Part shown: positions 1 through 64,000 of the stretch, in pieces
Numbering within the stretch: the first letter of the stretch is position 1
How the letters are laid out: each line of letters starts with the position of its first letter
Assembly: GCA_001800135.1 (NCBI GenBank)
Contig: MGUU01000008.1
Span: 1-64,000 of the forward strand
Reading direction: 5' to 3'
From: Elusimicrobia bacterium RIFCSPLOWO2_02_FULL_39_32
GTDB taxonomy: Bacteria > Elusimicrobiota > Elusimicrobia > 2-02-FULL-39-32
Length of the DNA: 64,000 bases
Position numbers and translations under genes: made by a program
The notes under the pieces: model-generated
Seen by the model: the letters and a program-made list of their open reading frames with translations, nothing else
Database searches by the model: none
Told to the model about the DNA's origin: nothing

Positions 1-62
1 TTAATTGCATAAATAGCGCCTTTAAAATGTCCCTTTAATTGTAAACGATTTCAGACTATATG

Positions 63-91
63 TCTTCAACTTTTTGTAACATTTTTGTAAC
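63..91 (-). promoter_or_regulatory. Pho-box-like direct repeats, left edge
   Basis: On the minus strand there are three 7-mers on an 11-bp pitch, GTTACAA, GTTACAA and TTGAAGA, separated by A-rich 4-nt spacers. This is the same layout as the boxes before the porin-pst operon and the giant gene. A TACAAT hexamer lies downstream on the minus strand (38-43). The orientation points to a divergent, phosphate-regulated gene beyond the left edge. PhoB binding is inferred from the pattern. Confidence 0.5.
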
Positions 92-110
92 AAATTTCAT
101 TGAAAAAAGT

Positions 111-116
111 TATAAT
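111..116 (+). promoter_or_regulatory. proS -10 element
   Basis: A perfect TATAAT ends 15 bp before the proS ATG. No good -35 sits at 17 bp; TGTAAC is at a 19-bp spacing. No Shine-Dalgarno sequence is visible between it and the ATG. The transcript would therefore have a leader of only about 8 nt. Confidence 0.45.
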
Positions 117-131
117 TGAAAACCTAATCCA

Positions 132-1883
132 ATGAAAATTTCTAAAATTCTTATTCCAACTTTAAGAGAAGCGCCTAAAGATGCGGAAAATATCTCAGCT
201 AAACTCATGATCCGAGCCGGCATGATTAGAAAACTCGCCTCAGGGATCTATGATTGGCTGCCTCTTGGCTTAAAAGTTTTAAAAAATGTGGAAAAAATCG
301 TGAGGGAAGAGATGGATGCTATTGGAGGGCAGGAAGTTTGGCTGCCCGTGATCCAACCCAAAGAATTATGGTCAGAAACCGGCAGGTGGCAAATTTATGG
401 CAAAGAATTATTAAGAATTAAAGACCGCAAAGGATCTGAATTTTGTTTTGCTCCCACTGCTGAGGAAGTGATTACTGATCTTGCCAGAAAAGATGTGAGA
501 TCCTATCGGCAGCTGCCTATCATGTTCTATCAGTTTGGCGCAAAATTTAGGGATGAAATCCGTCCGCGTTTTGGAGTGATGCGGGCTCGTGAATTTTACA
601 TGAAAGACGCCTACTCTTTTCACGCGGATGAAGCAGATGTGGAGAATTATTATTCCAAAATTCTTGACGCCTATTCCAGAATATTTAAACGCTGCGGCCT
701 TCAATTTAGAGCGGTAGAAGCAGAAACAGGAGCTATTGGAGGAACCTTTTCTCATGAATTCATGGTCTTAGCAGATACTGGAGAGGAAGAGATTGTTTCC
801 TGTTCTCCTAACTGTAATTACGCAGCTAACGTAGAACGAGCAGAATGTATAAAAGAAAATTCTAAAAAAGATAAAGAAACTTTGCTTCCTTTAGAAGAAA
901 TTTCTACACCTAATGCCTGGACCGTAGAAGATGTGGCAAAATGTTTAAATGCTAATAAAGAAAAATTTATTAAAACCATGTTTTATAAAGTGGATGATCT
1001 GCCTGTTATCGCTCTTATTCGGGGGGATCAGGAACTGAATGAATTTAAGCTGCTGCATGCTCTGAATGGACAAAAAATTGAGCTGATGTCTGAAAAAGAA
1101 TATTCCTTACTGGCTGATTGCGAGGTTGGTTTTGCAGGCCCATATGGCTTAAAAGAAAGAGCTAAAAAATCAGGAGTTGCGCCTCAAATTGTAGCGGATT
1201 ACGCTGTCTCTAATCTAGTTAATGGGATTTCTGGCGCAAATAAAAAAGATTTTCATTTAAAAAATATTAATATTAACAGGGATTATCAGCCGGAAAAAAT
1301 AGCGGATTTAAGAAAAATTAAAAATGGAGATTCTTGTATTCGCTGCGCTCAAAAAGGAATTGAATCTCAACTTCGCTTTTCCAGAGGCATTGAAGTGGGA
1401 CATGCTTTTAAATTAGGCGCTAAATACTCTAAAGCCATGAACGCGGTTTATTTAGATGAAAAAGGAACTTCTCATCCTTTTATAATGGGATGCTATGGCA
1501 TTGGCATTTCCAGAGTTGTAGCCAGCGCTATTGAGCAAAATTATGATGAACAAGGGATAATTTGGACTAAAAATTTAGCCCCATTTAAGGTGTCCATTGT
1601 GCCGGTAAATTTTGAACACCCGGAAACTAGAAAATTAAGTGAAGAGATTGAATCCCAACTAGAAAGCAAAGGCATTGAGACCCTGTTAGATGACCGTCTG
1701 GAACGAGCTGGGGTTAAATTTAAGGATTCTGACCTGATTGGAATCCCTGTGCGAATTACAGTGAGCGAAAGGGGAATAGAAAAGGGAACTGTAGAAATTA
1801 AATTACGTTCCCAACCAGAACTAAAACATTGTCCTAAAGAAACCCTCCTGGATGAAATCCAAAGAATTTTAGCAGGGGATTGA
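132..1883 (+). CDS. proS: Prolyl-tRNA synthetase, bacterial type
   Basis: Class II aminoacyl-tRNA synthetase that attaches proline to tRNA-Pro in the cytoplasm. At 583 aa it has the usual length of the long bacterial form. Motif 2 and its surroundings are visible (REFYMKDAYSFH, about residues 155-167), as is motif 3 (GCYGIGISRVVASAIEQ, about 456-472). The insertion between about residues 225 and 390 corresponds to the YbaK-like editing domain that hydrolyses Ala-tRNA-Pro. The C-terminal anticodon-binding domain starts near APFKVSIVPV. The ATG follows a close -10 and lacks an obvious ribosome-binding site. The gene stands alone; the cobalamin promoter overlaps its stop codon. Confidence 0.97.
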   Translation: MKISKILIPTLREAPKDAENISAKLMIRAGMIRKLASGIYDWLPLGLKVLKNVEKIVREEMDAIGGQEVWLPVIQPKELWSETGRWQIYGKELLRIKDRKGSEFCFAPTAEEVITDLARKDVRSYRQLPIMFYQFGAKFRDEIRPRFGVMRAREFYMKDAYSFHADEADVENYYSKILDAYSRIFKRCGLQFRAVEAETGAIGGTFSHEFMVLADTGEEEIVSCSPNCNYAANVERAECIKENSKKDKETLLPLEEISTPNAWTVEDVAKCLNANKEKFIKTMFYKVDDLPVIALIRGDQELNEFKLLHALNGQKIELMSEKEYSLLADCEVGFAGPYGLKERAKKSGVAPQIVADYAVSNLVNGISGANKKDFHLKNININRDYQPEKIADLRKIKNGDSCIRCAQKGIESQLRFSRGIEVGHAFKLGAKYSKAMNAVYLDEKGTSHPFIMGCYGIGISRVVASAIEQNYDEQGIIWTKNLAPFKVSIVPVNFEHPETRKLSEEIESQLESKGIETLLDDRLERAGVKFKDSDLIGIPVRITVSERGIEKGTVEIKLRSQPELKHCPKETLLDEIQRILAGD

Positions 1884-1908
1884 CAGCTAAGATTTAACAA
1901 TGTAAGAT
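1880..1908 (+). promoter_or_regulatory. Sigma70-type promoter of the first cobalamin operon
   Basis: TTGACA (1880-1885), a 17-bp spacer and TAAGAT (1903-1908). The -35 overlaps the proS stop codon. Transcription would start near 1915, about 30 nt before the riboswitch, giving a leader of roughly 345 nt before cobC. Confidence 0.6.
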
Positions 1909-1942
1909 AGGTTCAGTTCTTTATAAAGAGAGTAAATTTTTT

Positions 1943-2130
1943 TCTATTGGTGTTTGAAAAAACTTAATAAAGGAATTCCGTGCAAATCGGAAGCGGTCCC
2001 GCCGCTGTAATCCTGTCCTATCCTTATAAATAAGAATAGGCAAGCTTTTTAGCAATAAGCCACGAGTTTAGAATTTTAAACTGGGAAGGCGCTAAAAAAG
2101 TGCAGGAGAGCCAGAAGACTGACCAGTAGA
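1943..2130 (+). ncRNA. Cobalamin riboswitch (aptamer 1)
   Basis: Adenosylcobalamin-class aptamer. The P1 stem pairs TCTATTGGT (1943-1951) with ACCAGTAGA (2122-2130). The core has the conserved block with GCGGTCCCGCCGCTGTAA near 1992-2009, then AAGCCACGAG, the CTGGGAAGG element and the B12-box-like AGCCAGAAGACTGACC. It lies between a good promoter and an intrinsic terminator abutting cobC. High cobalamin is therefore expected to stop transcription of the late cobalamin operon. Confidence 0.9.
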
Positions 2131-2217
2131 TGTTTTTTGAAGCTTCTTCGTTTAGAAAAGGAGTCTTCAAGAGGTTTTATTTTTTATGTAAAACCTAAGG
2201 ACCAAGGAGTTGGGTGC

Positions 2218-2257
2218 AATCCTTAACAATTTTTTTATCTGTTAAGGATTTTTTATT
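2218..2257 (+). terminator. Riboswitch-controlled attenuator before cobC
   Basis: Perfect inverted repeat AATCCTTAACA (2218-2228) / TGTTAAGGATT (2240-2250), followed by a T-rich run up to the ATG at 2260. The 3' arm contains AAGGA, the only plausible ribosome-binding site for cobC, so the same hairpin could both end transcription and hide the Shine-Dalgarno sequence. It is the likely expression platform of the upstream cobalamin aptamer. Confidence 0.8.
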
Positions 2258-2259
2258 TT

Positions 2260-2865
2260 ATGGACCCAAATTTCTTTCAAACCATTTATCTTATTCGACA
2301 CGCAGAATCTGCCATGGCTGGCTGCTATTGTGGTTCCATTGATGCTCCATTGAGCAAAAAAGGAGAGCGTCAAGCTAAAAAAGTTGGTGAATTTTTTAAG
2401 ACCATCCCTTTAGAAGTTTGTTATTTCAGCGATTTAAAGAGAACCAGCCAAACCTGCCAGGAAATAAAAGAGCATAAAAATGGCTCAACCCTTTTTATTA
2501 AAACCCCAGCTTTAAGAGAAATTAGTTTTGGCGCATGGGAAGGTCATACATTCCAAGAGATTTCCAAAGAATGGCCAAAACTCTATAAAAACTGGATCCA
2601 ATCTCCCCAGACAACCCAAATTCCAAAAGGAGAGCCGTTTCCAAAATTTGAAAAAAGGATAAAAATTTTTTCAAAGATTCTGCAAAAAAATAGCTCTAAA
2701 GAAATCGCGATTGTAGCGCATGGGGGAACCTTAGCTCTTTTAACCATCCTTCTCCTAAAAAAATCAATGAAAGAATTTTGGAAATGGGCGCCTGAATGCG
2801 CCTCAATTACTATATTAGAGAAAAATCTAAAGGACAAAAATAATAAATTTAAATGGGCCAAATAA
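2260..2865 (+). CDS. cobC: Alpha-ribazole phosphatase (histidine phosphatase family)
   Basis: Histidine phosphatase-fold protein of 201 aa. The catalytic RHA motif is at LIRHAESA (about residues 12-18), the second arginine is in the DLKRTSQT segment, and the second histidine is in IVAHGGT near the C-terminus. In the nucleotide-loop pathway CobC removes the phosphate from alpha-ribazole-5'-phosphate. The family is broad, so the specific role rests on position: it is the first gene behind the riboswitch and is followed by cobU, cobT and cobS. Confidence 0.85.
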   Translation: MDPNFFQTIYLIRHAESAMAGCYCGSIDAPLSKKGERQAKKVGEFFKTIPLEVCYFSDLKRTSQTCQEIKEHKNGSTLFIKTPALREISFGAWEGHTFQEISKEWPKLYKNWIQSPQTTQIPKGEPFPKFEKRIKIFSKILQKNSSKEIAIVAHGGTLALLTILLLKKSMKEFWKWAPECASITILEKNLKDKNNKFKWAK

Positions 2866-2938
2866 TTTTCGTTTTAAGGTTAAATAGTTCATGCTGATAA
2901 AGCGCTTTAACAACAACGTCTTAGATTAGGAACTTAAA

Positions 2939-3463
2939 ATGAGTGAAATCATTTTTATCTTAGGCGGGGCGGAAAGCGGGAAAAGTTCTTTTGGAGTCAG
3001 ATTTTTTAAAAATTTCAAAGGAAAGGTGGGTTTTGTCGCAACCTGTGTCGCAAGCGATCCTGAAATGAAAATAAAAATTAAAAAACATAAAAACGAAAGA
3101 CCTTTAAACTGGATCACTTTTGAATCAGCGCAAACTCCCTTTAAAGTCAATTTTGATCACCAACAAATTGATTCTTTGCTGATTGATAGTTTAACTCTTT
3201 GGGTTTCCAGCTTAATGCTTCAAAATTTTAAAAAAGAGGATGTGCAAAATAAATGTAAAGAATTTCTAAATGAAGTAAAGAAAAAATTTAAACAGATCGT
3301 TATTGTCTCGGATGAAGTTGGGCAAGGCATTGTGCCAAAAAATCAAAATGCTCGGCTATTTAGGCAAATCTTAGGCGCTGTTAATCAGGAGGTAGCTCAA
3401 ACCGCTAATAAAGTATTTATGATTACAGCAGGAATCCCACTGCTTTTAAAAAATGATAGGTAG
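2939..3463 (+). CDS. cobU: Adenosylcobinamide kinase / adenosylcobinamide-phosphate guanylyltransferase
   Basis: Bifunctional CobU/CobP enzyme of 174 aa that phosphorylates adenosylcobinamide and then makes adenosylcobinamide-GDP. The P-loop is GGAESGKS (about residues 9-16). The histidine that carries the GMP intermediate in this family is in KHKNERP (about residue 44). LLIDSLTLWVSSLM is the family's second block. The C-terminus has the expected VSDEVGQGIVP segment. It sits 73 nt after cobC and 24 nt before cobT. Confidence 0.95.
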   Translation: MSEIIFILGGAESGKSSFGVRFFKNFKGKVGFVATCVASDPEMKIKIKKHKNERPLNWITFESAQTPFKVNFDHQQIDSLLIDSLTLWVSSLMLQNFKKEDVQNKCKEFLNEVKKKFKQIVIVSDEVGQGIVPKNQNARLFRQILGAVNQEVAQTANKVFMITAGIPLLLKNDR

Positions 3464-3487
3464 TTGAACAACTATAGGAGAATCAAA

Positions 3488-4567
3488 ATGAACAATAAAG
3501 AGCTTATTTTAGAAACCATTCAAAAAATCACTCCCTTAAAACAGGAGTGGTTTGAAACTGCAAAAAAACGTTTAGACAATTTAACTAAACCTTTGGGAAG
3601 TTTAGGAAGACTGGAGGATTTGGCTCAAAAAATCTGCGCCATTCAAGAAAATGATCATCCCACTTCTAAAAACAAGGTTATTTTTACTCTAGCCAGTGAT
3701 CATGGAATTACAGAGGAAGGAATCAGCGCTTATCCTCAAGAAGTCACTCCCCAAATGGTTTTTAATTTTATTAACCAGGGAGCGGCCATTAATGTGCTCT
3801 CTAAAACAGTGAACGCTAAAGTAGTTGTTGTGGATATTGGCGTTGCCCAAGAAATGCCAGAACTCCCCGGATTAATTAATAAAAAAATAAGAAAGGGAAC
3901 TTCTAACTTTGCCAAAGAGCCGGCAATGTCTAGGGAAGAAGCATACCAATCTATTGCTACAGGAATAGCTTTAGTAGAAGAGGAAATAAAAAATGGGGTG
4001 GATCTTATTGGAACAGGTGAAATGGGCATAGGAAACACCACTCCTTCCAGCGCCATTACCGCAACCATCACTGACAAAAAAGTAGAACAGGTGACAGGAC
4101 AAGGAACAGGCATTCCTCAGGAATCCCTTAATCATAAAATTGGAGTGATTGAAATCGCGCTTGCCCTGCATAAACCTAATGCGCAGGATCCTATAGATGT
4201 TCTTTCTAAAGTAGGGGGATTTGAAATTGGAGGCATGGCGGGCATTATGCTTGGCGCAGCTAAAAATCGAATTCCAGTTGTGATTGATGGATTTATTTCC
4301 GGCGCAGCAGCTTTAATTGCCCATGGTTTATGTCCTACAGTGTCAGAATATCTCATTCCAGCCCATCGCTCCAGTGAACCCGGACACGACGCAGTTTTAA
4401 AACATTTGGGCTTAATTCCTCTTTTAGATTTAAGAATGAGATTGGGAGAAGGAACAGGAGCAGCTTTAGGCATGTTTCTTGTTGAGGCTTCCTTAAAAAT
4501 AATAAATGAAATGGCTACTTTTGAGCAGGCCCATGTCTCGGAAAAGGTTGAGATTTTAATAAAATAA
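3488..4567 (+). CDS. cobT: Nicotinate-nucleotide:dimethylbenzimidazole phosphoribosyltransferase
   Basis: CobT makes alpha-ribazole phosphate from nicotinate mononucleotide and the lower-ligand base. Conserved blocks include LASDHGITEEGISAYP, GEMGIGNTTPSSAI and, near the C-terminus, RLGEGTGAALG, which carries the family's catalytic glutamate. The ATG at 3488 is preferred over an in-frame upstream start at 3464 because AGGAG (3476-3480) lies 7 nt before it. The mature product is about 359 aa, normal for the family. Together with bluB in this locus it points to a benzimidazole-type lower ligand. Confidence 0.95.
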   Translation: MNNKELILETIQKITPLKQEWFETAKKRLDNLTKPLGSLGRLEDLAQKICAIQENDHPTSKNKVIFTLASDHGITEEGISAYPQEVTPQMVFNFINQGAAINVLSKTVNAKVVVVDIGVAQEMPELPGLINKKIRKGTSNFAKEPAMSREEAYQSIATGIALVEEEIKNGVDLIGTGEMGIGNTTPSSAITATITDKKVEQVTGQGTGIPQESLNHKIGVIEIALALHKPNAQDPIDVLSKVGGFEIGGMAGIMLGAAKNRIPVVIDGFISGAAALIAHGLCPTVSEYLIPAHRSSEPGHDAVLKHLGLIPLLDLRMRLGEGTGAALGMFLVEASLKIINEMATFEQAHVSEKVEILIK

Positions 4568-4568
4568 A

Positions 4569-5345
4569 ATGTGCTTGAGACTTTTTTTAATTGCCCTACA
4601 ATTTTTAACGATTCTTCCTCTTAAAAAAAACTATCTGGAAGAGGAAAAAGATTTGGCAGGATCTATGATCTTTTATCCTTTGGTGGGGCTACTGATAGGA
4701 CTTTTAACCTTATGGATCTATCGCTTTAGTGAAAGATTCTTTATTCCCTCAATCAGCCTTATCTTTGCTTTTATAGCCGGAATAATATTTACAGGCGCCT
4801 TGCATCTGGATGGTTTTGCGGATTGCTGCGATGGTTTTTACGCTGGAAAAAACAAAGAAGAAATTTTAAAGATTATGAAAGATTCCCGCATAGGAACCAT
4901 GGCAGTGGTAGGACTTTTTTGTCTTTTGCTATTAAAATTTTCTCTTTATTTTTCTTTGCTTTTTAAAGATCAGCTTAAAGACGCTTTTCTAATTGTTCCA
5001 GTAATTAGCCGCTGGCTTATGACAGTAAGCGCCAGCCTTTATCCTTATGCTAGAGAAGAAGGAACTGCTGCTCTTTTTCTTAAATATATTGGAAAAAAAG
5101 AACTCTTTTTTTCTTCTCTCTTGTTAAGTGTCATAATCGCTCCAGTTTTAGGTTTTAATGGGATCACTGTTGCCGCGTTCAGTTTTAGTGCGGTATGGTT
5201 CTTCTTGCAATGGGTTAAAAGGAAAATTGGGGGACTTACTGGAGACATATTAGGAGCTGTGAATGAACTTGCTGAAATTACAGCGCTATTTGTTTTTCAA
5301 TTCATCGCTTCAAATGGAATGAGTCAATCATTCACTTTAATTTAA
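4569..5345 (+). CDS. cobS: Adenosylcobinamide-GDP ribazoletransferase (cobalamin synthase)
   Basis: Polytopic inner-membrane enzyme of 258 aa that joins adenosylcobinamide-GDP and alpha-ribazole (phosphate). The metal-binding signature LHLDGFADCCDGFYAG (about residues 77-92) and the following DSRIGTMAVVG block are diagnostic. Several hydrophobic segments surround them. The ATG starts one base after the cobT stop codon, so translation is probably coupled. Confidence 0.95.
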   Translation: MCLRLFLIALQFLTILPLKKNYLEEEKDLAGSMIFYPLVGLLIGLLTLWIYRFSERFFIPSISLIFAFIAGIIFTGALHLDGFADCCDGFYAGKNKEEILKIMKDSRIGTMAVVGLFCLLLLKFSLYFSLLFKDQLKDAFLIVPVISRWLMTVSASLYPYAREEGTAALFLKYIGKKELFFSSLLLSVIIAPVLGFNGITVAAFSFSAVWFFLQWVKRKIGGLTGDILGAVNELAEITALFVFQFIASNGMSQSFTLI

Positions 5346-5350
5346 CCCAA

Positions 5351-5431
5351 ATGAAAATAGAAATTCAATACAGCGATGATCAAAAGATAGCGCTATTTTC
5401 TGTGGAATTCATAAATTCAAATAAATGGTAG
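5351..5431 (+). CDS. Possible 26-residue leader ORF before cobD
   Basis: A short frame begins MKIEIQYSDDQKIALF and ends in TGG-TAG, four bases before the cobD ATG. It occupies nearly the whole cobS-cobD gap. No clear ribosome-binding site precedes it. It may couple translation of cobD or be chance; no family is recognised. Confidence 0.2.
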   Translation: MKIEIQYSDDQKIALFSVEFINSNKW

Positions 5432-5435
5432 GACA

Positions 5436-6527
5436 ATGAATTATACGCATGGAGGCAATGTGCAAGTTTTAGCGCCTGAGGTTGGCGTTTCCATAGATCA
5501 GCTGCTGGATTTTAGCGCTAATATCAATCCTTTTGGTCCTCCAGAAGATGTAAAAACTATTATAAAAGAATCACTCAATGAAATTGCGTTTTATCCAGAT
5601 CCAAACTACTGGAAATTGCGCTCTGCGCTCGCAAATTTTCATAATCTAGAAAAAGAAAATATAGCGATTGCCAATGGAGCTAGCGAACTTATTTTTTGGG
5701 CTAGCCATTTTTTTTCTAAACCAAAAGCCTTAATTTTTTCTCCAAGTTTTACAGAATACTCAGCAGCTGTAAAATCCTGCTTTGGAGAAGTTCAATATGA
5801 GCGCTCTAGAGAAGAATCAGATTTTAAACATTCATTTGAGAATGAATTGCCTGATCTTAAAACAAACCTTATTTTTCTGGGAAATCCCAACAATCCAACT
5901 GGCCAGCTCTATTCAGCTAAAACATTGATGAATTGGATTGAGCGCCATGTTCCAAATAATGGAAAACATCTGGTGGTTTGTGATGAATCTTTTATGCCAT
6001 TCATTCAAAATGATTTAGAACATTCTCTACTTCCTTATGCTTTAAAAGATTCAAGGATCTTAATCTTACGCTCTTTAACTAAAATTCTTTCCATACCGGG
6101 ATTAAGGTTAGGCTATTGCGTTGGTTCAAAAGAAATAATTGAGAAATTTAATTCTCTTATGCCAACATGGAGGGTCAATATTTTTGCTCAAAAAATAGGG
6201 GAAGAAATTAAAAATTTTAAACAATTTATGATTGATTCCTCTAGGATGTTAACTGTATTAAAAGACAATCTAACTGCTCGCTTGCAAGCAATCCCTTTCC
6301 TTAAAACATTTAAAAGTTCTTCAAACTTTCTTTTACTTAAAATTTTAAACCCTAAATTTAGATCTTCTGGATTAACTAAAACTCTATTAAAAAAAGGAAT
6401 CCTGATCCGATCCTGCAATGATTTCTTTGGATTGGAACAGGATCAGTACCTGCGTATTGCGGTTAGAAAAGAAAATGAAAATAGTTATCTTCTAGATAGT
6501 TTAAAGGAAATTTTTTATGGCAGCTAA
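5436..6527 (+). CDS. cobD: L-threonine-O-3-phosphate decarboxylase
   Basis: PLP-dependent fold-type I enzyme (363 aa) that decarboxylates threonine phosphate to (R)-1-amino-2-propanol phosphate, the linker of the nucleotide loop. The N-terminal MNYTHGGNV and LDFSANINPFGPP blocks are typical. The PLP lysine lies in LRSLTKILSIPGLRLGY, and NPNNPTGQL is the usual cofactor-contacting segment. GGTAGGA provides a ribosome-binding site. The 3' end overlaps cobQ by 11 nt. Its substrate needs a threonine kinase; no pduX is in the window (see the ParB/SerK-like gene at 24521). Confidence 0.92.
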   Translation: MNYTHGGNVQVLAPEVGVSIDQLLDFSANINPFGPPEDVKTIIKESLNEIAFYPDPNYWKLRSALANFHNLEKENIAIANGASELIFWASHFFSKPKALIFSPSFTEYSAAVKSCFGEVQYERSREESDFKHSFENELPDLKTNLIFLGNPNNPTGQLYSAKTLMNWIERHVPNNGKHLVVCDESFMPFIQNDLEHSLLPYALKDSRILILRSLTKILSIPGLRLGYCVGSKEIIEKFNSLMPTWRVNIFAQKIGEEIKNFKQFMIDSSRMLTVLKDNLTARLQAIPFLKTFKSSSNFLLLKILNPKFRSSGLTKTLLKKGILIRSCNDFFGLEQDQYLRIAVRKENENSYLLDSLKEIFYGS

Positions 6528-8052
6528 AGTCTTAATGGTGCAGGGCACAGCCTCCAATGTTGGTAAAAGCGTTTTGGTGGCAGGGCTATGCCGTTTATTC
6601 AAAAACCATGGAATTAAAGTCGCGCCTTTTAAATCTCAAAACATGGCGAATAATTCTTATGTGACAGAAAAGGGTGAAGAAATCGGCAGGGCACAAGCAA
6701 CCCAGGCTTTTGCTTCAGGAATCCAACCAACAGTAGAAATGAACCCAATTCTGCTTAAACCAACAACAGATAAAAAATGTCAGCTTGTGGTGATGGGCAA
6801 GGTGATAGAATCCTTAACAGCTCTTGAATATCACTCCTATAAAAAGAAACTAAGTCCCCAAATTTTTAATGCCTTAGAACATTTAAGGGATTGTTACGAT
6901 CTGATTGTGATTGAAGGAGCTGGCAGCCCTGCAGAAATCAATCTTAAAAAAAATGAGATCGTAAACATGTTCGTTGCTAAAAAAATCTCTGCTCCTGTGA
7001 TTTTAGCGGGAGATATTGATAAAGGGGGAGTTTTTGCCCAGCTCATTGGCACCTGCCAACTGCTGGATTCTGATGAAAAAAAGTGTATCCGCGCTTTTTT
7101 AATTAATAAATTTAGGGGGGATAAAAAACTTCTGCTCCCGGGTCTTAAATGGATTGAAAAAAGAACAAAAAAGAAAATTTTAGGAGTGATTCCTTACATC
7201 CATAATCTTTCTATTGATGAGGAGGATTCTGTTGTTTTAGAGGATGGATTTGGAACTTTTTCAAAGAATGGAAAATCCACTAAAAATAAACTCCTAGTTC
7301 ATGTAATTAAACTTCCCAGGATTTCTAATTTTACAGACTTTGACCCTTTAAAAAAAGAAAAAAGCGTTTCTTTAAATTACATTGAACATCCTCCCAGAAA
7401 TATTTTGCCAGACCTCTTAATTATCCCGGGAACAAAAAGCACAATCTCTGATCTAAAATTTTTAAAATCTCAAGGGTTTATGGATTATATTCTCCGCTGT
7501 CAAAAATCTAAAGTGCCAATCTTAGGAATATGCGGCGGGTATCAAATGTTAGGGGAAAAGATATTCGACCCTTATAGCGTAGAATCTAAACAAAAAGAAT
7601 CAGATGGTTTAAAAATAATCCCTTCCATCACGGTTTTTGAAAGAAAAAAAACAACAGCTCAAGTGAAAGCGGTGCACCTAGAAAGTAACTTAAAAGTTGA
7701 AGGATACGAAATTCATATGGGTTGTACTCAAGGTAGAAATGGCCAAAAACCTTTTTTCAAGATCACTGAGCGATATGGCATGCCCATAGAAGATTATGAT
7801 GGAACTATTTTATGTTCAAATGAAAAGGAAAATAACTCTTTAATCATGGGCACCTATATCCATGGCTTATTTGATGCTCCAGAATTCCGTTCTTATTTTT
7901 TAAACCAAATAAGAAAAGAGGTTGGATTAAAAAGCATCAAAGATGAAAATAGTGAGGGAGAGGAGACAACAGGTTTTGATCAGCTTGCAAAAATAATTGA
8001 AGAAAACATTGATAAAAAATTACTTATGAGTTTAATTGAAAAACAAAAATAG
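6517..8052 (+). CDS. cobQ: Cobyric acid synthase
   Basis: CbiP/CobQ amidates four side chains (b, d, e and g) of adenosylcobyrinic acid a,c-diamide, using glutamine and ATP. The N-terminal dethiobiotin synthetase-like domain has the P-loop GTASNVGKS (about residues 10-18). The C-terminal class I glutaminase has its nucleophile in ILGICGGYQMLGEKI (about residue 341) and the histidine in YIHGLFD. At 511 aa it has the normal length. It overlaps the end of cobD in another frame. Confidence 0.95.
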   Translation: MAAKVLMVQGTASNVGKSVLVAGLCRLFKNHGIKVAPFKSQNMANNSYVTEKGEEIGRAQATQAFASGIQPTVEMNPILLKPTTDKKCQLVVMGKVIESLTALEYHSYKKKLSPQIFNALEHLRDCYDLIVIEGAGSPAEINLKKNEIVNMFVAKKISAPVILAGDIDKGGVFAQLIGTCQLLDSDEKKCIRAFLINKFRGDKKLLLPGLKWIEKRTKKKILGVIPYIHNLSIDEEDSVVLEDGFGTFSKNGKSTKNKLLVHVIKLPRISNFTDFDPLKKEKSVSLNYIEHPPRNILPDLLIIPGTKSTISDLKFLKSQGFMDYILRCQKSKVPILGICGGYQMLGEKIFDPYSVESKQKESDGLKIIPSITVFERKKTTAQVKAVHLESNLKVEGYEIHMGCTQGRNGQKPFFKITERYGMPIEDYDGTILCSNEKENNSLIMGTYIHGLFDAPEFRSYFLNQIRKEVGLKSIKDENSEGEETTGFDQLAKIIEENIDKKLLMSLIEKQK

Positions 8053-8145
8053 AATTTAAAGATGAAAAATCTAGCCATCTTCTTTATCTTGGTTCTCATT
8101 TTCTAATACATTATTTGGGTAAAAAGCAACTTTAAAATTATACAG

Positions 8146-9117
8146 ATGAATTTTATAGGAATATTAATCATTGCTTATCTCTTAGATTTGCTGCTTGGGG
8201 ATCCGGATTGGATGCCGCATCCAATCCGCTTTATTGGATTTTTAATTGAGAAAGGGGAAAACGCCATTAGAAAAGGCATCTCATCTGAAAAATTAGAATT
8301 GCTGGGGGGAACCTTCTTAACCATTGGCATGATCTCTTTAAGTTTTTTGGTTCCGTGGATGGTTCTAAAAATTTTATTCCAACATTCTCCCGCATGTGCT
8401 GTGCCAGTTGAAATTTTTTTACTTTACGCTTGTTTCTCGACTAAAGAATTGGCGATTGAAAGTTTTTGGGTAAGAGATGCGTTAAAATCAAATGACATTC
8501 CCTTGGCAAGAAAAAAACTCTCATGGATTGTGGGCAGAGATACAAAAAACCTAGATGAAAAAGAGATTATCCGTGGAACTGTGGAAACAGTTGCAGAGAG
8601 TACAGTGGATGGAATTATAGCTCCGGTTTTTTATGCGTGTTTGGGAGGAGCTCCTTTAGCTCTAACTTATAAGACAATTAATACTTTAGATTCCATGATT
8701 GGACATAAAAATAAAAAATATTTTTATTTTGGAAAAACTGCCGCTAAAATTGATACTTTAGCCAACTGGCTTCCAGCCAGGATCAGCGGGTTTCTCTTTC
8801 CAATCGCTGCTGGAATTCTGGGATACTCATCAAAAAGCTCATATCAGATCGCTTGGGGTCAAGGTCTAAATACGCCAGTACCCAATGCTGCTATTCCAGA
8901 AGCTGCCATGGCTGGAGCGCTTCAAATTCAATTAGGGGGTCTAAATACCTATGAGAATGTCCCATTACAAACACCCTATTTAGGTTCCGCAGAAAAAGAG
9001 CTTTCTGTTGAACATATTGATAAATCCATTAAGTTGATGTTTGTGGGTTCGCTCCTATTCTTTTTGATTTGCTTAACTATTCGAACTCTTTGGGGAATAA
9101 CATTTATAAGAGGATGA
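8146..9117 (+). CDS. cbiB: Adenosylcobinamide-phosphate synthase
   Basis: Membrane protein of 323 aa (CbiB/CobD family) that attaches aminopropanol phosphate to adenosylcobyric acid. Diagnostic blocks are LLGDPDWMPHPIRFIGFLIE at the N-terminus, the GRDTKNLDEKEIIRGTVETV segment, the DGIIAPVFYACLGG loop and NAAIPEAAMAGAL. The 93-nt gap before it holds only a 14-codon frame at 8062, which I do not call as a gene. A TTATAC hexamer just before the ATG may be a weak internal -10. Confidence 0.95.
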   Translation: MNFIGILIIAYLLDLLLGDPDWMPHPIRFIGFLIEKGENAIRKGISSEKLELLGGTFLTIGMISLSFLVPWMVLKILFQHSPACAVPVEIFLLYACFSTKELAIESFWVRDALKSNDIPLARKKLSWIVGRDTKNLDEKEIIRGTVETVAESTVDGIIAPVFYACLGGAPLALTYKTINTLDSMIGHKNKKYFYFGKTAAKIDTLANWLPARISGFLFPIAAGILGYSSKSSYQIAWGQGLNTPVPNAAIPEAAMAGALQIQLGGLNTYENVPLQTPYLGSAEKELSVEHIDKSIKLMFVGSLLFFLICLTIRTLWGITFIRG

Positions 9118-9157
9118 TTTTAAAAAATAAATTTTTCCATTTTCGTTTTTTTACACT

Positions 9158-10591
9158 ATGAACATCCCTAGAATTATTGTTTCTGGAACACAAAGCGGTG
9201 TTGGAAAAACTTCTGTAACATTGGCTTTAATGGCTGCCTTTAAAAAAGTTGGGATTAAAGTGCAGCCTTTTAAAGTTGGTCCTGACTATATTGATCCTAG
9301 TTATCACCAGCTTGTTACAGAAAAACCATCTCATAATCTAGATACATGGCTGCTTACAAAAGAAAAAGTCCAGTGGTTATTTCAGAAGGAATCTCATAAT
9401 TGTGAACTAGCCATTATTGAAGGGGTCATGGGACTCTATGATGGTTTTGGCAGTTGTGAAGAAACCGCAAGCACTCAGGAAATTGCAAAACTTTTAAACT
9501 GTCCTATTGTTTTGGTCATTGATGCAAAAAAAATGGCTCGTTCGGCTGCGGCTTTAATCTTAGGTTTTAAATCTTTTGATCCTGCTCTAAAAATTGGCGG
9601 AGTGATTCTTAACAAAGTGGGAAGTTTAAGGCATTACCAAATATTAAAAGAAGCTGTAGAGACCTATACTCAAATTCCTGTTTTAGGCGGGATCCCTTCC
9701 AATTTAAAAATTCATGTGCCTGAAAGACATCTTGGTCTTTTAACTGCTTCTGAAAATAAAGAGTTTAAAGAACTTCTAAATGCTCTAACTGATTTGATTC
9801 GTCCGGATCCTGAAAAAAATAACCCTGGAATTAATTTAGATGCAATTCTAAAAATCGCTAAAGAAACAGAACCTCTACCTAAAGTAAAATCTCCATCTAT
9901 AGAATTTAATAACAATAATTTAAAGTCTGTAAAAATTGGAATTGCTAAGGACAAAGCATTTAGTTTTTACTATCAGGCAAATTTAGATCTTTTAGAGCGC
10001 TGTGGAGCGAAATTAATTACTTTCAGTCCTTTAGAAACAAAGGAACTTCCAGAGGGTTTAAGCGCTCTATATTTTGGAGGAGGATTCCCAGAAATCTATG
10101 CGCAAGAGCTCCAAAATAATCTTTATTTAAAGAAACAAATTAAAAATTTAATTGCAGATGGTTTACCTGTATATGCAGAATGCGGAGGGTATATGTATCT
10201 TACAGAAGCGATTCAAGATTTAGAGGGTAAAACTTATGAGATGGTGGGCGCAATCCCAGGGAAAATAACAATGACCAAAAAACTCCAAAACTTTGGTTAC
10301 AAACAAGGGAAAAGTATCCATCCTAACATACTCCATGACAAAGAAACCATGGTTCGCGGTCATGAATTTCACTATTCTAAAATGGAGGTTTTGGACTCAC
10401 ATTTTTCTTATGAGCTCACAGATAGAAAAACAGGAAAAAAACAGTTTGAAGGGATTCAAAAAAATAATTTACTTGCATCCTATCTCCATCTTCATTTTTT
10501 AACAAACCCTGAATGGGCGCAAAATTTCGTTAAAGCAGCAAAAAAATACAGTGAAAACTTAAGTTTGAAAAAGGAGACGGCAAAAGTTTAA
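9158..10591 (+). CDS. cbiA: Cobyrinate a,c-diamide synthase
   Basis: CbiA/CobB amidates the a and c acetate side chains of cob(II)yrinate with glutamine and ATP. At 477 aa it has the two expected parts. The N-terminal P-loop domain has GTQSGVGKTS (about residues 8-17) and KVGPDYIDPSYH. The C-terminal glutaminase domain has its nucleophilic cysteine in YAECGGYMYL and a histidine pair in YLHLHF. It closes the first operon; riboswitch 2 follows within 30 nt, and no clear terminator lies between. Confidence 0.95.
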   Translation: MNIPRIIVSGTQSGVGKTSVTLALMAAFKKVGIKVQPFKVGPDYIDPSYHQLVTEKPSHNLDTWLLTKEKVQWLFQKESHNCELAIIEGVMGLYDGFGSCEETASTQEIAKLLNCPIVLVIDAKKMARSAAALILGFKSFDPALKIGGVILNKVGSLRHYQILKEAVETYTQIPVLGGIPSNLKIHVPERHLGLLTASENKEFKELLNALTDLIRPDPEKNNPGINLDAILKIAKETEPLPKVKSPSIEFNNNNLKSVKIGIAKDKAFSFYYQANLDLLERCGAKLITFSPLETKELPEGLSALYFGGGFPEIYAQELQNNLYLKKQIKNLIADGLPVYAECGGYMYLTEAIQDLEGKTYEMVGAIPGKITMTKKLQNFGYKQGKSIHPNILHDKETMVRGHEFHYSKMEVLDSHFSYELTDRKTGKKQFEGIQKNNLLASYLHLHFLTNPEWAQNFVKAAKKYSENLSLKKETAKV

Positions 10592-10619
10592 AAGCCACAA
10601 TTACATCAAAAAATTAAAC

Positions 10620-10782
10620 ATGGGATAGATGTCAGGGAAGTCTCGTGAAAATCGAGCTCTGCCCCGCAACTGTAAACCGCGACGAAAGCTTAAAATAAGT
10701 CACTGGTCTAGTCACAAATTAGACTGGGAAGACCTTTAGCAAGTAGGAAGACCGGTAAAGACAGGAAACCTGGCTATCCAAT
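10620..10782 (+). ncRNA. Cobalamin riboswitch (aptamer 2)
   Basis: A closer match to the cobalamin consensus than aptamer 1. It has CAGGGAAGTCTCGTGAAAAT, the block CTGCCCCGCAACTGTAAACC, AAGTCACTGG, GACTGGGAAGACC and a B12-box-like AAGTAGGAAGACCGGT. The closing stem pairs GGATAG (10623-10628) with CTATCC (10774-10779). No intrinsic terminator follows. A hairpin with arms TGCGT/ACGCA lies between the aptamer and the GAGGGAG ribosome-binding site of the porin, so translational control is likely. Confidence 0.92.
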
Positions 10783-10835
10783 AAAGTTGCGTACGAAAAT
10801 AAATCGGAACGCATTCTTCGAGAGGGAGAACAATG

Positions 10836-12200
10836 ATGAAAAAAATTAAAGTTGTTGCAGCTGTATGTCTAGTAGTTTCTAGTTTCTTTTATGGAATTCA
10901 GAATCTTGGCGCTGTTTCAGAAGAGGAATTCCAATCCTTAAAAAACAAAGTGCAGGAATTGGAAAAATATACTTTCCCGCCTGAAAAAGCAGAGGAAATA
11001 AAAAAGGTAACTGAATATGTTTGTCCTCAAGGACATACCTATGCCTTCCCGCCAGAACATTTTATCTGTCCAGAAGATCGCCTAATTGTAAAAAAAAGGT
11101 TCGCTTTAATAAAAATGAAACTAGACAGAAGAGAGGCAGTTGGAGATAAAATTAGCAGCATGTTAGATGAAGAGTTTCAAAAAAGGGTGAATGTGGCGAT
11201 CTCTGGAACTGGAATAGTCCAACACATTGCTGAGAGTCTTGAAAGCGCCACTAAAAAACAAACTTTTGCTCAAGGTTCAATAGATGTTTATCTGCTCAGC
11301 AGGCCATTCATTAACACCTTGTTTTTTATTGACATAGAATCTCAAGGCGGACAGGGACCAGATTCTTCTATCCCAAACCAATCTGTGCTTAACAATGATA
11401 CAACCTCTTTACCTGGAGTAGTCCAGACAGATCAAGTGCGTTTAAGGGAGGCATGGTTACAAAAAACAGCCATGAGTCAAAAAATCCAGTTTATAATTGG
11501 TAAAATAGACCTGACTAATTATTTTGATCGTAACAGAGTTGCCAATGATGAGACCAGCCAATTTATAACTGGCGGATTGGTCAATAATTTGGTTATAGGC
11601 AATGCTCCAAACGGACCAGGAATGGCTCTTCTTTATGATTCTCACAAAGGGTTTGCTCTAGGTATAGGCGCGCAGAGCGCTGACGGGAATGGAGTGAATG
11701 TAACAGAAGAACCTTTTTCTATTTCTGAAATTGCTCTAAGATTTAGACTTTTGCATGGGGCTTTAGGAAATATTCGGTTTTGGGCTGCAAGAAATGGTAG
11801 AACTGTGGGAGAACATAGGGACGATTACTCCCTGGGAACTAGCCTGGATCAAGAGATCGGATCAAAAATGATTCTTTTTGGAAGAGTGGGTAGAGCTATA
11901 AAAAAGGAGCCGGTGCGAGATCCTCACTTCTGGAGCGCGGGGTTGATGTTACAGAATTTTATTCCTGCAAGAAGGCGAGATAAATTTGGGATTGGCTACA
12001 GTCACTTCTTAACTCCCATTGAAACTGGTCTTACAGCAGAAACTGAAAATATTGGAGAGTGTTATTACTCAATTTTTTTAAGTGACCATCTTAATCTTTC
12101 TCCCAACATTCAAACTATTTTTCATTCTGCGGGATCGTCCCAAGGAGCAGCGCAAAGCAATGTTTTAATATTAGGATTAAGAACACAGATCACATTTTAA
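10836..12200 (+). CDS. OprB-like outer-membrane porin with N-terminal metal-binding-type motif
   Basis: Exported outer-membrane protein of about 454 aa with a signal peptide in the first 27 residues. Tandem ATGs lie at 10833 and 10836; GGGAG at 10824-10828 favours 10836. Counting from 10833, a short coiled coil (about 29-60) precedes a Cys/His motif with C64, H68, H76 and C79, resembling the YxCPMHP...CP heavy-metal-binding domain with parts of the ligand set lost. The rest is beta-barrel-like, with the porin block RLREAWLQ...IIGKIDLTNYFD and a terminal phenylalanine. As the first gene behind riboswitch 2, it probably admits cobalt or a corrinoid; substrate unproven. Confidence 0.7.
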   Translation: MKKIKVVAAVCLVVSSFFYGIQNLGAVSEEEFQSLKNKVQELEKYTFPPEKAEEIKKVTEYVCPQGHTYAFPPEHFICPEDRLIVKKRFALIKMKLDRREAVGDKISSMLDEEFQKRVNVAISGTGIVQHIAESLESATKKQTFAQGSIDVYLLSRPFINTLFFIDIESQGGQGPDSSIPNQSVLNNDTTSLPGVVQTDQVRLREAWLQKTAMSQKIQFIIGKIDLTNYFDRNRVANDETSQFITGGLVNNLVIGNAPNGPGMALLYDSHKGFALGIGAQSADGNGVNVTEEPFSISEIALRFRLLHGALGNIRFWAARNGRTVGEHRDDYSLGTSLDQEIGSKMILFGRVGRAIKKEPVRDPHFWSAGLMLQNFIPARRRDKFGIGYSHFLTPIETGLTAETENIGECYYSIFLSDHLNLSPNIQTIFHSAGSSQGAAQSNVLILGLRTQITF

Positions 12201-12252
12201 AAATGGTGTAAATTTTTAAAGTACTTAAAATAAAAAATAAAAGGAGGAGTCA

Positions 12253-13455
12253 ATGAACAAAATAAAACTAATCATGAGCGGGCTGATTCTTTGTTTAGCC
12301 GTTAGCTCCAATGCGCAGATGGAATCTCTATCAGAGGAGAATAATCGTTTGTTTGTGGCAAACCAAGATTCAGATTATGTGTCAGTTATTGATTTAAAAA
12401 CCTTGCAGCTCTCCAAAAAAATTAATTTGGATATTTTAAGCGCTTCACACATGACCATGGCATGGACTGGAAAAACTGGCCAAAAACTTCTTGTAACCAT
12501 GACAGGCAGGAATGAGGTGGCGATTGTGGATGTAGAAAAAGGGATTGTAGAAGCGAAGCTTCCAGTTGGAAGGTCCCCTGAACATTTTGCCATTGAAAAA
12601 AATAAAGATTATCCTGAATATTTTGCCTATGTCGCTAACTTTGACGATGGCTCAATCTCAGTGATTGACCTTGCGCTCAATAAAGAGATAAAAAGAATTA
12701 ATGGTTTTTATGAACCGCATGGGGTTACATTTAATGCAGACGCTTCCAAAGCCTATATTGCAAACTTTGGAGCCCATCGCATAGATGTCATTGATACCGC
12801 AAAACATGAAATTGCCAAACAATTGAGCATAGGAGATGTTTATCAAGTCGCTTTAAAAAACCCTTCGCGCTACTTATCGGAAATTAAAGGAATTGCCAAT
12901 GTGACTTTAACTTCAAATGGCCGGTATGGTTATGCCGCGGATGGAGATTCAAATCTCGTGGCAGTGATAGATACTGAAAAAGATAGCATTGTAAAAACCA
13001 TTCCAGTAGGAGAAGATCCGTGGAGAACTTATCACTCCCCAGATGGAAAATGGATGCTTGTGCCAAACAATGGGGATGAAACTGTATCTGTGATTGACGC
13101 TGAAAAACATAAACTAAGATCTACATTCCCAGCAGGCGGAACTATTACTGGAATTAATTTTGTATTGGGTGGGAAAAAAGCCTATGCCTTAGCTACCACT
13201 GAAAGCGAAGCGCTTCTCCATGTATATGATCTTCAAAAAATGAAAGAGAAAGGAACAATCTTAATTGGTAAAGGTCTCCGTTTAGAAACTGCTTCCACAT
13301 CTGTGGATGGTAAGACAATCTATGTAGCATCGTCAGTAGATAATTCCATCTATTCCATAGATGCTGAGACTGATAAAGTAACAAAAATTGCAAACGTAGG
13401 GATTACTCCTTGGGGAACAACCATTCAAGGAGACATGGCTTCTTATTGCCACTAA
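12253..13455 (+). CDS. Secreted YVTN-type beta-propeller protein
   Basis: A signal peptide (residues 1-21, ending SSNA) is followed by about seven repeats of the YVTN/YncE type: RLFVANQDSDYVSVIDLKT, YVANFDDGSISVIDL, YIANFGAHRIDVIDT and others. The protein should be a periplasmic or secreted seven-bladed propeller of about 380 residues. AAGGAGGAG gives a strong ribosome-binding site. It sits 52 nt after the porin under the same cobalamin riboswitch. Propellers of this kind bind ligands or partners, but the ligand cannot be read from sequence. A periplasmic partner of the porin is one possibility. Confidence 0.75.
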   Translation: MNKIKLIMSGLILCLAVSSNAQMESLSEENNRLFVANQDSDYVSVIDLKTLQLSKKINLDILSASHMTMAWTGKTGQKLLVTMTGRNEVAIVDVEKGIVEAKLPVGRSPEHFAIEKNKDYPEYFAYVANFDDGSISVIDLALNKEIKRINGFYEPHGVTFNADASKAYIANFGAHRIDVIDTAKHEIAKQLSIGDVYQVALKNPSRYLSEIKGIANVTLTSNGRYGYAADGDSNLVAVIDTEKDSIVKTIPVGEDPWRTYHSPDGKWMLVPNNGDETVSVIDAEKHKLRSTFPAGGTITGINFVLGGKKAYALATTESEALLHVYDLQKMKEKGTILIGKGLRLETASTSVDGKTIYVASSVDNSIYSIDAETDKVTKIANVGITPWGTTIQGDMASYCH

Positions 13456-14366
13456 ATAAAAATCCAAAGCCAACATTGGATTGTGAAATTTTTCTAGATT
13501 CTCACAAACAACGCTGGTCTTGGGATAGAAGATTAAAGCTTTTTGTTACAATTCTTCTAGTTTGTACTCTATTTGTTAGTCGAAACTATCTGCTAGGGGA
13601 CGAAAGATCAAAGATCAATGAAATCCCTGGTTTAAAAAAAGCAATAGTTCAAGCTATTCAAAAGTATTATTTTAAACCGGTTAACATAAATGAATTTGAG
13701 AAGAGTTCTTTGTCTGAAATATTACAAGTTTTGGACAAAGACTCTTCTTTAATTCAAAGCGAACCAAAAAAGTCAGATTTTGTCAGGGGTTTTAAGAATA
13801 AAAAAAGTATTAAAAATTATAAAATTATTGCTGAAAAAATTGGGGTTTTCCATATCTCTTATTTCTCTAAATCCACTGCTAAAGAATTTGAAAAGATCCA
13901 TAAAAAATTGACTAAGGATGGAGCTTCTAAACTGATCTTAGATTTAAGAGGAAATGAGGGTGGGGATTTTGATTCTTGCTTAAAAATAACAGAACGTTTT
14001 GTGTCGTATGGGGAAACATTAGCAATCATTCAGGAAAAAGAGAAAAAAATTATAAAAAAATCAGAAAATAAGGTCCCCATAAAAATTCCCATGGTCATTC
14101 TTGTGGACAGCAATACCGCATCTTCTGCTGAATTTCTTGCTTCATCGCTAAGAAAACACAATCAGGCAACAATTATTGGACTTCCCACACAAGGAAAAAG
14201 AACAGTTCAAAAAATGATTCCTGTAGAAACACTGTGGTTATCATTGACAGTTGGGACTTGGGAAATAACTGGAAATAGCGATGAGTCAGAAAAGATTGAG
14301 CCAGATTTTTTTATCGCTAATAAGGATCAGCAACTAGAAAAAGCTATCTCACTATGCAAACATTAA
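13446..14366 (+). CDS. Membrane-anchored S41-family (C-terminal processing type) peptidase
   Basis: The recognisable parts are a transmembrane segment (LKLFVTILLVCTLFVSRNYL) and the S41 core. LILDLRGNEGGDF is the oxyanion/substrate block, the catalytic serine is in SNTASSAEFLASSL, and the catalytic lysine is in PTQGKRTVQ. No PDZ domain is evident, so it is short for the family. The start is uncertain: TTG codons at 13410, 13446 and 13482 are in frame, and AAGGAG at 13427-13432 favours 13446, overlapping the end of the propeller gene. It overlaps cbiX by 13 nt. A protease is unusual in a cobalamin operon. Confidence 0.65.
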   Translation: MPLNKNPKPTLDCEIFLDSHKQRWSWDRRLKLFVTILLVCTLFVSRNYLLGDERSKINEIPGLKKAIVQAIQKYYFKPVNINEFEKSSLSEILQVLDKDSSLIQSEPKKSDFVRGFKNKKSIKNYKIIAEKIGVFHISYFSKSTAKEFEKIHKKLTKDGASKLILDLRGNEGGDFDSCLKITERFVSYGETLAIIQEKEKKIIKKSENKVPIKIPMVILVDSNTASSAEFLASSLRKHNQATIIGLPTQGKRTVQKMIPVETLWLSLTVGTWEITGNSDESEKIEPDFFIANKDQQLEKAISLCKH

Positions 14367-15166
14367 AAAAAGCGATCCTTTTGATTGGACATGGCTCTAG
14401 AGATCCTATTGCGGTAAAAGAATTTCTAGATTTTGCCAATGAGTTTCAAAGCAAAAATATCAAAACTTTTGGGAATGAAATGATAGTTACCAGCGCATTT
14501 TTAGAACTGAGCTCACCTACCATTCCTCAAGCGCTGCACACGCTTGCAAATGATGGGATAAACCAGATTACGGTAATCCCCTATTTACTCTTTAGCGCTG
14601 GCCATGTAAAAACTGAAATCCCTGAGATTTTAGAGGAATTTAAAAACAGGGTTCCTCAAATTAATATTCTTTATGGAAACTCTCTTTGGCCGCATAAAAA
14701 TATAATCCAATGCGCTAAAGAAAAAATTATGCAAAGTTTAAATAAATTCCCGCAAAACCATTCTAGGGATGTGGATATTTTAGTTGTGGGAAGAGGAGCC
14801 AGTGACAGCCAAGCGATTGAACAATTTACAGAAGCGGTCAATCATCTCCGTGTTGAAATACCTTGCCATACCTTAAACCATTGTTTTATAGCCCTTGCGG
14901 AACCAAAATATACAGAGACCTTGCCTGAAATATTGAACAATTCATGCAAAAAGTTACTTATCTTTCCTTTTTATCTATTCACTGGAATTTTGGTTAATAG
15001 AATTCAACACCAGGCAGAAGAGGCTAAAAAAATATATAAAGAGGCTAGAATAGAAATTGCGCCTTACTTTGGTTCAGATCCCCTCATGTTTCAAATGTTA
15101 AAAGAAAAAGTGGTCGAAACTTCTAATAACTTAAATAATTTATTAGGCGCTCTTAAGAATTATTAA
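14354..15166 (+). CDS. cbiX: Sirohydrochlorin cobaltochelatase, long CbiX type
   Basis: Class II chelatase that inserts cobalt into sirohydrochlorin, the committed step of the cobalt-early corrin route. At 270 aa it is the duplicated long form. The N-terminal half has the metal-binding histidines in LIGHGSRDP and LFSAGHVKTEIP. The C-terminal half has VVGRGASD and FYLFTGILVNR, where the histidines are missing, as in other long CbiX proteins with a single active half. Its first codons overlap the S41 peptidase gene. Confidence 0.9.
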   Translation: MQTLKKAILLIGHGSRDPIAVKEFLDFANEFQSKNIKTFGNEMIVTSAFLELSSPTIPQALHTLANDGINQITVIPYLLFSAGHVKTEIPEILEEFKNRVPQINILYGNSLWPHKNIIQCAKEKIMQSLNKFPQNHSRDVDILVVGRGASDSQAIEQFTEAVNHLRVEIPCHTLNHCFIALAEPKYTETLPEILNNSCKKLLIFPFYLFTGILVNRIQHQAEEAKKIYKEARIEIAPYFGSDPLMFQMLKEKVVETSNNLNNLLGALKNY

Positions 15167-15186
15167 AGATCTCTTGGTAAACTAAA

Positions 15187-15939
15187 TTGGCCCAACAAAA
15201 AAAAGCAATAATTCTTGAATCTAAACCTTTAAATGAGGAAACCAAACTACTTCACTTAAAACTGGAGGAGGGGCAAACATTAAATTTTACAGGAGGCCAA
15301 TATGTTATTGTCAATACGAATATTTCTCTGCCTCAAGGCAAGCTCGCCAAACGGGCTTATTCCATACTTTCCAGAGATAATGATCAAGACAAATTTCAGA
15401 TAGCGGTTAAAAAAATATTGGACGGACCAGCCTCAAATTATTTTCATGACTCTGCTCCCGGAACAACCATTCCTTTTAGCGGCCCTTGGGGGCAATTTTT
15501 CTGTGATCCATCCACTAAAATTCAAAAAGCAATGGTCATTGCCACAGATACTGGCATTACAGCTGCTTTAGGGCTTATCCAAAGTCAAAACTTTAAAAAC
15601 TGCGTGAAAAAATTTTATTTGCTCTGGCTGGTTGAATCTTTAAACTATTTTTTACCTCCATCCTTTTTAGAAGAAAAACTGGGCGCGGATTGCGCAGGCT
15701 TTTTTATTAGAATCATCCCGGGAGTTTGGAATCCAGAAAGAGGCGCCAGATCCTTAGAACTATTTAAACTTTTTCTTGAGGATCGTATGGGTGAGCTCAG
15801 TTTTCTTTCCGGAGATGGGAATCTGCTTTACCCATTTAAAGACGAACTTTTAGCCCAGGGGTTTAATGACTCACAAATTAAAATTGAATGTTTCTTTAAT
15901 AACCCATTTAAAAAAATTACAACCCAAAGGTTGGTTTAG
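15187..15939 (+). CDS. Ferredoxin-NADP reductase-like flavoprotein
   Basis: 250 aa with the FNR-type layout. A flavin-binding barrel has the RAYSILS motif (about residues 58-64) and SGPWGQFF. It is followed by a nucleotide-binding half with VIATDTGITAALGL in place of the usual GTGIAP, and a terminal block resembling the NAD(P)H-binding CGP...E segment (GDGNLLYPF). The start is a TTG with a weak ribosome-binding site. It lies between cbiX and cbiC, two genes before bluB. It could supply reduced flavin to BluB, reduce Co(II) for adenosylation, or replace the missing CbiJ reductase. These are inferences from context. Confidence 0.7.
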   Translation: MAQQKKAIILESKPLNEETKLLHLKLEEGQTLNFTGGQYVIVNTNISLPQGKLAKRAYSILSRDNDQDKFQIAVKKILDGPASNYFHDSAPGTTIPFSGPWGQFFCDPSTKIQKAMVIATDTGITAALGLIQSQNFKNCVKKFYLLWLVESLNYFLPPSFLEEKLGADCAGFFIRIIPGVWNPERGARSLELFKLFLEDRMGELSFLSGDGNLLYPFKDELLAQGFNDSQIKIECFFNNPFKKITTQRLV

Positions 15940-15986
15940 CATTCAAACAAACCAAAGTTTTAGTTCAACATAAAAGGTGGTAAAAC

Positions 15987-16631
15987 ATGAATGACATGAG
16001 ACAAATGACTGGTTTAGGCAGAAACATTGAAGAAAACAGTTTTGCCATTATTGATCAAGAGGCTGGGCAACACCCATTTTCTCCTGAGGAGTGGCAAGTT
16101 GTACGCAGGGTCATACACTCTACCGCTGATTTTGAATATAAATCTTTAGTTGAGTTTCACCCTCATGCTATTCAATCTGGAATTGCCGCATTAAAGAATG
16201 GCTGTTCTATCATTGTGGATGTTAAAATGATTCAAGCAGGCTTAAATGAAGATCGCCTAGGCGCTTATGGATGCAAAATAAGCTCTTTTATTTCTGATGA
16301 AGATGTAATTAAAAAAGCAAAAGAAAAAAATTCTACTAGAGCGATTGAGGCAATGAAAAAGGCTCATGAGTTAAAAATACTAGATGGTTCAATTGTGGCT
16401 ATAGGCAATGCGCCCACAGCTCTGCTTGAAATAGCAAGACTTATTAAGGAAGAAAACGCAAAACCAGGGTTAATCATTGGTGTGCCTGTTGGCTTTGTAT
16501 CTGCCAAAGAGTCTAAGGAAGCGATCCTTAACTTAGATTCTCCCTATATTGTATCTAAAGGAAGAAAAGGGGGAAGCGCCATCGCAGTAGCTGTTATTCA
16601 CGCGCTCCTATTTCTTTCAGCGCAGAATTAA
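15987..16631 (+). CDS. cbiC: Cobalt-precorrin-8 methylmutase
   Basis: CbiC/CobH moves the methyl group from C-11 to C-12 to give cobyrinate. The catalytic histidine is in RVIHSTADFEY (about residue 44). IVDVKMIQAGL, AIGNAPTALLE and GVPVGFVSAKESK are family blocks. At 214 aa its length is normal. AAAGGTGG gives a clear ribosome-binding site 7 nt before the ATG. Confidence 0.95.
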   Translation: MNDMRQMTGLGRNIEENSFAIIDQEAGQHPFSPEEWQVVRRVIHSTADFEYKSLVEFHPHAIQSGIAALKNGCSIIVDVKMIQAGLNEDRLGAYGCKISSFISDEDVIKKAKEKNSTRAIEAMKKAHELKILDGSIVAIGNAPTALLEIARLIKEENAKPGLIIGVPVGFVSAKESKEAILNLDSPYIVSKGRKGGSAIAVAVIHALLFLSAQN

Positions 16632-16680
16632 CGATTTTATTCTAATGGTTAGCTGATTTTTTAGGTATTATAAAAAAATT

Positions 16681-17319
16681 ATGGAACTCTACGAAGCTAT
16701 ATTTAAACGCCGGGACATAAGACAATTTAAATCTGATCCTATTCCTCAGGATGTTATAAAAAGGATTCTAAATGCAGCTCACTTTGCAGGCTCTGTGGGT
16801 TTCATGCAACCATGGAATTTTATTTTAATTGAAGATTTAACCATGCGAAAAAAAGTAAAGGAGAACTTTGATCATCAAAATGATCTGGCTGCTCTCAACT
16901 ATTCAGGAGATCGCAAAAATCTTTATAGTTCCCTTAAACTGGAGGGGATTTTAGATTCTGCCTTTAATATTTGTGTTACCTGTGATAGAACCCGCAAAGG
17001 GCCGCATGTTATTGGCAGGAATTCAATTCTGGATGTGGATATTTACAGCACTTGCTGCGCCATCCAAAACTTATGGCTTGCAGCTCGATCTGAAGGTGTG
17101 GGGGTAGGCTGGGTCAGTATTTTAGATAATAATAACCTAAAAACTTTACTTGAAATTCCAGAACATATTCTGCCAGTAGCTTATCTTTGTGTGGGTTATC
17201 CATTAGAGTTCAGGGACAAGCCTTTGCTGGAAGAAATTGGTTGGGAGAAAAGAGAAAATCTGGATAGCCTTATTTTTTCAAATCTGTGGGGAAAAAGCTG
17301 GAATGGAACCAAAGAGTGA
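16681..17319 (+). CDS. bluB: 5,6-Dimethylbenzimidazole synthase
   Basis: Nitroreductase-fold enzyme that fragments FMNH2 with O2 to make the lower-ligand base. The N-terminal RRDIRQF and QPWNFILIED blocks hold flavin contacts. The stretch from VIGRNSILDVDIYST through NLWLAARSEGVGVGWVSIL is characteristic of BluB rather than generic nitroreductases. At 212 aa its length is normal. It overlaps cbiD by 17 nt. Its oxygen requirement contrasts with the cobalt-early corrin genes around it. Confidence 0.9.
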   Translation: MELYEAIFKRRDIRQFKSDPIPQDVIKRILNAAHFAGSVGFMQPWNFILIEDLTMRKKVKENFDHQNDLAALNYSGDRKNLYSSLKLEGILDSAFNICVTCDRTRKGPHVIGRNSILDVDIYSTCCAIQNLWLAARSEGVGVGWVSILDNNNLKTLLEIPEHILPVAYLCVGYPLEFRDKPLLEEIGWEKRENLDSLIFSNLWGKSWNGTKE

Positions 17320-18406
17320 AGAGAAAAAAAATTTAAGAACTGGCTGGACCACTGGCGCTTGTTCTGCTGCTGCGGCAAAAGCAGCTGCGTTTTGTTTAAT
17401 TCATCAAAAAAATATAAAAGATATTGAAATTAGAATTCCAATGGGTAAGCAGGTAAAATTTAATCTTAAACGCTGTGAATTTAATAAAAATGAAGCGACC
17501 TGCTCTGTGATTAAAGATGCAGGAGATGACCCAGACTGCACCAATGGCGCTGAACTAACCGCAACTGTTCTTTGGATTAACCAAAAAGGAGCGATAGTTT
17601 TAGACCGGGGACAAGGAGTAGCAGTTATTACTAAAAAAGGTCTTGGCTTAGAAGTTGGGGGACCAGCCATTAACCCTGTTCCCAGAAAAAATATTACTGA
17701 GATGGTTCAAGAAACAGCTGGCCCATTTTTAAATGAACAGGGTTTAAAAGTTTTGATTTCTGTTCCACGTGGTGAAGAGATGGCAAAAGAAACTCAAAAT
17801 GAACGTTTAGGAATTTTAGGAGGAATTTCAATTCTGGGAACCACTGGCACTGTAGTTCCTTTTTCCACAGCAGCTTATAAAGCATCTATTGCTCAAGGAA
17901 TTGATATTGTTCTTGCCGCGGGACATGACACTGTAGTTTTAACTACAGGGGGAAGAAGCGAAACCTATGCCATGAAAATTTTAGGGTTTCCTAATGAATG
18001 TTATGTTCAGATGGGAGACTTTGTAGGATTTTCTACCAAACAGGCTGCTCTTAAAGGCATAAAAAAAGTAATTCTTTGCGGCATGCCGGGGAAAATGTCT
18101 AAAATTGCTACTGGTAAGATGCAAACACATGTTGCTGGCAGCCAAGTTGACATGACATTTCTTGCTGAAATGGCAAAAGAAGTTGGAGCCTCACAATCTG
18201 TAATTGAAGAAATCATAAAAGCCAATACAGCTCGCCATGTTCATGAAATTCTAACTCAACATGGCATTACAGAATTGTGGAATGAGGTGGCGCGTAAGGT
18301 GTGTGAGGTTTGCCATAAAAATTCTGAAGGCAAAATCATCATAGAATGTATCTTAACTGATTTCGATGGTCAAATTTTGGGGCGCTATGAAAAAAGAACA
18401 AACTGA
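17303..18406 (+). CDS. cbiD: Cobalt-precorrin-5B C1-methyltransferase
   Basis: CbiD methylates C-1 during ring contraction, a hallmark of the cobalt-early route. The N-terminal LRTGWTTGACSAAAAKAA is diagnostic. Further blocks are IKDAGDDPDCTNGAE and GTTGTVVPFSTAAYKASI. The ATG at 17303 starts inside the end of bluB; the longer in-frame extension upstream is not supported by family length. The product is about 367 aa. It overlaps the next gene by about 20 nt. Confidence 0.95.
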   Translation: MEPKSEEKKNLRTGWTTGACSAAAAKAAAFCLIHQKNIKDIEIRIPMGKQVKFNLKRCEFNKNEATCSVIKDAGDDPDCTNGAELTATVLWINQKGAIVLDRGQGVAVITKKGLGLEVGGPAINPVPRKNITEMVQETAGPFLNEQGLKVLISVPRGEEMAKETQNERLGILGGISILGTTGTVVPFSTAAYKASIAQGIDIVLAAGHDTVVLTTGGRSETYAMKILGFPNECYVQMGDFVGFSTKQAALKGIKKVILCGMPGKMSKIATGKMQTHVAGSQVDMTFLAEMAKEVGASQSVIEEIIKANTARHVHEILTQHGITELWNEVARKVCEVCHKNSEGKIIIECILTDFDGQILGRYEKRTN

Positions 18407-19655
18407 TAAGATTTATATTGTTGGCATTGGAGACAATGGCGCAGATAATCTTGGGAAAGAAACTCTTTCAATTATTCAAGATGCTGAAATACTATTTGGT
18501 GGGGAGAGGCATTTAGAATTTTTTCAATCTCACACAGCGGAAAAAGTGATTGTAAAATCGAATTTAAAAGAAGTTGCAGCCCAAATAAACCTTGAGCTTG
18601 GTAAAAAAAGAATGGTGGTATTAGCTTCTGGAGACCCTCTTTTTTACGGCATTGGCAAATATATCCTTTCAAAAGTAGAACATGACAAGGTAGAGATTTT
18701 ACCCTTTACCAGCTCCATGCAATTAGCTTTTGCTAAAATAAAAGAGAGCTGGGAAGATGCGCATTTAGTTAGCCTGCATGCAAAACCCTTGGAGAACCTG
18801 CTCAATCTTATTAAAGCAAGTGAGCCTAAAAAAATTGGCATTTTCACTGATGATAAGAATAGTCCAGACCATATTGCTAGAACTCTGATTGAAAAAGAGC
18901 TAAATGGTTATCAATCTTATGTCTGTGAAAATTTAGGGTCAGGGGATGAAAAAATAATTTCTGGAAATTTAGAAGATATTGCACAGGGAAAATTTTCTAG
19001 TTTAAATGTCATGATTCTTATAAAACGAGAAAAGCAATATGCGCCTAAAGATGAAAAATCTGAAAATAACAGAAAATGGAGTTTTGGAATTCCTGATGAT
19101 GAGTTTTACCAAAGAACTCCGGAAAAAGGTTTAATTACAAAATCTGAAATTCGAGTTATCTCTTTGGCAAAAATGAAACTTCAGCCAGATTCTATTGTTT
19201 GGGATATTGGGGCTGGCTCTGGTTCTGTTTCCATTGAATCAGCGCTGCTTGCGCCTAGCGGTAAAGTCTATGCAGTTGAAAAAAATGAGGAAGACTATAA
19301 ATTAATTCTTAAAAATATAGAAAAATTTAAAACATCGCATATTGAAGCCATTCATGGATTAGCGCCAAATGCTCTTGCTTCAATTCCTTTAGACCCGGAT
19401 GCTGTTTTTATTGGCGGCTCCTCAGGCAATATGCATGAAATTTTAAAAGTTTGTTCCGAACGGCTTAAACCAAATGGCAGAATTATCGTAAATGTAATAA
19501 CATTAGAAAATTTATCTGAAGCCTGGGAATCATTAAAAAAAATAGGGTTAAATTCAGAAGTGACATTGCTCCAAATCTCGCGAAGTCAACCTATTTTAGA
19601 GATCACTCGCTTTGCAGCTTTAAACCCAATTTTTATTATCACAGCTAAAAAATAA
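18387..19655 (+). CDS. cbiET: CbiE-CbiT fusion: cobalt-precorrin C5/C15-methyltransferase, decarboxylating
   Basis: Two pathway enzymes in one chain of about 422 aa, as in CobL. The N-terminal half (about residues 8-200) is a tetrapyrrole methylase with YIVGIGDNGADNL and LASGDPLFYGIG. The C-terminal half (about 225-415) is a Rossmann methyltransferase with VWDIGAGSGSVSIESAL, which performs C15 methylation with decarboxylation. The ATG at 18387 is chosen over 18366 because it follows GGGG and matches the family start. It overlaps cbiD. Confidence 0.93.
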   Translation: MKKEQTDKIYIVGIGDNGADNLGKETLSIIQDAEILFGGERHLEFFQSHTAEKVIVKSNLKEVAAQINLELGKKRMVVLASGDPLFYGIGKYILSKVEHDKVEILPFTSSMQLAFAKIKESWEDAHLVSLHAKPLENLLNLIKASEPKKIGIFTDDKNSPDHIARTLIEKELNGYQSYVCENLGSGDEKIISGNLEDIAQGKFSSLNVMILIKREKQYAPKDEKSENNRKWSFGIPDDEFYQRTPEKGLITKSEIRVISLAKMKLQPDSIVWDIGAGSGSVSIESALLAPSGKVYAVEKNEEDYKLILKNIEKFKTSHIEAIHGLAPNALASIPLDPDAVFIGGSSGNMHEILKVCSERLKPNGRIIVNVITLENLSEAWESLKKIGLNSEVTLLQISRSQPILEITRFAALNPIFIITAKK

Positions 19656-19750
19656 GAGGGGATTACTTAGATTGATTAAAAATTGTTTGTCTTAGAAGAG
19701 TTCTCACCCAACCAAATAATTTGTAAACCAATTTAATAATATAAATTTAT

Positions 19751-20857
19751 ATGATTGAAAAAGAAAAAATTGCGGTAATAGCGATTACAAAACATGGAGC
19801 CCTGCTTGCGGAAAAACTTCATCTAAAATTAGAAAAAAGTGAACTGTTTATCTCTGCAAAGTTCAAAAAAGAAAATATTCCGGGAAAAGTTCAATTTTTT
19901 GAAACCCCTATCAAAGAGCTTACAGGAAAAATATTCAATAGTTTTGATGCATTGATTTACATTGTCTCTTTAGGCGCAGTAGTTAGAACCATAGCAACTT
20001 ATCTTAAAGATAAACATACAGATCCAGCAATCATTGTAATAGATGACAAAGCTAACTTTGCCATTAGCGTACTTTCTGGGCACGTTGGCGGAGCTAACGA
20101 ACTCACAGAGGAACTTAGCATAATCTTAGGAGCTACACCTGTTATTACCACAGCCTCAGATGTGGGAAAAACTATCCCAGTGGATATTTTAGGCAGAGAA
20201 TTTGGCTGGACCACAGAATTGGATGAGAACATTACTAAGGTAAGCGCTTGTGTGGTGAATGAAGAAGCTGTGGGAATTTATCAAGATGCGGGTGAGAAAA
20301 ACTGGTGGAAAAGGGAGAATCCCATCCCAAAAAATTTTAAATTTTATTCTTCCTTAGATGAATGCGCAGCCTCTGATTCTAAAGCTGCCTTGCTTATCAC
20401 AGATAGAATCATCCCTGAAAAATATCAAGATTTACTTAAAAAATCTGTAATTTACAGACCTAAAAGCCTTGCGGTTGGGATGGGTTGCGATCGAGGAACT
20501 CTTCAGGAAGAGCTAGATGAGCTCCTGAACAAAACCTTTGAATTTCATGGTTTAAGCGTAAAATCAGTTAAGAATATTTCAACTGTGGATTTAAAAAATA
20601 GAGAGGCCGGGCTTCTTGCCTTCTGTGAAAGACATAACTGGGAATTGCTCTGTTACACAAGAGAAGAACTCGCAGAGTTAAAAAACATTCTTCCAAACCC
20701 TTCAGAAATGGTTATGAAATATTTAAAAATCCCCGGGGTTTCTGAACCCGCTGCCATGCTTACAGCCAAAACAGACACCCTAGTTGTAGAAAAAACCAAA
20801 GGTAAGATGTCCACCCTCGCTGTTGCCCGCATTCATGCAGGTAACGGTAAAATCTAA
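19751..20857 (+). CDS. cbiG: Cobalt-precorrin-5A hydrolase
   Basis: CbiG opens the delta-lactone of cobalt-precorrin-5A and releases acetaldehyde, a cobalt-early pathway step. At 368 aa all three parts of the family are present. The N-terminal part has YIVSLGAVVRTIA and ISVLSGHVGGANEL. A short central part follows, and the C-terminal part has LAVGMGCDRGT, FCERHNWEL and VSEPAAMLTA. The 95-nt gap before it is AT-rich, ends in TATAAATTTAT at the ATG and has no clear ribosome-binding site. Confidence 0.94.
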   Translation: MIEKEKIAVIAITKHGALLAEKLHLKLEKSELFISAKFKKENIPGKVQFFETPIKELTGKIFNSFDALIYIVSLGAVVRTIATYLKDKHTDPAIIVIDDKANFAISVLSGHVGGANELTEELSIILGATPVITTASDVGKTIPVDILGREFGWTTELDENITKVSACVVNEEAVGIYQDAGEKNWWKRENPIPKNFKFYSSLDECAASDSKAALLITDRIIPEKYQDLLKKSVIYRPKSLAVGMGCDRGTLQEELDELLNKTFEFHGLSVKSVKNISTVDLKNREAGLLAFCERHNWELLCYTREELAELKNILPNPSEMVMKYLKIPGVSEPAAMLTAKTDTLVVEKTKGKMSTLAVARIHAGNGKI

Positions 20858-20875
20858 TAAAATCAATAAATTTTT

Positions 20876-21277
20876 ATGACTATAGAAAAAATCTGGCAGG
20901 AACTTCAAAACTATGATGAGACAAAAAGCTCAAAAAGTTTTCAGCTAAAAGATTTAAGAATTCAATTTTATAAAGGGGCCATGGAAATCCCTTTAATTGC
21001 GTTTTTCCCAAGCCAGCACTTTGATTTGAATTCTTCAAAAATGAATGAATTTTCTAAACTTCTTGAAAAACAAGGATTGGTTTTAGATTGCGTAACAGAA
21101 ACGGCTAACTATAAAATTAATACGAATGATGAGCAACAATATATTGGAAGAATCACAAAAGATGCCTTAAAATTACATGCCATTAGAATAAAAGAATTGG
21201 GCAAAGAGTGTTTTGAATCGCTTATCTCCTTTTTTATTAACCCTAATAATCTGTTTGTTTCAAGGAATTTGGAATAG
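20876..21277 (+). CDS. Conserved-looking protein of unknown function in the corrin operon
   Basis: 133 aa, soluble, no signal peptide or membrane segment. I do not recognise a family. The centre has a strand-like LRIQFYKGAMEIPLIAFFP, followed by a helical C-terminal half. It is 18 nt after cbiG and 88 nt before the cbiH-cbiL fusion, in the same direction and with similar base composition, so it is probably a real member of the operon. It is too short to be a canonical CbiJ. Confidence 0.55.
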   Translation: MTIEKIWQELQNYDETKSSKSFQLKDLRIQFYKGAMEIPLIAFFPSQHFDLNSSKMNEFSKLLEKQGLVLDCVTETANYKINTNDEQQYIGRITKDALKLHAIRIKELGKECFESLISFFINPNNLFVSRNLE

Positions 21278-21365
21278 CGCAAATATTGAAAAATGAACTG
21301 TTGCCGCAATAAAATCAGGCAACAAAATTTAATAATGATTTAAATAAGAGTAGAGAGAGGAATTT

Positions 21366-23114
21366 ATGGAACAAAATGAGCAGATGAAACCTAAAGGAAA
21401 ATTATTATTAGTTGGCTTTGGACCAGGGGATCATGACCACTTAACTTTTCGCGCTAAAGAAGCGATTGGGGAAGCAGAAATTATTATTGGATACAGAACC
21501 TATATTAACCTTGTTAAAGAACTCATTGTTGGAAAACAGGTGATTTATACTGGAATGACTGAAGAACTTGCCAGAGCCAGACGCTCCATAGAAATAGCTT
21601 ATGAAGGAAAAAAAGTGGCTTTAATTTCTAGCGGAGATATTGGCATTTATGGGATGGCTGGCCCAGTTCTTGAGCTCTTAAAAGAAAGGGGTTGGAAGCC
21701 AGGAGAAGGGATAGAAGTAGAAATTATCCCAGGTGTGACTGCTCTTACCTCTTGCGCTTCTGTTTTAGGAGCGCCTCTCATGCATGATTTCTGTTCAATT
21801 TCATTATCTGATCTTCTCACCCCCTGGGATATCATAGAAGCGCGGATTGAAGCTGCGGCAAAAGCGGATTTTGTGGTTGCGCTTTACAACCCAAAAAGCG
21901 GCCGTAGAACTAGACAAATTCAAGAGACTCAAAAAATCTTACTTAAATATCGTTCCTCAGATACCCCTGTGGGTCTAGTTAAATCCTGTAAAAGAGATAT
22001 GGAGCAGATTGTTATTACAGATCTAAAAAACATGTTAAATCACGAAATTGGCATGCTCACCACAGTGATTATTGGGAATACGAATAGCTTTCGTTATCTG
22101 GATTTTATTGTCACACCCAGAGGTTATAAAAATAAATATGATCTGGAATCCAGCAAAGTAAAAGAGGGACAAAGAGCTGGTATTTCTTTAAATACAGAAC
22201 TTTTACAAAGCCCGTATAAAAAAGTTAATGTAATTTCTGATCCAGAATCTGATTCAACCTCTTTAACTTCTATTTCACAAACTCCATTATCTCCTTTCTT
22301 AAAAGATGAAGATAGAAAAGAGAATCAGGCTGGAAATAACAGAAACTGGGGAACTCTTTATGGCATAGGCGTTGGACCTGGGGACCCCGAGCTCTTAACA
22401 GTTAAAGCGACTAAAGCTTTAACTAAAGTCTCTCATATTTTTTACCCATCCTCCAACGGAACAGATGAAAGTATGGCTTTAAATATTATTGAACCTTACT
22501 TACAAGAAAACACTAAATTTCATACACTTTTTTTTCCAATGACCAAAGATAAACAAGAACTAGAAACTCATTGGGACTTAGCTGCTGATACTGTGGCAAA
22601 AATACTTTCACAAGGCGAGGATGCTGTTTTTGTAACTTTAGGAGATCCAATGATTTATAGCACTTACTTTTATCTTTTAAAAACTCTAAAAGCAAGATAC
22701 CCTCAAATCACATGGGAAACCATTCCTGGAATTAGCTCCTATCAATCTGCGGCAAGTTTAATAGATTCTGCCATCAGTGAGGGAAAAGATCGCGTTGCTC
22801 TTATCCCTGTCAATAGAGACGCAAGTAACATTGAAGATGCCTTAGATCAATATGAAACCATTGTTCTTTTTAAAGTAGGATCTAAACTTCCTAAAGTTCT
22901 AGAAATTTTGGAGAATAAAAATCTTTTAGATCAAGGAACACTTTTTAGTTATCTTGGAACCCCAGAACAGTTTATTGAAAGTGATTTAAGAAAAGTTAAG
23001 AGAGAAAAAATAGGATACATGTCCCTTTTAATAGTTAAGAAAAAGAAAGAGATTGTTTCCAGTGAGGAACCAGATGAGGTTGAAGTCCCTGCTAAAGAAT
23101 CAGCATTAGCTTAA
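21366..23114 (+). CDS. cbiHL: CbiH-CbiL fusion: cobalt-precorrin C17- and C20-methyltransferases
   Basis: Two SAM-dependent tetrapyrrole methylases in one 582-aa chain. Residues about 12-250 are CbiH/CobJ (LLVGFGPGDHDHLTFRA, IIIGYRTYINLV, SSGDIGIYGMAGPVLELL), the C17 methylation and ring-contraction enzyme. A variable linker of about 70 residues rich in Ser/Asp/Glu follows (about 255-325). Residues about 326-560 are CbiL/CobI (YGIGVGPGDPELLTVKA, VTLGDPMIYSTY), the C20 methyltransferase. The order in the chain is the reverse of the pathway order. AGAGAGG precedes the ATG. Confidence 0.92.
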   Translation: MEQNEQMKPKGKLLLVGFGPGDHDHLTFRAKEAIGEAEIIIGYRTYINLVKELIVGKQVIYTGMTEELARARRSIEIAYEGKKVALISSGDIGIYGMAGPVLELLKERGWKPGEGIEVEIIPGVTALTSCASVLGAPLMHDFCSISLSDLLTPWDIIEARIEAAAKADFVVALYNPKSGRRTRQIQETQKILLKYRSSDTPVGLVKSCKRDMEQIVITDLKNMLNHEIGMLTTVIIGNTNSFRYLDFIVTPRGYKNKYDLESSKVKEGQRAGISLNTELLQSPYKKVNVISDPESDSTSLTSISQTPLSPFLKDEDRKENQAGNNRNWGTLYGIGVGPGDPELLTVKATKALTKVSHIFYPSSNGTDESMALNIIEPYLQENTKFHTLFFPMTKDKQELETHWDLAADTVAKILSQGEDAVFVTLGDPMIYSTYFYLLKTLKARYPQITWETIPGISSYQSAASLIDSAISEGKDRVALIPVNRDASNIEDALDQYETIVLFKVGSKLPKVLEILENKNLLDQGTLFSYLGTPEQFIESDLRKVKREKIGYMSLLIVKKKKEIVSSEEPDEVEVPAKESALA

Positions 23115-23122
23115 ACTCAAAT

Positions 23123-23665
23123 ATGGAAAGAGAAATTAAACCAGGTCCAAGAAAAGGGTTAGTGATTGTCCATACCGGCAATGGCAAAGGAAAAACTACA
23201 GCTGCCATAGGACTTATGTTCAGAGCTTTAGGCAGAGATTTTAAAACAATCATGCTTCAGTTCATTAAAAGCAAAAAACATATTTATGGGGAACATATAC
23301 TGGCAGAGAAATTAGGGATTGAAATCCGGCCTTTAGGGGATGGGTTTAGCTGGGAATCTAAAAACATAGAACAGGATAAAAATTTGGCGAAACTCTGCTG
23401 GGATCAATGTAAAGAAGCGATTGAATCAAAAAAATACGATATGATAATTTTAGATGAGTTTACCTATCCTTTGAAATATGGCTGGCTGGATATTAATGAA
23501 GTCATTCCAGTTATAAAGAATAGGGATCCAAATCTGCATCTGGTTATCACTGGCAGGAACGCGCCTGAAGAAATTGTGGAGATTGCGGATCTGGTTTCTG
23601 ACATTCAAGTTATTAAGCATCCTTTTAAAAACGGAGTGCGCGCTCAACTGGGAGTAGAAATGTAA
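23123..23665 (+). CDS. cobA: ATP:corrinoid adenosyltransferase
   Basis: CobA/CobO/BtuR family protein of 180 aa that adds the 5'-deoxyadenosyl group to cob(I)yrinate a,c-diamide. The P-loop is HTGNGKGKTTAA (about residues 17-28). The family blocks LGRDFKTIMLQFIKS, MIILDEFTY and VITGRNAPEEIVEIADLV are present. It follows the cbiH-cbiL fusion by 8 nt. Confidence 0.95.
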   Translation: MEREIKPGPRKGLVIVHTGNGKGKTTAAIGLMFRALGRDFKTIMLQFIKSKKHIYGEHILAEKLGIEIRPLGDGFSWESKNIEQDKNLAKLCWDQCKEAIESKKYDMIILDEFTYPLKYGWLDINEVIPVIKNRDPNLHLVITGRNAPEEIVEIADLVSDIQVIKHPFKNGVRAQLGVEM

Positions 23666-23750
23666 GTGAGCCGCCGCATCCCTTACAAAGGAAACGGAGA
23701 ATGAAATTTTGCGCTAGAAGGGATGGGGACTTAATGAGAAGAATCATTTA

Positions 23751-24524
23751 ATGAAAGAAAATAAAAAAATATATTTTGTGGGAGCTGGACCCGGGGACCC
23801 AAAACTAATTACTCTTAAAGGAAAAGAGTTAATAGCAGCTGCGGATACAATTGTTTATGCTGGTTCCCTGATTAATCCTGAACTATTAACTTACGCCAAA
23901 AAAGAAGTTGATCTTTATGATAGCGCTAAAATGACTTTAGAGGAGATTACTCAGGTATTAATTTCATCCTATAAAGCTAAGAAATGCACAGTGCGTTTAG
24001 CCTCTGGGGACCCTACTATCTTTGGCGCTATTGACGAAATGGATGAGATTCTTCAAAATCATGAGATTGAAATTGAAGTGGTGCCTGGGGTTAGTTCATT
24101 TGTGGCAGCAGCCAGCTCTTTAAAACTTTCCCTTACAGTGCCGGACGTGGCTCAAACTGTGATCTTAACTAGGGGGGAAGGACGAACCAAAATGCCTTTA
24201 AAAGAAAAATTAAAGGATCTGGCCCAACACCAATCTACCCTGATTCTTTTTTTAAGCGCTGCTTTAGCCAAATCCGTGCAAGAAGATCTGCTTACAGCCT
24301 ATCCTCCCCAAACCCCAATCGCTATTTGTTATAAAACCAGTTGGCCAGATCAAAAAATATTTAGAGGAACTTTAGAAGAACTAGAACAAATCATGCGCAG
24401 GGAAAAAATAACAATGACCGCCCTAATTTTAGTAGGTCAATTTTTAACAGCCGCTGGCCATAAATCCAAACTCTATGATAAAACATTTACTCATGCTTAT
24501 AGAAAAGCCCTTAGCCCCTCATGA
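23751..24524 (+). CDS. cbiF: Cobalt-precorrin-4 C11-methyltransferase
   Basis: Tetrapyrrole methylase of 257 aa. The CbiF/CobM signatures are FVGAGPGDPKLITLKG, IVYAGSLINPELL, RLASGDPTIFGAIDEMDE and the C-terminal TALILVGQFL. It methylates C-11 of cobalt-precorrin-4. Its last four bases overlap the next gene (ATGA), indicating coupled translation with the ParB/SerK-like gene. The 85-nt gap before it holds an 8-bp inverted repeat (CATCCCTT / AAGGGATG) without a T-run. Confidence 0.95.
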   Translation: MKENKKIYFVGAGPGDPKLITLKGKELIAAADTIVYAGSLINPELLTYAKKEVDLYDSAKMTLEEITQVLISSYKAKKCTVRLASGDPTIFGAIDEMDEILQNHEIEIEVVPGVSSFVAAASSLKLSLTVPDVAQTVILTRGEGRTKMPLKEKLKDLAQHQSTLILFLSAALAKSVQEDLLTAYPPQTPIAICYKTSWPDQKIFRGTLEELEQIMRREKITMTALILVGQFLTAAGHKSKLYDKTFTHAYRKALSPS

Positions 24525-24961
24525 ATTTTGAAGTCCATCTCCTACCCATTGAAATTTTTAAGCCTCATGAAGAGGTTCAATCTGAAAGAGTGCTTAAGAT
24601 TAAAAAAGAAATTTTAGATAGTGAAAAAATTCTTCAGCCCCTATGGATAGAAAAAGGGAATTTTGTAGTGTTAAATGGACACCATCGCTTAAGCGCCTTA
24701 AAAGAACTAAACTGTTTTCAGGTCCCATGCTTTTTATTTAACTATTTTAGCGATGAGATTCAAGTTCAAGTTTGCTCAGGTTCTTCTCTAACAGAAATAG
24801 ATAAACATTCTATTATTCAGGCTGCCCTCACCGGCAATCTTTACCCGCCGCGATCTTCTTTTCATATCCTAAACATTAAACTCCGCCCAAATCCCACTCC
24901 TCTAACTGATCTTCAACCCGAAGTTTCTATTTTTGACCCAAACCATTCACTTAGCCTTTAA
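24521..24961 (+). CDS. ParB/SerK-like protein, candidate amino-acid kinase
   Basis: 146 aa. Residues about 1-85 fit the ParB/Srx-like fold used by free-serine kinases such as archaeal SerK: a glutamate-containing KPHEEV near residue 17, ILQPLWIEKGNFVVLNG, and the motif NGHHRLSAL (about residues 49-57) where SerK-like kinases have DGHHR. It lacks the helix-turn-helix of true ParB. The ATG overlaps the cbiF stop codon, tying it to corrin synthesis. CobD needs threonine phosphate and no PduX is seen, so this may be the threonine kinase. The fold assignment is fair; the substrate is inference. Confidence 0.6.
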   Translation: MNFEVHLLPIEIFKPHEEVQSERVLKIKKEILDSEKILQPLWIEKGNFVVLNGHHRLSALKELNCFQVPCFLFNYFSDEIQVQVCSGSSLTEIDKHSIIQAALTGNLYPPRSSFHILNIKLRPNPTPLTDLQPEVSIFDPNHSLSL

Positions 24962-25021
24962 CCCAAATTTTGCATTAAAAATGAAATATTCAGCTTTAAA
25001 ACATTTGACAAAAATCACATG

Positions 25022-25046
25022 TGTCCAATTTGGACAGCAATGGACA
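25022..25046 (+). promoter_or_regulatory. Palindromic operator-like site before the DUF1802 gene
   Basis: Perfect 15-bp palindrome TGTCCAATTTGGACA (25022-25036) plus another half-site TGGACA at 25041-25046. It lies 23-47 bp before the ATG at 25069 and overlaps a possible -35 (TTGGAC, 25030-25035) with TAATGA 16 bp further on. This suggests a repressor site; the protein that binds it is unknown. Confidence 0.4.
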
Positions 25047-25068
25047 AAAATAATGATTCAAAAAAAAT

Positions 25069-25626
25069 ATGAAAGTTGCTCTTAAAGAGTGGGCTGTTAT
25101 TGTTCAAGCCATTAAACTAGGCTGCCATCATCTTCTATTAAGAAAAGGTGGTTTAGCGGATAAAAAACAGGAATTTAATCTGGAGCAGGACAAATTCTTC
25201 CTTTTCCCAACTTATGAACACCAGGAAATCCAATTCATACAAAGTAAAGTTCATGCTCTTTATAACCAAGCGTTGAAAAATTATATTTCAGAAGATGAAC
25301 TGCTTATCGAATGTTGGGCTGAGGTTAAGGGAGTGTTTAAAGTAAGTGACTTAAAAATTTTAAAACAACTTGAACCCTATCATATTTGGTCAGAAGAATA
25401 TCTTAAAATGCGTCTAAATTATAAACCAGAAAAAAATCTATTTCTTCTCTTACTAAGAACTTACCAACTAAAAAATCCACAAAGAATAAAAAATTTAACG
25501 CGTTATAGTGGCTGCCGTTCTTGGATCCAACTTGAAGATGAAATATCTCTTGACCCCTCAACCCCAATATTATCAGAAAATGATTTTAAAATTTTAAACA
25601 AAAATATAACTTCCCATTTTCTATAG
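25069..25626 (+). CDS. DUF1802 family protein
   Basis: 185 aa. The N-terminal signature KEWAVIVQAIKLGCHHLLLRKGG followed by a hydrophilic stretch and FFLFPTYEHQ is that of DUF1802 proteins, whose function is unknown. No signal peptide or membrane segment. It is separated from the cobalamin genes by 107 nt with its own promoter/operator-like region, so it is probably not part of that operon. Confidence 0.75.
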   Translation: MKVALKEWAVIVQAIKLGCHHLLLRKGGLADKKQEFNLEQDKFFLFPTYEHQEIQFIQSKVHALYNQALKNYISEDELLIECWAEVKGVFKVSDLKILKQLEPYHIWSEEYLKMRLNYKPEKNLFLLLLRTYQLKNPQRIKNLTRYSGCRSWIQLEDEISLDPSTPILSENDFKILNKNITSHFL

Positions 25627-25678
25627 TCACTATTTTTTGATATTGCAGCATTAAATTTTCAATGATAGGATACAATCA

Positions 25679-25792
25679 ATGTTTTTTGAAAAAATTTTTA
25701 GGCAGCTGGAAAAAAGAAAAATAGATATGTTTGACATCGAAACCTTGAACAAAATAAGGGAAATGGAAGATGCAAAAGAAAAATTGGTTTAA
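25679..25792 (+). pseudogene. Possible remnant of a nucleotidyltransferase antitoxin-type gene
   Basis: A 37-codon frame (MFFEKIFRQLEKRKIDMFD then IETLNKIREME). The first half resembles the N-terminus of small MNT/AbiEii-type nucleotidyltransferases, and the second half resembles their C-terminus. The catalytic middle (GSxxxxxDxD) is absent. This looks like an in-frame internal deletion leaving both ends. It overlaps the next small frame by 23 nt, as the two genes of such modules often do. Similarity is judged by eye. Confidence 0.35.
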
Positions 25793-25943
25793 AGCTCTGG
25801 AAAAAGAGCGATTGAAGAGAAACCTCTCTCTTTCACTAAAAGAAAAATTGAAATTATTGGAAGAGATGAGAGAATTTACCAAAAAACTAATGCCTGAAAA
25901 AAATAAAAAAATTTGGCGTAAGCTTAAGGAAGAAGGCTGGTAA
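25770..25943 (+). CDS. Small charged helical protein, partner-like ORF
   Basis: 57 aa, very rich in Lys/Glu/Leu, predicted all-helical: MQKKNWFKALEKERLKRNLS at the start and KIWRKLKEEGW at the end. No membrane segment. Placed as the second frame of an overlapping pair with the nucleotidyltransferase-like remnant, it may be the surviving small partner of a decayed two-gene module. It ends 46 nt before the 3' end of the convergent giant gene. No family assigned. Confidence 0.4.
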   Translation: MQKKNWFKALEKERLKRNLSLSLKEKLKLLEEMREFTKKLMPEKNKKIWRKLKEEGW

Positions 25944-25989
25944 ACAGACTTTAAAAATCCAATCTTAACCTTGCATCCCAAAACCGATA

Positions 25990-28900
25990 TTATTGCTGCT
26001 GCGCGAAAACGCCTATTTCTTGAATATCTTCTTGCATATTAGTATCTAGGAGCGGTGTAGCATTCAATGAGTTTCCAATCAAGCTTAAGAAACTAATCAC
26101 AGCATTCTTTAAATTCTCATACTGTTCAATATTGTCCAATAACTCTTTTAGATTGCCAACCAAATTTCGTGGGATAAAAAGCCTTAGGGGAACTGAACTT
26201 TTCTGCCTCACTGTTCCCACTATTTCATCCAAAACAGCTGGATCTAAAGAATAATTCCCTTCTCTAAACCTGATTAGTCCTGGATCAGCTTTAACTTCAA
26301 GGCTAATCCCTCTCTTAACAGAAAGACGATTGATGGCCCAAATCTCTGCCTCAGATAAATTGCCGCTTAATATGGTAAGTCTGGAATTAGAAACCCCTTT
26401 CGCGCTCAGATGATAAGCGGAAATAATTTGCTCTGCATATCTGACTTTATTTTTAACTAAAGGATCCAAGAGAGCCACAGTGCTGGAATAATCTTCCATC
26501 TTGGACTTTACAAGAACATTCTGGAACTTGTCATTCTTAAATCCAGCCAAAACAACTTGGCTTAAAGAACGGTTTATTTCTTTAGAAGACATTGTGCTGC
26601 CAGTCTCCTCCTGCAATTTTTGTCCAAGATATTCATAGAACTCTTGCGGATCATCTACGGCGCGAAGAAGATCTAAAGCAGGATTAGATATCCCTTTATC
26701 CCCAAGAACAGTTTGAACGTCTAAAGATTGAGCAGTGTTTTGTAAAATCATAGGGACTATTTTTTGCATGTTTGAAAAACTATACAGTCGCTCCTCTTTT
26801 TCAAGTTTAGATATTGCGCGCGCAAAACCATCTGAAATTGAATAGGTTCGGCTATTTTTAGAACTTGAACTTTTTTTAACTTGGATTCCTTTAGCCTCTT
26901 TAAAAGTTTTTCCAATTTTAGCAGAGCCTAAATAGTTGGCGAACTGATGCGTTGGAAATGAAAGGAGTAGGACAGTTAAATTCTCCAGCCACGGAATATT
27001 CACTCCAAGCGCATGGAAAAAAGTTGTGGCAAGAATAGGCAAAACAAAGATGTTCACTGCGCTCACCAAACCTGCAACCACCACATTTCCAAAAGGAGCT
27101 TTTTCCGGCTGACCTTTAATTCTAAAATAAATAAATTCCGCCAAATGAGCAAGCCAGAAGGATCCCCAAACTAAACCATTGAATGTCTCAAATGAAGGAA
27201 GAGAAACATTCCCTGTGAAAAGCAAGTGCAGCAGATTTTCAATGGCAAGCGCAAACGCAACTGTACCTATAAAAAGAAGATTCTCTCTTAAAGAAGCTTT
27301 TCTCACATATTCTTCTGCTGTATATTGAATACTAAACCAGCGGGGGAGCAGCCCATCTCTTACAAAATTAAGCGTGGCAGTAGCAGTTGTTTTTCCTTCG
27401 AAACTTCTGATGATGGTAAGAATTTTTGCAAGTCCAATCATACGGCTGGAAAAACCGCGTTCATTATCGTACCACGCGTCAAAGGATAGAAATTCTCCCT
27501 CAACTCGAACGCTGTTTAAATCTAAAACACTTGAATGAAGATATCCTTTAACTTCATCAGAATCAATAGGATAAGGTTTGTCATGCAGATGAAAAATTCC
27601 GCTCATTTCCGGTCTTTCATAAGCCTGACGAAATATCTCTTTAACATCTTCGGTTGGAATCCCAACATACTCAGGCTTTAATTTTATTCTTACATTTACA
27701 ACTGAAGCTCCGCCATACCCTTCTCTTAAAGCCACAGCTGTGGTTCTTCCGATGAGTTCAGGCATTGCTTTGCCAATAGTCTGTCCAGCTCCAGAGCTGC
27801 TTAAGAGCATGGTTCTGGCTGCGGCAAACATTCTTTCCATTACATCATGCAAAGGTCCATGATTTAATCTTTGATCATTAGTAAGTTCATGCAAAGTAAT
27901 AGCGCTTACAAAATCAGCCATGTGCTTAACAAAGTAAAGAGCAACAGCCAAAGCGCCAGTTGTACAACTTCCAAGGGTGAATATCTCTTCTGCCCGGATC
28001 AGCTCTTGCAAAGCCTTATCTTGTAAATTCATGGCCCCTGGAATCACAAGCAGGGATTCTCCCTTTCCCGGATTGCCATAAATCATAATGTCACCTTGAA
28101 TTTCAAACCAATCTTTTTCTTTAAAACGATGGTACCCGCTTCCTGCTGCATGCAGATAGATTGGATGAAACCCCTTTGCCCTTAATTCAGCAATTTGTCT
28201 TTCCAAACCGCTAAGACTTGAGCCGTCAAAAACATCAATCCTAAGCCATCCTTTTTCATTGTTTCCGGCCAAAATCACAAAAGTGTTTGTTTTATCATCC
28301 CAGCCAGCATACTCAAATTTTATTCCGGGTCTTCCATAAACAGTATCGTTATTCAAAGCTTTCGCAGTAGCAATGACTTTTTCTTCTGTTGGTTTATAAA
28401 GAGTAACTCCCAAAATATTCACATTAGGATCCCCAATCGCTGCCAGAAGCATATTTTTGCCAGTGCGTCCTCCAACAGCGCTAATGATTAGATCAGCTTT
28501 TCCGCCATTCATCTCTTTAATTCTGGGTTTGGGTTCCAAGGGAACTACAGAAGGCAGGATAGAATAGGTTGCAGTTTGTCTCTTATTTTTGCTATTTCCT
28601 GGATTATCTTCCGCATCTTGCGCTAAATTCTCAATCATCGCTTGAGCAAGTCCTGATTCTCCCATCCAAATAGGAAGCGCCCAAAGCCGTCCTTTCCCTG
28701 TAATTTGAGGTTTACTAATCATGGCTAAAACTGGATTGTCAACCATATCTAAAGATGCTAAAGCTTCTTCTGTAACTTCAATTCTTCCGCCAGAAGCCCT
28801 AACCATTTCTCCAACCAAAGCAATGACCGCATCTCTTTCCAACTCTTCATCAAATTCAATTACAAAATTATGCAGATCACCTTCCAGACGAGTGGGGGTC

Positions 28901-31900
28901 TCAACTCTATAACCATCTGTTCTATAACTTACAGCAAATTCTGAATTGCGCAAAGGCACTGTGCTAAATATCCGAATGCTGGTATCATCTAAACCGCGCA
29001 ACGCTAAAGATTCTTTTAAATAATTTTTAAGAATTAATAAACCATCCATAGATGGCCGCACATGCCGTACCCCATTGAGATGATATGGCTCTCTTAAAGC
29101 CTCATAAGCGCTCATATCCTCTAAATCGTCGCTAACGACCAATATAGAATCAATATTATCTTCATTTAATATCTTGGAATCTTTAAGAATGGATTCACTG
29201 GAAATTTTAATTTTAGCTCCTTGAATATAGAGGTAGGTAAACCCCTGTTTTTCAAAATCGTTCTTATATTTTTCAAATTTTTTTACGTCAAAACCATCCA
29301 GATAGATGCGAATATGTTTAGGCAAACGTTTTTTAATCGCATGATAGAGAAATAAGACATCGCTCACATTCTTAACTCCATAAAAATTAAGAGAGAGTCT
29401 CTCATCTCCCATGAGATCAATGACTAGACTGGATGCAAAATGATCCAAAGGATTTCGCTGATTTGAATCAAATGGAATGTCGGATATTTCAACAGCTACC
29501 CTATTATAAACTCCCTTGGATTCTCTTTTTAATTTGGCTACTGGCGCTGGGATATATCTTTGACCTTCCGGCACCATTTTTCTATCGCTTTTAAATGGTT
29601 TCTTATCACTATCAGAAGAAGAAACAGATTTTTCTTTATCCCTTTCTAAAGACTCCTCTCTTTTATACTTATCCGGATCTTGAACCGCATCTAAAACAGC
29701 AGCTGCCCAAACATTTGCAAAGTCATAACCAAATAGGACTGTTACGGTTCTATGATCCACTATCACACTCCTAGGATCAAAATAGATAGAGCTCTCCCCT
29801 TGCACAAGACTAGGTCTTAAAGAATCGTATGGCTCTAAAACTTTAAGCCGCGAACCAGAAGCCTCTGCCACTTTTTTTAACCTTGAAACAACCTCCTCTT
29901 TAGTTAACTTTCGATCTAAAGTAAATGTGACTGCGGTTAAATGCGCATCGTACTGGCTGGATTGTACCTGAAGATAGCCTTTCCTCATTACTTTGGGCAA
30001 AAGATTTGCCATAGGAGCTGGAAGAATTTTACTGCCAACCACAATATCATGGCTCCTGTCGCGAGTAGGGTCAATAGCAGAATTGGTATGGACCACATGA
30101 CCTAACATATCCAAATCAGCAAATGCTGTTCGAGTTAAATTTACAGCCATCTCTACTGGAGTCATTTCATCAGTTGCCATGACAATATTTTTTGCTCCCA
30201 TTTGCCGATGGTGTTCAGGATCAATTTGACCGCCTGCTGCTTTATGAGCATAAATTACTGTATCTATTCCAAGTTTTTGCCAATTAGGAAGGACTTTGTT
30301 TGGATCTATTTTTTCTCCCTTCTTTATAGTTCCAAGAGCTTTGCTAAAAATGACTTTAATTGGAGAGGAGTGATTGATAATGATTGAATCTCCATCAGGA
30401 GCGATTTCAATATCGCTTTGCGGCATGATTTGGCGCAAATAGGCTACAAAGACATTTGTATCTAAAGGATTTTCCGTTGTTTCTTCCACATAGATATATT
30501 TAAGTATAACATCCTCTTTGCCGCGAAGCTGTTTGATTAATTGTCCTGAAACAACTTCATCTCCTCCATAAATCCCAATAATTTTTGGTTCGCTCTTTTT
30601 CCCTGTTTTTTCAGGATGCTGCGGAATTGATTGCGCGCTAAGGTTAACTTGATCTTGTCTTTGTTGAAGGGTTTTCAAATAAAAGTCATTTTCAAATTCA
30701 TCTTTTTCCCGTCTTTCAGCAGAACTCTGAATCTCTTTCAAAATATTGTCTGCTGCTACCCAGTCTGGAATCCATGCGCGAAGTGTCACTAAACGGCCAT
30801 TCCCCTGCACAGAAATGCTTTTATCTAAAATAAGAGGCTTATCATGTTCTTGCACGCTGATAGAATTAGGGATCCAGCCTCCTTCAGCAAAATAGATGGG
30901 CCAGCCTTGCAAATTAGCAGACCGTAAAATTTCCATCATTCCTTCAACATCCATTTTAATTCCTTCATCTAATATTAGATTTAACTGCGCATATCCTGCG
31001 CCTTCATGCGTATGAGACTCCCATTTTTCACCAAGACCTTTTTTAACTCCATGGAGCCGAAGATTTCTTGCGGCCTGATCTGATTTTTTCTGCAAGATAT
31101 GGCTTTCACCTGGAACCACTGAGATCAGTTCCCATTGTTTTAATTTATGGTTAAGAGCTCCATCTAAATACTCAATAAGGGGGGAAAGAGCAGTTGTGAG
31201 TCCTGTATTGTGATAGCGAACACGAGGTTTTGGGTTTGTATCTACAGGAGGATCCAATTCAGGATTTAGAACATGCGCCATTCTTCCTTCGTGCCAAGGT
31301 CGTTGACGTGGATCATCATCAAAATCATCTGGATCCTGGTCTGTTAAAAAAATAACATCTTTTGGTGATTCGCTTGAATATGAAACATATTTACCAGGTT
31401 TAATTACAATGGTTTTAGTCTGGCCTTGAGAATAGATGGAGATGCTCCATTCACTATTGCTCTGGAATTTGTCAACCTTTAGATCAAACTGAAACCTGCC
31501 TTGATAGGGGTTAGCTTTTAAATGGTCATAAAAGGCCTGGAACTCATTATCATTGTTAATTCCATAAATAGTTGAAATTTCAAAATTAGGATTAAACCCC
31601 TGTCCTCTTTTATCTCCCAATGCTCTGCGTACAATTTGTACAGCTGTATTTTTTATTGACAAGTTATCTCTCTTGCCAAATGCTCCATCCACATCTAACA
31701 CGATCTCTACTGGGACCATGAGAGTAACTTCGGTTGGTTCATCTTTTTCATCTTCTAAGATCGGAGCAAGATGATGCAGCGCTAATTCTTTAGCGTTGGA
31801 TTGCGTAGGCTGCGCCTCAGGAGCATTTTTCTCATCCCGGGCTAGTTTTAGTTTCCGAATCAGGTAAGGCCTAATCCCACCCCAAATAAGAGTAAAATAA

Positions 31901-34900
31901 ATCTCTTCCAAAAGAATTTCTCTGATCGCTCGTTTATCTCTTACTGAACTGGATGGTTCATTCTCAACATGGAGAATATCAGTTAATTCCATTAAAATTT
32001 TTTCCATTTGTCTTTCCCATGGATATGACGATTCTATTAATCCCTGTTTAAAAGAGAATGCTGAATTAATCTCATCATCTGAAGTGTCTGAACTCAAATC
32101 CCTCTTAATGTCCTGATATAGATCTTTTAAACGCCTAATCTCTTCAACTAAGGATGGGTTATCATAGGCCAAATCCTCCATCATGCTTAAGATCATGTTT
32201 TCAGAGGAGTCAGTTTTTATTTTTTCCTGAATTCCAGCCATCTCCTGCAAAACATCATTTCTATTTTTTCCAAGAATTCCTGGTTGTGAAGGAGCGGACT
32301 CTAAGGCAAGGATCGCTTTTGAGTAAATTTCTGGATCTATTGAGTCTAAATTTCTATTGAGCGCAATATCCCTTAATGTCCATATTGCTCTTATTTTTCC
32401 AGATAAAAAAACATTCTCATCCTTAATTGCCCGAGCTGCATCCTCTAAGAGTCTCTTCCAATAGCGCTGAACTTCTTCAAGTTCTTGAGGACTATATTGA
32501 GCACGCGCTGTTTCTGTTGGCCAAATAACATGGCGCAATAGGACAGATTCATATTCAGTTAATTTGAAATGTCTGGTAAGTTTTGAATAAAGAGAGCTCA
32601 ATTGATTTTTGTCAAGATCATGAAAAGTTCCTTTATCACCCACCACACCCTGTATCAGCCCTTTAACCTTTTCATCTTTGATTTGATCCATTGCAACTCT
32701 TAAAGGAGCATAGCGCAAACCAATTAGAATTTGAGAGGCTGGAATGAGACGCTTACTGTTTGCAAAAAGGTTGGAAAGAAGAGACTGGCTAAAAATTTTA
32801 TACCAGGAAACTCCATGACGTTTAAGTTGCTCATCTGCAGAATAGAGTTCATGCAATTTATTCAGAGCTTGCGTTAAAGATTCAATAGAAGAAGATTGAT
32901 TCTCATCTTCCCATGAGTTCCAAAATTCATTGATTGCGCGATTGATCGCTTTTTGTCTGCCAGTCCATTCCAAAGGTTTTATTGAGGTTGGAGCATATTT
33001 CCCACGAAATCTCCATGCCAATTCTCCTCCCATGGAAGCTGGCACAGCAAAGAAAAATTCCCCTTTCCATTGATTTTTCTTAATATTTTTGGAAAATGCT
33101 TCTGCCCGGCGCACAGCATCCTCTAAAGTATGAATATTCATTTTCCAGTTGCCTCCGGAAACTCCTCGAACCGCTTTTCCTTTGGCTAATGCATTTTCAG
33201 CAAAACGATCTGAAATTCGATCCGGATCTCCTGGTATAATGCTTCTGGTTCCAATTAAGCCTCCAATTACTTCCGGCAGTCTTCTTAATAAAGAAAGCCA
33301 TGTGCGTCTTTCCCATCCACCGCTTTGACCATAAACTGAAGAGGGTTTTACACTTCCTCCATAGAGTATCCCAACAGGGATTGGATCAGATTCAGAAAGA
33401 GAAGCTCCTCCTTGTTCCTTAATATGTTCTCTAATCGCTCCAGCAATAATTTGATTCGCCTCATGCATCTGATCTGCGGACATGCTAGTTCCAGAACCAA
33501 TAAAATCAATTGGCTCATAAGCAATTTTAATTTTTGGCAGATCCCTTAAACTGATCCCGTTCAATACCGCTTTGGTTTGCTTATGTAAACCCTGTTTCCA
33601 ATCTCCTTCTGCGCGATTTCTCTCTCCTATAGCAATCACAGGAATTAAACCATTGCGTATCACAGCCAAAGCTTGTTCATTGACTATAGGATCTCCTACT
33701 CCAAAAAATCGTCGGACCTCTGAGTGACCAATCAGAACATAGGTATATCCATCCCTTTTTACTTGTGTTAGATATGGATCAGAAAAATCCTCCAGATCCT
33801 GAAGAGCAAAATGGAGATTTGTGGGTTCAGCCTGCTGTCCGGGATTAAATAGTCTATTTTCCGATATGACATTTCCAACTCTGGTTAAATCCAGGTTTGC
33901 AGGAATTAAAACAGTTGTCATTTCTCTTAAATTTGAATTTTCTGCTAGGGCGGATTGAATAATTGCAGCGGTTTGTATGGAACTATTGCCATGAATTTTT
34001 GTGAAGTCAACTACTGCCATGGGCGGCCCGCGGAGAGCTCCCACAGGAGTTGGGGCACGCGCATGGTAAAATTTAGAAATTATCTCTAACATTTTTTGGA
34101 TTCCGTTCGGATCTTTAGCTACTGTTTCTGAGCCGATGAATATTCCATCTACCTCATGCGCTAATTTTTTAAGATAATCCGAAAGTTGAGAGCGTTCTGG
34201 AGTTTTCCCTCCTAAAAGAATCTTAACCCGATCAGCTTCCTCTTGAAAAAGTTGGCGCAAGTGTGGTTTTGAAGCCTGAGCAATCTCTCCTTTACTTCTT
34301 AACATAGGATATAGCGCATTACCTGCAGCTCTATAGAACCCATGCGCATCCTCTTTAGAAAGAAGAATTGGATTCCCTTCCTTATCAATTACTTGTGGAA
34401 CAACTACTGCGCTCCTTAGAGCCTTAGGCTGATTGACAAAACCCATGAGCTTTTCCCGAAACTCTCTTTTAAAACGATTTTCCAGACTATCTCTTTTCAA
34501 ATTTCCGGTATCATCTCTCTTCAAATCTTCTTCAGATAGGTTCACCACAATGATTGCAGCTAAAGTTTCTCCTTTGCCTTTAACTGCTCTTTGGATTTTT
34601 CTAGCAACTGTGACATTTGATTCGCCTGAAAGGCTAGCTGTTCCTTTTCTAGGATCAGGTATCAAAGCATAAGAAGCTCCTACATTCAAAGCTAAAGCTT
34701 TTGAAGTCTGACCAGTGAAAGCGCCGGAAGATTCAGGAGAAATATCCCGAACTCCCATGAAAAGTCCTGTTTCAGAAAAACGATCCCTAAAAATGGGCTG
34801 AACTTCTTTAGTTGGTTTTCTTTTGGAAAGCTCTTTATTCCAGAGACCCTGAAACTCATCATCTCTTACCTGTCTAAAATCATAGTGATCACTTAATTCT

Positions 34901-37900
34901 GAAGAAATCGCGCTAAAAAAATTCCTGTTATACTTAAGCATATCCATGCTGTCATCATGAATCTTTAGATAAAATTCATGCATAAGAGTAGAAAGATGGC
35001 TAAAATCAGTTAGCGTCACATTGCCATTACTATCCAATCCGTAAGATTGGTCTATCTTATGATCTGGATTGTGGATGCCTCTTGAATACATCTCTTTTTC
35101 CAATTGATAGACAGAATCAATTAGAGCTCTTTTGGCTTTTAAAGAAACTCTTTTACTTTTAAAAGGCCTATTTAAAAGAGTCACTTTTTCCTGTATGATG
35201 ACGAACTCATAAAACACGCTTCTACCATCAATGACCAAATGCACGTTGCGCAGTAAGCTCATTGGGGCAGAAATTCCTCCCAAATATTTTTTTGCTAATG
35301 CAAACCCATGCAGCACTTTATTCAAATCTTTTTTTGGAACTTTAATGACATAGGGAATTTTTGGATCAGAAGGTATAAAAACATCCATAAATTCACCTGA
35401 ACGATCTATGCTAAGAGGGCCTAAATCCATTTCTCGTGCATTAGCATCTGTTATCATGCCCTCAACAATCTTGGTAACTTCATCGCCTGATGATTCATCT
35501 GAAACAAGCGCAAAGTGAAAAGCAAATAGATGAAACGGCAAGAAAACAAGATTTACAAACAAGTGAGAGATAAAATGAGCATCTCTTCTAGCAGCGTTCT
35601 GGTCATATTGCTTTCTTAGTAATAAGGAAATTCCTTGAGCCATGAAACCAAATAGCGCCATGTTCATTCGTATGAACCCTAGTCCCATCCAACGAACCGT
35701 AAACTCTAAAGCGCCTCTCCAACCCTGACTATAGGTATGTTGGTTAAAAAGAAAAGTTCTGTAATCCTGCTCAATTGATTCAAATTCCTGAACAGGGGCA
35801 ACTAAAAGAGCTGCATAGGAGAGAACTATTGTTTTGGATAGGATTATAGAGAAACTATTTTTAGATGAGGACAATCGTTGAAACCATTCATAAGCAATTA
35901 AATCTTTAGAAGCTAATCCCAAACTACTTGCTGTTGTAAGAGCTATTCCACCTCTTTTTACAAAGCTAGAAGCGCTCTTTGTTGTAGAGATGAGCGCGCT
36001 ATCTCCTTGAGGGTCAATGCTCTTTCTTGCTGATCTACTTGTTTGTTCTACTCCTCGGAAAATACCTTTTCTTGCAGAAGTAGTCACTTTCTCAACTGTG
36101 TGACTAATATTTCTAGCAGAGACCTTTACTTTATCCATTGAGTGAATAAACCTCTTTGCATTGGATCGCAAATGAGGCACAAATCCAACAGGAGAAGAAT
36201 CCAGTCGTGCTACAGTGAGGATTTTTTTCCTATCTTTAGATAAATTAAGATCATAAGCAACTTTTGCTTCCTCTTTTTTTAAAATAACGCGCCTTAAATA
36301 ATCGCTTAATAACTGAACTTCTATTTTAAATTTGATGCCCAGTGATCCAGTTAAAGAATAAAAAACAGTTTGCGCATTGACTGGGTCAAATGCAGCAATG
36401 AGACTTGCCGCAAATAGCCGAACTCGATCTGGCCACATTAATTGAGAAACAAAAAGTTTTTCTCCATCAAAAAGTTTTTCTAAAGGCGTTTTTTCTTGGG
36501 TAAAAACAGATAAATATTCTGTGCCCTTTTCAGATTCAATTCTAGTTATCTTTGGAGCAAGGGTGATAACTGCTGCATTTGATTTTTTAAGAAGCTCTTC
36601 CATCCCTTGGGAATGGAATCCGCCGGTAATGAAAACCGACACTTTCGCATTTTCTTTGGAAATGGCTTGAAGTAAGTTTCTAGACATCGCTTCATCTCTA
36701 AGATGAGCGTATTCATAAAAGGAGGCGATCTTCTCAAGTTGCGGGAAAAATCGAGTTGACTCTTGAGGATCAAATTCTAAATGGCTATTTGATAATTCCT
36801 GAATCTTTTCCTTTGTTGGATATCTCAGACCCTGGGAAGGAGCATGATTTTGAAGGGAAAAATTTTTGTATTCTTTCCATTCTTCAGGCCCCAACTCGTA
36901 ATCAAGTAATTTTTTCGTAAGATAGAGCTGATAAGATTGAGCAACTAAATTTTTTTCTTGCTCACTCTGGCAAAGGGATTCATAAGCTAATCTTTCCATT
37001 TTCTTTAATTCAGCAATTAACTTATCAGCGGAAATAGTCTCTGCTGCCAGAATATAACGGATATAAGACTCCATTGCAGGATATGCCTTGCAATCAAGTC
37101 CTGAATTCTTACAGAGCTGGATGAGATAATTGTAAAAAGCAGCATGCTGTATATGACCTAAGCGATAAGCCACGCTGCTTTTAAGGAGACGATTCATTTG
37201 GGGAGATGTGAGTTTCTGAACTAAAATCTGAATCATGGCTTTGCGCTCTTTTTCTACTTGAGCAAAATCCAGTTTTTCTTCCATCATAAGAGCTTTTCTA
37301 AATGCGCTGATTTCTTGAGAAACTTTCTCTTGCTCTTCTGTAAGCGCTTTCAGATATTCTCCAAGCCGAATCTCATGCTTGCGGTAAGATTCAACCTTTT
37401 GATCTAAGGCTAAAAGTTTTGCGTTATAAATCTTTTCTTTTATTTGAGAAATTTGTGATATTTGTTGTTCAATATCCCTCTTCAAATTTTCAGCTTGTGA
37501 AACAGATTCTTTATAAGCCTGAACGTGGCTATGGTAAAGTTTTGAATCATCAATTCCAATAAATTTTGGGATAGCGGTTGAACTTGTGAGCGCGGCGTGA
37601 ATAGCTCCGGAAATTTTATTTTCTTTAAGCAAATAATCAGCAACTTTGCGCACTGATTCTTGATTTTTATAATTACGGAAATTGGAAAGCTGAATGGGTT
37701 CAAAAGCGCCTTCTAAACCTACAAAACTAATTTTTTCTTGGATGATCAGAGCTTGCAGAGAATTGGCTATATTTTTTTGAGCTTCCTCATTCTGATGCGC
37801 ATCCTGAATATGTAATATAAGCGGGTCGCTCGCTTTCCATTTAGGCGGGAAATAGGCGCGCTTAAAATTAGAGAATTGAAGGGGCAGAACCACTGGCAAT

Positions 37901-38244
37901 TCCGGCAGTTTTAGAGAAGAAAGCGGTTGAGATTTCAAACTGTTAAAGGTTTCACTATTGAATGAACCTTTTTCAAATGGCAGGGATAAAGAAGGAGCAT
38001 GCGGCAGTTTGGCTAATTGCAGGGGAAGAGACCCACGCTCTTGATCTCTATCCTGATCCTCCTCAACTAATTTTTGCTCTTGGCTCTTTTCTTTAAGTTG
38101 AAGAGCCGCTTCTCTTCTTTCTTGCCAAATCATTGCCTCTGCAAACGGGGGAACAATACTTGAATAAATAAAAGATAACGAAAATAAAGAAGCAAATATC
38201 TTTTTGACGCAACTAAATCTTTTTTTCTTTAACTGGAATTCCAT
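25990..38244 (-). CDS. Giant exported multidomain protein with tandem triosephosphate isomerase and GAPDH-like domains
   Basis: One open frame of 4,084 residues. Order: signal peptide (about 1-37, ending AEA); TIKI/ChaN-like domain (about 130-580, HIQDAHQN near 148 and GGFHSQG near H544); SAR-repeat helices (about 690-740); membrane segments near 795-910; pseudokinase-like domain (K968, H1058, D1061, D1080). Then TIM-1 (about 1155-1400, strands 3-8 only, catalytic His and Glu lost), TIM-2 (about 1409-1690, K1416, H1507 in GHSEVRR, E1577 in YEP, YGGS at 1628) and TIM-3 (from GNWKMN, K1701, strands 1-2 only). A helical region (about 1760-2170) precedes GAPDH-1 to -4 (about 2176-2500, 2552-2855, 2912-3210, 3245-3610). 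Only GAPDH-4 keeps SCTT (C3427) and the partner H3452. About four membrane segments (3653-3770) and an unrecognised tail end it. Function unknown; a Pho-type promoter precedes it. Confidence 0.85.
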   Translation of the reverse strand: MEFQLKKKRFSCVKKIFASLFSLSFIYSSIVPPFAEAMIWQERREAALQLKEKSQEQKLVEEDQDRDQERGSLPLQLAKLPHAPSLSLPFEKGSFNSETFNSLKSQPLSSLKLPELPVVLPLQFSNFKRAYFPPKWKASDPLILHIQDAHQNEEAQKNIANSLQALIIQEKISFVGLEGAFEPIQLSNFRNYKNQESVRKVADYLLKENKISGAIHAALTSSTAIPKFIGIDDSKLYHSHVQAYKESVSQAENLKRDIEQQISQISQIKEKIYNAKLLALDQKVESYRKHEIRLGEYLKALTEEQEKVSQEISAFRKALMMEEKLDFAQVEKERKAMIQILVQKLTSPQMNRLLKSSVAYRLGHIQHAAFYNYLIQLCKNSGLDCKAYPAMESYIRYILAAETISADKLIAELKKMERLAYESLCQSEQEKNLVAQSYQLYLTKKLLDYELGPEEWKEYKNFSLQNHAPSQGLRYPTKEKIQELSNSHLEFDPQESTRFFPQLEKIASFYEYAHLRDEAMSRNLLQAISKENAKVSVFITGGFHSQGMEELLKKSNAAVITLAPKITRIESEKGTEYLSVFTQEKTPLEKLFDGEKLFVSQLMWPDRVRLFAASLIAAFDPVNAQTVFYSLTGSLGIKFKIEVQLLSDYLRRVILKKEEAKVAYDLNLSKDRKKILTVARLDSSPVGFVPHLRSNAKRFIHSMDKVKVSARNISHTVEKVTTSARKGIFRGVEQTSRSARKSIDPQGDSALISTTKSASSFVKRGGIALTTASSLGLASKDLIAYEWFQRLSSSKNSFSIILSKTIVLSYAALLVAPVQEFESIEQDYRTFLFNQHTYSQGWRGALEFTVRWMGLGFIRMNMALFGFMAQGISLLLRKQYDQNAARRDAHFISHLFVNLVFLPFHLFAFHFALVSDESSGDEVTKIVEGMITDANAREMDLGPLSIDRSGEFMDVFIPSDPKIPYVIKVPKKDLNKVLHGFALAKKYLGGISAPMSLLRNVHLVIDGRSVFYEFVIIQEKVTLLNRPFKSKRVSLKAKRALIDSVYQLEKEMYSRGIHNPDHKIDQSYGLDSNGNVTLTDFSHLSTLMHEFYLKIHDDSMDMLKYNRNFFSAISSELSDHYDFRQVRDDEFQGLWNKELSKRKPTKEVQPIFRDRFSETGLFMGVRDISPESSGAFTGQTSKALALNVGASYALIPDPRKGTASLSGESNVTVARKIQRAVKGKGETLAAIIVVNLSEEDLKRDDTGNLKRDSLENRFKREFREKLMGFVNQPKALRSAVVVPQVIDKEGNPILLSKEDAHGFYRAAGNALYPMLRSKGEIAQASKPHLRQLFQEEADRVKILLGGKTPERSQLSDYLKKLAHEVDGIFIGSETVAKDPNGIQKMLEIISKFYHARAPTPVGALRGPPMAVVDFTKIHGNSSIQTAAIIQSALAENSNLREMTTVLIPANLDLTRVGNVISENRLFNPGQQAEPTNLHFALQDLEDFSDPYLTQVKRDGYTYVLIGHSEVRRFFGVGDPIVNEQALAVIRNGLIPVIAIGERNRAEGDWKQGLHKQTKAVLNGISLRDLPKIKIAYEPIDFIGSGTSMSADQMHEANQIIAGAIREHIKEQGGASLSESDPIPVGILYGGSVKPSSVYGQSGGWERRTWLSLLRRLPEVIGGLIGTRSIIPGDPDRISDRFAENALAKGKAVRGVSGGNWKMNIHTLEDAVRRAEAFSKNIKKNQWKGEFFFAVPASMGGELAWRFRGKYAPTSIKPLEWTGRQKAINRAINEFWNSWEDENQSSSIESLTQALNKLHELYSADEQLKRHGVSWYKIFSQSLLSNLFANSKRLIPASQILIGLRYAPLRVAMDQIKDEKVKGLIQGVVGDKGTFHDLDKNQLSSLYSKLTRHFKLTEYESVLLRHVIWPTETARAQYSPQELEEVQRYWKRLLEDAARAIKDENVFLSGKIRAIWTLRDIALNRNLDSIDPEIYSKAILALESAPSQPGILGKNRNDVLQEMAGIQEKIKTDSSENMILSMMEDLAYDNPSLVEEIRRLKDLYQDIKRDLSSDTSDDEINSAFSFKQGLIESSYPWERQMEKILMELTDILHVENEPSSSVRDKRAIREILLEEIYFTLIWGGIRPYLIRKLKLARDEKNAPEAQPTQSNAKELALHHLAPILEDEKDEPTEVTLMVPVEIVLDVDGAFGKRDNLSIKNTAVQIVRRALGDKRGQGFNPNFEISTIYGINNDNEFQAFYDHLKANPYQGRFQFDLKVDKFQSNSEWSISIYSQGQTKTIVIKPGKYVSYSSESPKDVIFLTDQDPDDFDDDPRQRPWHEGRMAHVLNPELDPPVDTNPKPRVRYHNTGLTTALSPLIEYLDGALNHKLKQWELISVVPGESHILQKKSDQAARNLRLHGVKKGLGEKWESHTHEGAGYAQLNLILDEGIKMDVEGMMEILRSANLQGWPIYFAEGGWIPNSISVQEHDKPLILDKSISVQGNGRLVTLRAWIPDWVAADNILKEIQSSAERREKDEFENDFYLKTLQQRQDQVNLSAQSIPQHPEKTGKKSEPKIIGIYGGDEVVSGQLIKQLRGKEDVILKYIYVEETTENPLDTNVFVAYLRQIMPQSDIEIAPDGDSIIINHSSPIKVIFSKALGTIKKGEKIDPNKVLPNWQKLGIDTVIYAHKAAGGQIDPEHHRQMGAKNIVMATDEMTPVEMAVNLTRTAFADLDMLGHVVHTNSAIDPTRDRSHDIVVGSKILPAPMANLLPKVMRKGYLQVQSSQYDAHLTAVTFTLDRKLTKEEVVSRLKKVAEASGSRLKVLEPYDSLRPSLVQGESSIYFDPRSVIVDHRTVTVLFGYDFANVWAAAVLDAVQDPDKYKREESLERDKEKSVSSSDSDKKPFKSDRKMVPEGQRYIPAPVAKLKRESKGVYNRVAVEISDIPFDSNQRNPLDHFASSLVIDLMGDERLSLNFYGVKNVSDVLFLYHAIKKRLPKHIRIYLDGFDVKKFEKYKNDFEKQGFTYLYIQGAKIKISSESILKDSKILNEDNIDSILVVSDDLEDMSAYEALREPYHLNGVRHVRPSMDGLLILKNYLKESLALRGLDDTSIRIFSTVPLRNSEFAVSYRTDGYRVETPTRLEGDLHNFVIEFDEELERDAVIALVGEMVRASGGRIEVTEEALASLDMVDNPVLAMISKPQITGKGRLWALPIWMGESGLAQAMIENLAQDAEDNPGNSKNKRQTATYSILPSVVPLEPKPRIKEMNGGKADLIISAVGGRTGKNMLLAAIGDPNVNILGVTLYKPTEEKVIATAKALNNDTVYGRPGIKFEYAGWDDKTNTFVILAGNNEKGWLRIDVFDGSSLSGLERQIAELRAKGFHPIYLHAAGSGYHRFKEKDWFEIQGDIMIYGNPGKGESLLVIPGAMNLQDKALQELIRAEEIFTLGSCTTGALAVALYFVKHMADFVSAITLHELTNDQRLNHGPLHDVMERMFAAARTMLLSSSGAGQTIGKAMPELIGRTTAVALREGYGGASVVNVRIKLKPEYVGIPTEDVKEIFRQAYERPEMSGIFHLHDKPYPIDSDEVKGYLHSSVLDLNSVRVEGEFLSFDAWYDNERGFSSRMIGLAKILTIIRSFEGKTTATATLNFVRDGLLPRWFSIQYTAEEYVRKASLRENLLFIGTVAFALAIENLLHLLFTGNVSLPSFETFNGLVWGSFWLAHLAEFIYFRIKGQPEKAPFGNVVVAGLVSAVNIFVLPILATTFFHALGVNIPWLENLTVLLLSFPTHQFANYLGSAKIGKTFKEAKGIQVKKSSSSKNSRTYSISDGFARAISKLEKEERLYSFSNMQKIVPMILQNTAQSLDVQTVLGDKGISNPALDLLRAVDDPQEFYEYLGQKLQEETGSTMSSKEINRSLSQVVLAGFKNDKFQNVLVKSKMEDYSSTVALLDPLVKNKVRYAEQIISAYHLSAKGVSNSRLTILSGNLSEAEIWAINRLSVKRGISLEVKADPGLIRFREGNYSLDPAVLDEIVGTVRQKSSVPLRLFIPRNLVGNLKELLDNIEQYENLKNAVISFLSLIGNSLNATPLLDTNMQEDIQEIGVFAQQQ

Positions 38245-38355
38245 AAAATTTCTCCTCTTTTTATCCTTTAAGTTTCAAATGCTAATATGAATTGAATAAT
38301 AAGTATAAACTTGACCCATTTCATTTAAACTCGTTTTACTTAAACCTTAAGAAAA

Positions 38356-38421
38356 ATTTTATTAAAAACAGCCATAACTTTTCTTAAACTTTTTGTAAAT
38401 TTTTTGTGACAAAAATGAAAC
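38356..38421 (-). promoter_or_regulatory. Pho-type promoter of the giant gene
   Basis: On the minus strand: GTTTCAT, GTCACAA, TTTACAA on an 11-bp pitch (38393-38421), with TTTAAGA continuing the series (38382-38388). TTTAATAAAAT (38356-38366) follows exactly 26 bp after the third repeat. The porin-pst promoter has the same order and the same 26-bp distance. A second candidate -10 (TATACT) lies nearer the gene. Regulation by PhoB is inferred. Confidence 0.65.
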
Positions 38422-38575
38422 GTTTCATGAGAAAAAAAGATATTTTCAGACTAAAAAGTCTAAATATATCACATGAAAGTCAGGGAGGGGCGATCTAAAG
38501 AATAAATTCTTGCAATATGATTTCTAGGTAGTTAAAGAAATAGAGGATATTGTGTTATCTAGCTATTTTTTTATT

Positions 38576-39235
38576 TCAAACAGCATGGTGTCGGATATCT
38601 TTTCCCAACACCATGTAGATGACATCCTCGGCAATATTCGTAGCGTGATCCCCAATCTTTTCTAAATTCCTGGAAATTAAAATAAGATCAATAAATTGTT
38701 TTGCCTTTAAGGGGGAATTCTTAACCAAATCCAAAACATCCTCAAAAACTTTAGATTTTAAAGTATCCAGCTCCTCATCCTTTTCTAATACGCTCTTGGC
38801 AAGTTCCACATCCCTTTTAGCAAAAGCATCTAAACTTTGCTTAACCATTTCCTGCGCAATGGAGGACATCTTTGGAATCTCATAAATAGGCGCGATGGGT
38901 ATCTCTTTTAAAAAATGGAACGAGGAGGTCTGGGCAATATTAACCGCTTGATCTGCAACCCGTTCTAGCTCTGAATTGATTTTAGTGGCTGCCATAATGG
39001 TTCTTAAGTCAGTTGCTTCTGGCTGATAGAGAGCTAATATCTTCACTCCCGTCTCATCAATCTCCATTTGCAGCTTGTTAATTTTTTCTTCCCTTTCCAG
39101 CACTTGGCTACAGAGTTCCTGATTTCTTTCATTTAATATCTTTGCGGATAAAGAAATCATCTCTTCAGCTAAACTTCCCATATAAAGAACTTTTTCTTTA
39201 ATGCTGTTTATTTCCTCTTCAATATGACTTTTCAT
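38576..39235 (-). CDS. phoU: Phosphate transport system regulator PhoU
   Basis: 219 aa, all-helical, with the two PhoU repeats. The metal-binding-type block is AATKINSELERVADQAVNIAQ in the first half and ISRNLEKIGDHATNIAEDVIY in the second. PhoU links PstSCAB activity to PhoR and represses the regulon when phosphate is plentiful. It is the last gene of the porin-pst operon, 79 nt after pstB. The giant gene's promoter lies just beyond it. Confidence 0.95.
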   Translation of the reverse strand: MKSHIEEEINSIKEKVLYMGSLAEEMISLSAKILNERNQELCSQVLEREEKINKLQMEIDETGVKILALYQPEATDLRTIMAATKINSELERVADQAVNIAQTSSFHFLKEIPIAPIYEIPKMSSIAQEMVKQSLDAFAKRDVELAKSVLEKDEELDTLKSKVFEDVLDLVKNSPLKAKQFIDLILISRNLEKIGDHATNIAEDVIYMVLGKDIRHHAV

Positions 39236-39314
39236 TAATCACACCTCTCATATAACCTATTTAATCCTAAAATAATATCTCTTTAGCGATTTAAAAATGA
39301 TCCTTAAAACAAAT

Positions 39315-40070
39315 TTATCCATACCTGCCGGAAATATAATCTTCCGTATCCTTTTTTGTCGGATTAGTAAATATTTTACTTGTCGGCCCATCTTCAATTA
39401 ATTCGCCTAAAAGAAGAAAAGCGGTCTGATCAGAAATTCTTGCTGCTTGCTGCATATTATGGGTAACTATAATGATAGTGTAATGATCTTTAAGTTCACG
39501 CATCAGTTCTTCAATTCTAGCTGTGGACTGGGGATCTAATGCAGAACAAGGCTCATCCATAAGCAATAGATCAGGTTTTACAGCCAAAAGCCTGGCGATA
39601 CAAAGCCTTTGTTTTTGTTCCAATGACAGATGAAGCGCTGACGTATGTAGCTTGTCTTTTAAATCATCCCAAAGGAGCACTAATTTTAAACACCTTTCCA
39701 CAATCTCATCTAAAGAATTTTTACTAATATGGTTATGTATTCTCTGGCCAAAAGCAACATTTTCATAAATAGAAAGAGGAAAAGGATTTGGGCGCTGAAA
39801 CACCATTCCCACTCTTTTTCGCAAAGTCACCAAATCGGTCTTTGAATCTAAGATATTCATCCCGTCAATAAAAACCTCTCCTTGCATCTTCACCCCTTCT
39901 ACTAAATCATTCATTCTATTAAAGACGCGAAGCAAGGTGGATTTGCCGCAACCAGAAGGACCAATAATTGCAGTGATCTGTTTTTCTTCAATGGCAATTT
40001 GAATATTTTTAAGAGCATGAAAATCGCTGTACCAAAGATTCAATTGATTTACATTTACTTTAAAGCTCAT
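39315..40070 (-). CDS. pstB: Phosphate ABC transporter ATPase PstB, copy with degenerate signature motif
   Basis: 251 aa. Walker A is GPSGCGKST (about residues 37-45), the Q-loop is VFQRPNPFP, Walker B is LLLMDEP and the switch histidine is in [11 protein letters not shown], all canonical. The ABC signature LSGGQ is replaced by LSLEQKQR (about residue 148). Such a subunit cannot complete the partner's ATP site but can use a signature donated in trans. It starts with a 4-nt ATGA overlap at the end of the other pstB. Confidence 0.93.
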
Positions 40071-40813
40071 CCGAATTTACCTCTAATATAGTCATCTGTG
40101 CGCTTATCTAAAGGAGCAGTAAACATCTTAGCTGTTTTGTCAATTTCAATCAGTTCTCCATTTAAAAAAAATGCGGTTCTATCTCCTACCCTTGCAGCCT
40201 GTTTAACGTTATTGGTTACTAATACGATTGTATAACTCTCTTTTAATTCCAACATCGCCTGTTCAACTTTTGCTGTAGAGATAGGATCCAACCCGGAACA
40301 AGGCTCATCAAATAAAATCAGTTCAGGTTCAACAGCCAGTGTTCTTGCTATACAAAGCCGCTGTTGTTGTCCACCTGACAATTTAAACGCAGATGTGTTT
40401 AAACGATCTTTAACCTCTTCCCAAAGATAAGCTTTTTTTAAAGCCTGCTCTACGATCTTTTCTAAATTTTTTTTCTTTTTTTCACCATGAATTCTGGCAC
40501 CATAAGCAACATTTTCAAAAATCGTCAATGGTAGAGGAAGAGGCAGGGCAAAGACCATCCCAACTTTTTTTCGCAAAAATTGGGCATCCAACATTTTAAT
40601 ATTTTTTTGATCTAGCTCTACTCTTCCATTCACTTTAAAGCCATTCTCCAACTCATTCATACGATTCAACATTCTTAAAAAAGTGGTTTTGCCGCTATTA
40701 GATGGCCCAATAATGCTTAATATCTCATTTTCATAAATTTCTAAATTTATATCCTTTAAAACCTGAAAAGAGTCAAACCAAATATTAAGATGCTCTATCT
40801 TAATCTTTACCAT
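40067..40813 (-). CDS. pstB: Phosphate ABC transporter ATPase PstB paralogue lacking Q-loop glutamine and switch histidine
   Basis: 248 aa. The ABC signature LSGGQQQR is intact and Walker A is GPSNSGKTT. The Q-loop reads VFALPLPLP (Gln to Ala) and the switch histidine position reads [10 protein letters not shown] (His to Asn). These losses are complementary to those of the adjacent pstB, so the pair should form a heterodimer with one good and one degenerate ATP site. It overlaps pstA by 7 nt and the next pstB by 4 nt, which favours matched synthesis. Confidence 0.93.
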
Positions 40814-41652
40814 TTCTTTTTTTTCCTAAACTGGTAACGGATAACAATAGCGACCAAGTTCATAAAAAAAACCAAAATCAATAAAACCAAAGCTGTCCCA
40901 TACCTAATTTTTTCATCTACATTTGGAACTTGAGTGGAAATAACATAAAGATGATAGGGTAAAGCCATTGCCTGATCAAAGATACTCTTAGGAAATTGCG
41001 GCAAATAGAACGCAGCAACTGTAAAAAGAATAGGAGCAGTTTCACCCGCAGCGCGTCCTACCCCTAAAATAGTGCCTGTGAGAATTCCGGGAATTGCGTT
41101 GCCAAGAACAATATGCCTGATCGTTTGCCATTTGCTAGCCCCTAAAGAATAACTGACTTCGCGGAAAGAGGTGGGTACGCTCTCTAAAGCTTCGCGCGAG
41201 GCAGTAATAATGATTGGCAAGATCATGATCCCCAAGGTAAGCGATCCTGACAAAATGGAAGCTCCAAATTTAAAAAAAATCACAAAAAATGCAAGACCAA
41301 AAAGACCGTAAACCACAGAAGGCACGCCTGCTAAATTAACAATAGATAATTTAATCAAACGGTTTAAAAAATGTTCTTTAGTATATTCGCTTAAATAAAT
41401 CGCAGCGCCCAGTCCAATAGGCAAAGCAAAAAGAATCGCTCCGAAAACAATATAGATGGTTCCAATAATAGCTGGGAAGATGCCGCCAGCCCGCATTCCC
41501 TGACGAGGAATATCAGTTAAAAACTGCCAGGTCATTGCAGGAAAACCCTTTTGGATGATAATGCAAACAATCAGACCCACAGGCAAAATAATAAGCAGTG
41601 TTGCCAAAAATAAAATAAAAAAAGCGATTTTTTCTGTTTTTTTCGAATCCAT
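40807..41652 (-). CDS. pstA: Phosphate ABC transporter permease PstA
   Basis: 281 aa with six predicted membrane helices. The family sequence MTWQFLTDIPRQGMRAGGI and the coupling-loop segment EVSYSLGASKWQTIRHIVLG, which contacts the ATPases, are present. It partners PstC in the inner membrane. Its start codon shares one base with the pstC stop codon (TAATG). Confidence 0.95.
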   Translation of the reverse strand: MDSKKTEKIAFFILFLATLLIILPVGLIVCIIIQKGFPAMTWQFLTDIPRQGMRAGGIFPAIIGTIYIVFGAILFALPIGLGAAIYLSEYTKEHFLNRLIKLSIVNLAGVPSVVYGLFGLAFFVIFFKFGASILSGSLTLGIMILPIIITASREALESVPTSFREVSYSLGASKWQTIRHIVLGNAIPGILTGTILGVGRAAGETAPILFTVAAFYLPQFPKSIFDQAMALPYHLYVISTQVPNVDEKIRYGTALVLLILVFFMNLVAIVIRYQFRKKKKW

Positions 41653-42518
41653 TATATTTTTTTTCTATGTAAAAATAGATCTGCAGTCACATTGATCATA
41701 AAACTTACAACAAAAAGCACAATTCCAATAGCGAATAAAGCAAAGTAATGTTCACTGCCAACAACAGCTTCACCCATCTCAGCGGCAATGGTTGCTGTCA
41801 GTGTCCTAACAGGTTGTAAAATGCTCGTAGGAATGACTGCAGCATTACCAGTAATCATCATTACTGCCATGGTTTCACCAATCACTCTGCCTAAGCCTAA
41901 CATGACAGCTGCAAAAATTCCAGAAGAAGCTGCGGGCAGGAGAACACGATAAATAGCCTGCCACTTTGTAGCTCCTAAAGCTAAAGCTCCCTCTTTATAA
42001 GATTTAGGCACAGAATAGAGCGCATCTTCTGCAATAGAAACTATGGTGGGCATGGCCATAAAAGCCAACATGATAGAGCCTGAAAGCGCGGTTAAACCTG
42101 TTGGGATATGAAAAATATTTTTTACCCAAGGAACTAAAGTCACCATGCCAATAAATCCCAATACTACGCTAGGGATAGCTGCTAGGAGTTCTATTCCAGC
42201 TTTTAAAATCTCTTTTATGCTAGGGGGAGAAACTTCAGCAATAAAAATAGCGCAACCCACTCCAATAGGAATAGAGATAACCGCAGCGCCAAAGGTTACT
42301 AAAAGAGATCCTAAAATTAAGGGTAAAATCTCTAATTGAGCTGGCTCTGAAATCGGATACCAATTTTTTCCAAAAAGAAACTGGCCTGGAGTTATAAACT
42401 CAAGTAAGGCAAGCCCTTCTTTCAACAAAAATAAAAAGATAAGTATTACAAAAAAAATTGAAGCTAATCCTGAAATCAGGATAAGTTTTTCTATAATAAA
42501 CTCTTTAAATTTTTGCAC
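41652..42518 (-). CDS. pstC: Phosphate ABC transporter permease PstC
   Basis: 288 aa with six membrane helices. The coupling loop reads YKEGALALGATKWQAIYRVLL. The preceding AGIELLAAIPSVVLGFIG block is typical of PstC. It starts 3 nt after pstS ends and is translationally coupled to pstA. Confidence 0.95.
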   Translation of the reverse strand: MQKFKEFIIEKLILISGLASIFFVILIFLFLLKEGLALLEFITPGQFLFGKNWYPISEPAQLEILPLILGSLLVTFGAAVISIPIGVGCAIFIAEVSPPSIKEILKAGIELLAAIPSVVLGFIGMVTLVPWVKNIFHIPTGLTALSGSIMLAFMAMPTIVSIAEDALYSVPKSYKEGALALGATKWQAIYRVLLPAASSGIFAAVMLGLGRVIGETMAVMMITGNAAVIPTSILQPVRTLTATIAAEMGEAVVGSEHYFALFAIGIVLFVVSFMINVTADLFLHRKKI

Positions 42519-42520
42519 AA

Positions 42521-43381
42521 CTATTTTTTGATAGGGACAAAATCAGTTTTTTGAACAATCTCCTGCCCCTCTTTAGAGAGCATGAAATCAACAAATTTTT
42601 TTACAAGAGCTTGAGGTTGGCCATTGGTATAGATAAGCAATGGTCTAGATATAGGATAAGCGCCAGTAATGACATTTTCTATGGTTGGCTCAATAGTTTT
42701 AGACTTTCCATCTTTGGCAACAAAAATGGTCTTTTGTTTTGGAGAAATATATCCCATCCCATAATAACCAATAGCTCCGGGATTAGTTGCAATTTCATCT
42801 GCAATCGCTTGAGACGAAGGCATCATTAAGGCGCTGGCAGCGAACTCTTCTTTACCAGAAAGATTTCCTTTTCTTAATACATGTTCCTTAAAATAAACAT
42901 GCGTGCCAGAATTTACTTCTCTAGAAAGGATGACGATCTTTAAATCTTTTCCTCCCAACTCCTTCCAATTAGAAATCTTGCCTGTAAAAATATCAGCCAG
43001 TTGCCCTATTGTCAACTGTTTAATAGGATTTTGAGGATTTACCACAACAGCTAACCCATCCAGACCCACCTTAATTTCATAAGGCACGATCCCTTTTTTC
43101 TTTGCAATGGCGATCTCCTTTTCTTTAATGTTTCTGGAAGAATTGGCAATGTCGCAAGTACCGCTAATCAAACTAGAAATCCCGGTTCCTGATCCTCCGC
43201 CTGTCACAGCCACAAAATCACCTGGATTTTTTTCCATGTAATTTTCTGCCCAAGCTTGAGATAAATTAACCATGGTGTCCGATCCTTTGATTTGAATCGA
43301 ATTTCTACTGCTTGCAGCATATAGAAAACCTGCTGTTAAAGATAAAATCAAACTCATGACTATTTTTTTAGTTGGTTTCAT
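42521..43381 (-). CDS. pstS: Periplasmic phosphate-binding protein PstS
   Basis: 286 aa with a signal peptide (about residues 1-22, ending LYAAS). The binding-protein blocks QIKGSDTMVNLSQAW, AVTGGGSGTGISSLISGTCD and SREVNSGTHVYFKEHVL carry the phosphate-contacting Ser/Thr/Asp/Arg residues expected for the family. It belongs to the shorter PstS type common outside enterobacteria. It follows the porin by 19 nt, in the same operon. Confidence 0.95.
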   Translation of the reverse strand: MKPTKKIVMSLILSLTAGFLYAASSRNSIQIKGSDTMVNLSQAWAENYMEKNPGDFVAVTGGGSGTGISSLISGTCDIANSSRNIKEKEIAIAKKKGIVPYEIKVGLDGLAVVVNPQNPIKQLTIGQLADIFTGKISNWKELGGKDLKIVILSREVNSGTHVYFKEHVLRKGNLSGKEEFAASALMMPSSQAIADEIATNPGAIGYYGMGYISPKQKTIFVAKDGKSKTIEPTIENVITGAYPISRPLLIYTNGQPQALVKKFVDFMLSKEGQEIVQKTDFVPIKK

Positions 43382-43400
43382 AAAATCACCTCTTTCTCAC

Positions 43401-44438
43401 TCAAAATTTCGCTTCTGTATGAATAAAAAATATGCTTTCATCCTGCCGGGTTAGAGACCTTCTTTCTTGCTGAGTATAAAGATGATCCAAAGCAACTCTC
43501 ACCCCTTTAGTTACTTGATATCCTAAACCTGAGAAAAAGCGCATCCTACTATCTCCACCAAAGTGAATGTCAGGATCATACTTGTCAAACCTGGCAAATA
43601 ACCAAAACTTTTCTATTGGCGTGACAACAGTATAAAACGAAAAGCCTTCTCCCCTAGAGGGCGCAGCTTGCGCGCTATTGTCCGCATTAAAATAATTCCC
43701 TGCCAGATTCAGATATTTTGACTCGTATGAGAGTCCGCCATAGAGCCTGTCTCTCAAGGTTGTTTCGTTCTTTTCACCTTTATGGACCAACGCGTTTAGT
43801 TTCAATCCTTTGAATAGCTCATGCGTTCTTTCAAAAGGAATAATCGCAACTTTTCCTGTATAATCTTTAAACCTTCCACCTCCGCTATAGGATGTGGTTT
43901 CATTGCCTCCAGTTCCATCGCTGCCTGTGCCTTCTCCATTGCCAATCATGGCATCATAAGCAAAAAAAGGAATTTGCCCGCTTAGCCGAACCCCTCTGTC
44001 AGAGGCAGGAAGAAGTCCCTCTATATCTTCCAATATTTTACTCACAAAACGATGTTTCCAGATTCCCTCTTCAAATCCACGCCAAGGGTTTGCAACAAGT
44101 CCAAAGAATAGTTTTGCAGCCTTATGCAAGTTCAATCGAAGCTCTGCATTCTTTAAAAAGATTCGATTATTCTTATTGTCGCGTGAGGTAAGATTCGCTT
44201 CTAGGTTAATAAATGCGCTGACTTTATCATCAACCTTTGCATCCATATTAAGATAAATTCTTGAGACCTCAAAAGCGCTATAATTTTGGGCAGTGGTTCC
44301 ATTCTGTAAATGTTGGGATGCGACAAATTCATAGTGCGCAAAAATAAGACCACCCGGTTTCACTTCTAAAGCGCTGGCAGCTTGCGAATAAATTATTCCT
44401 AAGGTAAGAACTGTCATGACCACAGATATTGATTTCAT
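43401..44438 (-). CDS. Outer-membrane porin of the phosphate operon (OprP/OprO-like)
   Basis: About 345 aa. The ATG at 44438 begins a normal signal peptide (MKSISVVMTVLTLGIIYSQA, cleaved near ASA); the in-frame GTG at 44471 would add a charged extension before it. The mature protein looks like a beta-barrel with YEFVASQHLQNGTTAQNYS and a closing LTRQDESIFFIHTEAKF, ending in phenylalanine. It is the first gene behind the Pho-type promoter and lies upstream of pstS, so it probably passes phosphate or other anions. Family membership is judged from pattern and position. Confidence 0.75.
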   Translation of the reverse strand: MKSISVVMTVLTLGIIYSQAASALEVKPGGLIFAHYEFVASQHLQNGTTAQNYSAFEVSRIYLNMDAKVDDKVSAFINLEANLTSRDNKNNRIFLKNAELRLNLHKAAKLFFGLVANPWRGFEEGIWKHRFVSKILEDIEGLLPASDRGVRLSGQIPFFAYDAMIGNGEGTGSDGTGGNETTSYSGGGRFKDYTGKVAIIPFERTHELFKGLKLNALVHKGEKNETTLRDRLYGGLSYESKYLNLAGNYFNADNSAQAAPSRGEGFSFYTVVTPIEKFWLFARFDKYDPDIHFGGDSRMRFFSGLGYQVTKGVRVALDHLYTQQERRSLTRQDESIFFIHTEAKF

Positions 44439-44492
44439 TGATTTTATCCATCTCCTTTGATCGCTTACCAAAATTTTACTGTACTTGTTTTC

Positions 44493-44558
44493 ATCTTATT
44501 AAATGGATCAAAAAAGAGCGATTGCGGGCAGGTAAAATCTATGTAACAATTATATGAC
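44493..44558 (-). promoter_or_regulatory. Pho-type promoter of the porin-pst-phoU operon
   Basis: On the minus strand: GTCATAT (44552-44558), GTTACAT (44541-44547), TTTACCT (44530-44536), each 11 bp apart. Exactly 26 bp then separate the last repeat from TTTAATAAGAT (44493-44503). The 7+4 repeat pitch is that of Pho boxes. It sits just past the 3' end of phoR and about 55 bp before the porin ATG. Confidence 0.7.
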
Positions 44559-44570
44559 TAAAAAAATAGC

Positions 44571-46046
44571 TTAACTAAATGGCAAAATCACAGAAAAAGT
44601 GGATCCTTCATTTAATTTGCTTTCAACTTTAATTTCTCCATGATGAGCCTCCACAATATGTTTCACGATTGAAAGTCCAAGTCCTGTACCTCCAAATTCT
44701 CTAGATCTAGCCCTATCCACTCTATAAAATCTTTCAAATATTCTAGGTACTTCATTCTCTGGAATTCCTATGCCTGTATCTTTTATGGAAATAGTCAAAT
44801 TTTTATCATCTAGCAGTTTGGTATCTACAATTACTCTGCCTCCTTCCTTATTAAATTTAATCGCATTCTCCAAGAGATTAAGGAAAAGCTGTTTCAGCTC
44901 TTCTCTTGAGCCTAGAATAGGTGGGAGGTTTGGATCGCAATGAAACTGAAATTCTATTCTATTCCCTTGAGTTAAAGGAATAAGTGTTGATTTAAGTTCC
45001 TCTAATAATTCATCCACTGAAACTGGATGTAACTGCATTTGTCTTTTTCCAGACTCAATAGAAGTTAAGTCAAGCAAATTGTTGACCAGATGGGTAAGAC
45101 GTTTGACCTGAGAATGAATTATTTCTACAAATTCTTGGTTATGCTCCTTATCAAAAAGCGCTCCTTGCAGCAAGGTTTCAGCAAAACCTTGAATACTGGT
45201 AAGAGGGGTTCTAAGTTCATGAGAAACATTGGCTACAAAATCTCTTCTAACCTGCTCTAATTTATAAATTTTAGTTATATCATGCATGACCAGCAAAACA
45301 CCCGTGCAAGCTCCATTAGTTTTTAGAGGTAAAGTGTGAACTTCAAAAATATTTTCATCAGGAAGAAAAAGGTGAATCGTCTCAAAATGAATTTGATTCG
45401 TAATGATCGCATTTTGGATAAGTTCTGTAAGCCTTGCATGCCGGATAATTTCTTGATAAGGTTTGTGAAGAACCTCCTCAATCTTTACAGAAAAAAGTTT
45501 GCAAGCAGCAGGATTGATTAAAAATAGTTTACCTTTTAAATCCACAGCAATAACCTGTTCTGCCATTGTGTTTAAAACAGAAAAAATTTCTTGTTTTTCA
45601 ACTTTAATTTGATTGATACTGCTTTCTAATTGATCTACCATCAAATTAAAGGATCTGCCTAGGTCCGCGAGCTCATCTTCAGTTTGAAACCTCACTCTTT
45701 TTTTTAAAAAACCTTCTAAAATTAGATTAGCAACAGAGGTTATCTGCCTGACAGGCTGAATAAACCACTCGGATAAAAAATAAACTATTATGAATCCTAA
45801 AAAAATATTGGACGCGCTAAATAGGATAAGTAAATAACTTAAATCTTTAGCCTTATTCTGAGCTTGAATTGTGGAAATAAACTGATTAGGATGTTCTGTT
45901 GAGCGAAGAGATGAATTAGAATTGATATTAAAATCTTTGTTATAGTTTTTTATAACTAAAACATAAGTAAAAACTAGTGGGACAACAAAAAGTAAAGAAA
46001 AAGCAAAGGCTAATTTTCTTGAAAATTTCTTGGCTATCCATTTCAT
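44571..46046 (-). CDS. phoR: Phosphate-regulon sensor histidine kinase PhoR
   Basis: 491 aa. Two membrane segments near residues 12-30 and 70-92 flank a short periplasmic stretch. A HAMP linker follows (about 90-145), then a PAS domain (about 150-255), the phosphoacceptor block VANVSHELRTPLTSIQGF (histidine near residue 273) and an ATPase domain with NAIKFNKEGG, DTGIGIP and FGGTGLGLSIV. It overlaps phoB by 4 nt. The neighbouring pst operon supports the phosphate role. Confidence 0.92.
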   Translation of the reverse strand: MKWIAKKFSRKLAFAFSLLFVVPLVFTYVLVIKNYNKDFNINSNSSLRSTEHPNQFISTIQAQNKAKDLSYLLILFSASNIFLGFIIVYFLSEWFIQPVRQITSVANLILEGFLKKRVRFQTEDELADLGRSFNLMVDQLESSINQIKVEKQEIFSVLNTMAEQVIAVDLKGKLFLINPAACKLFSVKIEEVLHKPYQEIIRHARLTELIQNAIITNQIHFETIHLFLPDENIFEVHTLPLKTNGACTGVLLVMHDITKIYKLEQVRRDFVANVSHELRTPLTSIQGFAETLLQGALFDKEHNQEFVEIIHSQVKRLTHLVNNLLDLTSIESGKRQMQLHPVSVDELLEELKSTLIPLTQGNRIEFQFHCDPNLPPILGSREELKQLFLNLLENAIKFNKEGGRVIVDTKLLDDKNLTISIKDTGIGIPENEVPRIFERFYRVDRARSREFGGTGLGLSIVKHIVEAHHGEIKVESKLNEGSTFSVILPFS

Positions 46047-46717
46047 TGAGAAATTTTATACCCTACATTCTTTACAGTAACCAAATGATTGCTCTCAGAC
46101 CCAAGTTTAGCTCTTAAACGAGCCACATGCTGATCCACGGTTCTAGTATCAATTTCTGGAGCCTGCTCAAAACCCCACACCTGTTCCAGTAACTGCTCCC
46201 GGGTTAAAACTCTTCCCTTTGCTCCCAGTAAAACCTTTAAAAGCGAAAATTCTTTTGAACTTAAATTAACTGGTTTATTTCTTAATGTAACCTCATAGCG
46301 CTCCAAATCTATCTCTAATTCACCCATCTGAAGCGATTCTATTTCTGATCCTTGGTCATGGGATCGTCTTAATACGGATTTAATTCTAGCAGCCAGCTCC
46401 TTCACGCTAAAGGGTTTGGTTAAATAATCATCAGCGCCTAGTTCAAGCCCTAAGACCCGATCTGTTTCATCCTTTTTAGCTGTAAGCATAATGATAGGAA
46501 CCTTACTCTCTTTTCTTACCTGTTTGCACAGTTCAATCCCATTCATTTTAGGAAGCATTAAATCCAGGATAATCAGATTGGGTTTTATTTTTTTAAATAA
46601 AACATATCCCTCCTCACCATTATAAGCGGCAAAAAAAGCATAACCTTCCTTTTCTAGATTGTACTTAAGAAGCTTTACAATCTCCTTCTCATCTTCAATC
46701 ACAAGAATTTTGGTCAT
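46043..46717 (-). CDS. phoB: Phosphate-regulon response regulator PhoB
   Basis: 224 aa. The receiver domain (about 1-120) has the acidic pair DE near residues 9-10, the phospho-aspartate in LIILDLMLPKMNG and the conserved lysine in LTKPFS. The C-terminal winged-helix domain (about 130-224) is of the OmpR/PhoB type with VDQHVARLRAKLG. It is the likely reader of the 11-bp-pitch repeats before the porin-pst operon and the giant gene. No such repeats are clear before phoB itself. Confidence 0.93.
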   Translation of the reverse strand: MTKILVIEDEKEIVKLLKYNLEKEGYAFFAAYNGEEGYVLFKKIKPNLIILDLMLPKMNGIELCKQVRKESKVPIIMLTAKKDETDRVLGLELGADDYLTKPFSVKELAARIKSVLRRSHDQGSEIESLQMGELEIDLERYEVTLRNKPVNLSSKEFSLLKVLLGAKGRVLTREQLLEQVWGFEQAPEIDTRTVDQHVARLRAKLGSESNHLVTVKNVGYKISQ

Positions 46718-46809
46718 GTTTACTATTCTATGTTCAAATTTTTACAATTTACGAAAGGTGGTTTTTAAGCGAATGAGTAAGAAGTGGAGCAAATTTGCGT
46801 TTGAAAATC

Positions 46810-46842
46810 ATACTTTCAAAAAGTATATATTATTGAAAGTAT
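46810..46842. repeat. Inverted repeat in the phoB-asmA divergent gap
   Basis: ATACTTTCA (46810-46818) and TGAAAGTAT (46834-46842) form a perfect 9-bp inverted repeat around an AT-rich centre. It lies in the 245-bp gap between two divergent genes. It could be an operator. The rest of the gap holds no gene that I can support. Confidence 0.4.
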
Positions 46843-46925
46843 AGATTGCAAACAGACGTCTTGCGCAATCAAGTATGGGTTGCGGGATTGTAATTCCTAA
46901 AATTTTACACCTTAAGGTTTTACGG

Positions 46926-46954
46926 TTGAAGTTCATCTGATTTTCTGTTATATT
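46926..46954 (+). promoter_or_regulatory. Promoter of the AsmA-like gene, leaderless arrangement
   Basis: TTGAAG (46926-46931), a 17-bp spacer and TATATT (46949-46954). The ATG starts only 8 bp after the -10, so the transcript should begin at or next to the start codon. No ribosome-binding site is present. Confidence 0.6.
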
Positions 46955-46962
46955 TTTATTTC

Positions 46963-49900
46963 ATGAAGTTTCTTAAAAAGTTATTCCTAATTTTTATAAT
47001 TGTTATTTCCTTGCTCTTAGGCGCTTCTGCCATTGCGCTTAAAATTAAATATCCACCTGAAAAAATTAAAAAAATCGCTCTGCAAGAACTTTCCAAAAAA
47101 TTGGGAAGAGAGGTCTCTTTTGGAGAGGTCTCTATCAATCTTTTTACAGGCATTTCCATTTCAGAATTTAAATGCTCTGAAAAACCCAATTTTCAAAAAG
47201 GAAGTTTTGTGGAATGCGAAAAATTTTCCATGGGAGTAAATTTACTTTCTCTATTACAAAAAGAGATAATTATAACCTCCATTAAACTCACCCAGCCTAA
47301 AGTCAAAATAAGTAGAGAACTTGATGGAAAAACATACAATTTTTCAGATCTTTTGACTGCTGAAAAAGAAGAAGCGAAAGAAAAAATTGAGAAAGGGGAA
47401 AAAGGTCTTAAGATTTCTGTGACAAAAATAAAGATAATAAAAGGTCTTTTCCAATTTCTAGATCTATCCCCAGCAAAAATTGAAGCTACCTTATCTCCAA
47501 TCAATTTAACAGTTCAGGGCACATCCTTTGCCCAACCATTAAAAATTAATTTAGACACTGAGATTTCAGGAAAAATACCGGGGAAATTTCCAAATCTCAA
47601 TGGAAATATCGAATTTTCTGGAGTCATTCATGCTTTAAGCCAAAAAATAAAAGCAGATCGTTTTATAATCAAAATCCCAGGATTGTACGAATTAAACTTA
47701 ACTGGTAATATTGAAAACTTTGCTCAGCCTAGCATGGATACAACCTTAAAAATTTCAAACCTTTCTTATGCTGAGCTTATAAGGATCATCCCTTTAGAAA
47801 AATTTCCAAAATTTCTGCAAGCTTTAGAAATTAAAGGGAATCCAAATATCAAACTGCAAACAAAAGGAACTTTTGATCTGGAACAATTTCAAAAAAATAA
47901 TAAAAGACAAGGGAGCATCAATTTTTCAATCCTTGCAGATTTTAAAGAAACAGAAATTCAATTGCCTCCTTCAATTAGAAAAAATAAAGGGGTTCCTTTA
48001 GAATTGGATCTGGTTGGCCAATGGAATTCAAAAGAGATTGAGACCATTGAATATTCTAAGGCTAATCTAAAGTATAAGGAGTCCTCAATAGAAACTTCAG
48101 GAAAAATTGTAAATCCCACATCCAATGATCCATCCTTCTCTTTAAATTTGAAGGGATCCAATCTTTTGCTAGATGAGTTCACAAATGCTTTACAATATAA
48201 ACTGCCAAAAGGATTGGAAATAAAAGACAGCCTAAATTTTGATGCCTCTATCAATGGCAATCCAAATCAGCTGGAGTTTACTTTTAAGGCGGACGCCACA
48301 AAAGCTAAAGTACTTTTACCCAACCTATTAAATAAGGAAAGCGGTACGGTTTTAGAACTCCATTTTAATGGTCAAATTAAAGATAAAGAAAATGTGGAAT
48401 TTTCTAATCTTGAACTGCGTGCCTTTCAGTCAGAAGTTAAAGTAAAAGGAAAGATATTAAAATTTAATTCTGATGCGTCTTCTCTAGATTTAAACATTAA
48501 AACATCATTTGTCCAACTAGAAGAACTTCTAAAACAACTTGATTCTTCTAAAATTGGTTCATTTAAAGGAAATGCTTTTAGCAACTTTAGTTTAAAAGGC
48601 TCTAAATCAAAATTAGAAATTGATGGGGAACTAAATCTTAATGAAACCGCTATTCTTTTAGGAGCTGAACCAGCTAGAATTTTTACAAAAAATAAAGGCA
48701 CGCCATTTAACTTAAAAATGAAATCATTCATTTCTTTTGCTTCTCCTCAAGTTTCTTTGGATTCTCAGTTTTTTGATATCCAAAGCCTACAAATTCAAAT
48801 GGGAAAAAGCTCCATTTCTGCAAAAATAGCTTTAAAAGAATCTAATCGCAAAGAAAAAATCTTTAACGCCGAACTCCATTCACCTGACATTGCAATGCAG
48901 GAACTTTCTCTTTTTCTTCCCAGTTTAACTAATCTTAATTTAACTGGTAGAATTCAACCACATTTTTCAGTTTCCGGGGAACTGCCCCTTAAATCTTTTC
49001 CTAAAATCACTGGCAATATAAATCTGGATGAGCTGGGTGGAAATTTTAAAAACATTTCTTTTGAAAAAATAAATGGGAATTTAATTTTTTCTGGGAATAG
49101 CTATGACTTTCCCAATCTATCTGGCAGAATCGCCAATCACCCCTTTAAATTAAAAACAAGCTTGAAAAACATCGCCTCACCTGAAATAAATTTAGAAATG
49201 GAAATAGAAAAATTAGACCTTTCTAGCTTAATAACTAAAAGCAGCTCTCAAGGCGAAACTCAATCTACTCAAACCAATGAATTAAAGACTAGAGGTTCAG
49301 AAAAAACCTCTGTTTCAAATCAATTTCCGGAAAGCAAATTTAAGGGCAGAATTAAAATAAAAGAGGCGCTTCACAGAAATTTTGAATCTGGGAATATCTC
49401 TTTCGATTGGAACTTGTCAGGAATTACTCCTAACTTAAATAAAATTTCAGGTACTGCAAAACTAAGAACTTTTGGCGGTGAAGTTAAAAATATCGGCGCA
49501 GTGGAGAAAATTTTAAAAATTATTGACCCGAACTTAAATCTTCTTCAATTTAATGATATTGGAGGAGATTTTAATTTTAAGGATGGAGTAGTGCATATTC
49601 AAGACCTTTGGGTTGAATCTGATAAACTGAACATTGGAACTGAAGGGACTGTTTCATTGCCTGAAAAAAAATGCGACATACAGATACTGGCTCATTATTC
49701 AGGCGCAGCTCTCGCAGCCTCTATCCCTATTGCAATCACTGGATCACTCTCTAATCCAAAAGTGGAAAAAAAGAGTCTTTCCATCTTGAGCACAACCCTG
49801 CAAGAAAAAATTTTAAGAATTAGACCTAAAACTAAGGAAGAAATGCTTGAACTAAAAGAATTTAAAGAACAAAAAATGCTTGAAAAAATAGAGGAAAAAA

Positions 49901-50238
49901 AAGCAAAGGAGGAGGAAAAGAAAGAAAAAGGTGAAGAGAAAAAAATACAGAGCCAAGAACGTGTCACTGAAAAACAGGAGTTAAAAAAACAAAGAGAGCA
50001 GGAAGCTATAGAAAAAATTGAGCTAAAAAAGAGCGAACAACTGGAAAAAGCTCAAGAAAAGCAAGAATTACAAAAACAAAAAGAGTTGGATAGACAGGAA
50101 AAATTAGAAGAAAAAGAGGAATTAAAGAAGCAAAAAGAGGAGGAACGATTGGAACGTTTAAAAGAAAAAGAAGAAGAAAGACTAGAAAAACTTAAAGAAA
50201 AAGAAGAAAAGAAACAGGCTCAAGAAGATGAGGATTAG
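46963..50238 (+). CDS. AsmA-family envelope protein with charged coiled-coil tail
   Basis: 1,091 aa. An N-terminal membrane anchor (about residues 5-26) is followed by a long beta-rich body typical of AsmA/TamB-like proteins (N-terminal block KYPPEKIKKIALQELSKKLG; later GNINLDELGGNFKNISFEKI and GGDFNFKDGVVHIQDLWV). Such proteins form bridge-like structures in the envelope and are linked to lipid transport. The last about 130 residues are an unusual Lys/Glu/Gln-rich repeat (EKEELKKQKEEERLERLKEK-type) forming a long helix. It ends tail-to-tail with the next gene, the two stop codons overlapping. Confidence 0.8.
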   Translation: MKFLKKLFLIFIIVISLLLGASAIALKIKYPPEKIKKIALQELSKKLGREVSFGEVSINLFTGISISEFKCSEKPNFQKGSFVECEKFSMGVNLLSLLQKEIIITSIKLTQPKVKISRELDGKTYNFSDLLTAEKEEAKEKIEKGEKGLKISVTKIKIIKGLFQFLDLSPAKIEATLSPINLTVQGTSFAQPLKINLDTEISGKIPGKFPNLNGNIEFSGVIHALSQKIKADRFIIKIPGLYELNLTGNIENFAQPSMDTTLKISNLSYAELIRIIPLEKFPKFLQALEIKGNPNIKLQTKGTFDLEQFQKNNKRQGSINFSILADFKETEIQLPPSIRKNKGVPLELDLVGQWNSKEIETIEYSKANLKYKESSIETSGKIVNPTSNDPSFSLNLKGSNLLLDEFTNALQYKLPKGLEIKDSLNFDASINGNPNQLEFTFKADATKAKVLLPNLLNKESGTVLELHFNGQIKDKENVEFSNLELRAFQSEVKVKGKILKFNSDASSLDLNIKTSFVQLEELLKQLDSSKIGSFKGNAFSNFSLKGSKSKLEIDGELNLNETAILLGAEPARIFTKNKGTPFNLKMKSFISFASPQVSLDSQFFDIQSLQIQMGKSSISAKIALKESNRKEKIFNAELHSPDIAMQELSLFLPSLTNLNLTGRIQPHFSVSGELPLKSFPKITGNINLDELGGNFKNISFEKINGNLIFSGNSYDFPNLSGRIANHPFKLKTSLKNIASPEINLEMEIEKLDLSSLITKSSSQGETQSTQTNELKTRGSEKTSVSNQFPESKFKGRIKIKEALHRNFESGNISFDWNLSGITPNLNKISGTAKLRTFGGEVKNIGAVEKILKIIDPNLNLLQFNDIGGDFNFKDGVVHIQDLWVESDKLNIGTEGTVSLPEKKCDIQILAHYSGAALAASIPIAITGSLSNPKVEKKSLSILSTTLQEKILRIRPKTKEEMLELKEFKEQKMLEKIEEKKAKEEEKKEKGEEKKIQSQERVTEKQELKKQREQEAIEKIELKKSEQLEKAQEKQELQKQKELDRQEKLEEKEELKKQKEEERLERLKEKEEERLEKLKEKEEKKQAQEDED

Positions 50239-51425
50239 CAAATCTCAGGCATAGTTTTTAAAGTGACGCCGGACTCTTTCCATACCAAAACTGGTTCAGT
50301 GCTTAAAACAATTTTTTTCTCATCCCCAAAATATTCTTTTAATAGCTCCAATAAATTTTGATATAACTCGACTCGTATTCCTCTAAAATAGCGAACTTTT
50401 TGATCCTCAGCTAAAATCCATTCTTCAACCATCACGCTTGGATGAGAATCTCCTAAAATTTTTGCTAATCCCTTGGTTAACCTTAAGCAACCTAAAGAGA
50501 TGGAATGAACTTGAGATGGGGAAATCTGGGAAAATAAATCAGCAAAGAGTTTTTTATACTTCTCCTTATAATTCTTTGTATAAAGAATAGGCTCAAACCT
50601 TAAGCCTAAGGCAAAACCATTCTCTGCAAGTTGTTTCATGGCTAAAATTCTTTCCAGTATTGTCGCAGTGTTTGATTCAAAAATAGCTCGATCTTCTTCT
50701 GGATTCAAACTAAATGCCATGATCATTCGTTTTTGATGATCCTTTATTTTAAACAAATTTTCAATTTTATTGGTTTTACTCCTAAACTCAACAAAAACAT
50801 TAGGAAAATCCTGAATGGTATTCCACAACTTTTCTATCAATCCAAATTCAAGATCAAAAATAAGACTATCTGCATTCTCTCCCGCATTCAAATAAACAAC
50901 CCCATTTTCTTGATCTCTAATTAATCTTAGCTCTGCTTTAATCTTTTCTATATCTGGCAATACCTTAAAGCGCGGATCATCATATACTTCCCTTAAAAAA
51001 CAGTAAGCGCAATCTAAAGGACAAGAACGAATTAAAGAAATCACATATTCTTTTAAATCAAAAATCCCTTTGCCATAAAAATAACGATTAATTAATTTCT
51101 TTCTGGAATCAAGCTGAAGTACATTTTGAGAAGTTAAATGATCCTCTTTATTCTTAAGATCAAAAGGGGGGAAAGTCTCCATGGTTCCATTTGAAAGCGG
51201 GTACCTCATCTTTAAAACCCATTTAAATATCTTTTTCCCTTTTTGCACCGAATCAAGTTCAGATTCCAAAATTTGAGCCAAAGATAATTCTTTTAAAAAT
51301 TCCTTTAAAGAAATAGAATTTTTAAGGCAGATTTGTGGAATTGTCTGAAGTAGGATATTTTTTTGCGAATAAGTAAAATGCGCTCTTTGATCTTCCAATA
51401 ACTGAACTATTAACTCCTGTTCCAT
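50235..51425 (-). CDS. Spore photoproduct lyase-like radical SAM protein
   Basis: 396 aa. The radical SAM cluster motif is CPLDCAYC (Cx3Cx2C, about residues 135-142) followed by FLREVYDDPRF, the arrangement of the spore photoproduct lyase family. YLNAGENADSLIFD and AFSLNPEEDRAIFE match later blocks of that family. Most non-sporulating members have unknown substrates, possibly nucleic-acid repair. No spore genes are seen here, so the lyase name should not be taken as function. Confidence 0.75.
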   Translation of the reverse strand: MEQELIVQLLEDQRAHFTYSQKNILLQTIPQICLKNSISLKEFLKELSLAQILESELDSVQKGKKIFKWVLKMRYPLSNGTMETFPPFDLKNKEDHLTSQNVLQLDSRKKLINRYFYGKGIFDLKEYVISLIRSCPLDCAYCFLREVYDDPRFKVLPDIEKIKAELRLIRDQENGVVYLNAGENADSLIFDLEFGLIEKLWNTIQDFPNVFVEFRSKTNKIENLFKIKDHQKRMIMAFSLNPEEDRAIFESNTATILERILAMKQLAENGFALGLRFEPILYTKNYKEKYKKLFADLFSQISPSQVHSISLGCLRLTKGLAKILGDSHPSVMVEEWILAEDQKVRYFRGIRVELYQNLLELLKEYFGDEKKIVLSTEPVLVWKESGVTLKTMPEIC

Positions 51426-51469
51426 ATTTTAATTATATCAGTTTCCTTCAATCCAACTGATTATTCGGG

Positions 51470-52810
51470 TCAATATTCCCAGCTTAAACCAAGATAATAA
51501 TGTTGGGTATTGTAGGTGTATCGGTAGGTTTTTTCAAACTCCATGTTGGAAGTAGCTTTTCTATATACCCCTTGCGCATTTGCGCTTAAACCATATAGAA
51601 GAGGATATTTAAAAGAATAGTTGAAGGTATGGTAATTTGTGTATAAAAGATTTGTTTTATAAGTGCCGTCAGAAGACTGTATGACTCTGTTTACATAGCT
51701 TCTTCTAGTATATCCATAAGATAGAACCACATCTAATTTTTCAAAAAGCCTGCTCGCTATTTTTGGCGTAATCCCATATTCCCCATAGTCATAATAGTTT
51801 TCATTAAACTTAGTGCGGGCAGCATCATAATTGTGTTGGTCAGAATCTTGTAAAGTATAACTTAAATCAAGGCCAGCCACGGTTTGCAGTTCAAAATCAT
51901 TATATTCAAAATTTGGCAACGAGTAAGAAGCTCCAACCGAACTTAAACTATAAATATCTTTTCTTAAACTATCTGTATAAAGCCCAGCAGAAGTGACTGT
52001 TTTTTGATCTGAATAAATTCTGTAAGAAAAAAGCGTAGAACCAGTAAGCGTAAGCTTAGCCATTATAGGCACCTCCGCAGCAAGGGTTGTATCATACGCG
52101 TTGAAGTCCAAGGTATTTTCCCCGCTTTTAATTTCACTGCCAAACTGACTGCCAGAGGATAAAGTCTTATACCTTATAAATTGAAGTTGATAGGGATCAA
52201 AACTTAGCCGAACTGATTTAAAAAGTGTTCCATTTCTTTCCAGTTCAAAGCCAAATCCTATTTTTTGATTGTCATATAGTCCTTTGCCTAATTCTTCATC
52301 AGCGCTTTCCACTAAAAATTGATTTTTAAAAGTGCCTTTAAGTTTTGATTTCCATTGGTCATTGAACTTGTATATGCCTTTTAAAGAGAGTGTATTTTCA
52401 AAAGTTTGCCGGGTAAGAAAACCTCCGCCAATTAGTTCTTGAACTTCCCGCATTCTTCTATATTTACCGCTTATAGTTGGAATCAAAGTTATTTTTTCTG
52501 AAAATTTCATTCCAGGAGCGAGCAGCCAGTCCCCATTTCCAGTAAAAGAGGTGTTTTGTCCTTCAAAAAAAATCTGACCTCCCAGCAAGCTAACTTTTGC
52601 CACTGGCGTCCATTTAAAATCCGCATAGGTAAAAGTTAAAAAAAGAAAATAAAAAAGAAAGAGCGCTCCATTTACTCTAAATAATTCAGTTTTAAAAAAC
52701 GCTTTTCTAGTGCAGTAAAAATGATCTTCTAAGCAAGAACCAAATGCGTTTTTTAATCTTAAAGTTTGCTTATTCAATTGTAAAAAAAGTTTTTCTTTTA
52801 AACTATTCAT
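51470..52810 (-). CDS. Outer-membrane beta-barrel protein, partner of the FecR-like protein
   Basis: 446 aa. An N-terminal hydrophobic segment (GALFLFYFLFLTFTYA, about residues 48-63) may act as a late signal anchor. The rest alternates aromatic and polar residues in beta-barrel style, and the chain ends in LGLSWEY, an aromatic C-terminus typical of outer-membrane barrels. No named family recognised. It follows the FecR-like gene by 11 nt, so the two are probably co-transcribed. Confidence 0.6.
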   Translation of the reverse strand: MNSLKEKLFLQLNKQTLRLKNAFGSCLEDHFYCTRKAFFKTELFRVNGALFLFYFLFLTFTYADFKWTPVAKVSLLGGQIFFEGQNTSFTGNGDWLLAPGMKFSEKITLIPTISGKYRRMREVQELIGGGFLTRQTFENTLSLKGIYKFNDQWKSKLKGTFKNQFLVESADEELGKGLYDNQKIGFGFELERNGTLFKSVRLSFDPYQLQFIRYKTLSSGSQFGSEIKSGENTLDFNAYDTTLAAEVPIMAKLTLTGSTLFSYRIYSDQKTVTSAGLYTDSLRKDIYSLSSVGASYSLPNFEYNDFELQTVAGLDLSYTLQDSDQHNYDAARTKFNENYYDYGEYGITPKIASRLFEKLDVVLSYGYTRRSYVNRVIQSSDGTYKTNLLYTNYHTFNYSFKYPLLYGLSANAQGVYRKATSNMEFEKTYRYTYNTQHYYLGLSWEY

Positions 52811-52821
52811 GGAATATAAAG

Positions 52822-55107
52822 TTATCTGCGTTGATCAATGGGTTCATTCCCCTCTAACTTAAGTTCAACCATTTTAGCTTTAATGAATGTTCTGGGAGTC
52901 ATAATCACATCTATGTCTCGTCCGCCAAATTCAGAACTGGTAAAGACTCGTTCCATGTTTAACTTTTCAAAAAGGTCAGCTATACTGCCTTGATCCCCTT
53001 TATTATCGCTTAAAGAACCAAATCCTATTTGCGTAAAATCAACGATTTTCCCTTGATCATCAATCATCAACATCTCTTCTTTTAAACTAGCCCATGGGGT
53101 TAAAGATACTCTAAAAGCGTCCGAACCTGAATTGCTATCATTATTGATGTTATCCCGATTCGTGTCAGAAAAGAATGTGCTGTCTCCTGTGCCGCTAAAA
53201 GTTCTGGAGGTATCTTTTGTGCCGCTAAAACCTAATTGCACAATATCTTCAAAAGGTTCATCTGAATCTCTCTGTCCATTCCTGTTAAAATCTTCATAAC
53301 TTTCACCGGCATCCAGCCTTCCATTTCCATTCGTATCTACAAAGTTAATGTAAGAATCGGTTTGCACAAAATGCGCAAGATTTGAGCTTGAACCAGGTTT
53401 AAATTGTGTAACCACCATTTTACCAACAGCGCTATTCCCAGAACCATTAGTGGTCACAAAGGAGTATCTCCAATAGGAGCCTGTTACTTTTTGACTCAAT
53501 GGCTCATATTTTTCAACTAAAACAGGCTGCATATGCCACATCATGCCAGTGACATCAAAACCACTAAGGGTTCCATTATTGCCTGGACGGAAAGAGCTGT
53601 CTGTCCAAATTTTATCTAAAGCTGTTCCATTGCCGTTGATGAATTCATAACGATGATTAAATATGGTCTGAAAACTTAGAGAAGTGTTAACAAATCCGCC
53701 ACTATCATTAAATCCAAAATCTGAAAAAGCCATTTCTTTAGAATCGCCGTCTAAGAAAAGCTGTGTGATAGAATCTCTGCCATTGGTTATGATCAATCTC
53801 TGTTTAAGCGCGTACCATTCTGGTTTAGTTGTGCCAAAATGGAACCAAAGGTTTCCAGCATCTTCCAATCTAGTAGGCAATGCTTTATTTGCTACGACTT
53901 CAAAAACTACAGAATCATCTCGTCCTTCTCTCCGGCTTAAAGCAATAAATTTAAAAGAATCTGCAGTAGGACGAGTTACATTTTCTTCCAGTCTCACTCT
54001 TCTACCGCTTCGGTCTATTAGCTCTCTGGAAGTTTGCACCAATTCTATTCTCAACTCATCCTTTACTGTCTCTTGATAATATTCCTGTTGAAGATCATAA
54101 TTCACCTCTGCTCTAATCTCTCTATGAAATTCATCCGATCCGCTTCTCCAAGTGTGATCAGAATGTCCCTGATAGGGATTAGGATCACCTTCGCGGTGAC
54201 CCAACATCATTCCTTCTTTTTCAAATCGTTCCATATTTTCTTTAAACTCTTTTTCAATTCTGGCTTTTTCTTCCGATGTGCCTTCAAATTTACTCATGGC
54301 TTCTTGAAACTGTTTTTCCATTCTAGCCATTTCCTGTTCCTTACTATAAACTCCACTGCCACCAACATATTTTCCTTCGCCAGAACCAAATTGTTTTCCT
54401 TCCCTTTCTCTTCCCATTCCTAATCCCATCCCAGCTCTAGCCATGCCACTTCCGCCAGGATGCGCTTGCCCTTTTGGAGAACGATCAGAAATTTCTGAAT
54501 CTTTAGTTCTTTCATTTTCTGGGATTATTTCAGGCATTCTTGGAGGAGTGCCCTGTTCTATCACGCTTCTCTGATTTTCTAAAATAGTCACTTCAGGTGA
54601 GGCTTGAAATGGATCTGTCAGCCCTACAGATCCATGATAAACATCACACATGGTTGCCTGATTTTCTAAAACAGTCACTTCAAATTCAGTTCCCCGGACA
54701 GAACAGATTGCGGTTGGGGTTTTTACTTTTAAAGATTGGCCTGAATTTAACTTCTCCACACTCAAACGCACTTTACCTTTTTCTTCATTAAACTCCCAAT
54801 CCACAGGTCCTAACTGGCTAATGATAAAAACTGTTTTTTGTTTAATCAAAATTTTATGTCCTTCATTAGAAAGGGTCAAAGCCTTGCTTTTAGCCCCTGT
54901 GCGGAGCTTATCTCCAACATTTAATATCTGACCAATTTCTGCTTTTATCCATTGGGATTCGCCTTGCTTTTGGATTTCAACTGAACCTTCGCTTGAAGTA
55001 ATAATCAATTCTTTAGCATGCGAACTAAAAGGGGATAGGAAAAAACTTAAGACTATTAAGGAAGGAAGGTTTTTAGAAAATCTTTTTAGTTTAAGGATTT
55101 TTATCAT
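52822..55107 (-). CDS. Secreted FecR-domain protein with calcium-loop motifs
   Basis: 761 aa from the ATG at 55107. A longer in-frame start at 55170 is rejected because a strong promoter lies inside it. A signal peptide (LPSLIVLSFFLSPFSSHA) precedes a FecR-type domain (about residues 35-175; VGDKLRTGAKSKALTLS, TPTAICSVRGTEFEV). A Gly/Met/Glu-rich helical linker follows. The C-terminal part has EF-hand-like loops (DTNGNGRLDAGE, DFNRNGQRDSDE) that could bind calcium. This is not the iron-sensing FecR itself: no sigma factor gene is nearby. It probably forms an envelope unit with the downstream barrel. Confidence 0.7.
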   Translation of the reverse strand: MIKILKLKRFSKNLPSLIVLSFFLSPFSSHAKELIITSSEGSVEIQKQGESQWIKAEIGQILNVGDKLRTGAKSKALTLSNEGHKILIKQKTVFIISQLGPVDWEFNEEKGKVRLSVEKLNSGQSLKVKTPTAICSVRGTEFEVTVLENQATMCDVYHGSVGLTDPFQASPEVTILENQRSVIEQGTPPRMPEIIPENERTKDSEISDRSPKGQAHPGGSGMARAGMGLGMGREREGKQFGSGEGKYVGGSGVYSKEQEMARMEKQFQEAMSKFEGTSEEKARIEKEFKENMERFEKEGMMLGHREGDPNPYQGHSDHTWRSGSDEFHREIRAEVNYDLQQEYYQETVKDELRIELVQTSRELIDRSGRRVRLEENVTRPTADSFKFIALSRREGRDDSVVFEVVANKALPTRLEDAGNLWFHFGTTKPEWYALKQRLIITNGRDSITQLFLDGDSKEMAFSDFGFNDSGGFVNTSLSFQTIFNHRYEFINGNGTALDKIWTDSSFRPGNNGTLSGFDVTGMMWHMQPVLVEKYEPLSQKVTGSYWRYSFVTTNGSGNSAVGKMVVTQFKPGSSSNLAHFVQTDSYINFVDTNGNGRLDAGESYEDFNRNGQRDSDEPFEDIVQLGFSGTKDTSRTFSGTGDSTFFSDTNRDNINNDSNSGSDAFRVSLTPWASLKEEMLMIDDQGKIVDFTQIGFGSLSDNKGDQGSIADLFEKLNMERVFTSSEFGGRDIDVIMTPRTFIKAKMVELKLEGNEPIDQRR

Positions 55108-55125
55108 ATTTTTTACCTTGAGGTA

Positions 55126-55154
55126 AGTATAACGGCAATTGGCAATTCTGTCAA
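55126..55154 (-). promoter_or_regulatory. Promoter of the FecR-like/barrel operon
   Basis: On the minus strand: TTGACA (55149-55154), a 17-bp spacer and TATACT (55126-55131), a near-perfect sigma70-type promoter. It fixes the start codon of the FecR-like gene at 55107, preceded by AAGGT. Confidence 0.75.
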
Positions 55155-55221
55155 TTGTGCGTTTTATCACATATAAAGTCTATTTTTTAGTAAAAACTAA
55201 GCAAACTGTGGAGGGTAAAAA

Positions 55222-55251
55222 TTGACAGGAAAGCTTTTTATTAGGTATAGT
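55222..55251 (+). promoter_or_regulatory. Promoter of the DUF1573-cytochrome gene, leaderless arrangement
   Basis: TTGACA (55222-55227), an 18-bp spacer and TATAGT (55246-55251). The ATG is at 55260, only 8 bp after the -10, so the mRNA should be leaderless or nearly so. No Shine-Dalgarno sequence is seen. Confidence 0.65.
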
Positions 55252-55259
55252 AAAAATAA

Positions 55260-56006
55260 ATGAAAATCTTTAAAAATGTTATTTTTTCTTTTCTAGTTTC
55301 TGTTACTTGTTCCATTCATGCTTTAGCTGAAATAAAAGCAGTTGAACTTTCTACTCCTATTTTAAACCCTCAAATTCAATTTAAAGAAACTTTACATGAT
55401 TTCAAAAGAATTAAAACAGGAGAAAAAGCTATTCATATCTTTGAATTTAAAAATATTGGCGGCTCTGATTTAATTATTTATAATATAAAACCTACCTGCG
55501 GCTGCACAGGAGCAATTGCCTCTACAGGCCCTTATCGTCCCGGAGAATCAGGCACGATTAAGGTAGAGTACGATTCAAGAGCAAAAACAGGCTTTGCCCA
55601 GAAAGATGTGACTGTGGAATCAAATGACCCTAAAAGTCCTCACTCCCTGCGCATAGAAGGCTTAGTATTAGGAGAACATCATCCTACAGTAAACTCAGCT
55701 GATGTTCTTTTTACAGGCTCTTGCGTGGAATGCCATTCCATGCCTGCCAAAGGAAAAAAGGGCAAGGAACTCTATGATGCTGTATGTTACCTATGCCATG
55801 ATTTACCTCAAGCCTCAGGCAAAAAACCAATTGCGCCAGATCAGGAAACGCTGGCTCAACTTTCTAAAAGAGAATTAAAAAAAGTCACTTCCAAAGGCAT
55901 GCCTAAAACCACCATGCCTGGGTTTAGCCACAAAGCTGGAGGGCCATTATCAGAGGAACAGATTGAGAGTCTTTTAGAATATTTAAAATCAATCAGAAAA
56001 AAATGA
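55260..56006 (+). CDS. Exported DUF1573 domain fused to a diheme cytochrome c-like domain
   Basis: 248 aa with a signal peptide (about residues 1-23, ending ALA). DUF1573 covers about residues 38-145 (HDFKRIKTGEKAIHIFEFKN, PTCGCTGAI, YRPGESGTIKVEYDS), an immunoglobulin-like fold. The C-terminal part has two heme-binding motifs close together, CVECH and CYLCH, and a methionine-bearing MPGFSHKAGGPLSEEQI stretch typical of cytochrome c. It should be a periplasmic electron carrier; partner unknown. A tRNA gene follows 28 nt later. Confidence 0.8.
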   Translation: MKIFKNVIFSFLVSVTCSIHALAEIKAVELSTPILNPQIQFKETLHDFKRIKTGEKAIHIFEFKNIGGSDLIIYNIKPTCGCTGAIASTGPYRPGESGTIKVEYDSRAKTGFAQKDVTVESNDPKSPHSLRIEGLVLGEHHPTVNSADVLFTGSCVECHSMPAKGKKGKELYDAVCYLCHDLPQASGKKPIAPDQETLAQLSKRELKKVTSKGMPKTTMPGFSHKAGGPLSEEQIESLLEYLKSIRKK

Positions 56007-56034
56007 GACATGTTAAACTTTAAAAACAAATTCT

Positions 56035-56109
56035 GGGTGCATAGCTCAGCGGCAGAGCGTCCGCCTCACACGCGGAAGGTCAGAGGTTCAAACCCTCTTG
56101 CGCCCACCA
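56035..56109 (+). tRNA. tRNA-Val (anticodon CAC)
   Basis: Complete cloverleaf of 75 nt with encoded CCA. The acceptor GGGTGCA pairs with TGCGCCC, the D arm is GCTC...GAGC, the anticodon stem TCCGC/GCGGA encloses loop CTCACAC, and the T arm contains GGTTCAAACC. Confidence 0.96.
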
Positions 56110-56140
56110 TTTTACGATTGCGCATGGGATGATAAAATAA

Positions 56141-56884
56141 ATGAAAGAAGATATAAAAAAACTAATTGACCTGCAGGATTTGGATTCTAAGATAGACATG
56201 GTGCAGGATGAAATTAACAATATTCCTCTTGCCATAGAAAAAAAACGCCTTTTAATAGAGGAACTGAAACTAAATATAGAGGAAGAAAAAAAGAAACTTG
56301 TTTCCATTCAGCTTAAAAAAAAGGATAAAGAAATAGAGCTTGCTTCTCAGGAAGAAAAAATAAAAAAGAGCGAAAAAGAGCTAAATACGATTAAATCGAA
56401 TGACACTTATCGCATCATGTTAAATGAAATTGAAAGCATAAAAAAATTGATGAGCCAAATTGAAGATGAAATTTTAAATCTCATGGAAGAAACAGATCTT
56501 TGTTCAAAAGAACTAAAAAATCAGGAAATAAAATCCAAAGAAAATACTCAAGAATTAGAACGGGAAATTTTAAAATTAGAAAATGATTGTCAAGAATTAA
56601 ATAAAGAATTAAGCCTTGAAATAAATAAAAAGGAAGAATTTTCTAAACAACTTTCAGGAGAGCTTCTATCTCACTATAACTACATCAGGAATAAAAAAAC
56701 CTCTAAGGTCCTTGCAGCTATACTAGGGGATGCCTGCGGGGGATGCAACACTCTCTTAACTCAAAGAACTATGAACGATGTTTTAAAAGGAAAAGATCTA
56801 ATCTCATGCGACTCCTGCGCTAGAATCCTTTATTTCCCAGAAAAAGAGACAATCCTTCCAGTTGAAAGCAGCTCTCCAGACTAA
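56141..56884 (+). CDS. Coiled-coil protein with C-terminal zinc ribbon (DUF164/CT398-like)
   Basis: 247 aa. Residues about 1-185 form a long antiparallel coiled-coil hairpin rich in Glu/Lys. The C-terminus has two CxxC pairs (GDACGGCNTLL and LISCDSCARIL), the C4 zinc ribbon of this widespread family. Its role is not settled; related proteins are linked to nucleic-acid or export functions. It lies 20 nt before the RNase HI gene, a pairing seen in many bacteria. Confidence 0.85.
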   Translation: MKEDIKKLIDLQDLDSKIDMVQDEINNIPLAIEKKRLLIEELKLNIEEEKKKLVSIQLKKKDKEIELASQEEKIKKSEKELNTIKSNDTYRIMLNEIESIKKLMSQIEDEILNLMEETDLCSKELKNQEIKSKENTQELEREILKLENDCQELNKELSLEINKKEEFSKQLSGELLSHYNYIRNKKTSKVLAAILGDACGGCNTLLTQRTMNDVLKGKDLISCDSCARILYFPEKETILPVESSSPD

Positions 56885-56904
56885 CCCTAAAACCAACTTG
56901 GATT

Positions 56905-57369
56905 ATGGAAGACAATGAAAAAGTTAAGAATTCTCCTTTGTCAGTTCTAAGGAATAAAAAATTAAAAATTTACGCGGACGGAGCCTCTCGAGGCAACCCC
57001 GGTCCGGCAAGTTATGGAATATGCGTGCTTGATTCCAATGATAAAATTCTACTTGAGATTGGAGAAACCATAGGAAACAATACAAATTCTGTTGCTGAAT
57101 ACAGCGCTCTAATCCGCTCTTTAGAAGAAGCGGTTAAATTAGGAGCGGAAGAGCTTGAAATTTTTACAGATTCTCAATTAGTTGCCAGACAATTTGAAGG
57201 AGTTTATCGCGTAAAAGATGAAAATTTAAAAATTTTAATGCAAAAAGTTAGAGAGTTAGAAAAAAAATTTAAGTCTGTGAATGTCCAGCATATCTTACGA
57301 TCTTCTCATCCGGGCAATGTACGAGCGGACCGTCTTGCCAATATTGCCCTAAATCGTTCTTTGAAATAA
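56905..57369 (+). CDS. rnhA: Ribonuclease HI
   Basis: 154 aa. The catalytic acidic residues are visible: Asp in YADGASRGNPGPA (about residue 25), Glu in SVAEYSALI, Asp in IFTDSQLVARQ and Asp in NVRADRLANIAL. It cuts the RNA strand of RNA-DNA hybrids. It resembles the archaeal/Bacillus-type RNase HI more than the E. coli form in its GNPGPASYG and long helix without a basic protrusion. Confidence 0.93.
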   Translation: MEDNEKVKNSPLSVLRNKKLKIYADGASRGNPGPASYGICVLDSNDKILLEIGETIGNNTNSVAEYSALIRSLEEAVKLGAEELEIFTDSQLVARQFEGVYRVKDENLKILMQKVRELEKKFKSVNVQHILRSSHPGNVRADRLANIALNRSLK

Positions 57370-57387
57370 AAAAATTTTTAACCTAAA

Positions 57388-57415
57388 TTTGGCTCTTGAA
57401 TTTAAGTGAGCCAAA
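57388..57415 (+). terminator. Possible hairpin ending the rnhA operon
   Basis: TTTGGCTC (57388-57395) and GAGCCAAA (57408-57415) form an 8-bp stem with a 12-nt loop, 19 nt after rnhA and just before the RNase P RNA gene. The tract after it is only moderately T-rich, so termination may be partial. Confidence 0.4.
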
Positions 57416-57430
57416 CTTTGGGTTTAATCC

Positions 57431-57744
57431 TTTGGCGCCAGAGGATCGCTGGCCTTAAAAAAAGGCTTGGAGGAAAGTCCGAACTGCATAGAGCAGAGTG
57501 GGAAAGTGTCACAGAAACTATACCGTCCCGATTTATTTCGGGATAAGGGTGAAATTGTGAGGTAAGAGCTCACATTCATTGCTCTTTAAAAGCAATGAAG
57601 GATAAACCCCGCTTGCAGCAAGGTTAAGTAGAAAGAGGCCTGCTTTAAATTTAAGCAGATAGGCTTGCTCGGCCAAACCTCTAAAAGGGTGAACCGCGTA
57701 GATGAATGATCCTCCTTGACAGAATTCGGCTTACAGGCGCCAAA
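57431..57744 (+). ncRNA. rnpB: RNase P RNA, bacterial type A-like
   Basis: About 314 nt. The universal segments are present: GAGGAAAGTCCGAACT near 57470, GGTAAGAGCTCAC, the GATAAACCCCG-type block, AGGGTGAACCGCGTAGATGA and the closing AGAATTCGGCTTACAGGCGCC. The P1 stem pairs TTTGGCGCC (57431-57439) with GGCGCCAAA (57736-57744). Confidence 0.96.
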
Positions 57745-57791
57745 AGAATCCCGTTCCTTTAAAAAATCGAAAAAGGAGCGGGATTCTTTTT
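57745..57791 (+). terminator. Strong intrinsic terminator of rnpB
   Basis: A 16-bp stem with one G-T pair (AGAATCCCGTTCCTTT at 57745-57760 against AAAGGAGCGGGATTCT at 57772-57787), an A-rich 11-nt loop and a trailing T-run. It insulates rnpB from the dcw cluster. Confidence 0.92.
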
Positions 57792-57922
57792 AAAAAAACA
57801 GGGTTCGTTGCGGCTGTGACTTGTCCTAAACTGGCTGTGAAATTACGGCGGGGGGGTTGGCGGATAAGAAAAAATTCATACCCCTCGGCTAAACGGTTAC
57901 GCGGCAGAGCAAGGCTTTGACC

Positions 57923-57951
57923 TTGACAAGAAAAGTTTCTTCTGTTACACT
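57923..57951 (+). promoter_or_regulatory. Promoter of the dcw cluster
   Basis: TTGACA (57923-57928), a 17-bp spacer and TACACT (57946-57951), ending 29 bp before the mraZ start. The 130 bp between the rnpB terminator and this promoter hold no feature that I can support. Confidence 0.8.
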
Positions 57952-57961
57952 TTTCGCATGG

Positions 57962-57976
57962 TGGGGAAAAGTGGGG
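57962..57976 (+). promoter_or_regulatory. MraZ box (autoregulatory operator)
   Basis: Two TGGGG repeats separated by 5 bp (57962-57966 and 57972-57976), the pattern bound by MraZ, here just after the -10 and next to the mraZ start. MraZ would repress its own cluster. The downstream repeat also sits where a ribosome-binding site would be. Confidence 0.75.
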
Positions 57977-57980
57977 AATT

Positions 57981-58427
57981 GTGAATAAAAATCCCAATTT
58001 TATTGGCTCTTACTTTTATTCGCTGGACACGAAAAATCGTCTTGCGATTCCAGCTAAATTCCGCCTTTTAATCCCAAATGGTCAAACTCTTATTTTATCT
58101 CAAGGGTTGGAAGGCTGCTTGGAACTCTATCCCTCAAACTCATGGAGGCTCTTAAGCGAAAAACTTGAAAACATCTCCATTAAAAACAAAAAAGATAAAA
58201 GAGCCTTTAAACGCATATTGTTTTCCAATGCCAGCGAGGTGCAATTTGATGAAGAAGGGCGTGTTCTCATTCCACAGCTATTAATAGACTACGCAGCTTT
58301 AAAAAAAGATGCGGCAGTCATTGGGTTGGGGGAGAAGATAGAAATCTGGGCTAAACATCTTTGGGTTCCCTATTACAAAAAACAGAAAAATTTATTTATT
58401 CAACAAGCGTCAAAAATTGAACTCTAA
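57981..58427 (+). CDS. mraZ: Transcriptional regulator MraZ
   Basis: 148 aa with a GTG start. Two SpoVT/AbrB-like repeats are present: YSLDTKNRLAIPAKFR (about residues 12-27) and FDEEGRVLIPQLLIDYA (about 92-108). It forms a ring that binds TGGGN repeats and controls the division/cell-wall cluster that it heads. The TGGGG pair lies immediately upstream. Confidence 0.95.
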   Translation: MNKNPNFIGSYFYSLDTKNRLAIPAKFRLLIPNGQTLILSQGLEGCLELYPSNSWRLLSEKLENISIKNKKDKRAFKRILFSNASEVQFDEEGRVLIPQLLIDYAALKKDAAVIGLGEKIEIWAKHLWVPYYKKQKNLFIQQASKIEL

Positions 58428-58436
58428 ATTTTTAAA

Positions 58437-59366
58437 GTGTTGCATCATATCCCTGTACTTTTAACGGAAGTTTTAACAATTTGGCATACCAAAAAAGGAG
58501 GTTTTTATATTGATGGCACAGTTGGATTAGGAGGGCATTCAGAAGCTCTGCTTAAAAAAGATCCAGAAGCTCAAGTTCTTGGAATTGACAGGGACCCTCA
58601 ATCATTAGAAATTGCCAAAGAAAGACTTAAAGAATTCGGTTCGCGCATTTTTTTTGTGCAGGATAATTTCAAAAATATTAAAAAAATAATGAAAGATTTA
58701 AAACTGCCAAAAGCAAATGGACTGCTATTTGACTTAGGGATTTCATCTTTTCAACTAGAAGATGGAGCTCGCGGTTTTTCTTTTCAAAGAGCAGGCCCCT
58801 TGGACATGCGCATGGATCCTGACATAAATCAAACTGCCGAGAATCTTATTAGAGATCTTTCAATTAAAGAACTGGCAGAAATCATTCAAAATTTTGGGGA
58901 AGAAAAAAGAGCTAAAAAAATTGCCTTTGAAATTAAGCGCCAATCTTTAAAAATGAAACTAAATACCCTAAAGCTCTCCCAAATCATTTCAAAAATTGTG
59001 CACCCCAATAAAAACCAAAACCTGTCCATTCATCCAGCTACCAGAACTTTCCAGGCTCTGCGCATCGCTACCAATAAAGAACTGGAAAATTTGAAATTAA
59101 TTTTAAAGGAAACTCCAGATTTACTTCAGGCTGGGGCTCATTCAGTCTGGATATCTTTTCACTCTTTAGAAGATAGAATCATTAAAAACGCAATTAGAGA
59201 TTGGACTCAAGGCTGCATTTGTCCAAAAGATTTTCCTCAATGCGTTTGCCAGAAACATAAGGAATTGTTCGATTTAACCCGGAAGGCGATTGTGGCTGGA
59301 GAAAAAGAGGCGCTTCAAAACCCAAGATCAAGGAGCGCAAAATTGCGCGCTGTTGAGAAAATATAA
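58437..59366 (+). CDS. rsmH: 16S rRNA (cytosine-1402-N4)-methyltransferase
   Basis: 309 aa from a GTG at 58437; a TTG one codon on is also possible. The SAM-binding block YIDGTVGLGGHSEALL and the acidic LGIDRDPQSL are near the N-terminus. FDLGISSFQLED, PLDMRMD and the C-terminal SLEDRIIKN with a Cys-rich CICPKDFPQCVC are family marks. It methylates N4 of C1402 in the ribosomal P site. It is 9 nt after mraZ. Confidence 0.96.
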   Translation: MLHHIPVLLTEVLTIWHTKKGGFYIDGTVGLGGHSEALLKKDPEAQVLGIDRDPQSLEIAKERLKEFGSRIFFVQDNFKNIKKIMKDLKLPKANGLLFDLGISSFQLEDGARGFSFQRAGPLDMRMDPDINQTAENLIRDLSIKELAEIIQNFGEEKRAKKIAFEIKRQSLKMKLNTLKLSQIISKIVHPNKNQNLSIHPATRTFQALRIATNKELENLKLILKETPDLLQAGAHSVWISFHSLEDRIIKNAIRDWTQGCICPKDFPQCVCQKHKELFDLTRKAIVAGEKEALQNPRSRSAKLRAVEKI

Positions 59367-59420
59367 AATGAATCTCCGCAGCCAAAATGAGTGCGGTAAA
59401 CAACAGGAAGGAAAATAGAA

Positions 59421-59690
59421 CTGAAACGATTATGGTTGGGTTTTTTTATTGGAACATGTCTGCTCCTCATGTGGGTGGGATTCTCAATCCAATCCACCCA
59501 GCTTTCCTATTCAATAAATAAAATTGAAGATGAAATTAAAAAAGAGGAAAGACGCCTAGTTGAACTAGAGATGATAAAAAATAAACTTGTTTCTTTAGAC
59601 AGCCTAGAAATGTTGGCAAAAGAAAAACTTGGATTTATTTTCACAAAAGAAGAAAATATTATTTATTTACCAGTCCAAAATAAAAAATGA
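59421..59690 (+). CDS. ftsL: Cell division protein FtsL
   Basis: About 85-90 aa, bitopic. One membrane helix (GFFIGTCLLLMWVGFSIQS) is followed by a heptad-rich coiled coil and a C-terminal LAKEKLGFIFTKEENIIYL, the pattern of FtsL/DivIC proteins. The start is unclear: a CTG at 59421 gives a positive KRLW anchor and follows AGGAAGG; a TTG at 59436 gives a shorter form. Place and size between rsmH and ftsI support the call. It overlaps ftsI by 4 nt. Confidence 0.8.
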   Translation: MKRLWLGFFIGTCLLLMWVGFSIQSTQLSYSINKIEDEIKKEERRLVELEMIKNKLVSLDSLEMLAKEKLGFIFTKEENIIYLPVQNKK

Positions 59691-61402
59691 CTCAACGCAT
59701 AAAAATTTGTTTCTATTTTGTTCTAGCTCTTATTCTACTTTTAAGCCTGCGCTTAATTTATGTGCAAATTTTACAAGGAGTCTATTATTCTGAAATCGCA
59801 GAAAAACAATATCGGCAAAAAGTAAAAACTGAAGGTTTGAGAGGGGAAATTTTAGATAGAAATGGCAAACTCCTAGCAAAAAGCGTTGAAAGTTTCTCTG
59901 TCTATTTTCGTCCGAAAGAATTTAAAAATTCTAAATCTTCCGTTCAAAAATTAGAAAATTTACTTAATTTTAAAGTTTCCCAAAACGCGCTAAAAAAAGA
60001 TTTCTTATGGATAGAGAGAAAACTCTTGCCCCAAGAAGTAGAAGAATTGTCTCAAAGTAAAATCAAAGGGATCGGATTAGTTTCAGAACAAAAACGCTAT
60101 TATCCAAATGGCGCTTTAGCGTGTTATTTGCTGGGTTCAGTGGGGATGGACCACCACGGCCTATCCGGCATTGAGCAGACTTTTGACACTTTTTTAAGCG
60201 GAAAATCCCAAACCTTGGATCAGTGGAAAGATGGAAAGGGAAGAAAATTTTTAGATTATACAACTGAGGACGCTGCCCAAATCTCACAGAAAAATTTATC
60301 AAACACGGTCATCTTAAGTGTGGACCGCGCTCTTCAATACATTGCTGAAAAAGAGATTGAAAAAGGAGTGGAAGAAAATGACGCGGTCTCTGGCATCATT
60401 TTAATACAAAATCCTCATACTGGAGAGCTCTTGGCCATGGCATCCCACCCCGGATTCGATCCTAATAACATGGAAAAAACTAAATATCTTGAGGAAGCCT
60501 ACCTGCAAAATGGAATGGTAAATCATATCTATGAACCTGGCTCGACTTTTAAAGTCGTAGCTTTTGCCGCTGCATTGGAAGAAAAAAAATTTACTTTAGA
60601 AGAATTAATTAATTGTGAAAATGGGAATTGGAAAATAGGAAAACTTAACATCCACGATCACGAACCCAGCGGGGTCATCAGTTTTCAAGAAGTGCTAGAA
60701 AAATCATCCAATATTGGTTCAGCAAAAATTGGATTAAGACTTGGGAAAGATCTATTTTTTAAATATGCGCTGGCATTTGGTTTTGGCGCAAAAACAGGCA
60801 TTCTATTGCCGGGAGAATCCCAAGGATTATTGCGTCATCCTCAAACATGGTCACAAAACTCCCTGCCCACTTTAGCTTTTGGCCAGGAAATAGGGGTTAC
60901 TCCTTTACAACTGATCGGCGCATTTTCTTCCATTGCCAATGGAGGGTTCTTAATGGAACCCCATATAGTCAAAGAACTGCGTAGAACAGAACTTGGGAAA
61001 ACCACTAAAACTTTATTTCCTCCACAAATCATTCGAAGAGTGGTCTCAGATAAAACTGCGCATCTCTTAAAAAACATGTTGGTTCAGGTCATTAAAAGCG
61101 GCACTGGTACGGAAGCCCAGATGGAACATTATTCAGCAGCCGGTAAAACTGGAACTGCTCAAAAAATAGACCCAACAACCAAACAATATTCTAAATCTAA
61201 ATATATAGCCTCTTTTTGCGGATTCGCTCCTGCTCACAATCCAGAGCTAGTTTGTTTAGTGATCCTGGATGAACCCAAAAAAACCTACTGGGGAGGAACT
61301 ACAGCTGCCCCTATTTTTTCTCGAGTCATGTCCAGGAGTTTAGCTCTTCTTGAAATCCCAAAAGAAAAGAAACAACCTCTCGCCCTTGCCTTAAAAAAAT
61401 GA
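59687..61402 (+). CDS. ftsI: Septal peptidoglycan transpeptidase FtsI (PBP3)
   Basis: 571 aa. An N-terminal membrane helix (about residues 8-27) is followed by the class B dimerisation domain (GLRGEILDRNGKLLAKS). The transpeptidase domain has all three motifs: the acylated serine in PGSTFKVVAFA (about residue 286), SSN in LEKSSNIGSA and KTG in AAGKTGTAQK. It crosslinks septal peptidoglycan with FtsW and FtsL. It overlaps ftsL and murE by 4 nt each. No C-terminal PASTA domains. Confidence 0.95.
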   Translation: MTQRIKICFYFVLALILLLSLRLIYVQILQGVYYSEIAEKQYRQKVKTEGLRGEILDRNGKLLAKSVESFSVYFRPKEFKNSKSSVQKLENLLNFKVSQNALKKDFLWIERKLLPQEVEELSQSKIKGIGLVSEQKRYYPNGALACYLLGSVGMDHHGLSGIEQTFDTFLSGKSQTLDQWKDGKGRKFLDYTTEDAAQISQKNLSNTVILSVDRALQYIAEKEIEKGVEENDAVSGIILIQNPHTGELLAMASHPGFDPNNMEKTKYLEEAYLQNGMVNHIYEPGSTFKVVAFAAALEEKKFTLEELINCENGNWKIGKLNIHDHEPSGVISFQEVLEKSSNIGSAKIGLRLGKDLFFKYALAFGFGAKTGILLPGESQGLLRHPQTWSQNSLPTLAFGQEIGVTPLQLIGAFSSIANGGFLMEPHIVKELRRTELGKTTKTLFPPQIIRRVVSDKTAHLLKNMLVQVIKSGTGTEAQMEHYSAAGKTGTAQKIDPTTKQYSKSKYIASFCGFAPAHNPELVCLVILDEPKKTYWGGTTAAPIFSRVMSRSLALLEIPKEKKQPLALALKK

Positions 61403-62898
61403 AAATTCAAGAGCTCTTCAAAAAATTAGTCCCTGATGCTTCCATTCCAAAAATTCCATTAGAAATTAAAGGTTTATCGGAAAATTCAAAAACAGTCAAT
61501 AAAAATTTCCTCTTTTTTGCTAGAAAAGGAACAAAAAATAAAGGAACGGATTTTATTCAGGAAGCCTTAAAGAACGGCGCAATCGCGATCTGCGCTGAAG
61601 AAAAAATTTTAGAATCTTCAGTCCCAGTCATTTCTGTTCCCTCAGTCCAAGAAATAGAAGCTCCCGTAGCCAACCGTTTCTACGATAATCCATCCAAAAA
61701 TTTGTGCATGGTTGGGGTAACAGGCACAAATGGGAAAACAACGTTTACTTACCTATTAGAAGCGATCGCTAATGAAATTGGATGGAAAACAGGTGTGATT
61801 GGCACCATCAATTATAGGCTGCCAAAGAGCGATTCAAATGAGATCGAAATTTTGCCTGCTCCCAACACAACCCCTAACGCTCTAGAATTACAATTTCTCC
61901 TGCACACTCTAAGAGAGCGTAAAGCGGATCTGGTGATCATGGAGGTCTCCTCCCATGCCTTATCTTTAAATAGAGTAGAAGGCATTGAATTTGACGGCGC
62001 TGTTTTCACCAATTTAACCCAAGACCACTTAGACTATCATGAAAATATGGAAAACTATTTTGAAGCAAAACTAAAATTATTTAAAAATTTAAACTCAAAT
62101 AAAAAAGAGAGCCCACAAGCTCAAAATAAATTTAGCATCCTAAATATGGATGATCCTTATAGCCAAAGGATTCAACTCAACTCTTTCTTGCCAGTAACAG
62201 GCTATGGAATAAAAAATAAAACTGATTTTTCCATTGAGGAACTGCATCTTGACCCCCATGGCTCAAGCTTTATTTTAGTTGCCAAAGATAAAAAATTCCC
62301 TATTCACACGCAACTTCTTGGAGAACATAACGTCTATAATATTTTAGCTGCAATTGCCGCAAGTTCTCAACTTAAAATTCCTATCCTTAAGGCTATTAAA
62401 GGGATAGAAAAAATTAAAATGATTCCAGGCCGGCTAGAAAAATTAATCTGCGGCCAAAATTTTAACGTAGTCATAGATTATGCCCATACGGAAGACGCAT
62501 TAAAAAATGTGCTTTTCTCTTTAAAACAATTTGCTCCTAAAAGGATTCTTACGGTTTTTGGCTGCGGGGGGGACAGGGACCGCTCCAAACGTCCTCTCAT
62601 GGGAGCTGTCGCAGCTGCTTTTAGCGACTGGGTGATCCTTACCTCAGACAACCCCAGGTCAGAAGATCCAGAAAAAATTATTTTAGACATCGAAGTGGGT
62701 GTGCGAAGAGTTGGAAAAAATAATTATGAAATTATTTTAGATAGGGAGACTGCGATAGAAAAAATTTTGAAAAGCGCGAGAAAAGATGATTTAGTTCTTA
62801 TTGCGGGCAAAGGCCATGAAACGGTTCAAATCTTTAAGAATCAAACCGTCCATTTTGATGACCGGGAAATAACAAGGAAATTTTTGTGCAAGCCTTAA
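61399..62898 (+). CDS. murE: UDP-MurNAc-tripeptide synthetase (meso-DAP adding)
   Basis: 499 aa. The ATP-binding P-loop is VTGTNGKTTFTY (about residues 110-121). The conserved block EVSSHALSLNRVEG and the amino-acid specificity motif DNPRSEDP follow; DNPR is the form found in meso-diaminopimelate-adding enzymes. It therefore predicts a Gram-negative-type peptidoglycan stem. It overlaps murF by 13 nt. Confidence 0.96.
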   Translation: MKIQELFKKLVPDASIPKIPLEIKGLSENSKTVNKNFLFFARKGTKNKGTDFIQEALKNGAIAICAEEKILESSVPVISVPSVQEIEAPVANRFYDNPSKNLCMVGVTGTNGKTTFTYLLEAIANEIGWKTGVIGTINYRLPKSDSNEIEILPAPNTTPNALELQFLLHTLRERKADLVIMEVSSHALSLNRVEGIEFDGAVFTNLTQDHLDYHENMENYFEAKLKLFKNLNSNKKESPQAQNKFSILNMDDPYSQRIQLNSFLPVTGYGIKNKTDFSIEELHLDPHGSSFILVAKDKKFPIHTQLLGEHNVYNILAAIAASSQLKIPILKAIKGIEKIKMIPGRLEKLICGQNFNVVIDYAHTEDALKNVLFSLKQFAPKRILTVFGCGGDRDRSKRPLMGAVAAAFSDWVILTSDNPRSEDPEKIILDIEVGVRRVGKNNYEIILDRETAIEKILKSARKDDLVLIAGKGHETVQIFKNQTVHFDDREITRKFLCKP

Positions 62899-64000
62899 CT
62901 CTTTCTGAAATCGTAAAAGCAACTGAAGGGACTCTTATTCTGGGGGACCCGGAAATCAAGATTGGAGAATCAGAAATCCAGAATAAAATGAATGACTTAG
63001 GAAGTTCAGGAATATCCATTGATACTAGACGCTTAAAACCAGGGGACATTTTTTTTGCTTTAAAAGGAACTAGGAGTGATGGCCATGCCTTTATTAAAGA
63101 TGCCGCAAAAAAAGGCGCAAAGCTCTGCATGATAGAAACCATCCCTCAAGATTTAAGTTTTTATCTCACAAATTTTCCAGCGATCATCCAAGTTCCTGAC
63201 ACTAAAAAATCCTTAGGCAAACTGGCTCAATATTACAGAAAAAAAGTTGGCGCTCAAACAAAAATCATCAGCATTAATGGTTCTTGCGGAAAGACCACGG
63301 TCAAAGAAATGACGGCGCAAATCCTGAAAAATGTTGCCCCCACAGTTTGGAGTCCCGGGAATTTCAATAATGAAATCGGTTGTCCATTATCCATTTTTTT
63401 ATTAAACCAAAACCACTTGTTTGGGGTCTTTGAAATTGGGAGTTCTGCGGTTGGCGAGGTAGGGCATTTAAGCAAAATAGTTTGTCCTAATCTCTCCATT
63501 CTTACCCAAATCAGCTTGGAACATACCGCAACCTTTGGGAATTTGGAAAATATCGCTGAGGGAGAATCAGAAGTTTTTTCCTATTTAACTCCTTCAGGAA
63601 TCGCAGTTTTGCCTAGAGACGACGCTTATTTTGAATTTTTAAAAACCAAGGTCCCAAAAGAATGCGAAATAAGAACTTTTGGATTCTCTAAAGATTCTTC
63701 TTGCTCTATTCAAAACTACACAACTTCTCAAGAAGGGGCTCAATTTAAGTTAAATTTTATGGAAGAAAAATTTAAAGATTTAAAAAACATGGTTTTTAAA
63801 ATTCCTTCGATGGGAAAAATAAATGTACTGAATGCGTGCGCTAGTATTACGGCCTGTTTAAGCTTAAATGTGCCGCCAGACTCTATTCAAAAAAGTCTTC
63901 AAAACTTTATTCCGCCTGATATGAGATTTCAAAAAATCCAGCTTAAATGTGGAACCCTATTAGTTAATGACAGTTATAATTCCAATCCTAGTTCTTTAAA
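62886..64000 (+). CDS. murF: UDP-MurNAc-tripeptide:D-Ala-D-Ala ligase, truncated by the window edge
   Basis: Partial: about 371 codons, open at the right edge. GTG start inside the end of murE. The N-terminal substrate domain has SIDTRRLKPGDIFFALKG, the P-loop is INGSCGKTTVKE (about residue 130), and FEIGSSAVGEVGHLS and DMRFQKIQ...LVNDSYNSNPSS are MurF blocks. It adds D-Ala-D-Ala to complete the pentapeptide precursor. About 80-90 residues are missing. Confidence 0.95.
   Translation, partial: MQALTLSEIVKATEGTLILGDPEIKIGESEIQNKMNDLGSSGISIDTRRLKPGDIFFALKGTRSDGHAFIKDAAKKGAKLCMIETIPQDLSFYLTNFPAIIQVPDTKKSLGKLAQYYRKKVGAQTKIISINGSCGKTTVKEMTAQILKNVAPTVWSPGNFNNEIGCPLSIFLLNQNHLFGVFEIGSSAVGEVGHLSKIVCPNLSILTQISLEHTATFGNLENIAEGESEVFSYLTPSGIAVLPRDDAYFEFLKTKVPKECEIRTFGFSKDSSCSIQNYTTSQEGAQFKLNFMEEKFKDLKNMVFKIPSMGKINVLNACASITACLSLNVPPDSIQKSLQNFIPPDMRFQKIQLKCGTLLVNDSYNSNPSSL

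Follow-up and report, generated by a model that had tools for sequence, protein, structure and literature searches.

A riboswitch-linked OprB-type porin and secreted YVTN propeller as a candidate outer-membrane cobalt acquisition pair in Elusimicrobiota and Nitrospirota

A gene encoding an OprB-type porin, preceded by a cobalamin riboswitch and followed by a gene encoding a secreted YVTN beta-propeller, was identified in an Elusimicrobiota genome (G000, hereafter the host; 2.52 Mb, 97% complete), in three further members of its family and in Candidatus Manganitrophus (Nitrospirota). We see roughly even chances that these two proteins form a cobalamin-repressed, TonB-independent pair acquiring cobalt at the outer membrane. 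This reading is favored by the B12 control, the linkage to cob and chelatase genes, the absence of the canonical B12 uptake genes and the metal-type residues of the propeller. Somewhat less probable is the fuller version, in which the porin would be selective and the propeller a periplasmic metallochaperone for cobalt, the two making up a riboswitch-controlled, TonB-independent cobalt importer common to the two phyla. According to a 2021 review, a cobalt-specific outer-membrane receptor had not yet been confirmed in any case (PMC7689651). The passage of cobalt across the outer membrane is therefore an open question, for which the pair provides a concrete two-gene candidate from two distant phyla; if the reading is correct, it shows how organisms lacking TonB receptors couple the permeability of the outer membrane to their B12 status. 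Our literature search yielded no report of an OprB porin and a propeller located downstream of a cobalamin riboswitch.

Organization and control of the locus

The window analyzed is a stretch of 64,000 nucleotides of the host genome. The cassette lies between cbiA on one side and cbiX on the other, and the genes following cbiX are those of the anaerobic cobalamin pathway. The features are as follows:

10610..10791, plus strand: cobalamin riboswitch aptamer (RF00174, 77.4 bits, full model)
10814..10830, plus strand: hairpin with the Shine-Dalgarno sequence inside it (TTCTTCGAGAGGGAGAA); probably the expression platform, acting on translation (predicted fold)
10833..12200, plus strand: OprB-type porin, 455 aa (Pfam PF04966, E 8.1e-20; orthologues in two phyla)
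10950..11192, plus strand: N-terminal segment of the porin, about aa 40-120, containing a CPxG...CP hairpin (C64, C79) and conserved in the alignment of five orthologues
12253..13455, plus strand: YVTN beta-propeller of 400 aa, secreted and eight-bladed, with Tyr-Cys-His at its C-terminus (TIGR02276, 1.5e-46; model pLDDT 73.7)
13410..14366, plus strand: S41 peptidase (Pfam PF03572, 1.4e-32)
14354..15166, plus strand: CbiX, sirohydrochlorin cobaltochelatase (Pfam CbiX, 3.1e-44)

The aptamer covers positions 1-189 of the Rfam model, with a score well above the gathering threshold of 31.5 bits, and 41 nt separate it from the porin start codon. An earlier note based on the letters of the window had described a cobalamin riboswitch ahead of an OprB-like porin and then a secreted YVTN propeller, and this description was borne out. 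The TTG start listed for the S41 peptidase runs into the propeller ORF, and the true start probably lies further in.

Since the hairpin 3' of the aptamer encloses the Shine-Dalgarno sequence and is near-identical in three orthologous loci (the host, G053, and G293), it suggests that the porin is under translational control; the hairpin is unexceptional when compared with shuffles of the same stretch. In G296, a hairpin of the terminator type followed by a T-run was seen by eye in its place. B12 would thus act as a repressor of the pair, in line with its effect on genes for uptake and synthesis in other systems.

A third cobalamin riboswitch was found in the host genome, on the minus strand of L034 (G000:C16:38000-54000, 8137-11113). 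It is followed by a terminator-like hairpin, an ORF encoding a 38-aa peptide with its own Shine-Dalgarno sequence, and genes encoding two proteins, one radical SAM-SPASM and the other MoaA-like, which looks like a peptide-modification cassette controlled by B12. Two other ORFs of the window may also be mentioned. The first (21366-23114) encodes a protein of 582 aa containing a pair of tetrapyrrole methylase domains, which by eye is a fusion of the CbiH-CbiL type. The second (25990-38244, minus strand) is 4084 aa long and carries triosephosphate isomerase and GAPDH C-terminal domains, widely separated; a related contig of G296 (L116, 3-3653) carries another giant ORF, which by eye resembles an enzyme of the transketolase/pyruvate-dehydrogenase type.

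Distribution of the pair and of B12 transport genes

The set of porin orthologues consists of those of the host, of G053, G293, and G296 (92, 68, and 63% identical to the host porin, respectively), all belonging to one Elusimicrobiota family, and of Ca. Manganitrophus. Groundwater was the source of two of the Elusimicrobiota relatives. A cobalamin riboswitch lies directly upstream of the porin in G053 (39 bits), G293 (77 bits), and G296 (97 bits). G053 and G293 share the host arrangement, with cbiA first and then riboswitch, porin, propeller, S41 peptidase, and cbiX; the G293 porin is broken across two contig ends. The G296 cassette comprises the riboswitch, porin, and propeller, but is distant from the cob genes.

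In a translated search of plasmid records, the pair was found on three plasmids of Ca. Manganitrophus, the best porin match being 37% identical and the propeller 45% identical over its full length. The assignment of this porin to the OprB family was confirmed by PF04966 (62.8 bits). Each plasmid has a 92-bit cobalamin riboswitch upstream of the porin, and the cassette lies shortly behind cbiA. The spacing between riboswitch and porin ranges from 34 to 185 nt across the lineages. Orthologous porin-propeller pairs with a recurring cobalamin riboswitch, which the earlier note had proposed looking for, thus exist in three other members of the family and in the Nitrospirota. The scan of genome contigs with two weak peptide patterns returned only three Elusimicrobiota loci, the Nitrospirota being reached only via the plasmid records; scans of viral contigs and a phage search gave no match.

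At about 40 other cobalamin riboswitch sites surveyed in the phylum, this type of porin was found at none. The fact that all the lineages carrying the porin have the riboswitch, while these 40 or so sites lack the porin, argues that the association goes beyond chance. The genes behind the surveyed riboswitches encode TonB receptors, anaerobic ribonucleotide reductase, BtuF-like proteins, and cob proteins. Twelve of these loci have riboswitches before proteins of about 700 aa (L079, L081, L082, L086, L087, L089, L091, L093, L094, L101, L103, and L104); that of L087 is NRDD, a B12-independent ribonucleotide reductase, and the other ribonucleotide reductase calls were made by eye. At L073 (5184-5673, G270:C71), two tandem cobalamin riboswitches precede a single TonB receptor.

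More distant OprB porins occur elsewhere in the phylum (23-43% identity). They were rejected as orthologues, since the 21 that were translated are devoid of the conserved N-terminal region and no riboswitch was detected within the 1.5-kb flanks of the 18 loci scanned. The porin clade is linked with cob genes rather than sugar genes, none of the latter being found beside the porin in any lineage.

The earlier note had stated that neither a TonB receptor nor cbiMNQO is present, and whole-genome searches of the host found neither the receptor barrel PF00593 nor CbiM; PF00593 was also absent from G053 and G293 in such searches. The G296 genome has one TonB receptor, which lies next to exbB/exbD/tonB-like genes and has no riboswitch. 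In the sister genomes the picture differs: TonB receptors are located directly 3' of cobalamin riboswitches in all three of those checked (G238, G270, and G279), and the cob operon of G279 carries CbiM (by Pfam), CbiQ, and CbiO (both by eye) between bluB and cbiD. Of the nine family genomes, the five lacking the porin, and only these, gave strong BtuC matches. Two of the four porin genomes are 72-80% complete, so that the absence of a gene can be taken as firm in G000 and G053 only. CbiD is present in all four, and these genomes encode de novo B12 synthesis. The fact that these genomes make B12 and yet lack BtuC favors cobalt over a corrinoid as the substrate of the pair.

A broader uptake of divalent metals (Ni2+, Zn2+, or Fe2+, for example), switched by cobalamin and with cobalt as one substrate among several, is quite unlikely in our estimation. 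Several metals have been tied to OprB-type porins (PMC545781, PMC9705863), and on the Manganitrophus plasmid carrying the cob operon with porin and propeller (L137, CP114554.1:300000-328837), nikR lies about 12 kb from the pair; however, the cobalamin riboswitch and the location within cob operons, seen in both phyla, indicate a B12-related demand.

Conserved residues and structural relatives of the two proteins

In the Pfam scan of the porin, OprB was the only match (72 bits against a cut-off of 22.9), and no TonB-dependent receptor barrel was detected. Structure prediction failed (pLDDT 27.4). Residues 40-120 or so are conserved in all five orthologues. The residues C64, H68, H76, and C79 are present where the earlier note had placed them, and the two cysteines are invariant in the five sequences, D82 being perhaps kept as well; H68, however, is replaced by E in the Nitrospirota, and H76 by G or E in two orthologues. 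The expectation that orthologues keep the Cys/His residues therefore held for C64 and C79 and not for the histidines, and H76 was discarded as a metal ligand because of its poor conservation. The likeness of this N-terminus to a heavy-metal-binding domain was not upheld either, since neither full-length nor segment scans gave any Pfam match to such a domain at E values up to 10. That the cluster is a domain of this kind, capturing cobalt directly, is thus very improbable despite its presence in the window porin, and C64 and C79, being periplasmic, may just be disulfide-bonded.

The propeller has a Sec-type signal sequence and no lipobox, both judged by eye. Its AlphaFold2 model shows eight blades (strands counted by eye), with H66, H111, and H156 located at the inner-strand starts of three neighboring blades. 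The residues identical between the Elusimicrobiota and Nitrospirota propellers include H66-M67-x-M69, H111, H156, H175, and the C-terminal Y-C-H, whereas overall identity across the phyla is 45% and the residues just upstream of the YCH tail differ; the G296 sequence ends early in this comparison, at a contig end. H156 alone carries little weight, since PHG is common in YVTN repeats. If metal is bound, the His, Met, and Cys residues of the propeller, as putative ligands, are better candidates than the porin N-terminus.

The best structural matches of the model were the heme-d1 propellers NirS (Z 38), NirF (34.6), and NirN (33), although only NirS is clearly ahead, since unrelated propellers also reach Z 33. 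The sequence likewise passes the cut-off of Pfam Cytochrom_D1 (44.6 bits against 25.5), as it does those of other propeller families. The NirS, NirF, and NirN proteins share the eight-bladed fold with the window propeller, but are only 15-18% identical to it, nir genes are absent here, and the catalytic distal His is apparently not conserved. Judged by the ends of the alignment, His182 of Pseudomonas aeruginosa NirS, the axial ligand of heme d1, falls near model residue 64, two residues from H66, in a low-confidence stretch. BtuG, including its cobalamin complexes, and YncE were also among the Foldseek matches.

Given that heme d1 is the ligand of the best fold matches and B12 that of BtuG, the propeller may have a tetrapyrrole ligand. 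The pair might thus capture corrinoids, the propeller binding cobalamin or its precursors in a BtuG-like or d1-like manner, possibly with His66 as an axial ligand and with two conserved pore residues, Trp257 and Trp387, while the porin would be a wide, TonB-independent corrinoid channel. We regard this, the main rival of the cobalt reading, as rather unlikely. It would account for the control by a cobalamin riboswitch and for the fold matches, and Trp/Tyr residues are known to narrow the B12 pocket of BtuG (PMC10404256). Against it stand the encoded B12 synthesis and the missing BtuC, which leaves no known route of import across the inner membrane, as well as the eight blades and the absence of a lipobox, both unlike BtuG. 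Cobalamin is also large for a diffusion porin.

Proposed cobalt route and comparison with known systems

If cobalt is the substrate, low cobalamin would lead the riboswitch to permit the synthesis of porin and propeller, and the OprB-type barrel would let in cobalt, either as Co2+ or in a small complex. The periplasmic propeller would take the metal via His66, His111, and His156 at its pore and the C-terminal Cys-His, and would hand it on toward an inner-membrane importer; CbiX, which inserts cobalt, is the proposed end user. The earlier note had suggested an outer-membrane entry route for cobalt or a corrinoid feeding CbiX: a dedicated B12-controlled route replacing TonB/BtuB stood up and extends to a second phylum, whereas cobalt itself, along with metal binding, hand-over, transport direction, and the inner-membrane partner, is what we infer.

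In the BtuB/BtuFCD system with the Bacteroides BtuG, a cobalamin riboswitch likewise precedes an outer-membrane barrel, which is joined in that membrane by a propeller as its partner (BtuBG; PMC10404256). The barrel is a TonB-dependent receptor there and an OprB-type porin here, and BtuG is a seven-bladed surface lipoprotein with a lipobox Cys, encoded beside BtuB, whereas the window propeller is soluble. In Novosphingobium aromaticivorans, a predicted cobalt-specific TonB receptor with an adenosylcobalamin riboswitch is followed by a NiCoT permease (PMC7689651); a riboswitch thus acts on a proposed outer-membrane cobalt entry there too, but with TonB and NiCoT, both absent here. The FUR-controlled OprB-family porin ahead of feoAB in Geobacter sulfurreducens, proposed for ferrous iron (PMC545781), resembles the present one in its family, its micronutrient control, and its proposed role in metal entry, but it responds to FUR and iron rather than to a cobalamin riboswitch, and no propeller partner has been described.

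In terms of function, the conserved residues of the propeller are best paralleled by those of AztD, a zinc metallochaperone which is also a secreted eight-bladed propeller and whose metal ligands are three His of the pore and one at the C-terminus (PMC6689063). Possible counterparts in the window propeller are H66, H111, and H156 together with the C-terminal H400. This propeller differs in scoring far below the NCBIfam cut-off of the AztD model (16.9 bits against 400) and in lacking adjacent aztABC genes. AztD was not among the structural matches listed, which carries no weight either way.

The cobalt reading is weakened by the fact that no inner-membrane transporter was found in the host among CbiM, NiCoT, and CorA, the families searched for. 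The sole FecCD match in this genome is an ABC-3 zinc-type permease (43 bits). The S41 peptidase present at the host locus also occurs at those of G053 and G293. Elsewhere in the host genome, genes encoding ZnuA and an ABC-3 permease lie on the minus strand of L127 (G000:C4:6000-15000, 4196-7136). The gene ahead of them encodes a 397-aa secreted protein which has no Pfam match and resembles an outer-membrane barrel, and which may likewise assist a metal importer from the outer membrane.

What the first reader, a model, noticed from the sequence alone, without database searches (positions are those of the whole stretch)
15187..15939. FNR-like flavoprotein in place of the missing CbiJ reductase?
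Seen: cbiX, L, H, F, G, D, E, T, C and A are all present but no cbiJ/cobK, while a ferredoxin-reductase-like gene lies between cbiX and cbiC. Established: one NAD(P)H-dependent ring reduction (CbiJ step) is required; BluB also needs reduced flavin and CobA needs Co(I). Inference: this protein may serve any of these, the CbiJ replacement being the most novel.
Basis: inference. Interest (0 to 1): 0.7.

Follow-up and report, generated by a model that had tools for sequence, protein, structure and literature searches.

The report
Flavin reductase in vitamin B12 operon
A groundwater bacterium carries, inside a vitamin-B12-regulated B12 operon, a dedicated electron-delivering flavin enzyme of a small family shared with Leptospira, and it truly lacks the usual ring-reducing enzyme CbiJ; but close relatives lack both, so the idea that this flavin enzyme replaces CbiJ is possible and unproven.

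Summary
Window 15187-15939 (+) encodes a 250-aa FAD-binding ferredoxin-reductase-type protein between cbiX and cbiC, in an operon that starts with a cobalamin riboswitch. No CbiJ is found in the 97%-complete genome, nor in any of the 7 of 340 phylum genomes that carry CbiD. The protein belongs to a distinct, B12-cluster-bound subfamily ("cob-FNR"). It is the only FNR-type protein in each host genome. It occurs in five genomes of one family and in the Leptospira interrogans cob cluster (34% identical), always in the cbiX-to-cbiC/cbiD slot. The replacement claim is only partly supported. Two relatives without CbiJ also lack cob-FNR: G278 (92% complete, BluB present) and G153 (80% complete). So do Thermus, Manganitrophus, Methylomonas and four beta-proteobacterial cob clusters. 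The CbiJ gap has been in print since 2004. In the clusters I compared, 14 of 16 CbiJ-less ones carry cob-FNR and/or a thioredoxin-like [2Fe-2S] ferredoxin, against 0 of 4 CbiJ-bearing ones. That is a small, post hoc, non-random sample. I conclude that it is a dedicated NAD(P)H-to-B12-pathway electron donor, most plausibly for a reductive ring-building step (CbiJ or CbiH step). CobA and BluB are live rivals.

The parts
15187..15939 (+). cob-FNR: 250-aa FAD-dependent ferredoxin/flavodoxin-reductase-type protein
   Evidence: PF00970 57.8 bits; nearest solved structures by sequence are cytochrome b5 reductase and benzoate dioxygenase reductase; AlphaFold model with full FNR fold, VIA Z about 20-22 over more than 220 residues
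15352..15363 (+). codons 56-59, R-A-Y-S: the FNR-superfamily FAD-binding RxYS motif
   Evidence: invariant in the 6-sequence alignment A2; motif meaning from general knowledge of the family
15544..15564 (+). codons 120-126, T-D-T-G-I-T-A, where ordinary FNRs have GGTGI(T/A)P
   Evidence: A2 (T122 is I in Leptospira) against PDB relatives in the HMMER alignments
15811..15819 (+). codons 209-211, G-D-G, in place of the C-G-(P/D) motif; no cysteine
   Evidence: invariant in A2; VYLCGPVPM in benzoate dioxygenase reductase
10610..10791 (+). cobalamin riboswitch upstream of the operon that contains the FNR gene
   Evidence: Rfam RF00174, 77.4 bits, E 2.4e-17
1931..2141 (+). cobalamin riboswitch upstream of the first cob operon (cobU...cbiA)
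   Evidence: Rfam RF00174, 73.3 bits
2939..10591 (+). first cob operon: cobU, cobT, cobS, cobD-type aminotransferase, cbiP, cbiB, cbiA
   Evidence: ORFs; homologues in Leptospira, Thermus and Manganitrophus clusters
10833..14366 (+). OprB-type porin, YVTN-type beta-propeller, S41 peptidase between the riboswitch and cbiX
   Evidence: Pfam; porin and propeller also flank the Manganitrophus cluster
14354..15166 (+). cbiX cobalt chelatase, 20 bp upstream of the FNR gene
   Evidence: PF01903 150 bits; spacing
15987..16631 (+). cbiC
   Evidence: PF02570 262.8 bits
16681..17319 (+). bluB (DMB synthase)
   Evidence: TIGR02476 255.5 bits, cut-off 150
17300..18406 (+). cbiD
   Evidence: TIGR00312 421 bits
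18366..19655 (+). cbiET fusion
   Evidence: TIGR02467 and TIGR02469
19751..20857 (+). cbiG
   Evidence: PF11760, PF11761, PF01890
20876..21277 (+). orf133, family unknown, conserved only in this family's clusters
   Evidence: no Pfam or NCBIfam match; homologues in G053, G151, G153
21366..23114 (+). cbiH-cbiL fusion
   Evidence: TIGR01466 and TIGR01467
23123..23665 (+). cobA corrinoid adenosyltransferase
   Evidence: 48% identical to Leptospira cobO
23751..24524 (+). cbiF
   Evidence: TIGR01465 324.7 bits

Best explanation
The gene encodes an NAD(P)H-dependent FAD reductase dedicated to the cobalt-early B12 pathway. It passes electrons to a cobalt-corrinoid intermediate, or to a carrier acting on it. 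The steps most consistent with its constant neighbours (cbiX, cbiC, cbiD) are the reductive ring-building ones: cobalt-precorrin-6A to 6B (normally CbiJ) or the reduction that accompanies CbiH. Shown: the gene, fold, FAD motif, riboswitch-headed operon, subfamily and absence of CbiJ. Inferred: redox activity, nucleotide used, acceptor and step. Rough split of probability: ring building about 0.45 (CbiJ step about 0.3, CbiH step about 0.15), CobA cobalt reduction about 0.25, BluB flavin supply about 0.2, other about 0.1.
For: FNR fold and FAD motif. Operon headed by a B12 riboswitch. Sole PF00970 protein in each of the five genomes that carry it. Always between cbiX (or cbiX-Fd plus DUF3209) and cbiC or cbiD in five genomes and in Leptospira, whereas bluB and cobA are not constant neighbours. 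All six form one clade, 100/100 support. No CbiJ in any of the 7 CbiD-bearing genomes. In the clusters compared, CbiJ and the electron-transfer genes (cob-FNR or Trx-like ferredoxin) did not co-occur: 14 of 16 against 0 of 4.
Against: G278 and G153 have neither CbiJ nor cob-FNR. The Leptospira homologue is reported deleted in L. santarosai 1342K and L. alstoni 80-412, although that text ties gene losses to subculture with B12. The NAD(P)-binding motifs are unusual and PF00175 is not detected, so NAD(P)H use is unproven. No biochemistry exists for any member that I found.
Confidence: 0.55

Rival explanations
1. Direct CbiJ replacement: cob-FNR itself reduces the C18-C19 double bond of cobalt-precorrin-6A with electrons from NAD(P)H via FAD.
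For: CbiJ absent; the gene lies in the ring-building block in six of six clusters; CbiJ-bearing clusters compared lack cob-FNR.
Against: CbiJ-less clusters without it exist in its own phylum and elsewhere. CobK uses direct hydride transfer from NADPH in a double-Rossmann fold that traps the product (PMC4663756); an FNR fold has no such pocket that I could demonstrate.
Confidence: 0.22
2. FMN reductase for BluB: it supplies FMNH2, which BluB needs but cannot make.
For: bluB lies one gene downstream in the window, and BluB occurs in 5 of 5 phylum genomes with cob-FNR; G153 lacks both. BluB requires flavin reduced elsewhere (PMC3573010). E. coli Fre shares the fold (1qfj, Z 19.7).
Against: Leptospira's cluster has cob-FNR and no bluB; its chromosome I was not searchable. 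In G154 bluB lies on another contig. G278 has BluB without any PF00970 protein.
Confidence: 0.2
3. Corrinoid Co(II) reductase feeding the adenosyltransferase CobA, like CobR or Fpr/flavodoxin.
For: A flavoprotein of this fold does this job in enterobacteria (general knowledge of Fpr/FldA); flavin-dependent CobR does it in the aerobic pathway (PMC7242693); cobA is in the same operon.
Against: PMC7242693 says free flavin may suffice. cobA is not adjacent: about 7 kb away in the window and in Leptospira. G278 has cobA and no cob-FNR.
Confidence: 0.25
4. Bystander: a general flavoprotein that happens to sit in the operon and has no role in B12 synthesis.
For: Absent from many working-looking B12 clusters; deleted in two Leptospira strains.
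Against: Same slot in five genomes and Leptospira with no copy elsewhere in the five genomes, purifying selection, B12-riboswitch operon.
Confidence: 0.08

Closest known systems
Leptospira LB_163 'flavodoxin reductase' in the cobI/III cluster (PMC4758666; L013:14911-15660)
   Same: Same subfamily and invariant motifs, same slot after CbiX, no CbiJ annotated in the stretch; one clade with 100/100 support
   Different: 32-34% identity; Leptospira has a CbiX-ferredoxin fusion and DUF3209 beside it, and no bluB in the cluster
Bacterial ferredoxin/flavodoxin-NADP reductases (Fpr) and NADH-cytochrome b5 reductases
   Same: Two-domain FNR fold and RxYS motif
   Different: GGTGI(T/A)P is replaced by TDTGITA and the C-G-P motif by S/A-G-D-G, without cysteine
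CbiJ/CobK precorrin-6A reductase
   Same: At most the reaction it might perform
   Different: Unrelated by sequence; CobK is a double Rossmann fold without flavin (PMC4663756)
Thioredoxin-like [2Fe-2S] ferredoxin of CbiJ-less cob clusters
   Same: Redox protein encoded in cobalt-early clusters lacking CbiJ
   Different: Unrelated fold and cofactor; absent from G000 and G053 by search

Membership tests
Ferredoxin-NADP reductase (FNR) superfamily | N-terminal FAD-binding beta barrel with RxYS motif | tested here: met
   PF00970 57.8 bits against cut-off 21.1; RAYS invariant
Ferredoxin-NADP reductase (FNR) superfamily | C-terminal Rossmann-like NAD(P) domain | tested here: met
   Modelled with pLDDT about 90; Z about 20 over the whole length of FNRs
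Classical NAD(P)H-binding FNR (narrower than the superfamily) | Canonical NAD(P) motifs GGTGI(T/A)P and CG(P/D) | tested here: not met
   TDTGITA and S/A-G-D-G instead; PF00175 not reported at E 0.001. Membership of the superfamily rests on fold and FAD motif; NAD(P)H use is not shown
CbiJ/CobK (PF02571) | Sequence match to PF02571 | tested here: not met
   The protein hits only PF00970; no PF02571 in the genome
CbiJ/CobK (PF02571) | Reduction of cobalt-precorrin-6A | not testable with these tools
   needs enzyme assay or complementation
Corrinoid reductase (CobR-like function) | Flavin-dependent Co(II) to Co(I) reduction | not testable with these tools
   function only; no sequence comparison with CobR was made
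BluB-linked flavin reductase | Occurs only with BluB | tested here: inconclusive
   5 of 5 in the phylum; Leptospira cluster lacks bluB but its main chromosome was not searched

The most novel reading that the evidence does not exclude
CbiJ-less cobalt-early B12 pathways reduce the corrin ring by electron transfer instead of direct hydride transfer from NAD(P)H. The donor is lineage-specific, either a thioredoxin-like [2Fe-2S] ferredoxin or cob-FNR, which would solve a pathway gap open since 2004.
Probability: 0.2. Interest if true: 0.8.

Novelty: new variant of a known kind. Interest (0 to 1): 0.42.

Why it matters
The missing cobalt-precorrin-6A reductase is a long-standing hole in B12 pathways of delta-proteobacteria, Geobacter and haloarchaea (PMC545781, PMC3543383, PMC3403918, PMC6719526). 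Relatives with and without cob-FNR, and clusters with and without the Trx-like ferredoxin, give a small defined set of genes to test for that step.

Tried and rejected
Genome-wide scan for the protein found only the sister species; viral contigs gave none. DUF3209, orf133, the ferredoxin and a ChuX/HutX-like domain were considered as the CbiJ substitute; none is common to all CbiJ-less clusters seen. A profile mixing ferredoxin and ChuX sequences misaligned and was dropped. Search of Spirochaetota genomes was not possible. Library searches for a published proposal that an FNR replaces CbiJ found none; the library lacks most subscription papers. Fold search showed only FNR-type folds among its top rows; absence of a CobK-like row there proves nothing.

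Full report
Observation. The ORF at 15187-15939 (+) starts with TTG 20 bp after cbiX and ends 47 bp before cbiC. It encodes 250 aa with a Pfam FAD_binding_6 domain (57.8 bits). The sister species G053/JACPBF010000023 has a 92% identical copy in the same order, with dN/dS about 0.21. A cobalamin riboswitch at 10610-10791 (RF00174, 77.4 bits) precedes the co-directional run porin, propeller, S41 peptidase, cbiX, FNR, cbiC, bluB, cbiD, cbiET, cbiG, orf133, cbiHL, cobA, cbiF. That the run is one transcript is inferred from direction and spacing.

CbiJ. PF02571 gives no match in the genome at E 0.001. At E 10 only an 11.9-bit fragment with stops appears. Of 340 phylum genomes, 7 have CbiD, and none of the seven has CbiJ over the cut-off. 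The same search finds CbiJ in Synechococcus elongatus, Bacteroides ihuae and M. jannaschii among the controls. CbiC is found in those three and in four more controls that show no CbiJ over the cut-off. So a missing CbiJ is common, not special to this genome. Papers report it for delta-proteobacteria (PMC545781), Geobacter (PMC3543383) and haloarchaea (PMC3403918, PMC6719526, PMC8305020).

What the protein is. The alignment of six members keeps the RxYS FAD motif. It departs from ordinary FNRs at the nucleotide loop (T-D-x-G-I-T-A) and at the C-terminal motif (G-D-G, no cysteine). The AlphaFold model (pLDDT 87.3) matches FNRs, flavodoxin reductases and related reductases over the whole length. 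A 13-row tree puts the six cob-associated proteins, Leptospira included, in one clade at 100/100; the outgroup was small. PF00970 occurs once in each genome that has it, and not at all in G153 and G278.

Distribution. cob-FNR is present in G000, G053, G151, G155 and G154, always after cbiX (in G154 after a CbiX-ferredoxin fusion and DUF3209) and before cbiC. In G151 a ChuX/HutX-like ORF lies between it and cbiC. Leptospira interrogans has cbiX-Fd, DUF3209, cob-FNR, cbiD, cbiC. G153 (80% complete) has cbiX next to cbiC with no FNR, and no BluB was found in the genome. G278 (92% complete) has cbiX, cbiC, cbiD, ferredoxin plus ChuX-like domain, bluB, and no FNR.

Test of the replacement idea. If cob-FNR were the general CbiJ substitute, CbiJ-less clusters should have it. 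G278, G153, Thermus, Manganitrophus, Methylomonas, Ideonella, Sphaerotilus, Methylibium, Acidovorax and Thiodictyon do not. For the plasmid-borne clusters only the stretch shown was examined, not the host genome, and PLSDB gene tables are incomplete. A wider pattern did appear. 14 of 16 CbiJ-less clusters carry cob-FNR and/or a thioredoxin-like [2Fe-2S] ferredoxin, and none of the 4 CbiJ-bearing clusters (Azospirillum, Rhizobium Q54, Peptoclostridium, Deinococcus) carries either. This pattern was noticed after the fact. The sample is small, partly redundant and picked by similarity to the window's genes; two of the four CbiJ-bearing clusters also carry cobN and a precorrin-3B synthase gene. 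From memory, B. megaterium has both CbiJ and such a ferredoxin, so the avoidance is not absolute.

Which step. Constant neighbours are cbiX, cbiC and cbiD, which favours ring building. The known reductive steps there are the CbiJ step and, by my reading of the intermediates' names, the factor-to-precorrin reduction at CbiH. In several beta-proteobacterial and Methylomonas clusters the ferredoxin gene directly follows cbiH, which would fit the CbiH step. BluB supply fits the phylum data (5 of 5) but not G278, and not the Leptospira cluster unless bluB is elsewhere. CobA reduction cannot be excluded. I therefore hold the general statement (B12-dedicated electron donor) at 0.55 and each single step well below one half.

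Verdict. Observation confirmed; interpretation partly supported; a new variant of a known kind of reductase, useful as a candidate in a known pathway gap.

Noticed in passing
25990-38244 (-): A single 4084-aa ORF with triosephosphate isomerase (117.5 bits) and glyceraldehyde-3-phosphate dehydrogenase C-terminal (59.2 bits) domains embedded far apart. Unusual giant fusion; function unknown.
   Followed up: partly
L035:9823-10542 (-); L028:12774-13166 (-): ChuX/HutX-like (haem-utilisation) domain encoded in CbiJ-less cob clusters, fused to a Trx-like ferredoxin in G278 and free-standing between cob-FNR and cbiC in G151. A possible tetrapyrrole-binding partner.
   Followed up: partly
L015, L016, L051, L054, L055, L056: Thioredoxin-like [2Fe-2S] ferredoxin gene in CbiJ-less cob clusters, in several directly after cbiH; a CbiX-ferredoxin fusion occurs in Leptospira, Thermus and G154, and CbiX-annotated haloarchaeal proteins also match the ferredoxin.
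   Followed up: partly
10833-13455 (+): OprB-type porin and YVTN-type beta-propeller under a cobalamin riboswitch; the same pair flanks the Manganitrophus cob cluster. Possibly cobalt or corrinoid uptake.
   Followed up: no
20876-21277 (+): orf133, no family match, conserved between cbiG and cbiHL in G053, G151 and G153 only.
   Followed up: no
L035:7565-9163 (-): Radical SAM/SPASM protein inside the G278 cob cluster between bluB and cbiET.
   Followed up: no
L030:1922-5668 (+): G154 carries a Leptospira-like block (cbiX-Fd 47% identical, DUF3209 51%, cob-FNR) in a phylum where the other members lack it, suggesting transfer or mosaic ancestry.
   Followed up: no

Follow-up and report, generated by a model that had tools for sequence, protein, structure and literature searches.

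Among the steps of B12 synthesis, the supply of threonine phosphate is one that is poorly annotated: genome-based predictions have omitted pduX (with cobD) because most producers verified by experiment lack it (PMC6461909). The locus analysed here raises the question of whether a small ParB-fold protein, encoded next to cbiF in a cobalamin gene cluster, fills this step. A preliminary description of the DNA proposed that the gene makes threonine phosphate. Here, we examined what this protein, which we call mini-SerK, probably does. All coordinates are positions in the window, a 64,000-nt stretch of contig MGUU01000008.1.

A small open reading frame in a cobalamin gene cluster

The window holds a near-complete gene set for cobalamin, with cobC, cobU, cobT, cobS, cobD, cbiP, cbiB and cbiA in one group and cbiX, cbiC, bluB, cbiD, cbiET, cbiG, a cbiHL fusion, btuR and cbiF in a second. 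Most of these names were assigned by reading the sequence, while CobC, CobD, CbiB and BluB were verified by profile. The features that matter for the argument are these:

1931..2141 (+): cobalamin riboswitch, 5′ of cobC-cobU-cobT-cobS-cobD-cbiP-cbiB-cbiA (Rfam RF00174, 73 bits)
5436..6527 (+): CobD-like L-threonine-O-3-phosphate decarboxylase, 363 aa (TIGR01140, E=3e-79)
8146..9117 (+): CbiB (TIGR00380, over the cut-off)
10610..10791 (+): cobalamin riboswitch, 5′ of the co-directional run ending with cbiF, mini-SerK and DUF1802 (Rfam RF00174, 77 bits)
23751..24524 (+): cbiF/cobM-like precorrin-4/cobalt-precorrin-4 methyltransferase, overlapping the mini-SerK start (sequence, and orthologs beside mini-SerK elsewhere)
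24521..24961 (+): mini-SerK, single-domain ParB-fold protein, 146 aa, predicted free hydroxy-amino-acid kinase (L-Thr, less likely L-Ser; sequence comparison)
25069..25626 (+): DUF1802 protein, 3′ of mini-SerK (PF08819, 5e-55)

The mini-SerK open reading frame is real. Both motifs from which the preliminary description started, KPHEEV (residues 14-19) and NGHHRLSAL (residues 52-60), lie in a frame of 146 aa on the plus strand, and the start codon overlaps the cbiF stop just as described, within an ATGA at 24521-24524. Comparison with a congener (G053, L007) gave a dN/dS of 0.185 for mini-SerK and 0.167 for cbiF, indicating purifying selection at a rate like that of its neighbours. It is the sole copy in a 2.52-Mb, 97%-complete genome, and the DUF1802 gene also adjoins mini-SerK in two other genomes (L007 and L010).

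Elsewhere in the window, a 133-aa protein with no Pfam match (20876-21277) is encoded between cbiG and the cbiHL fusion, and it occupies the same place, at approximately 50% identity, in G238 and G293. Porin-like, YncE-like and S41-peptidase genes (10833-14366) are located directly 3′ of a cobalamin riboswitch and 5′ of cbiX; a role in corrinoid or cobalt handling is possible. On the minus strand, positions 25990-38244 form one 4084-aa open reading frame, also found in L007, which, when read by eye, seems to contain triosephosphate-isomerase- and GAPDH-like stretches.

Kinship with free-serine kinases and the altered site

The view of mini-SerK as a ParB-fold protein without a DNA-binding domain withstood closer comparison. 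Its similarity to SerK and SbnI is beyond chance, and neither an HTH nor any other DNA-binding family was detected, the Pfam search returning no match; at 146 aa and lacking an HTH domain, the protein falls outside the ParB DNA-segregation class. The best NCBIfam match was SerK (E=2e-11), followed by SbnI (2e-6), both with scores far under the respective equivalog cut-offs; for SerK (NF053625) the score was 43.4 bits against a cut-off of 380, with only profile positions 16-100 of 244 covered. The PDB search retrieved SerK 5x0b at E=2e-6 with the single sequence and at 6e-11 with a five-member profile, SbnI also being among the best matches. The five-sequence profile aligned with SerK in two collinear stretches, 4-82 with 17-99 and 95-131 with 205-241, the latter of which is weak when taken alone. 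Judged by these alignments, SerK and SbnI are the closest characterised relatives, and mini-SerK resembles SerK minus most of its middle part. An AlphaFold2 model built from two input sequences reached a pLDDT of 36 and was discarded, which we count against the explanation favoured below. Viral contigs scanned with the family profile yielded no relatives, and a scan of genome contigs matched a congener only. ParB-methyltransferase matches such as L012 and weak ParB matches such as L013 proved to be unrelated to mini-SerK.

Like SerK (Thermococcus TK0378, an ADP-dependent free L-serine kinase; 5x0b, 5x0e, 5x0j), mini-SerK has a ParB-fold core, a catalytic Glu, a GHHR motif and a C-terminal tail. 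Unlike SerK, which has 242 aa, it has nearly lost the middle portion of approximately 100 residues, carries Asn in place of D69 and RSSFH in place of KTTRH, and belongs to a B12 operon. With SbnI (Staphylococcus O-phospho-L-serine synthase; 5ujd, 6nr6) it shares the ParB-fold core, the equivalent of Glu20 and, as a predicted kinase, the location within a biosynthetic cluster, but it differs in having Asn for Asp58, in the absence of a C-terminal regulatory part and in serving a B12 rather than a siderophore pathway. Three sites of the protein bear on its activity:

24569..24571 (+): codon of E17, which aligns with catalytic E30 of SerK and E20 of SbnI (PDB alignment, short-homolog comparison)
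24674..24676 (+): codon of N52, at the position of SerK D69 and SbnI D58 (alignment)
24851..24865 (+): R-S-S-F-H tail motif, residues 111-115, which aligns with SerK K-T-T-R-H (221-225) (alignment)

The kinase glutamate, on which the preliminary description had made its proposal depend, is present in all orthologs: E17 does not vary among the five B12-linked proteins or across the 16 short homologs compared, a set in which the P-motif His-Arg is invariant as well. In SerK entries 5x0j and 5x0e, Gln and Ala occupy the Glu position aligned with E17. The second acidic residue (SerK D69, SbnI D58) is missing from mini-SerK; the five B12-linked proteins all carry Asn at position 52, as opposed to Asp in SerK, SbnI and every siderophore-type protein. 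The tail, too, reads R-S-S-[F/L]-H in the B12 proteins versus K-[T/S]-[T/S]-[R/K]-H in SerK and the other short proteins, and the five B12-linked proteins form one clade (support 0.90) in the tree of short proteins. According to PMC9641203, which cites Verstraete 2018, SbnI activity requires both Glu20 and Asp58. N52 is the main weakness of the threonine-kinase reading. The D-to-N and tail changes may reflect either an altered specificity, for threonine, or altered chemistry or lost kinase activity; we favour the former, because selection maintains the other features of the site and threonine phosphate is needed in this pathway. Threonine carries one methyl group more than serine, and the D-to-N and KTTRH-to-RSS[F/L]H differences are of a kind that a substrate change could require.

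Short relatives are also encoded in other clusters. The short ‘ParB N-terminal domain-containing’ proteins from SbnA/SbnB-type clusters of rhizobia, Bradyrhizobium and Janthinobacterium resemble mini-SerK in length (136-153 aa) and layout (Glu, GHHR/GNHR and tail), with approximately 30% identity over the full length; what sets them apart from mini-SerK is the retained Asp and KTTRH and the company of SbnA-like enzymes. Such homologs are borne on plasmids in Sinorhizobium, Agrobacterium, Bradyrhizobium and Janthinobacterium, where they adjoin or lie near SbnA-like genes, some with SbnB-like genes nearby as well. The Methylocystis homolog, for which no gene is annotated, is embedded among IucA/IucC siderophore genes, that of Burkholderia lies inside an NRPS cluster, and that of Methylobacterium has no siderophore or SbnA-type context. 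O-phosphoserine would be the expected substrate at the SbnA/SbnB-type clusters. Since these homologs are found beside O-phosphoserine-using SbnA/SbnB-like enzymes, the short form seems to recur where a phospho-amino acid is needed. This association suggests that the short ParB-fold protein is an amino-acid kinase that recurs within biosynthetic pathways.

Linkage, co-occurrence and known threonine kinases

Orthologs of mini-SerK, with 50-91% identity, were identified in four other genomes, and the gene is cbiF-linked in all five. It is located directly 3′ of cbiF in G293 (L009) and G164 (L011), while in the congener an AAA ATPase gene (L007 8430-9740), which the window lacks, separates the two. 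By eye, this inserted ATPase is DUF4143-like. In G238, one open frame joins a CobA-type uroporphyrinogen-III methyltransferase to mini-SerK as its C-terminal domain, the gene order being cbiF, cobA::mini-SerK and DUF1802, with overlapping gene ends:

L010 1477-2649, equal to L042 3432-4604 (-): CobA::mini-SerK fusion of G238 (open reading frame)

Co-occurrence was assessed in 235 genomes of one class, nine of which encode CbiB and five mini-SerK, each of the latter being CbiB- and CobD-positive. This corresponds to 5/9 CbiB-positive versus 0/226 CbiB-negative genomes (Fisher p=2e-8, relatedness ignored) or, for genomes at least 90% complete, to 4/5 versus 0/133 (p=3e-7), and the p-value is inflated by relatedness, the five carriers belonging to two families. 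In G279, G335 and G326 the contigs stop before the cbiF region, and the absence of mini-SerK there was not counted. A true exception is G187 (97% complete), which possesses CobD and CbiB and lacks both mini-SerK and PduX, so the CobD/CbiB pathway can run with something else. This genome encodes a 194-aa P-loop AAA_28 protein (L047 11119-11703, minus strand) that adjoins btuR and bluB and is absent from the other eight CbiB-positive genomes; it may be a different, candidate threonine kinase.

PduX is a GHMP kinase, and our survey was accordingly based on PF00288, taking complete proteins above the Pfam cut-off and leaving unassigned L074 (a contig-end fragment) and L076 (a match within a giant ORF). 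The preliminary description saw no PduX, and this holds for both the window and the whole 97%-complete genome, where we found no PduX-like GHMP kinase; nor does a pduX-like gene lie elsewhere in the genome, as that description had considered, its four GHMP kinases being ThrB, IspE and two HddA-like proteins. The same holds across the nine CbiB-positive genomes: their complete GHMP kinases group with ThrB, IspE or HddA, and none is PduX-like. The suggested association with cobD in genomes lacking pduX was also recovered, with CbiB and CobD in all five carriers and a PduX-like GHMP kinase in none. In E. coli pdu operons, pduW/X was absent beside pduV in both strains examined.

In its predicted reaction and pathway position, mini-SerK is like PduX, the GHMP L-threonine kinase, but its fold is unrelated, being ParB by sequence instead of GHMP. 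The threonine kinases BluE (Rhodobacterales) and MM2060 (Methanosarcina) are different proteins that provide other solutions to the same step. TIGR01140 spans residues 5-356 of the 363-aa CobD-like protein (266.6 bits, under the equivalog cut-off of 290.6), and this single-domain architecture speaks against an MM2060-like bifunctional enzyme.

Probable function and its alternatives

Taken together, we believe somewhat more than we doubt that mini-SerK is an L-threonine kinase dedicated to the cobamide pathway, feeding CobD. The nucleotide would bind at the GHHR P-motif (residues 53-56), E17 would act like SerK E30 by activating the hydroxyl of the free hydroxy-amino acid, and the C-terminal R-S-S-[F/L]-H tail would partly hold the amino acid, with phosphate transfer giving L-threonine O-3-phosphate. 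CobD (5436-6527) would then convert this product into (R)-1-aminopropan-2-ol O-2-phosphate, and CbiB (8146-9117) would attach the aminopropanol phosphate to adenosylcobyric acid. The computation establishes the sequence family, the conserved Glu, the place in the operon, the CobA fusion in one genome, the co-occurrence with CbiB and CobD and the lack of PduX; we infer that the protein is a kinase, that it prefers threonine to serine, that ATP or ADP donates the phosphate, and what N52 and the tail do.

The initial proposal that the gene makes threonine phosphate thus stands in part. It is supported by the strong linkage and co-occurrence with CobD and CbiB, the retained Glu and the lack of a pduX-like gene in the genome; its choice of substrate is weakened by T. 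kodakarensis SerK, which does not phosphorylate threonine (PMC5120207), and its kinase chemistry by the replacement with Asn of the Asp58 that SbnI requires (PMC9641203). Given that SerK rejects threonine, family membership alone lends no support to this substrate. That mini-SerK represents an undescribed class of ParB-CTPase-fold L-threonine kinases, derived from free-serine kinases via the D-to-N and tail changes, once fused to a methyltransferase and supplying threonine phosphate, is to us an evenly balanced question.

Alternatively, mini-SerK might be a degenerate ParB-fold protein devoid of kinase activity, serving as a nucleotide-binding regulator or partner of the corrin-ring methyltransferases CbiF/CobA. 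Its tightest physical ties are indeed to CbiF and, by fusion, to CobA, not to CobD, and the Asp that is Asn in all five proteins is needed by SbnI, which also has a second, regulatory role (PMC9641203). Nevertheless, we consider this fairly unlikely, as the catalytic Glu, GHHR and the SerK-like tail are kept, dN/dS is approximately 0.19, there is no HTH, and the threonine kinase step would be left unfilled in five genomes.

It is likewise unlikely that mini-SerK is a free-serine kinase whose O-phospho-L-serine is converted via the CobD-like enzyme to ethanolamine phosphate, leading to norcobamides. Every characterised relative acts on serine, plasmid mini-SerKs adjoin phosphoserine-using SbnA-like enzymes, and Sulfurospirillum has a norcobamide route that uses the CobD homolog SMUL_1544 (cited in PMC8749415). 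On the other hand, the features KTTRH and D69, which SerK and the siderophore-type proteins have in common, are gone from the B12 clade. Norcobamides are, moreover, rare. The idea that phosphoserine is unavailable in this genome, where SerC has no match, was rejected, as SerA adjoins a class V aminotransferase. Since these two enzymes should supply phosphoserine independently of mini-SerK, threonine is weakly favoured as the substrate; this argument is itself weak, because siderophore producers recruit a serine kinase despite making phosphoserine via SerA. Finally, a kinase acting on a different small hydroxyl compound in the pathway, such as aminopropanol or a corrinoid intermediate, with threonine phosphate coming from, for example, a promiscuous ThrB, seems very unlikely: the D-to-N and tail changes imply that the substrate site has changed and the genome encodes ThrB, but the CobD-like threonine phosphate decarboxylase and CbiB fit the threonine phosphate route, phosphate chemistry further along is already accounted for by CobU and CobC-like genes, and the tail is still like that of an amino-acid kinase.

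Among the open-access papers searched, none describes a ParB-fold threonine kinase for B12 synthesis, and a 2025 survey of the ParB fold names neither cobalamin nor threonine (PMC12704722). If mini-SerK is indeed an L-threonine kinase, it would constitute another independent solution to the threonine phosphate step, and the ParB fold, whose best-known role is in chromosome segregation, would gain a new metabolic reaction. The signature E..NGHHRL..RSS[FL]H would then be usable to annotate genomes, and the B12-linked clade would show a route by which a free-serine kinase changes its substrate.

Follow-up and report, generated by a model that had tools for sequence, protein, structure and literature searches.

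The window analysed here, 64,000 nucleotides of DNA from a groundwater bacterium of the phylum Elusimicrobiota, raises the question of what a giant protein containing pieces of glycolytic enzymes does beside a phosphate-uptake operon, and whether these pieces still act as enzymes. The original prediction described one uninterrupted 12.3-kb frame, and such a frame was indeed found:

25990..38244, minus strand: ORF of the giant protein, 4,084 aa, an open frame without a stop; whole-ORF dN/dS 0.19 against its relative L001

The relative L001 (in the MAG NC_groundwater_250, Elusimicrobia, a second species) is full-length, with a 4,022-aa frame confirmed by tblastn, and in an end-to-end alignment 3,542 of 4,020 residues (88%) were identical to those of the giant. 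Since the homology runs from end to end and the dN/dS is 0.19, the gene is real and under purifying selection, and a frame break or assembly artefact, which the prediction had named as one possible refutation, is excluded. The phosphate-uptake operon is there as described, as pst-phoU/phoBR genes adjoin the giant gene; in L001, genes matching those of the pst operon in size lie on the same side. The neighbourhood is common only to the two species of the genus that have the gene. Elsewhere in the window, many plus-strand genes between positions 132 and 24961 resemble by sequence an anaerobic cobalamin biosynthesis cluster, which is ordinary.

The larger finding, beyond the view of the original prediction, is that this protein is one of a set of giants. 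In this genome, 24 giant ORFs of 1,312-13,470 aa were found, which sum to 132,851 aa and occupy 15.8% of the genome. The set was made up of about 21 frames obtained from a search with the head domain plus neighbours of the same layout, and 3 of the 24 share only the ends or the layout. Nine giants follow one another head to tail in a 176-kb stretch of contig C16. Most giants combine a TIKI/ChaN-like head with a short tail at the C-terminus and have a promoter element made of 11-bp direct repeats, and most carry 3-36 hydrophobic segments. The head search matched 68 of 341 Elusimicrobiota genomes, usually with several matches per genome and often within very long frames. In the giant of the window, the ends and hydrophobic segments are the following:

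38131..38244, minus strand: signal-peptide-like N-terminus, residues 1-38, with the ..APFAEA pattern common to the giants, recognised by eye
36445..37887, minus strand: TIKI/ChaN-like head, residues 120-600, with putative metal ligands D148, H150, E178 and G541-G-F-H544
35503..35847, minus strand: hydrophobic segments, residues 800-818 and 896-914
26956..27279, minus strand: hydrophobic segments near the C-terminus, residues 3656-3763, with homologues in giant C24
25993..26703, minus strand: C-terminal region, residues 3848-4084, related to giant C25_133994 and ending in ..GVFAQQQ, the common tail of the giants

The signal peptide and the membrane segments of the original prediction thus have counterparts in a signal-like N-terminal segment and several hydrophobic segments. 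The predicted TIKI/ChaN-like domain was borne out by conserved residues (D148 and the columns H150, E178 and GGxH544, the latter conserved in 20-21 of 23 giant heads), but its match to ChaN/TIKI (PF04187) was weak, with an E value of 8e-5 and 23.1 bits against a Pfam cut-off of 27.7. PF04187 matches one region of another giant at E 2e-8, and the head of the giant matches most of its paralogues at E 1e-42 or better. The kinase-like domain was not recovered, as neither Pfam nor PDB profile searches gave anything usable at residues 930-1150. At the other end, the last two residues are Q, N or S followed by A, Q or S in 23 of 24 giants (QQ in this one), versus 1 of 44 other ORFs of the window. Giant C16_183899 is without the tail, and among the giants of other genomes 13 finish with small residues, mainly Ala. 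A copy of the tmRNA tag was considered as the origin of the tail and rejected, as the tag (L151), GQNKQANEQLALAA, is only loosely similar.

The TIM and GAPDH copies in the middle of the protein were scored with profiles made from normal Elusimicrobiota enzymes against shuffled controls (z). The Pfam match to TIM (PF00121), with E 9e-34 and 117.5 bits, was above the cut-off of 20.1, and the copies are arranged as follows:

34045..34773, minus strand: TIM copy 1, partial, residues 1158-1400, of which 1158-1256 are matched; z 16.5
33175..34032, minus strand: TIM copy 2 (TIM2), nearly complete, residues 1405-1690; z 59
33040..33171, minus strand: TIM copy 3, a weak N-terminal fragment with GGNWKMN at residues 1697-1703; z 1.6, at the level of the controls

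The predicted TIM domains therefore hold for one nearly complete and one partial copy, but the third is only a short fragment. TIM2 keeps the NWK-type Lys, the H95-type His (GHSE, 1504-1512), the E165-type Glu (AYEP, 1574-1581) and GGS (1627-1632), and has lost the Asn of NWK (FTK, residues 1412-1419). The intact GGNWKMN of copy 3 comes directly after it, an order that would suit a circular permutation. Overall, TIM2 retains 33 of 58 residues that are invariant in normal Elusimicrobiota TIM, and its dN/dS against L001 was 0.12.

Four GAPDH-like domains had been predicted. The GAPDH C-domain (PF02800) was matched at E 5e-16, above the Pfam cut-off, and the four stretches scored very differently:

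30640..31737, minus strand: candidate degenerate GAPDH 1, residues 2170-2535, by eye, not above shuffled controls
29635..30627, minus strand: degenerate GAPDH 2, residues 2540-2870; z 5.3, significant, without the catalytic Cys
28555..29517, minus strand: candidate degenerate GAPDH 3, residues 2910-3230, by eye, not above controls; dN/dS 0.10
27409..28527, minus strand: GAPDH 4 (GAPDH4), residues 3240-3612; z 56, with an altered dinucleotide motif

Hence the fourth domain stands firmly and the second significantly, but the first and third stay at control level. By eye the latter two look GAPDH-like (for instance NTGLTTALSPL versus SCTTNCLAPL in the enzyme), PDB profile searches gave nothing usable for either, and we do not claim GAPDH identity for them; a C-terminal motif common to the GAPDH candidates scores slightly above shuffles. 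GAPDH4 keeps Cys3427 (GSCTTG), TLHELTND (3450-3459) and WYDNE (WYDNERG, 3591-3597) together with residues of the phosphate site (ND after the catalytic His, SSSGAG and the Arg of LRE). Its NAD site is altered, with SAVGGRTGK in place of NGFGRIGR and the NAD-binding ND pair absent; it retains 54 of 128 residues invariant in normal Elusimicrobiota GAPDH, and against the NCBIfam equivalog for GAPDH type I it scored 96.5 bits, not reaching the cut-off of 367. The dN/dS of GAPDH4 was 0.060-0.073, and the canonical GAPDH compared between these two species gave 0.068; most other parts of the giant gave 0.13-0.31. Among the matches listed for 336 genomes, only the two species of this genus have TIM and GAPDH within a giant. 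Structure predictions of the TIM region (721 aa, pLDDT 37) and of candidate GAPDH 3 (352 aa, pLDDT 35), each from a two-sequence alignment, were uninformative because only one close homologue exists.

Cysteine makes up 0.12% of the giants versus 1.04% of the other proteins of the window, that is, it is 8.5-fold less frequent. Such depletion is typical of exported proteins, and since exported window proteins that are not giants are also cysteine-poor, it marks export and not the giant family. In both the giant and L001, the catalytic Cys of GAPDH is the single Cys beyond the head (after residue 800). Likewise, the sole Cys beyond the head of giant C16_232568 is the catalytic one of isocitrate lyase (KKCGHM), and among the three beyond the head of the PEP synthase giant, one is the catalytic Cys (LCGQA). 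The chance of this agreement for the three enzymes jointly is about 2e-11, for a test chosen after the data had been seen. Giant C11 retains a radical-SAM-like CxxxCxxC. We read the depletion, together with the retained catalytic Cys, to mean that the proteins are exported and that their working active sites have been selectively preserved; as almost all other cysteines have been removed, the enzymes may work outside the cell interior.

Further enzymes of central metabolism were recognised in the other giants. According to Pfam and PDB alignments, giant C16_206901 contains AceK, a piece of malate synthase and a circularly permuted phosphoglycerate mutase (iPGM). AceK is a kinase that switches off isocitrate dehydrogenase and is otherwise proteobacterial. 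In the phylum it was found above the cut-off only in giants of this genus (here at C16:224859-225767); of 14 control genomes, E. coli alone had it. In the iPGM (C16:211600-213300, L087), chain positions 222-510 precede 5-213 with a junction of 10 residues, which is a circular permutation and looks like the outcome of a duplication followed by complementary loss. The established active-site residue numbers of both enzymes were placed on the alignments: iPGM keeps its metal ligands and has Thr for Ser62, and AceK has lost an active-site Asp. Giant C16_232568 contains glutamate dehydrogenase, FBPase and malate synthase besides its isocitrate lyase, an enzyme also found within giant-sized frames of the related genera G008 and G009, and giant C16_251802 contains PEP synthase and HEAT repeats. 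Other giants have SecA, ABC1, radical SAM, PP2C, patatin, UDPGP and other domains; giants on contigs C5, C11, C18, C25 and C10 include a match to the SecA motor domain (E 3e-61) and one radical-SAM module. PGK, enolase and aldolase were not found in the giants at E<1e-4, and there is no complete pathway. The giants can be delimited as a family whose members have their ends and their promoter in common, with recognisable central-metabolism enzymes in their middles.

For the family as a whole, we give an even chance to the reading that the giants are exported proteins whose enzyme modules have been kept catalytically competent. The giant would be an exported or envelope-held protein, one of about 24 paralogues in which the TIKI/ChaN-like head and the short tail stay constant and the middle varies, most of them driven by the common promoter element. 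The middle would grow as housekeeping enzymes are captured, duplicated in tandem, permuted and in part left to decay, at least one copy per captured enzyme tending to stay competent. Here the competent copies would be TIM2, to which copy 3 may contribute the NWK strand, and GAPDH4 with Cys3427, and the degenerate ones would serve as spacers or scaffold. In this way, triose-phosphate, glyoxylate-shunt and gluconeogenic chemistry would be placed outside the producing cytoplasm. The frame, the paralogy, the tail, the promoter element, the cysteine pattern, the catalytic residues and the purifying selection are direct findings; export, catalysis and its compartment are inferred. Against competence speak the invariant residues that TIM2 and GAPDH4 have lost, the altered NAD motif and ND pair of GAPDH4, the Ser62 to Thr exchange of iPGM and the Asp lost from AceK. 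Against catalysis outside the cytoplasm speaks the need of several modules for ATP, NAD, UTP or acetyl-CoA, which are scarce there. Further points against the reading are the incomplete pathway and the many hydrophobic segments, which leave the topology of the giants ambiguous. The cysteine pattern, the catalytic residues and a GAPDH dN/dS equal to that of a normal enzyme lend indirect support to one option of the original prediction, that a TIM-GAPDH pair still works outside the cytoplasm.

Its other option was a scaffold, ligand or phosphate-sensing role, which fits the degenerate extra copies; the link to phosphate uptake is weak (see below). In a related reading, TIM and GAPDH folds would be exapted, catalytically dead pseudoenzymes that help to build an envelope protein or let it bind (sense) phosphometabolites. 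The loss of about half of the family-invariant residues, the altered NAD motif, the degenerate repeats and fragments and the large inserts in the isocitrate lyase and PEP synthase modules would all be expected, and GAPDH4 has kept its phosphate-site residues. Nevertheless, we regard this as possible but rather unlikely, as a catalytic Cys is kept in an otherwise Cys-free stretch, with parallels in isocitrate lyase and PEP synthase, and GAPDH4 evolves with the dN/dS of a working enzyme. A pure scaffold had been our first favourite and was lowered because of the cysteine result.

Alternatively, the giants could form a membrane-anchored metabolon facing the producer's cytoplasm, with the N-terminal and internal hydrophobic segments inserted in the membrane and the modules inside, next to their cofactors. 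The number of hydrophobic segments in most giants and the cytoplasmic cofactors would agree with this, as would the fact that iPGM and isocitrate lyase occur in this genome only inside giants, without a stand-alone copy. The cysteine depletion, a mark of export, and the separate normal TIM, GAPDH and PPDK-type genes elsewhere in the genome make it an unlikely arrangement. The gene set (AceK plus isocitrate lyase, malate synthase and gluconeogenic enzymes), together with the cofactor needs, leads to another reading, which we find decidedly unlikely: the giants would be a regulon of secreted metabolic-takeover proteins, delivered into another bacterium or acting on its contents. With AceK, isocitrate lyase, malate synthase, PEP synthase, phosphoglycerate mutase, GAPDH, TIM and FBPase combined, the victim's carbon would be pushed through the glyoxylate shunt to sugar phosphates usable by the producer.

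The position of the gene, which follows phoU on the same strand at a distance of 331 bp with no minus-strand terminator-like site found in the gap, suggested that the giant might be a phosphate-starvation protein of the Pho regulon that senses or scavenges phosphate. Upstream of it lies the following element:

38382..38412, minus strand: promoter element TTGTCACAAAAAATTTACAAAAAGTTTAAGA, with 11-bp direct repeats (TTGTNACAAAAATNTTACAAAAAGTTNAAGA), 138 bp upstream of the ATG, common to 15 other giants

The repeats are of the kind that PhoB/OmpR-type regulators bind, a further point for a Pho protein. The element of this giant scores 27/28, in a block nearly identical in L001. Of the 24 giants, 16 have a site scoring 22/28 or better in the roughly 420 bp before the gene; among 44 other window genes the highest score was 19/28, and shuffles reached 20. 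The element also precedes heads in four further genomes of the family (G004, G005, G008 and G010). A few sites precede smaller genes or unexplored stretches. Two sites before smaller genes are at C16:285589 (minus strand, L098) and C18:85110; one of these genes codes for a protein of 279 aa whose N-terminus is signal-like, so that the regulon may include more than the giants. A perfect 28/28 copy lies at window positions 63-93 on the minus strand and points off the contig edge, beyond which there may be another giant, possibly the cause of the assembly break. Neither the pst nor the phoB promoter has the element. Its presence at giants elsewhere in the genome and its absence at pst and phoB make co-regulation of the giants likely and a simple link to phosphate unlikely. 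As giants far from pst also carry the element, and no Pho-box above chance was found, a Pho-regulon protein is very improbable, and the link of the giant to phosphate uptake is weak. Finally, an assembly artefact, a pseudogene or a chance open frame, which could be suspected in so long a frame from metagenome-assembled genomes, deserves practically no credence, given the same gene with the same neighbours and a dN/dS of 0.19 in an independent genome and no stop.

Returning to exported giants with competent modules, we compared them with known systems. The giants resemble MARTX-type proteins, which are giant secreted proteins with constant ends and several variable enzyme modules; however, their modules are metabolic enzymes, and Pfam scans of the giants gave no RTX-type or MARTX match. 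A TIKI-fold effector of the MARTX group has been described (PMC6254334). The head shares with the TIKI/ChaN/EreA superfamily a weak Pfam match and conserved His, Glu and GGxH positions common to giant heads, but it stays below the curated cut-off and is here the constant head of the giants. TPI-GAPDH fusions with predicted mitochondrial targeting are known in stramenopiles, cercozoans and an apusozoan (PMC3527533). As here, both enzymes share one chain with a targeting sequence; those are simple two-enzyme fusions, whereas the bacterial giant, 4,084 aa long and with a TIKI head, has repeated and partly decayed modules. In the related phyla, the Omnitrophota giant ORFs, for example in Velamenicoccus (PMC10066038), and the giant protein of Ca. 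Menyafoubacter (PMC12057145) are secreted or membrane-bound like the present giants, some with many hydrophobic segments, and have been proposed to serve in attachment or predation. They contain adhesin, carbohydrate-binding or carbohydrate-degrading domains, and central-metabolism enzyme modules are not described in the sections of these reports drawn on here. Huge proteins are enriched in Elusimicrobiota, where a survey left those of the phylum without COG assignment (PMC11573180); its very long ORFs are like the present giants, but the survey gives only counts, in contrast to the family with common head, tail, promoter and enzyme content found here.

Huge Elusimicrobiota proteins are thus already known; the enzyme content and organisation of the present ones were not found in the literature searched, nor was any description of this family or of metabolic modules in such giants. 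The huge proteins of Elusimicrobiota and related phyla have been a long-standing blank, as they can take up a large share of the genome and are without an assigned function. The cysteine pattern provides a simple, testable sign that enzyme sites remain in use in exported proteins. We know of no clear bacterial precedent for core carbon chemistry outside the producing cytoplasm, which is where, if this reading is true, these bacteria would run it.
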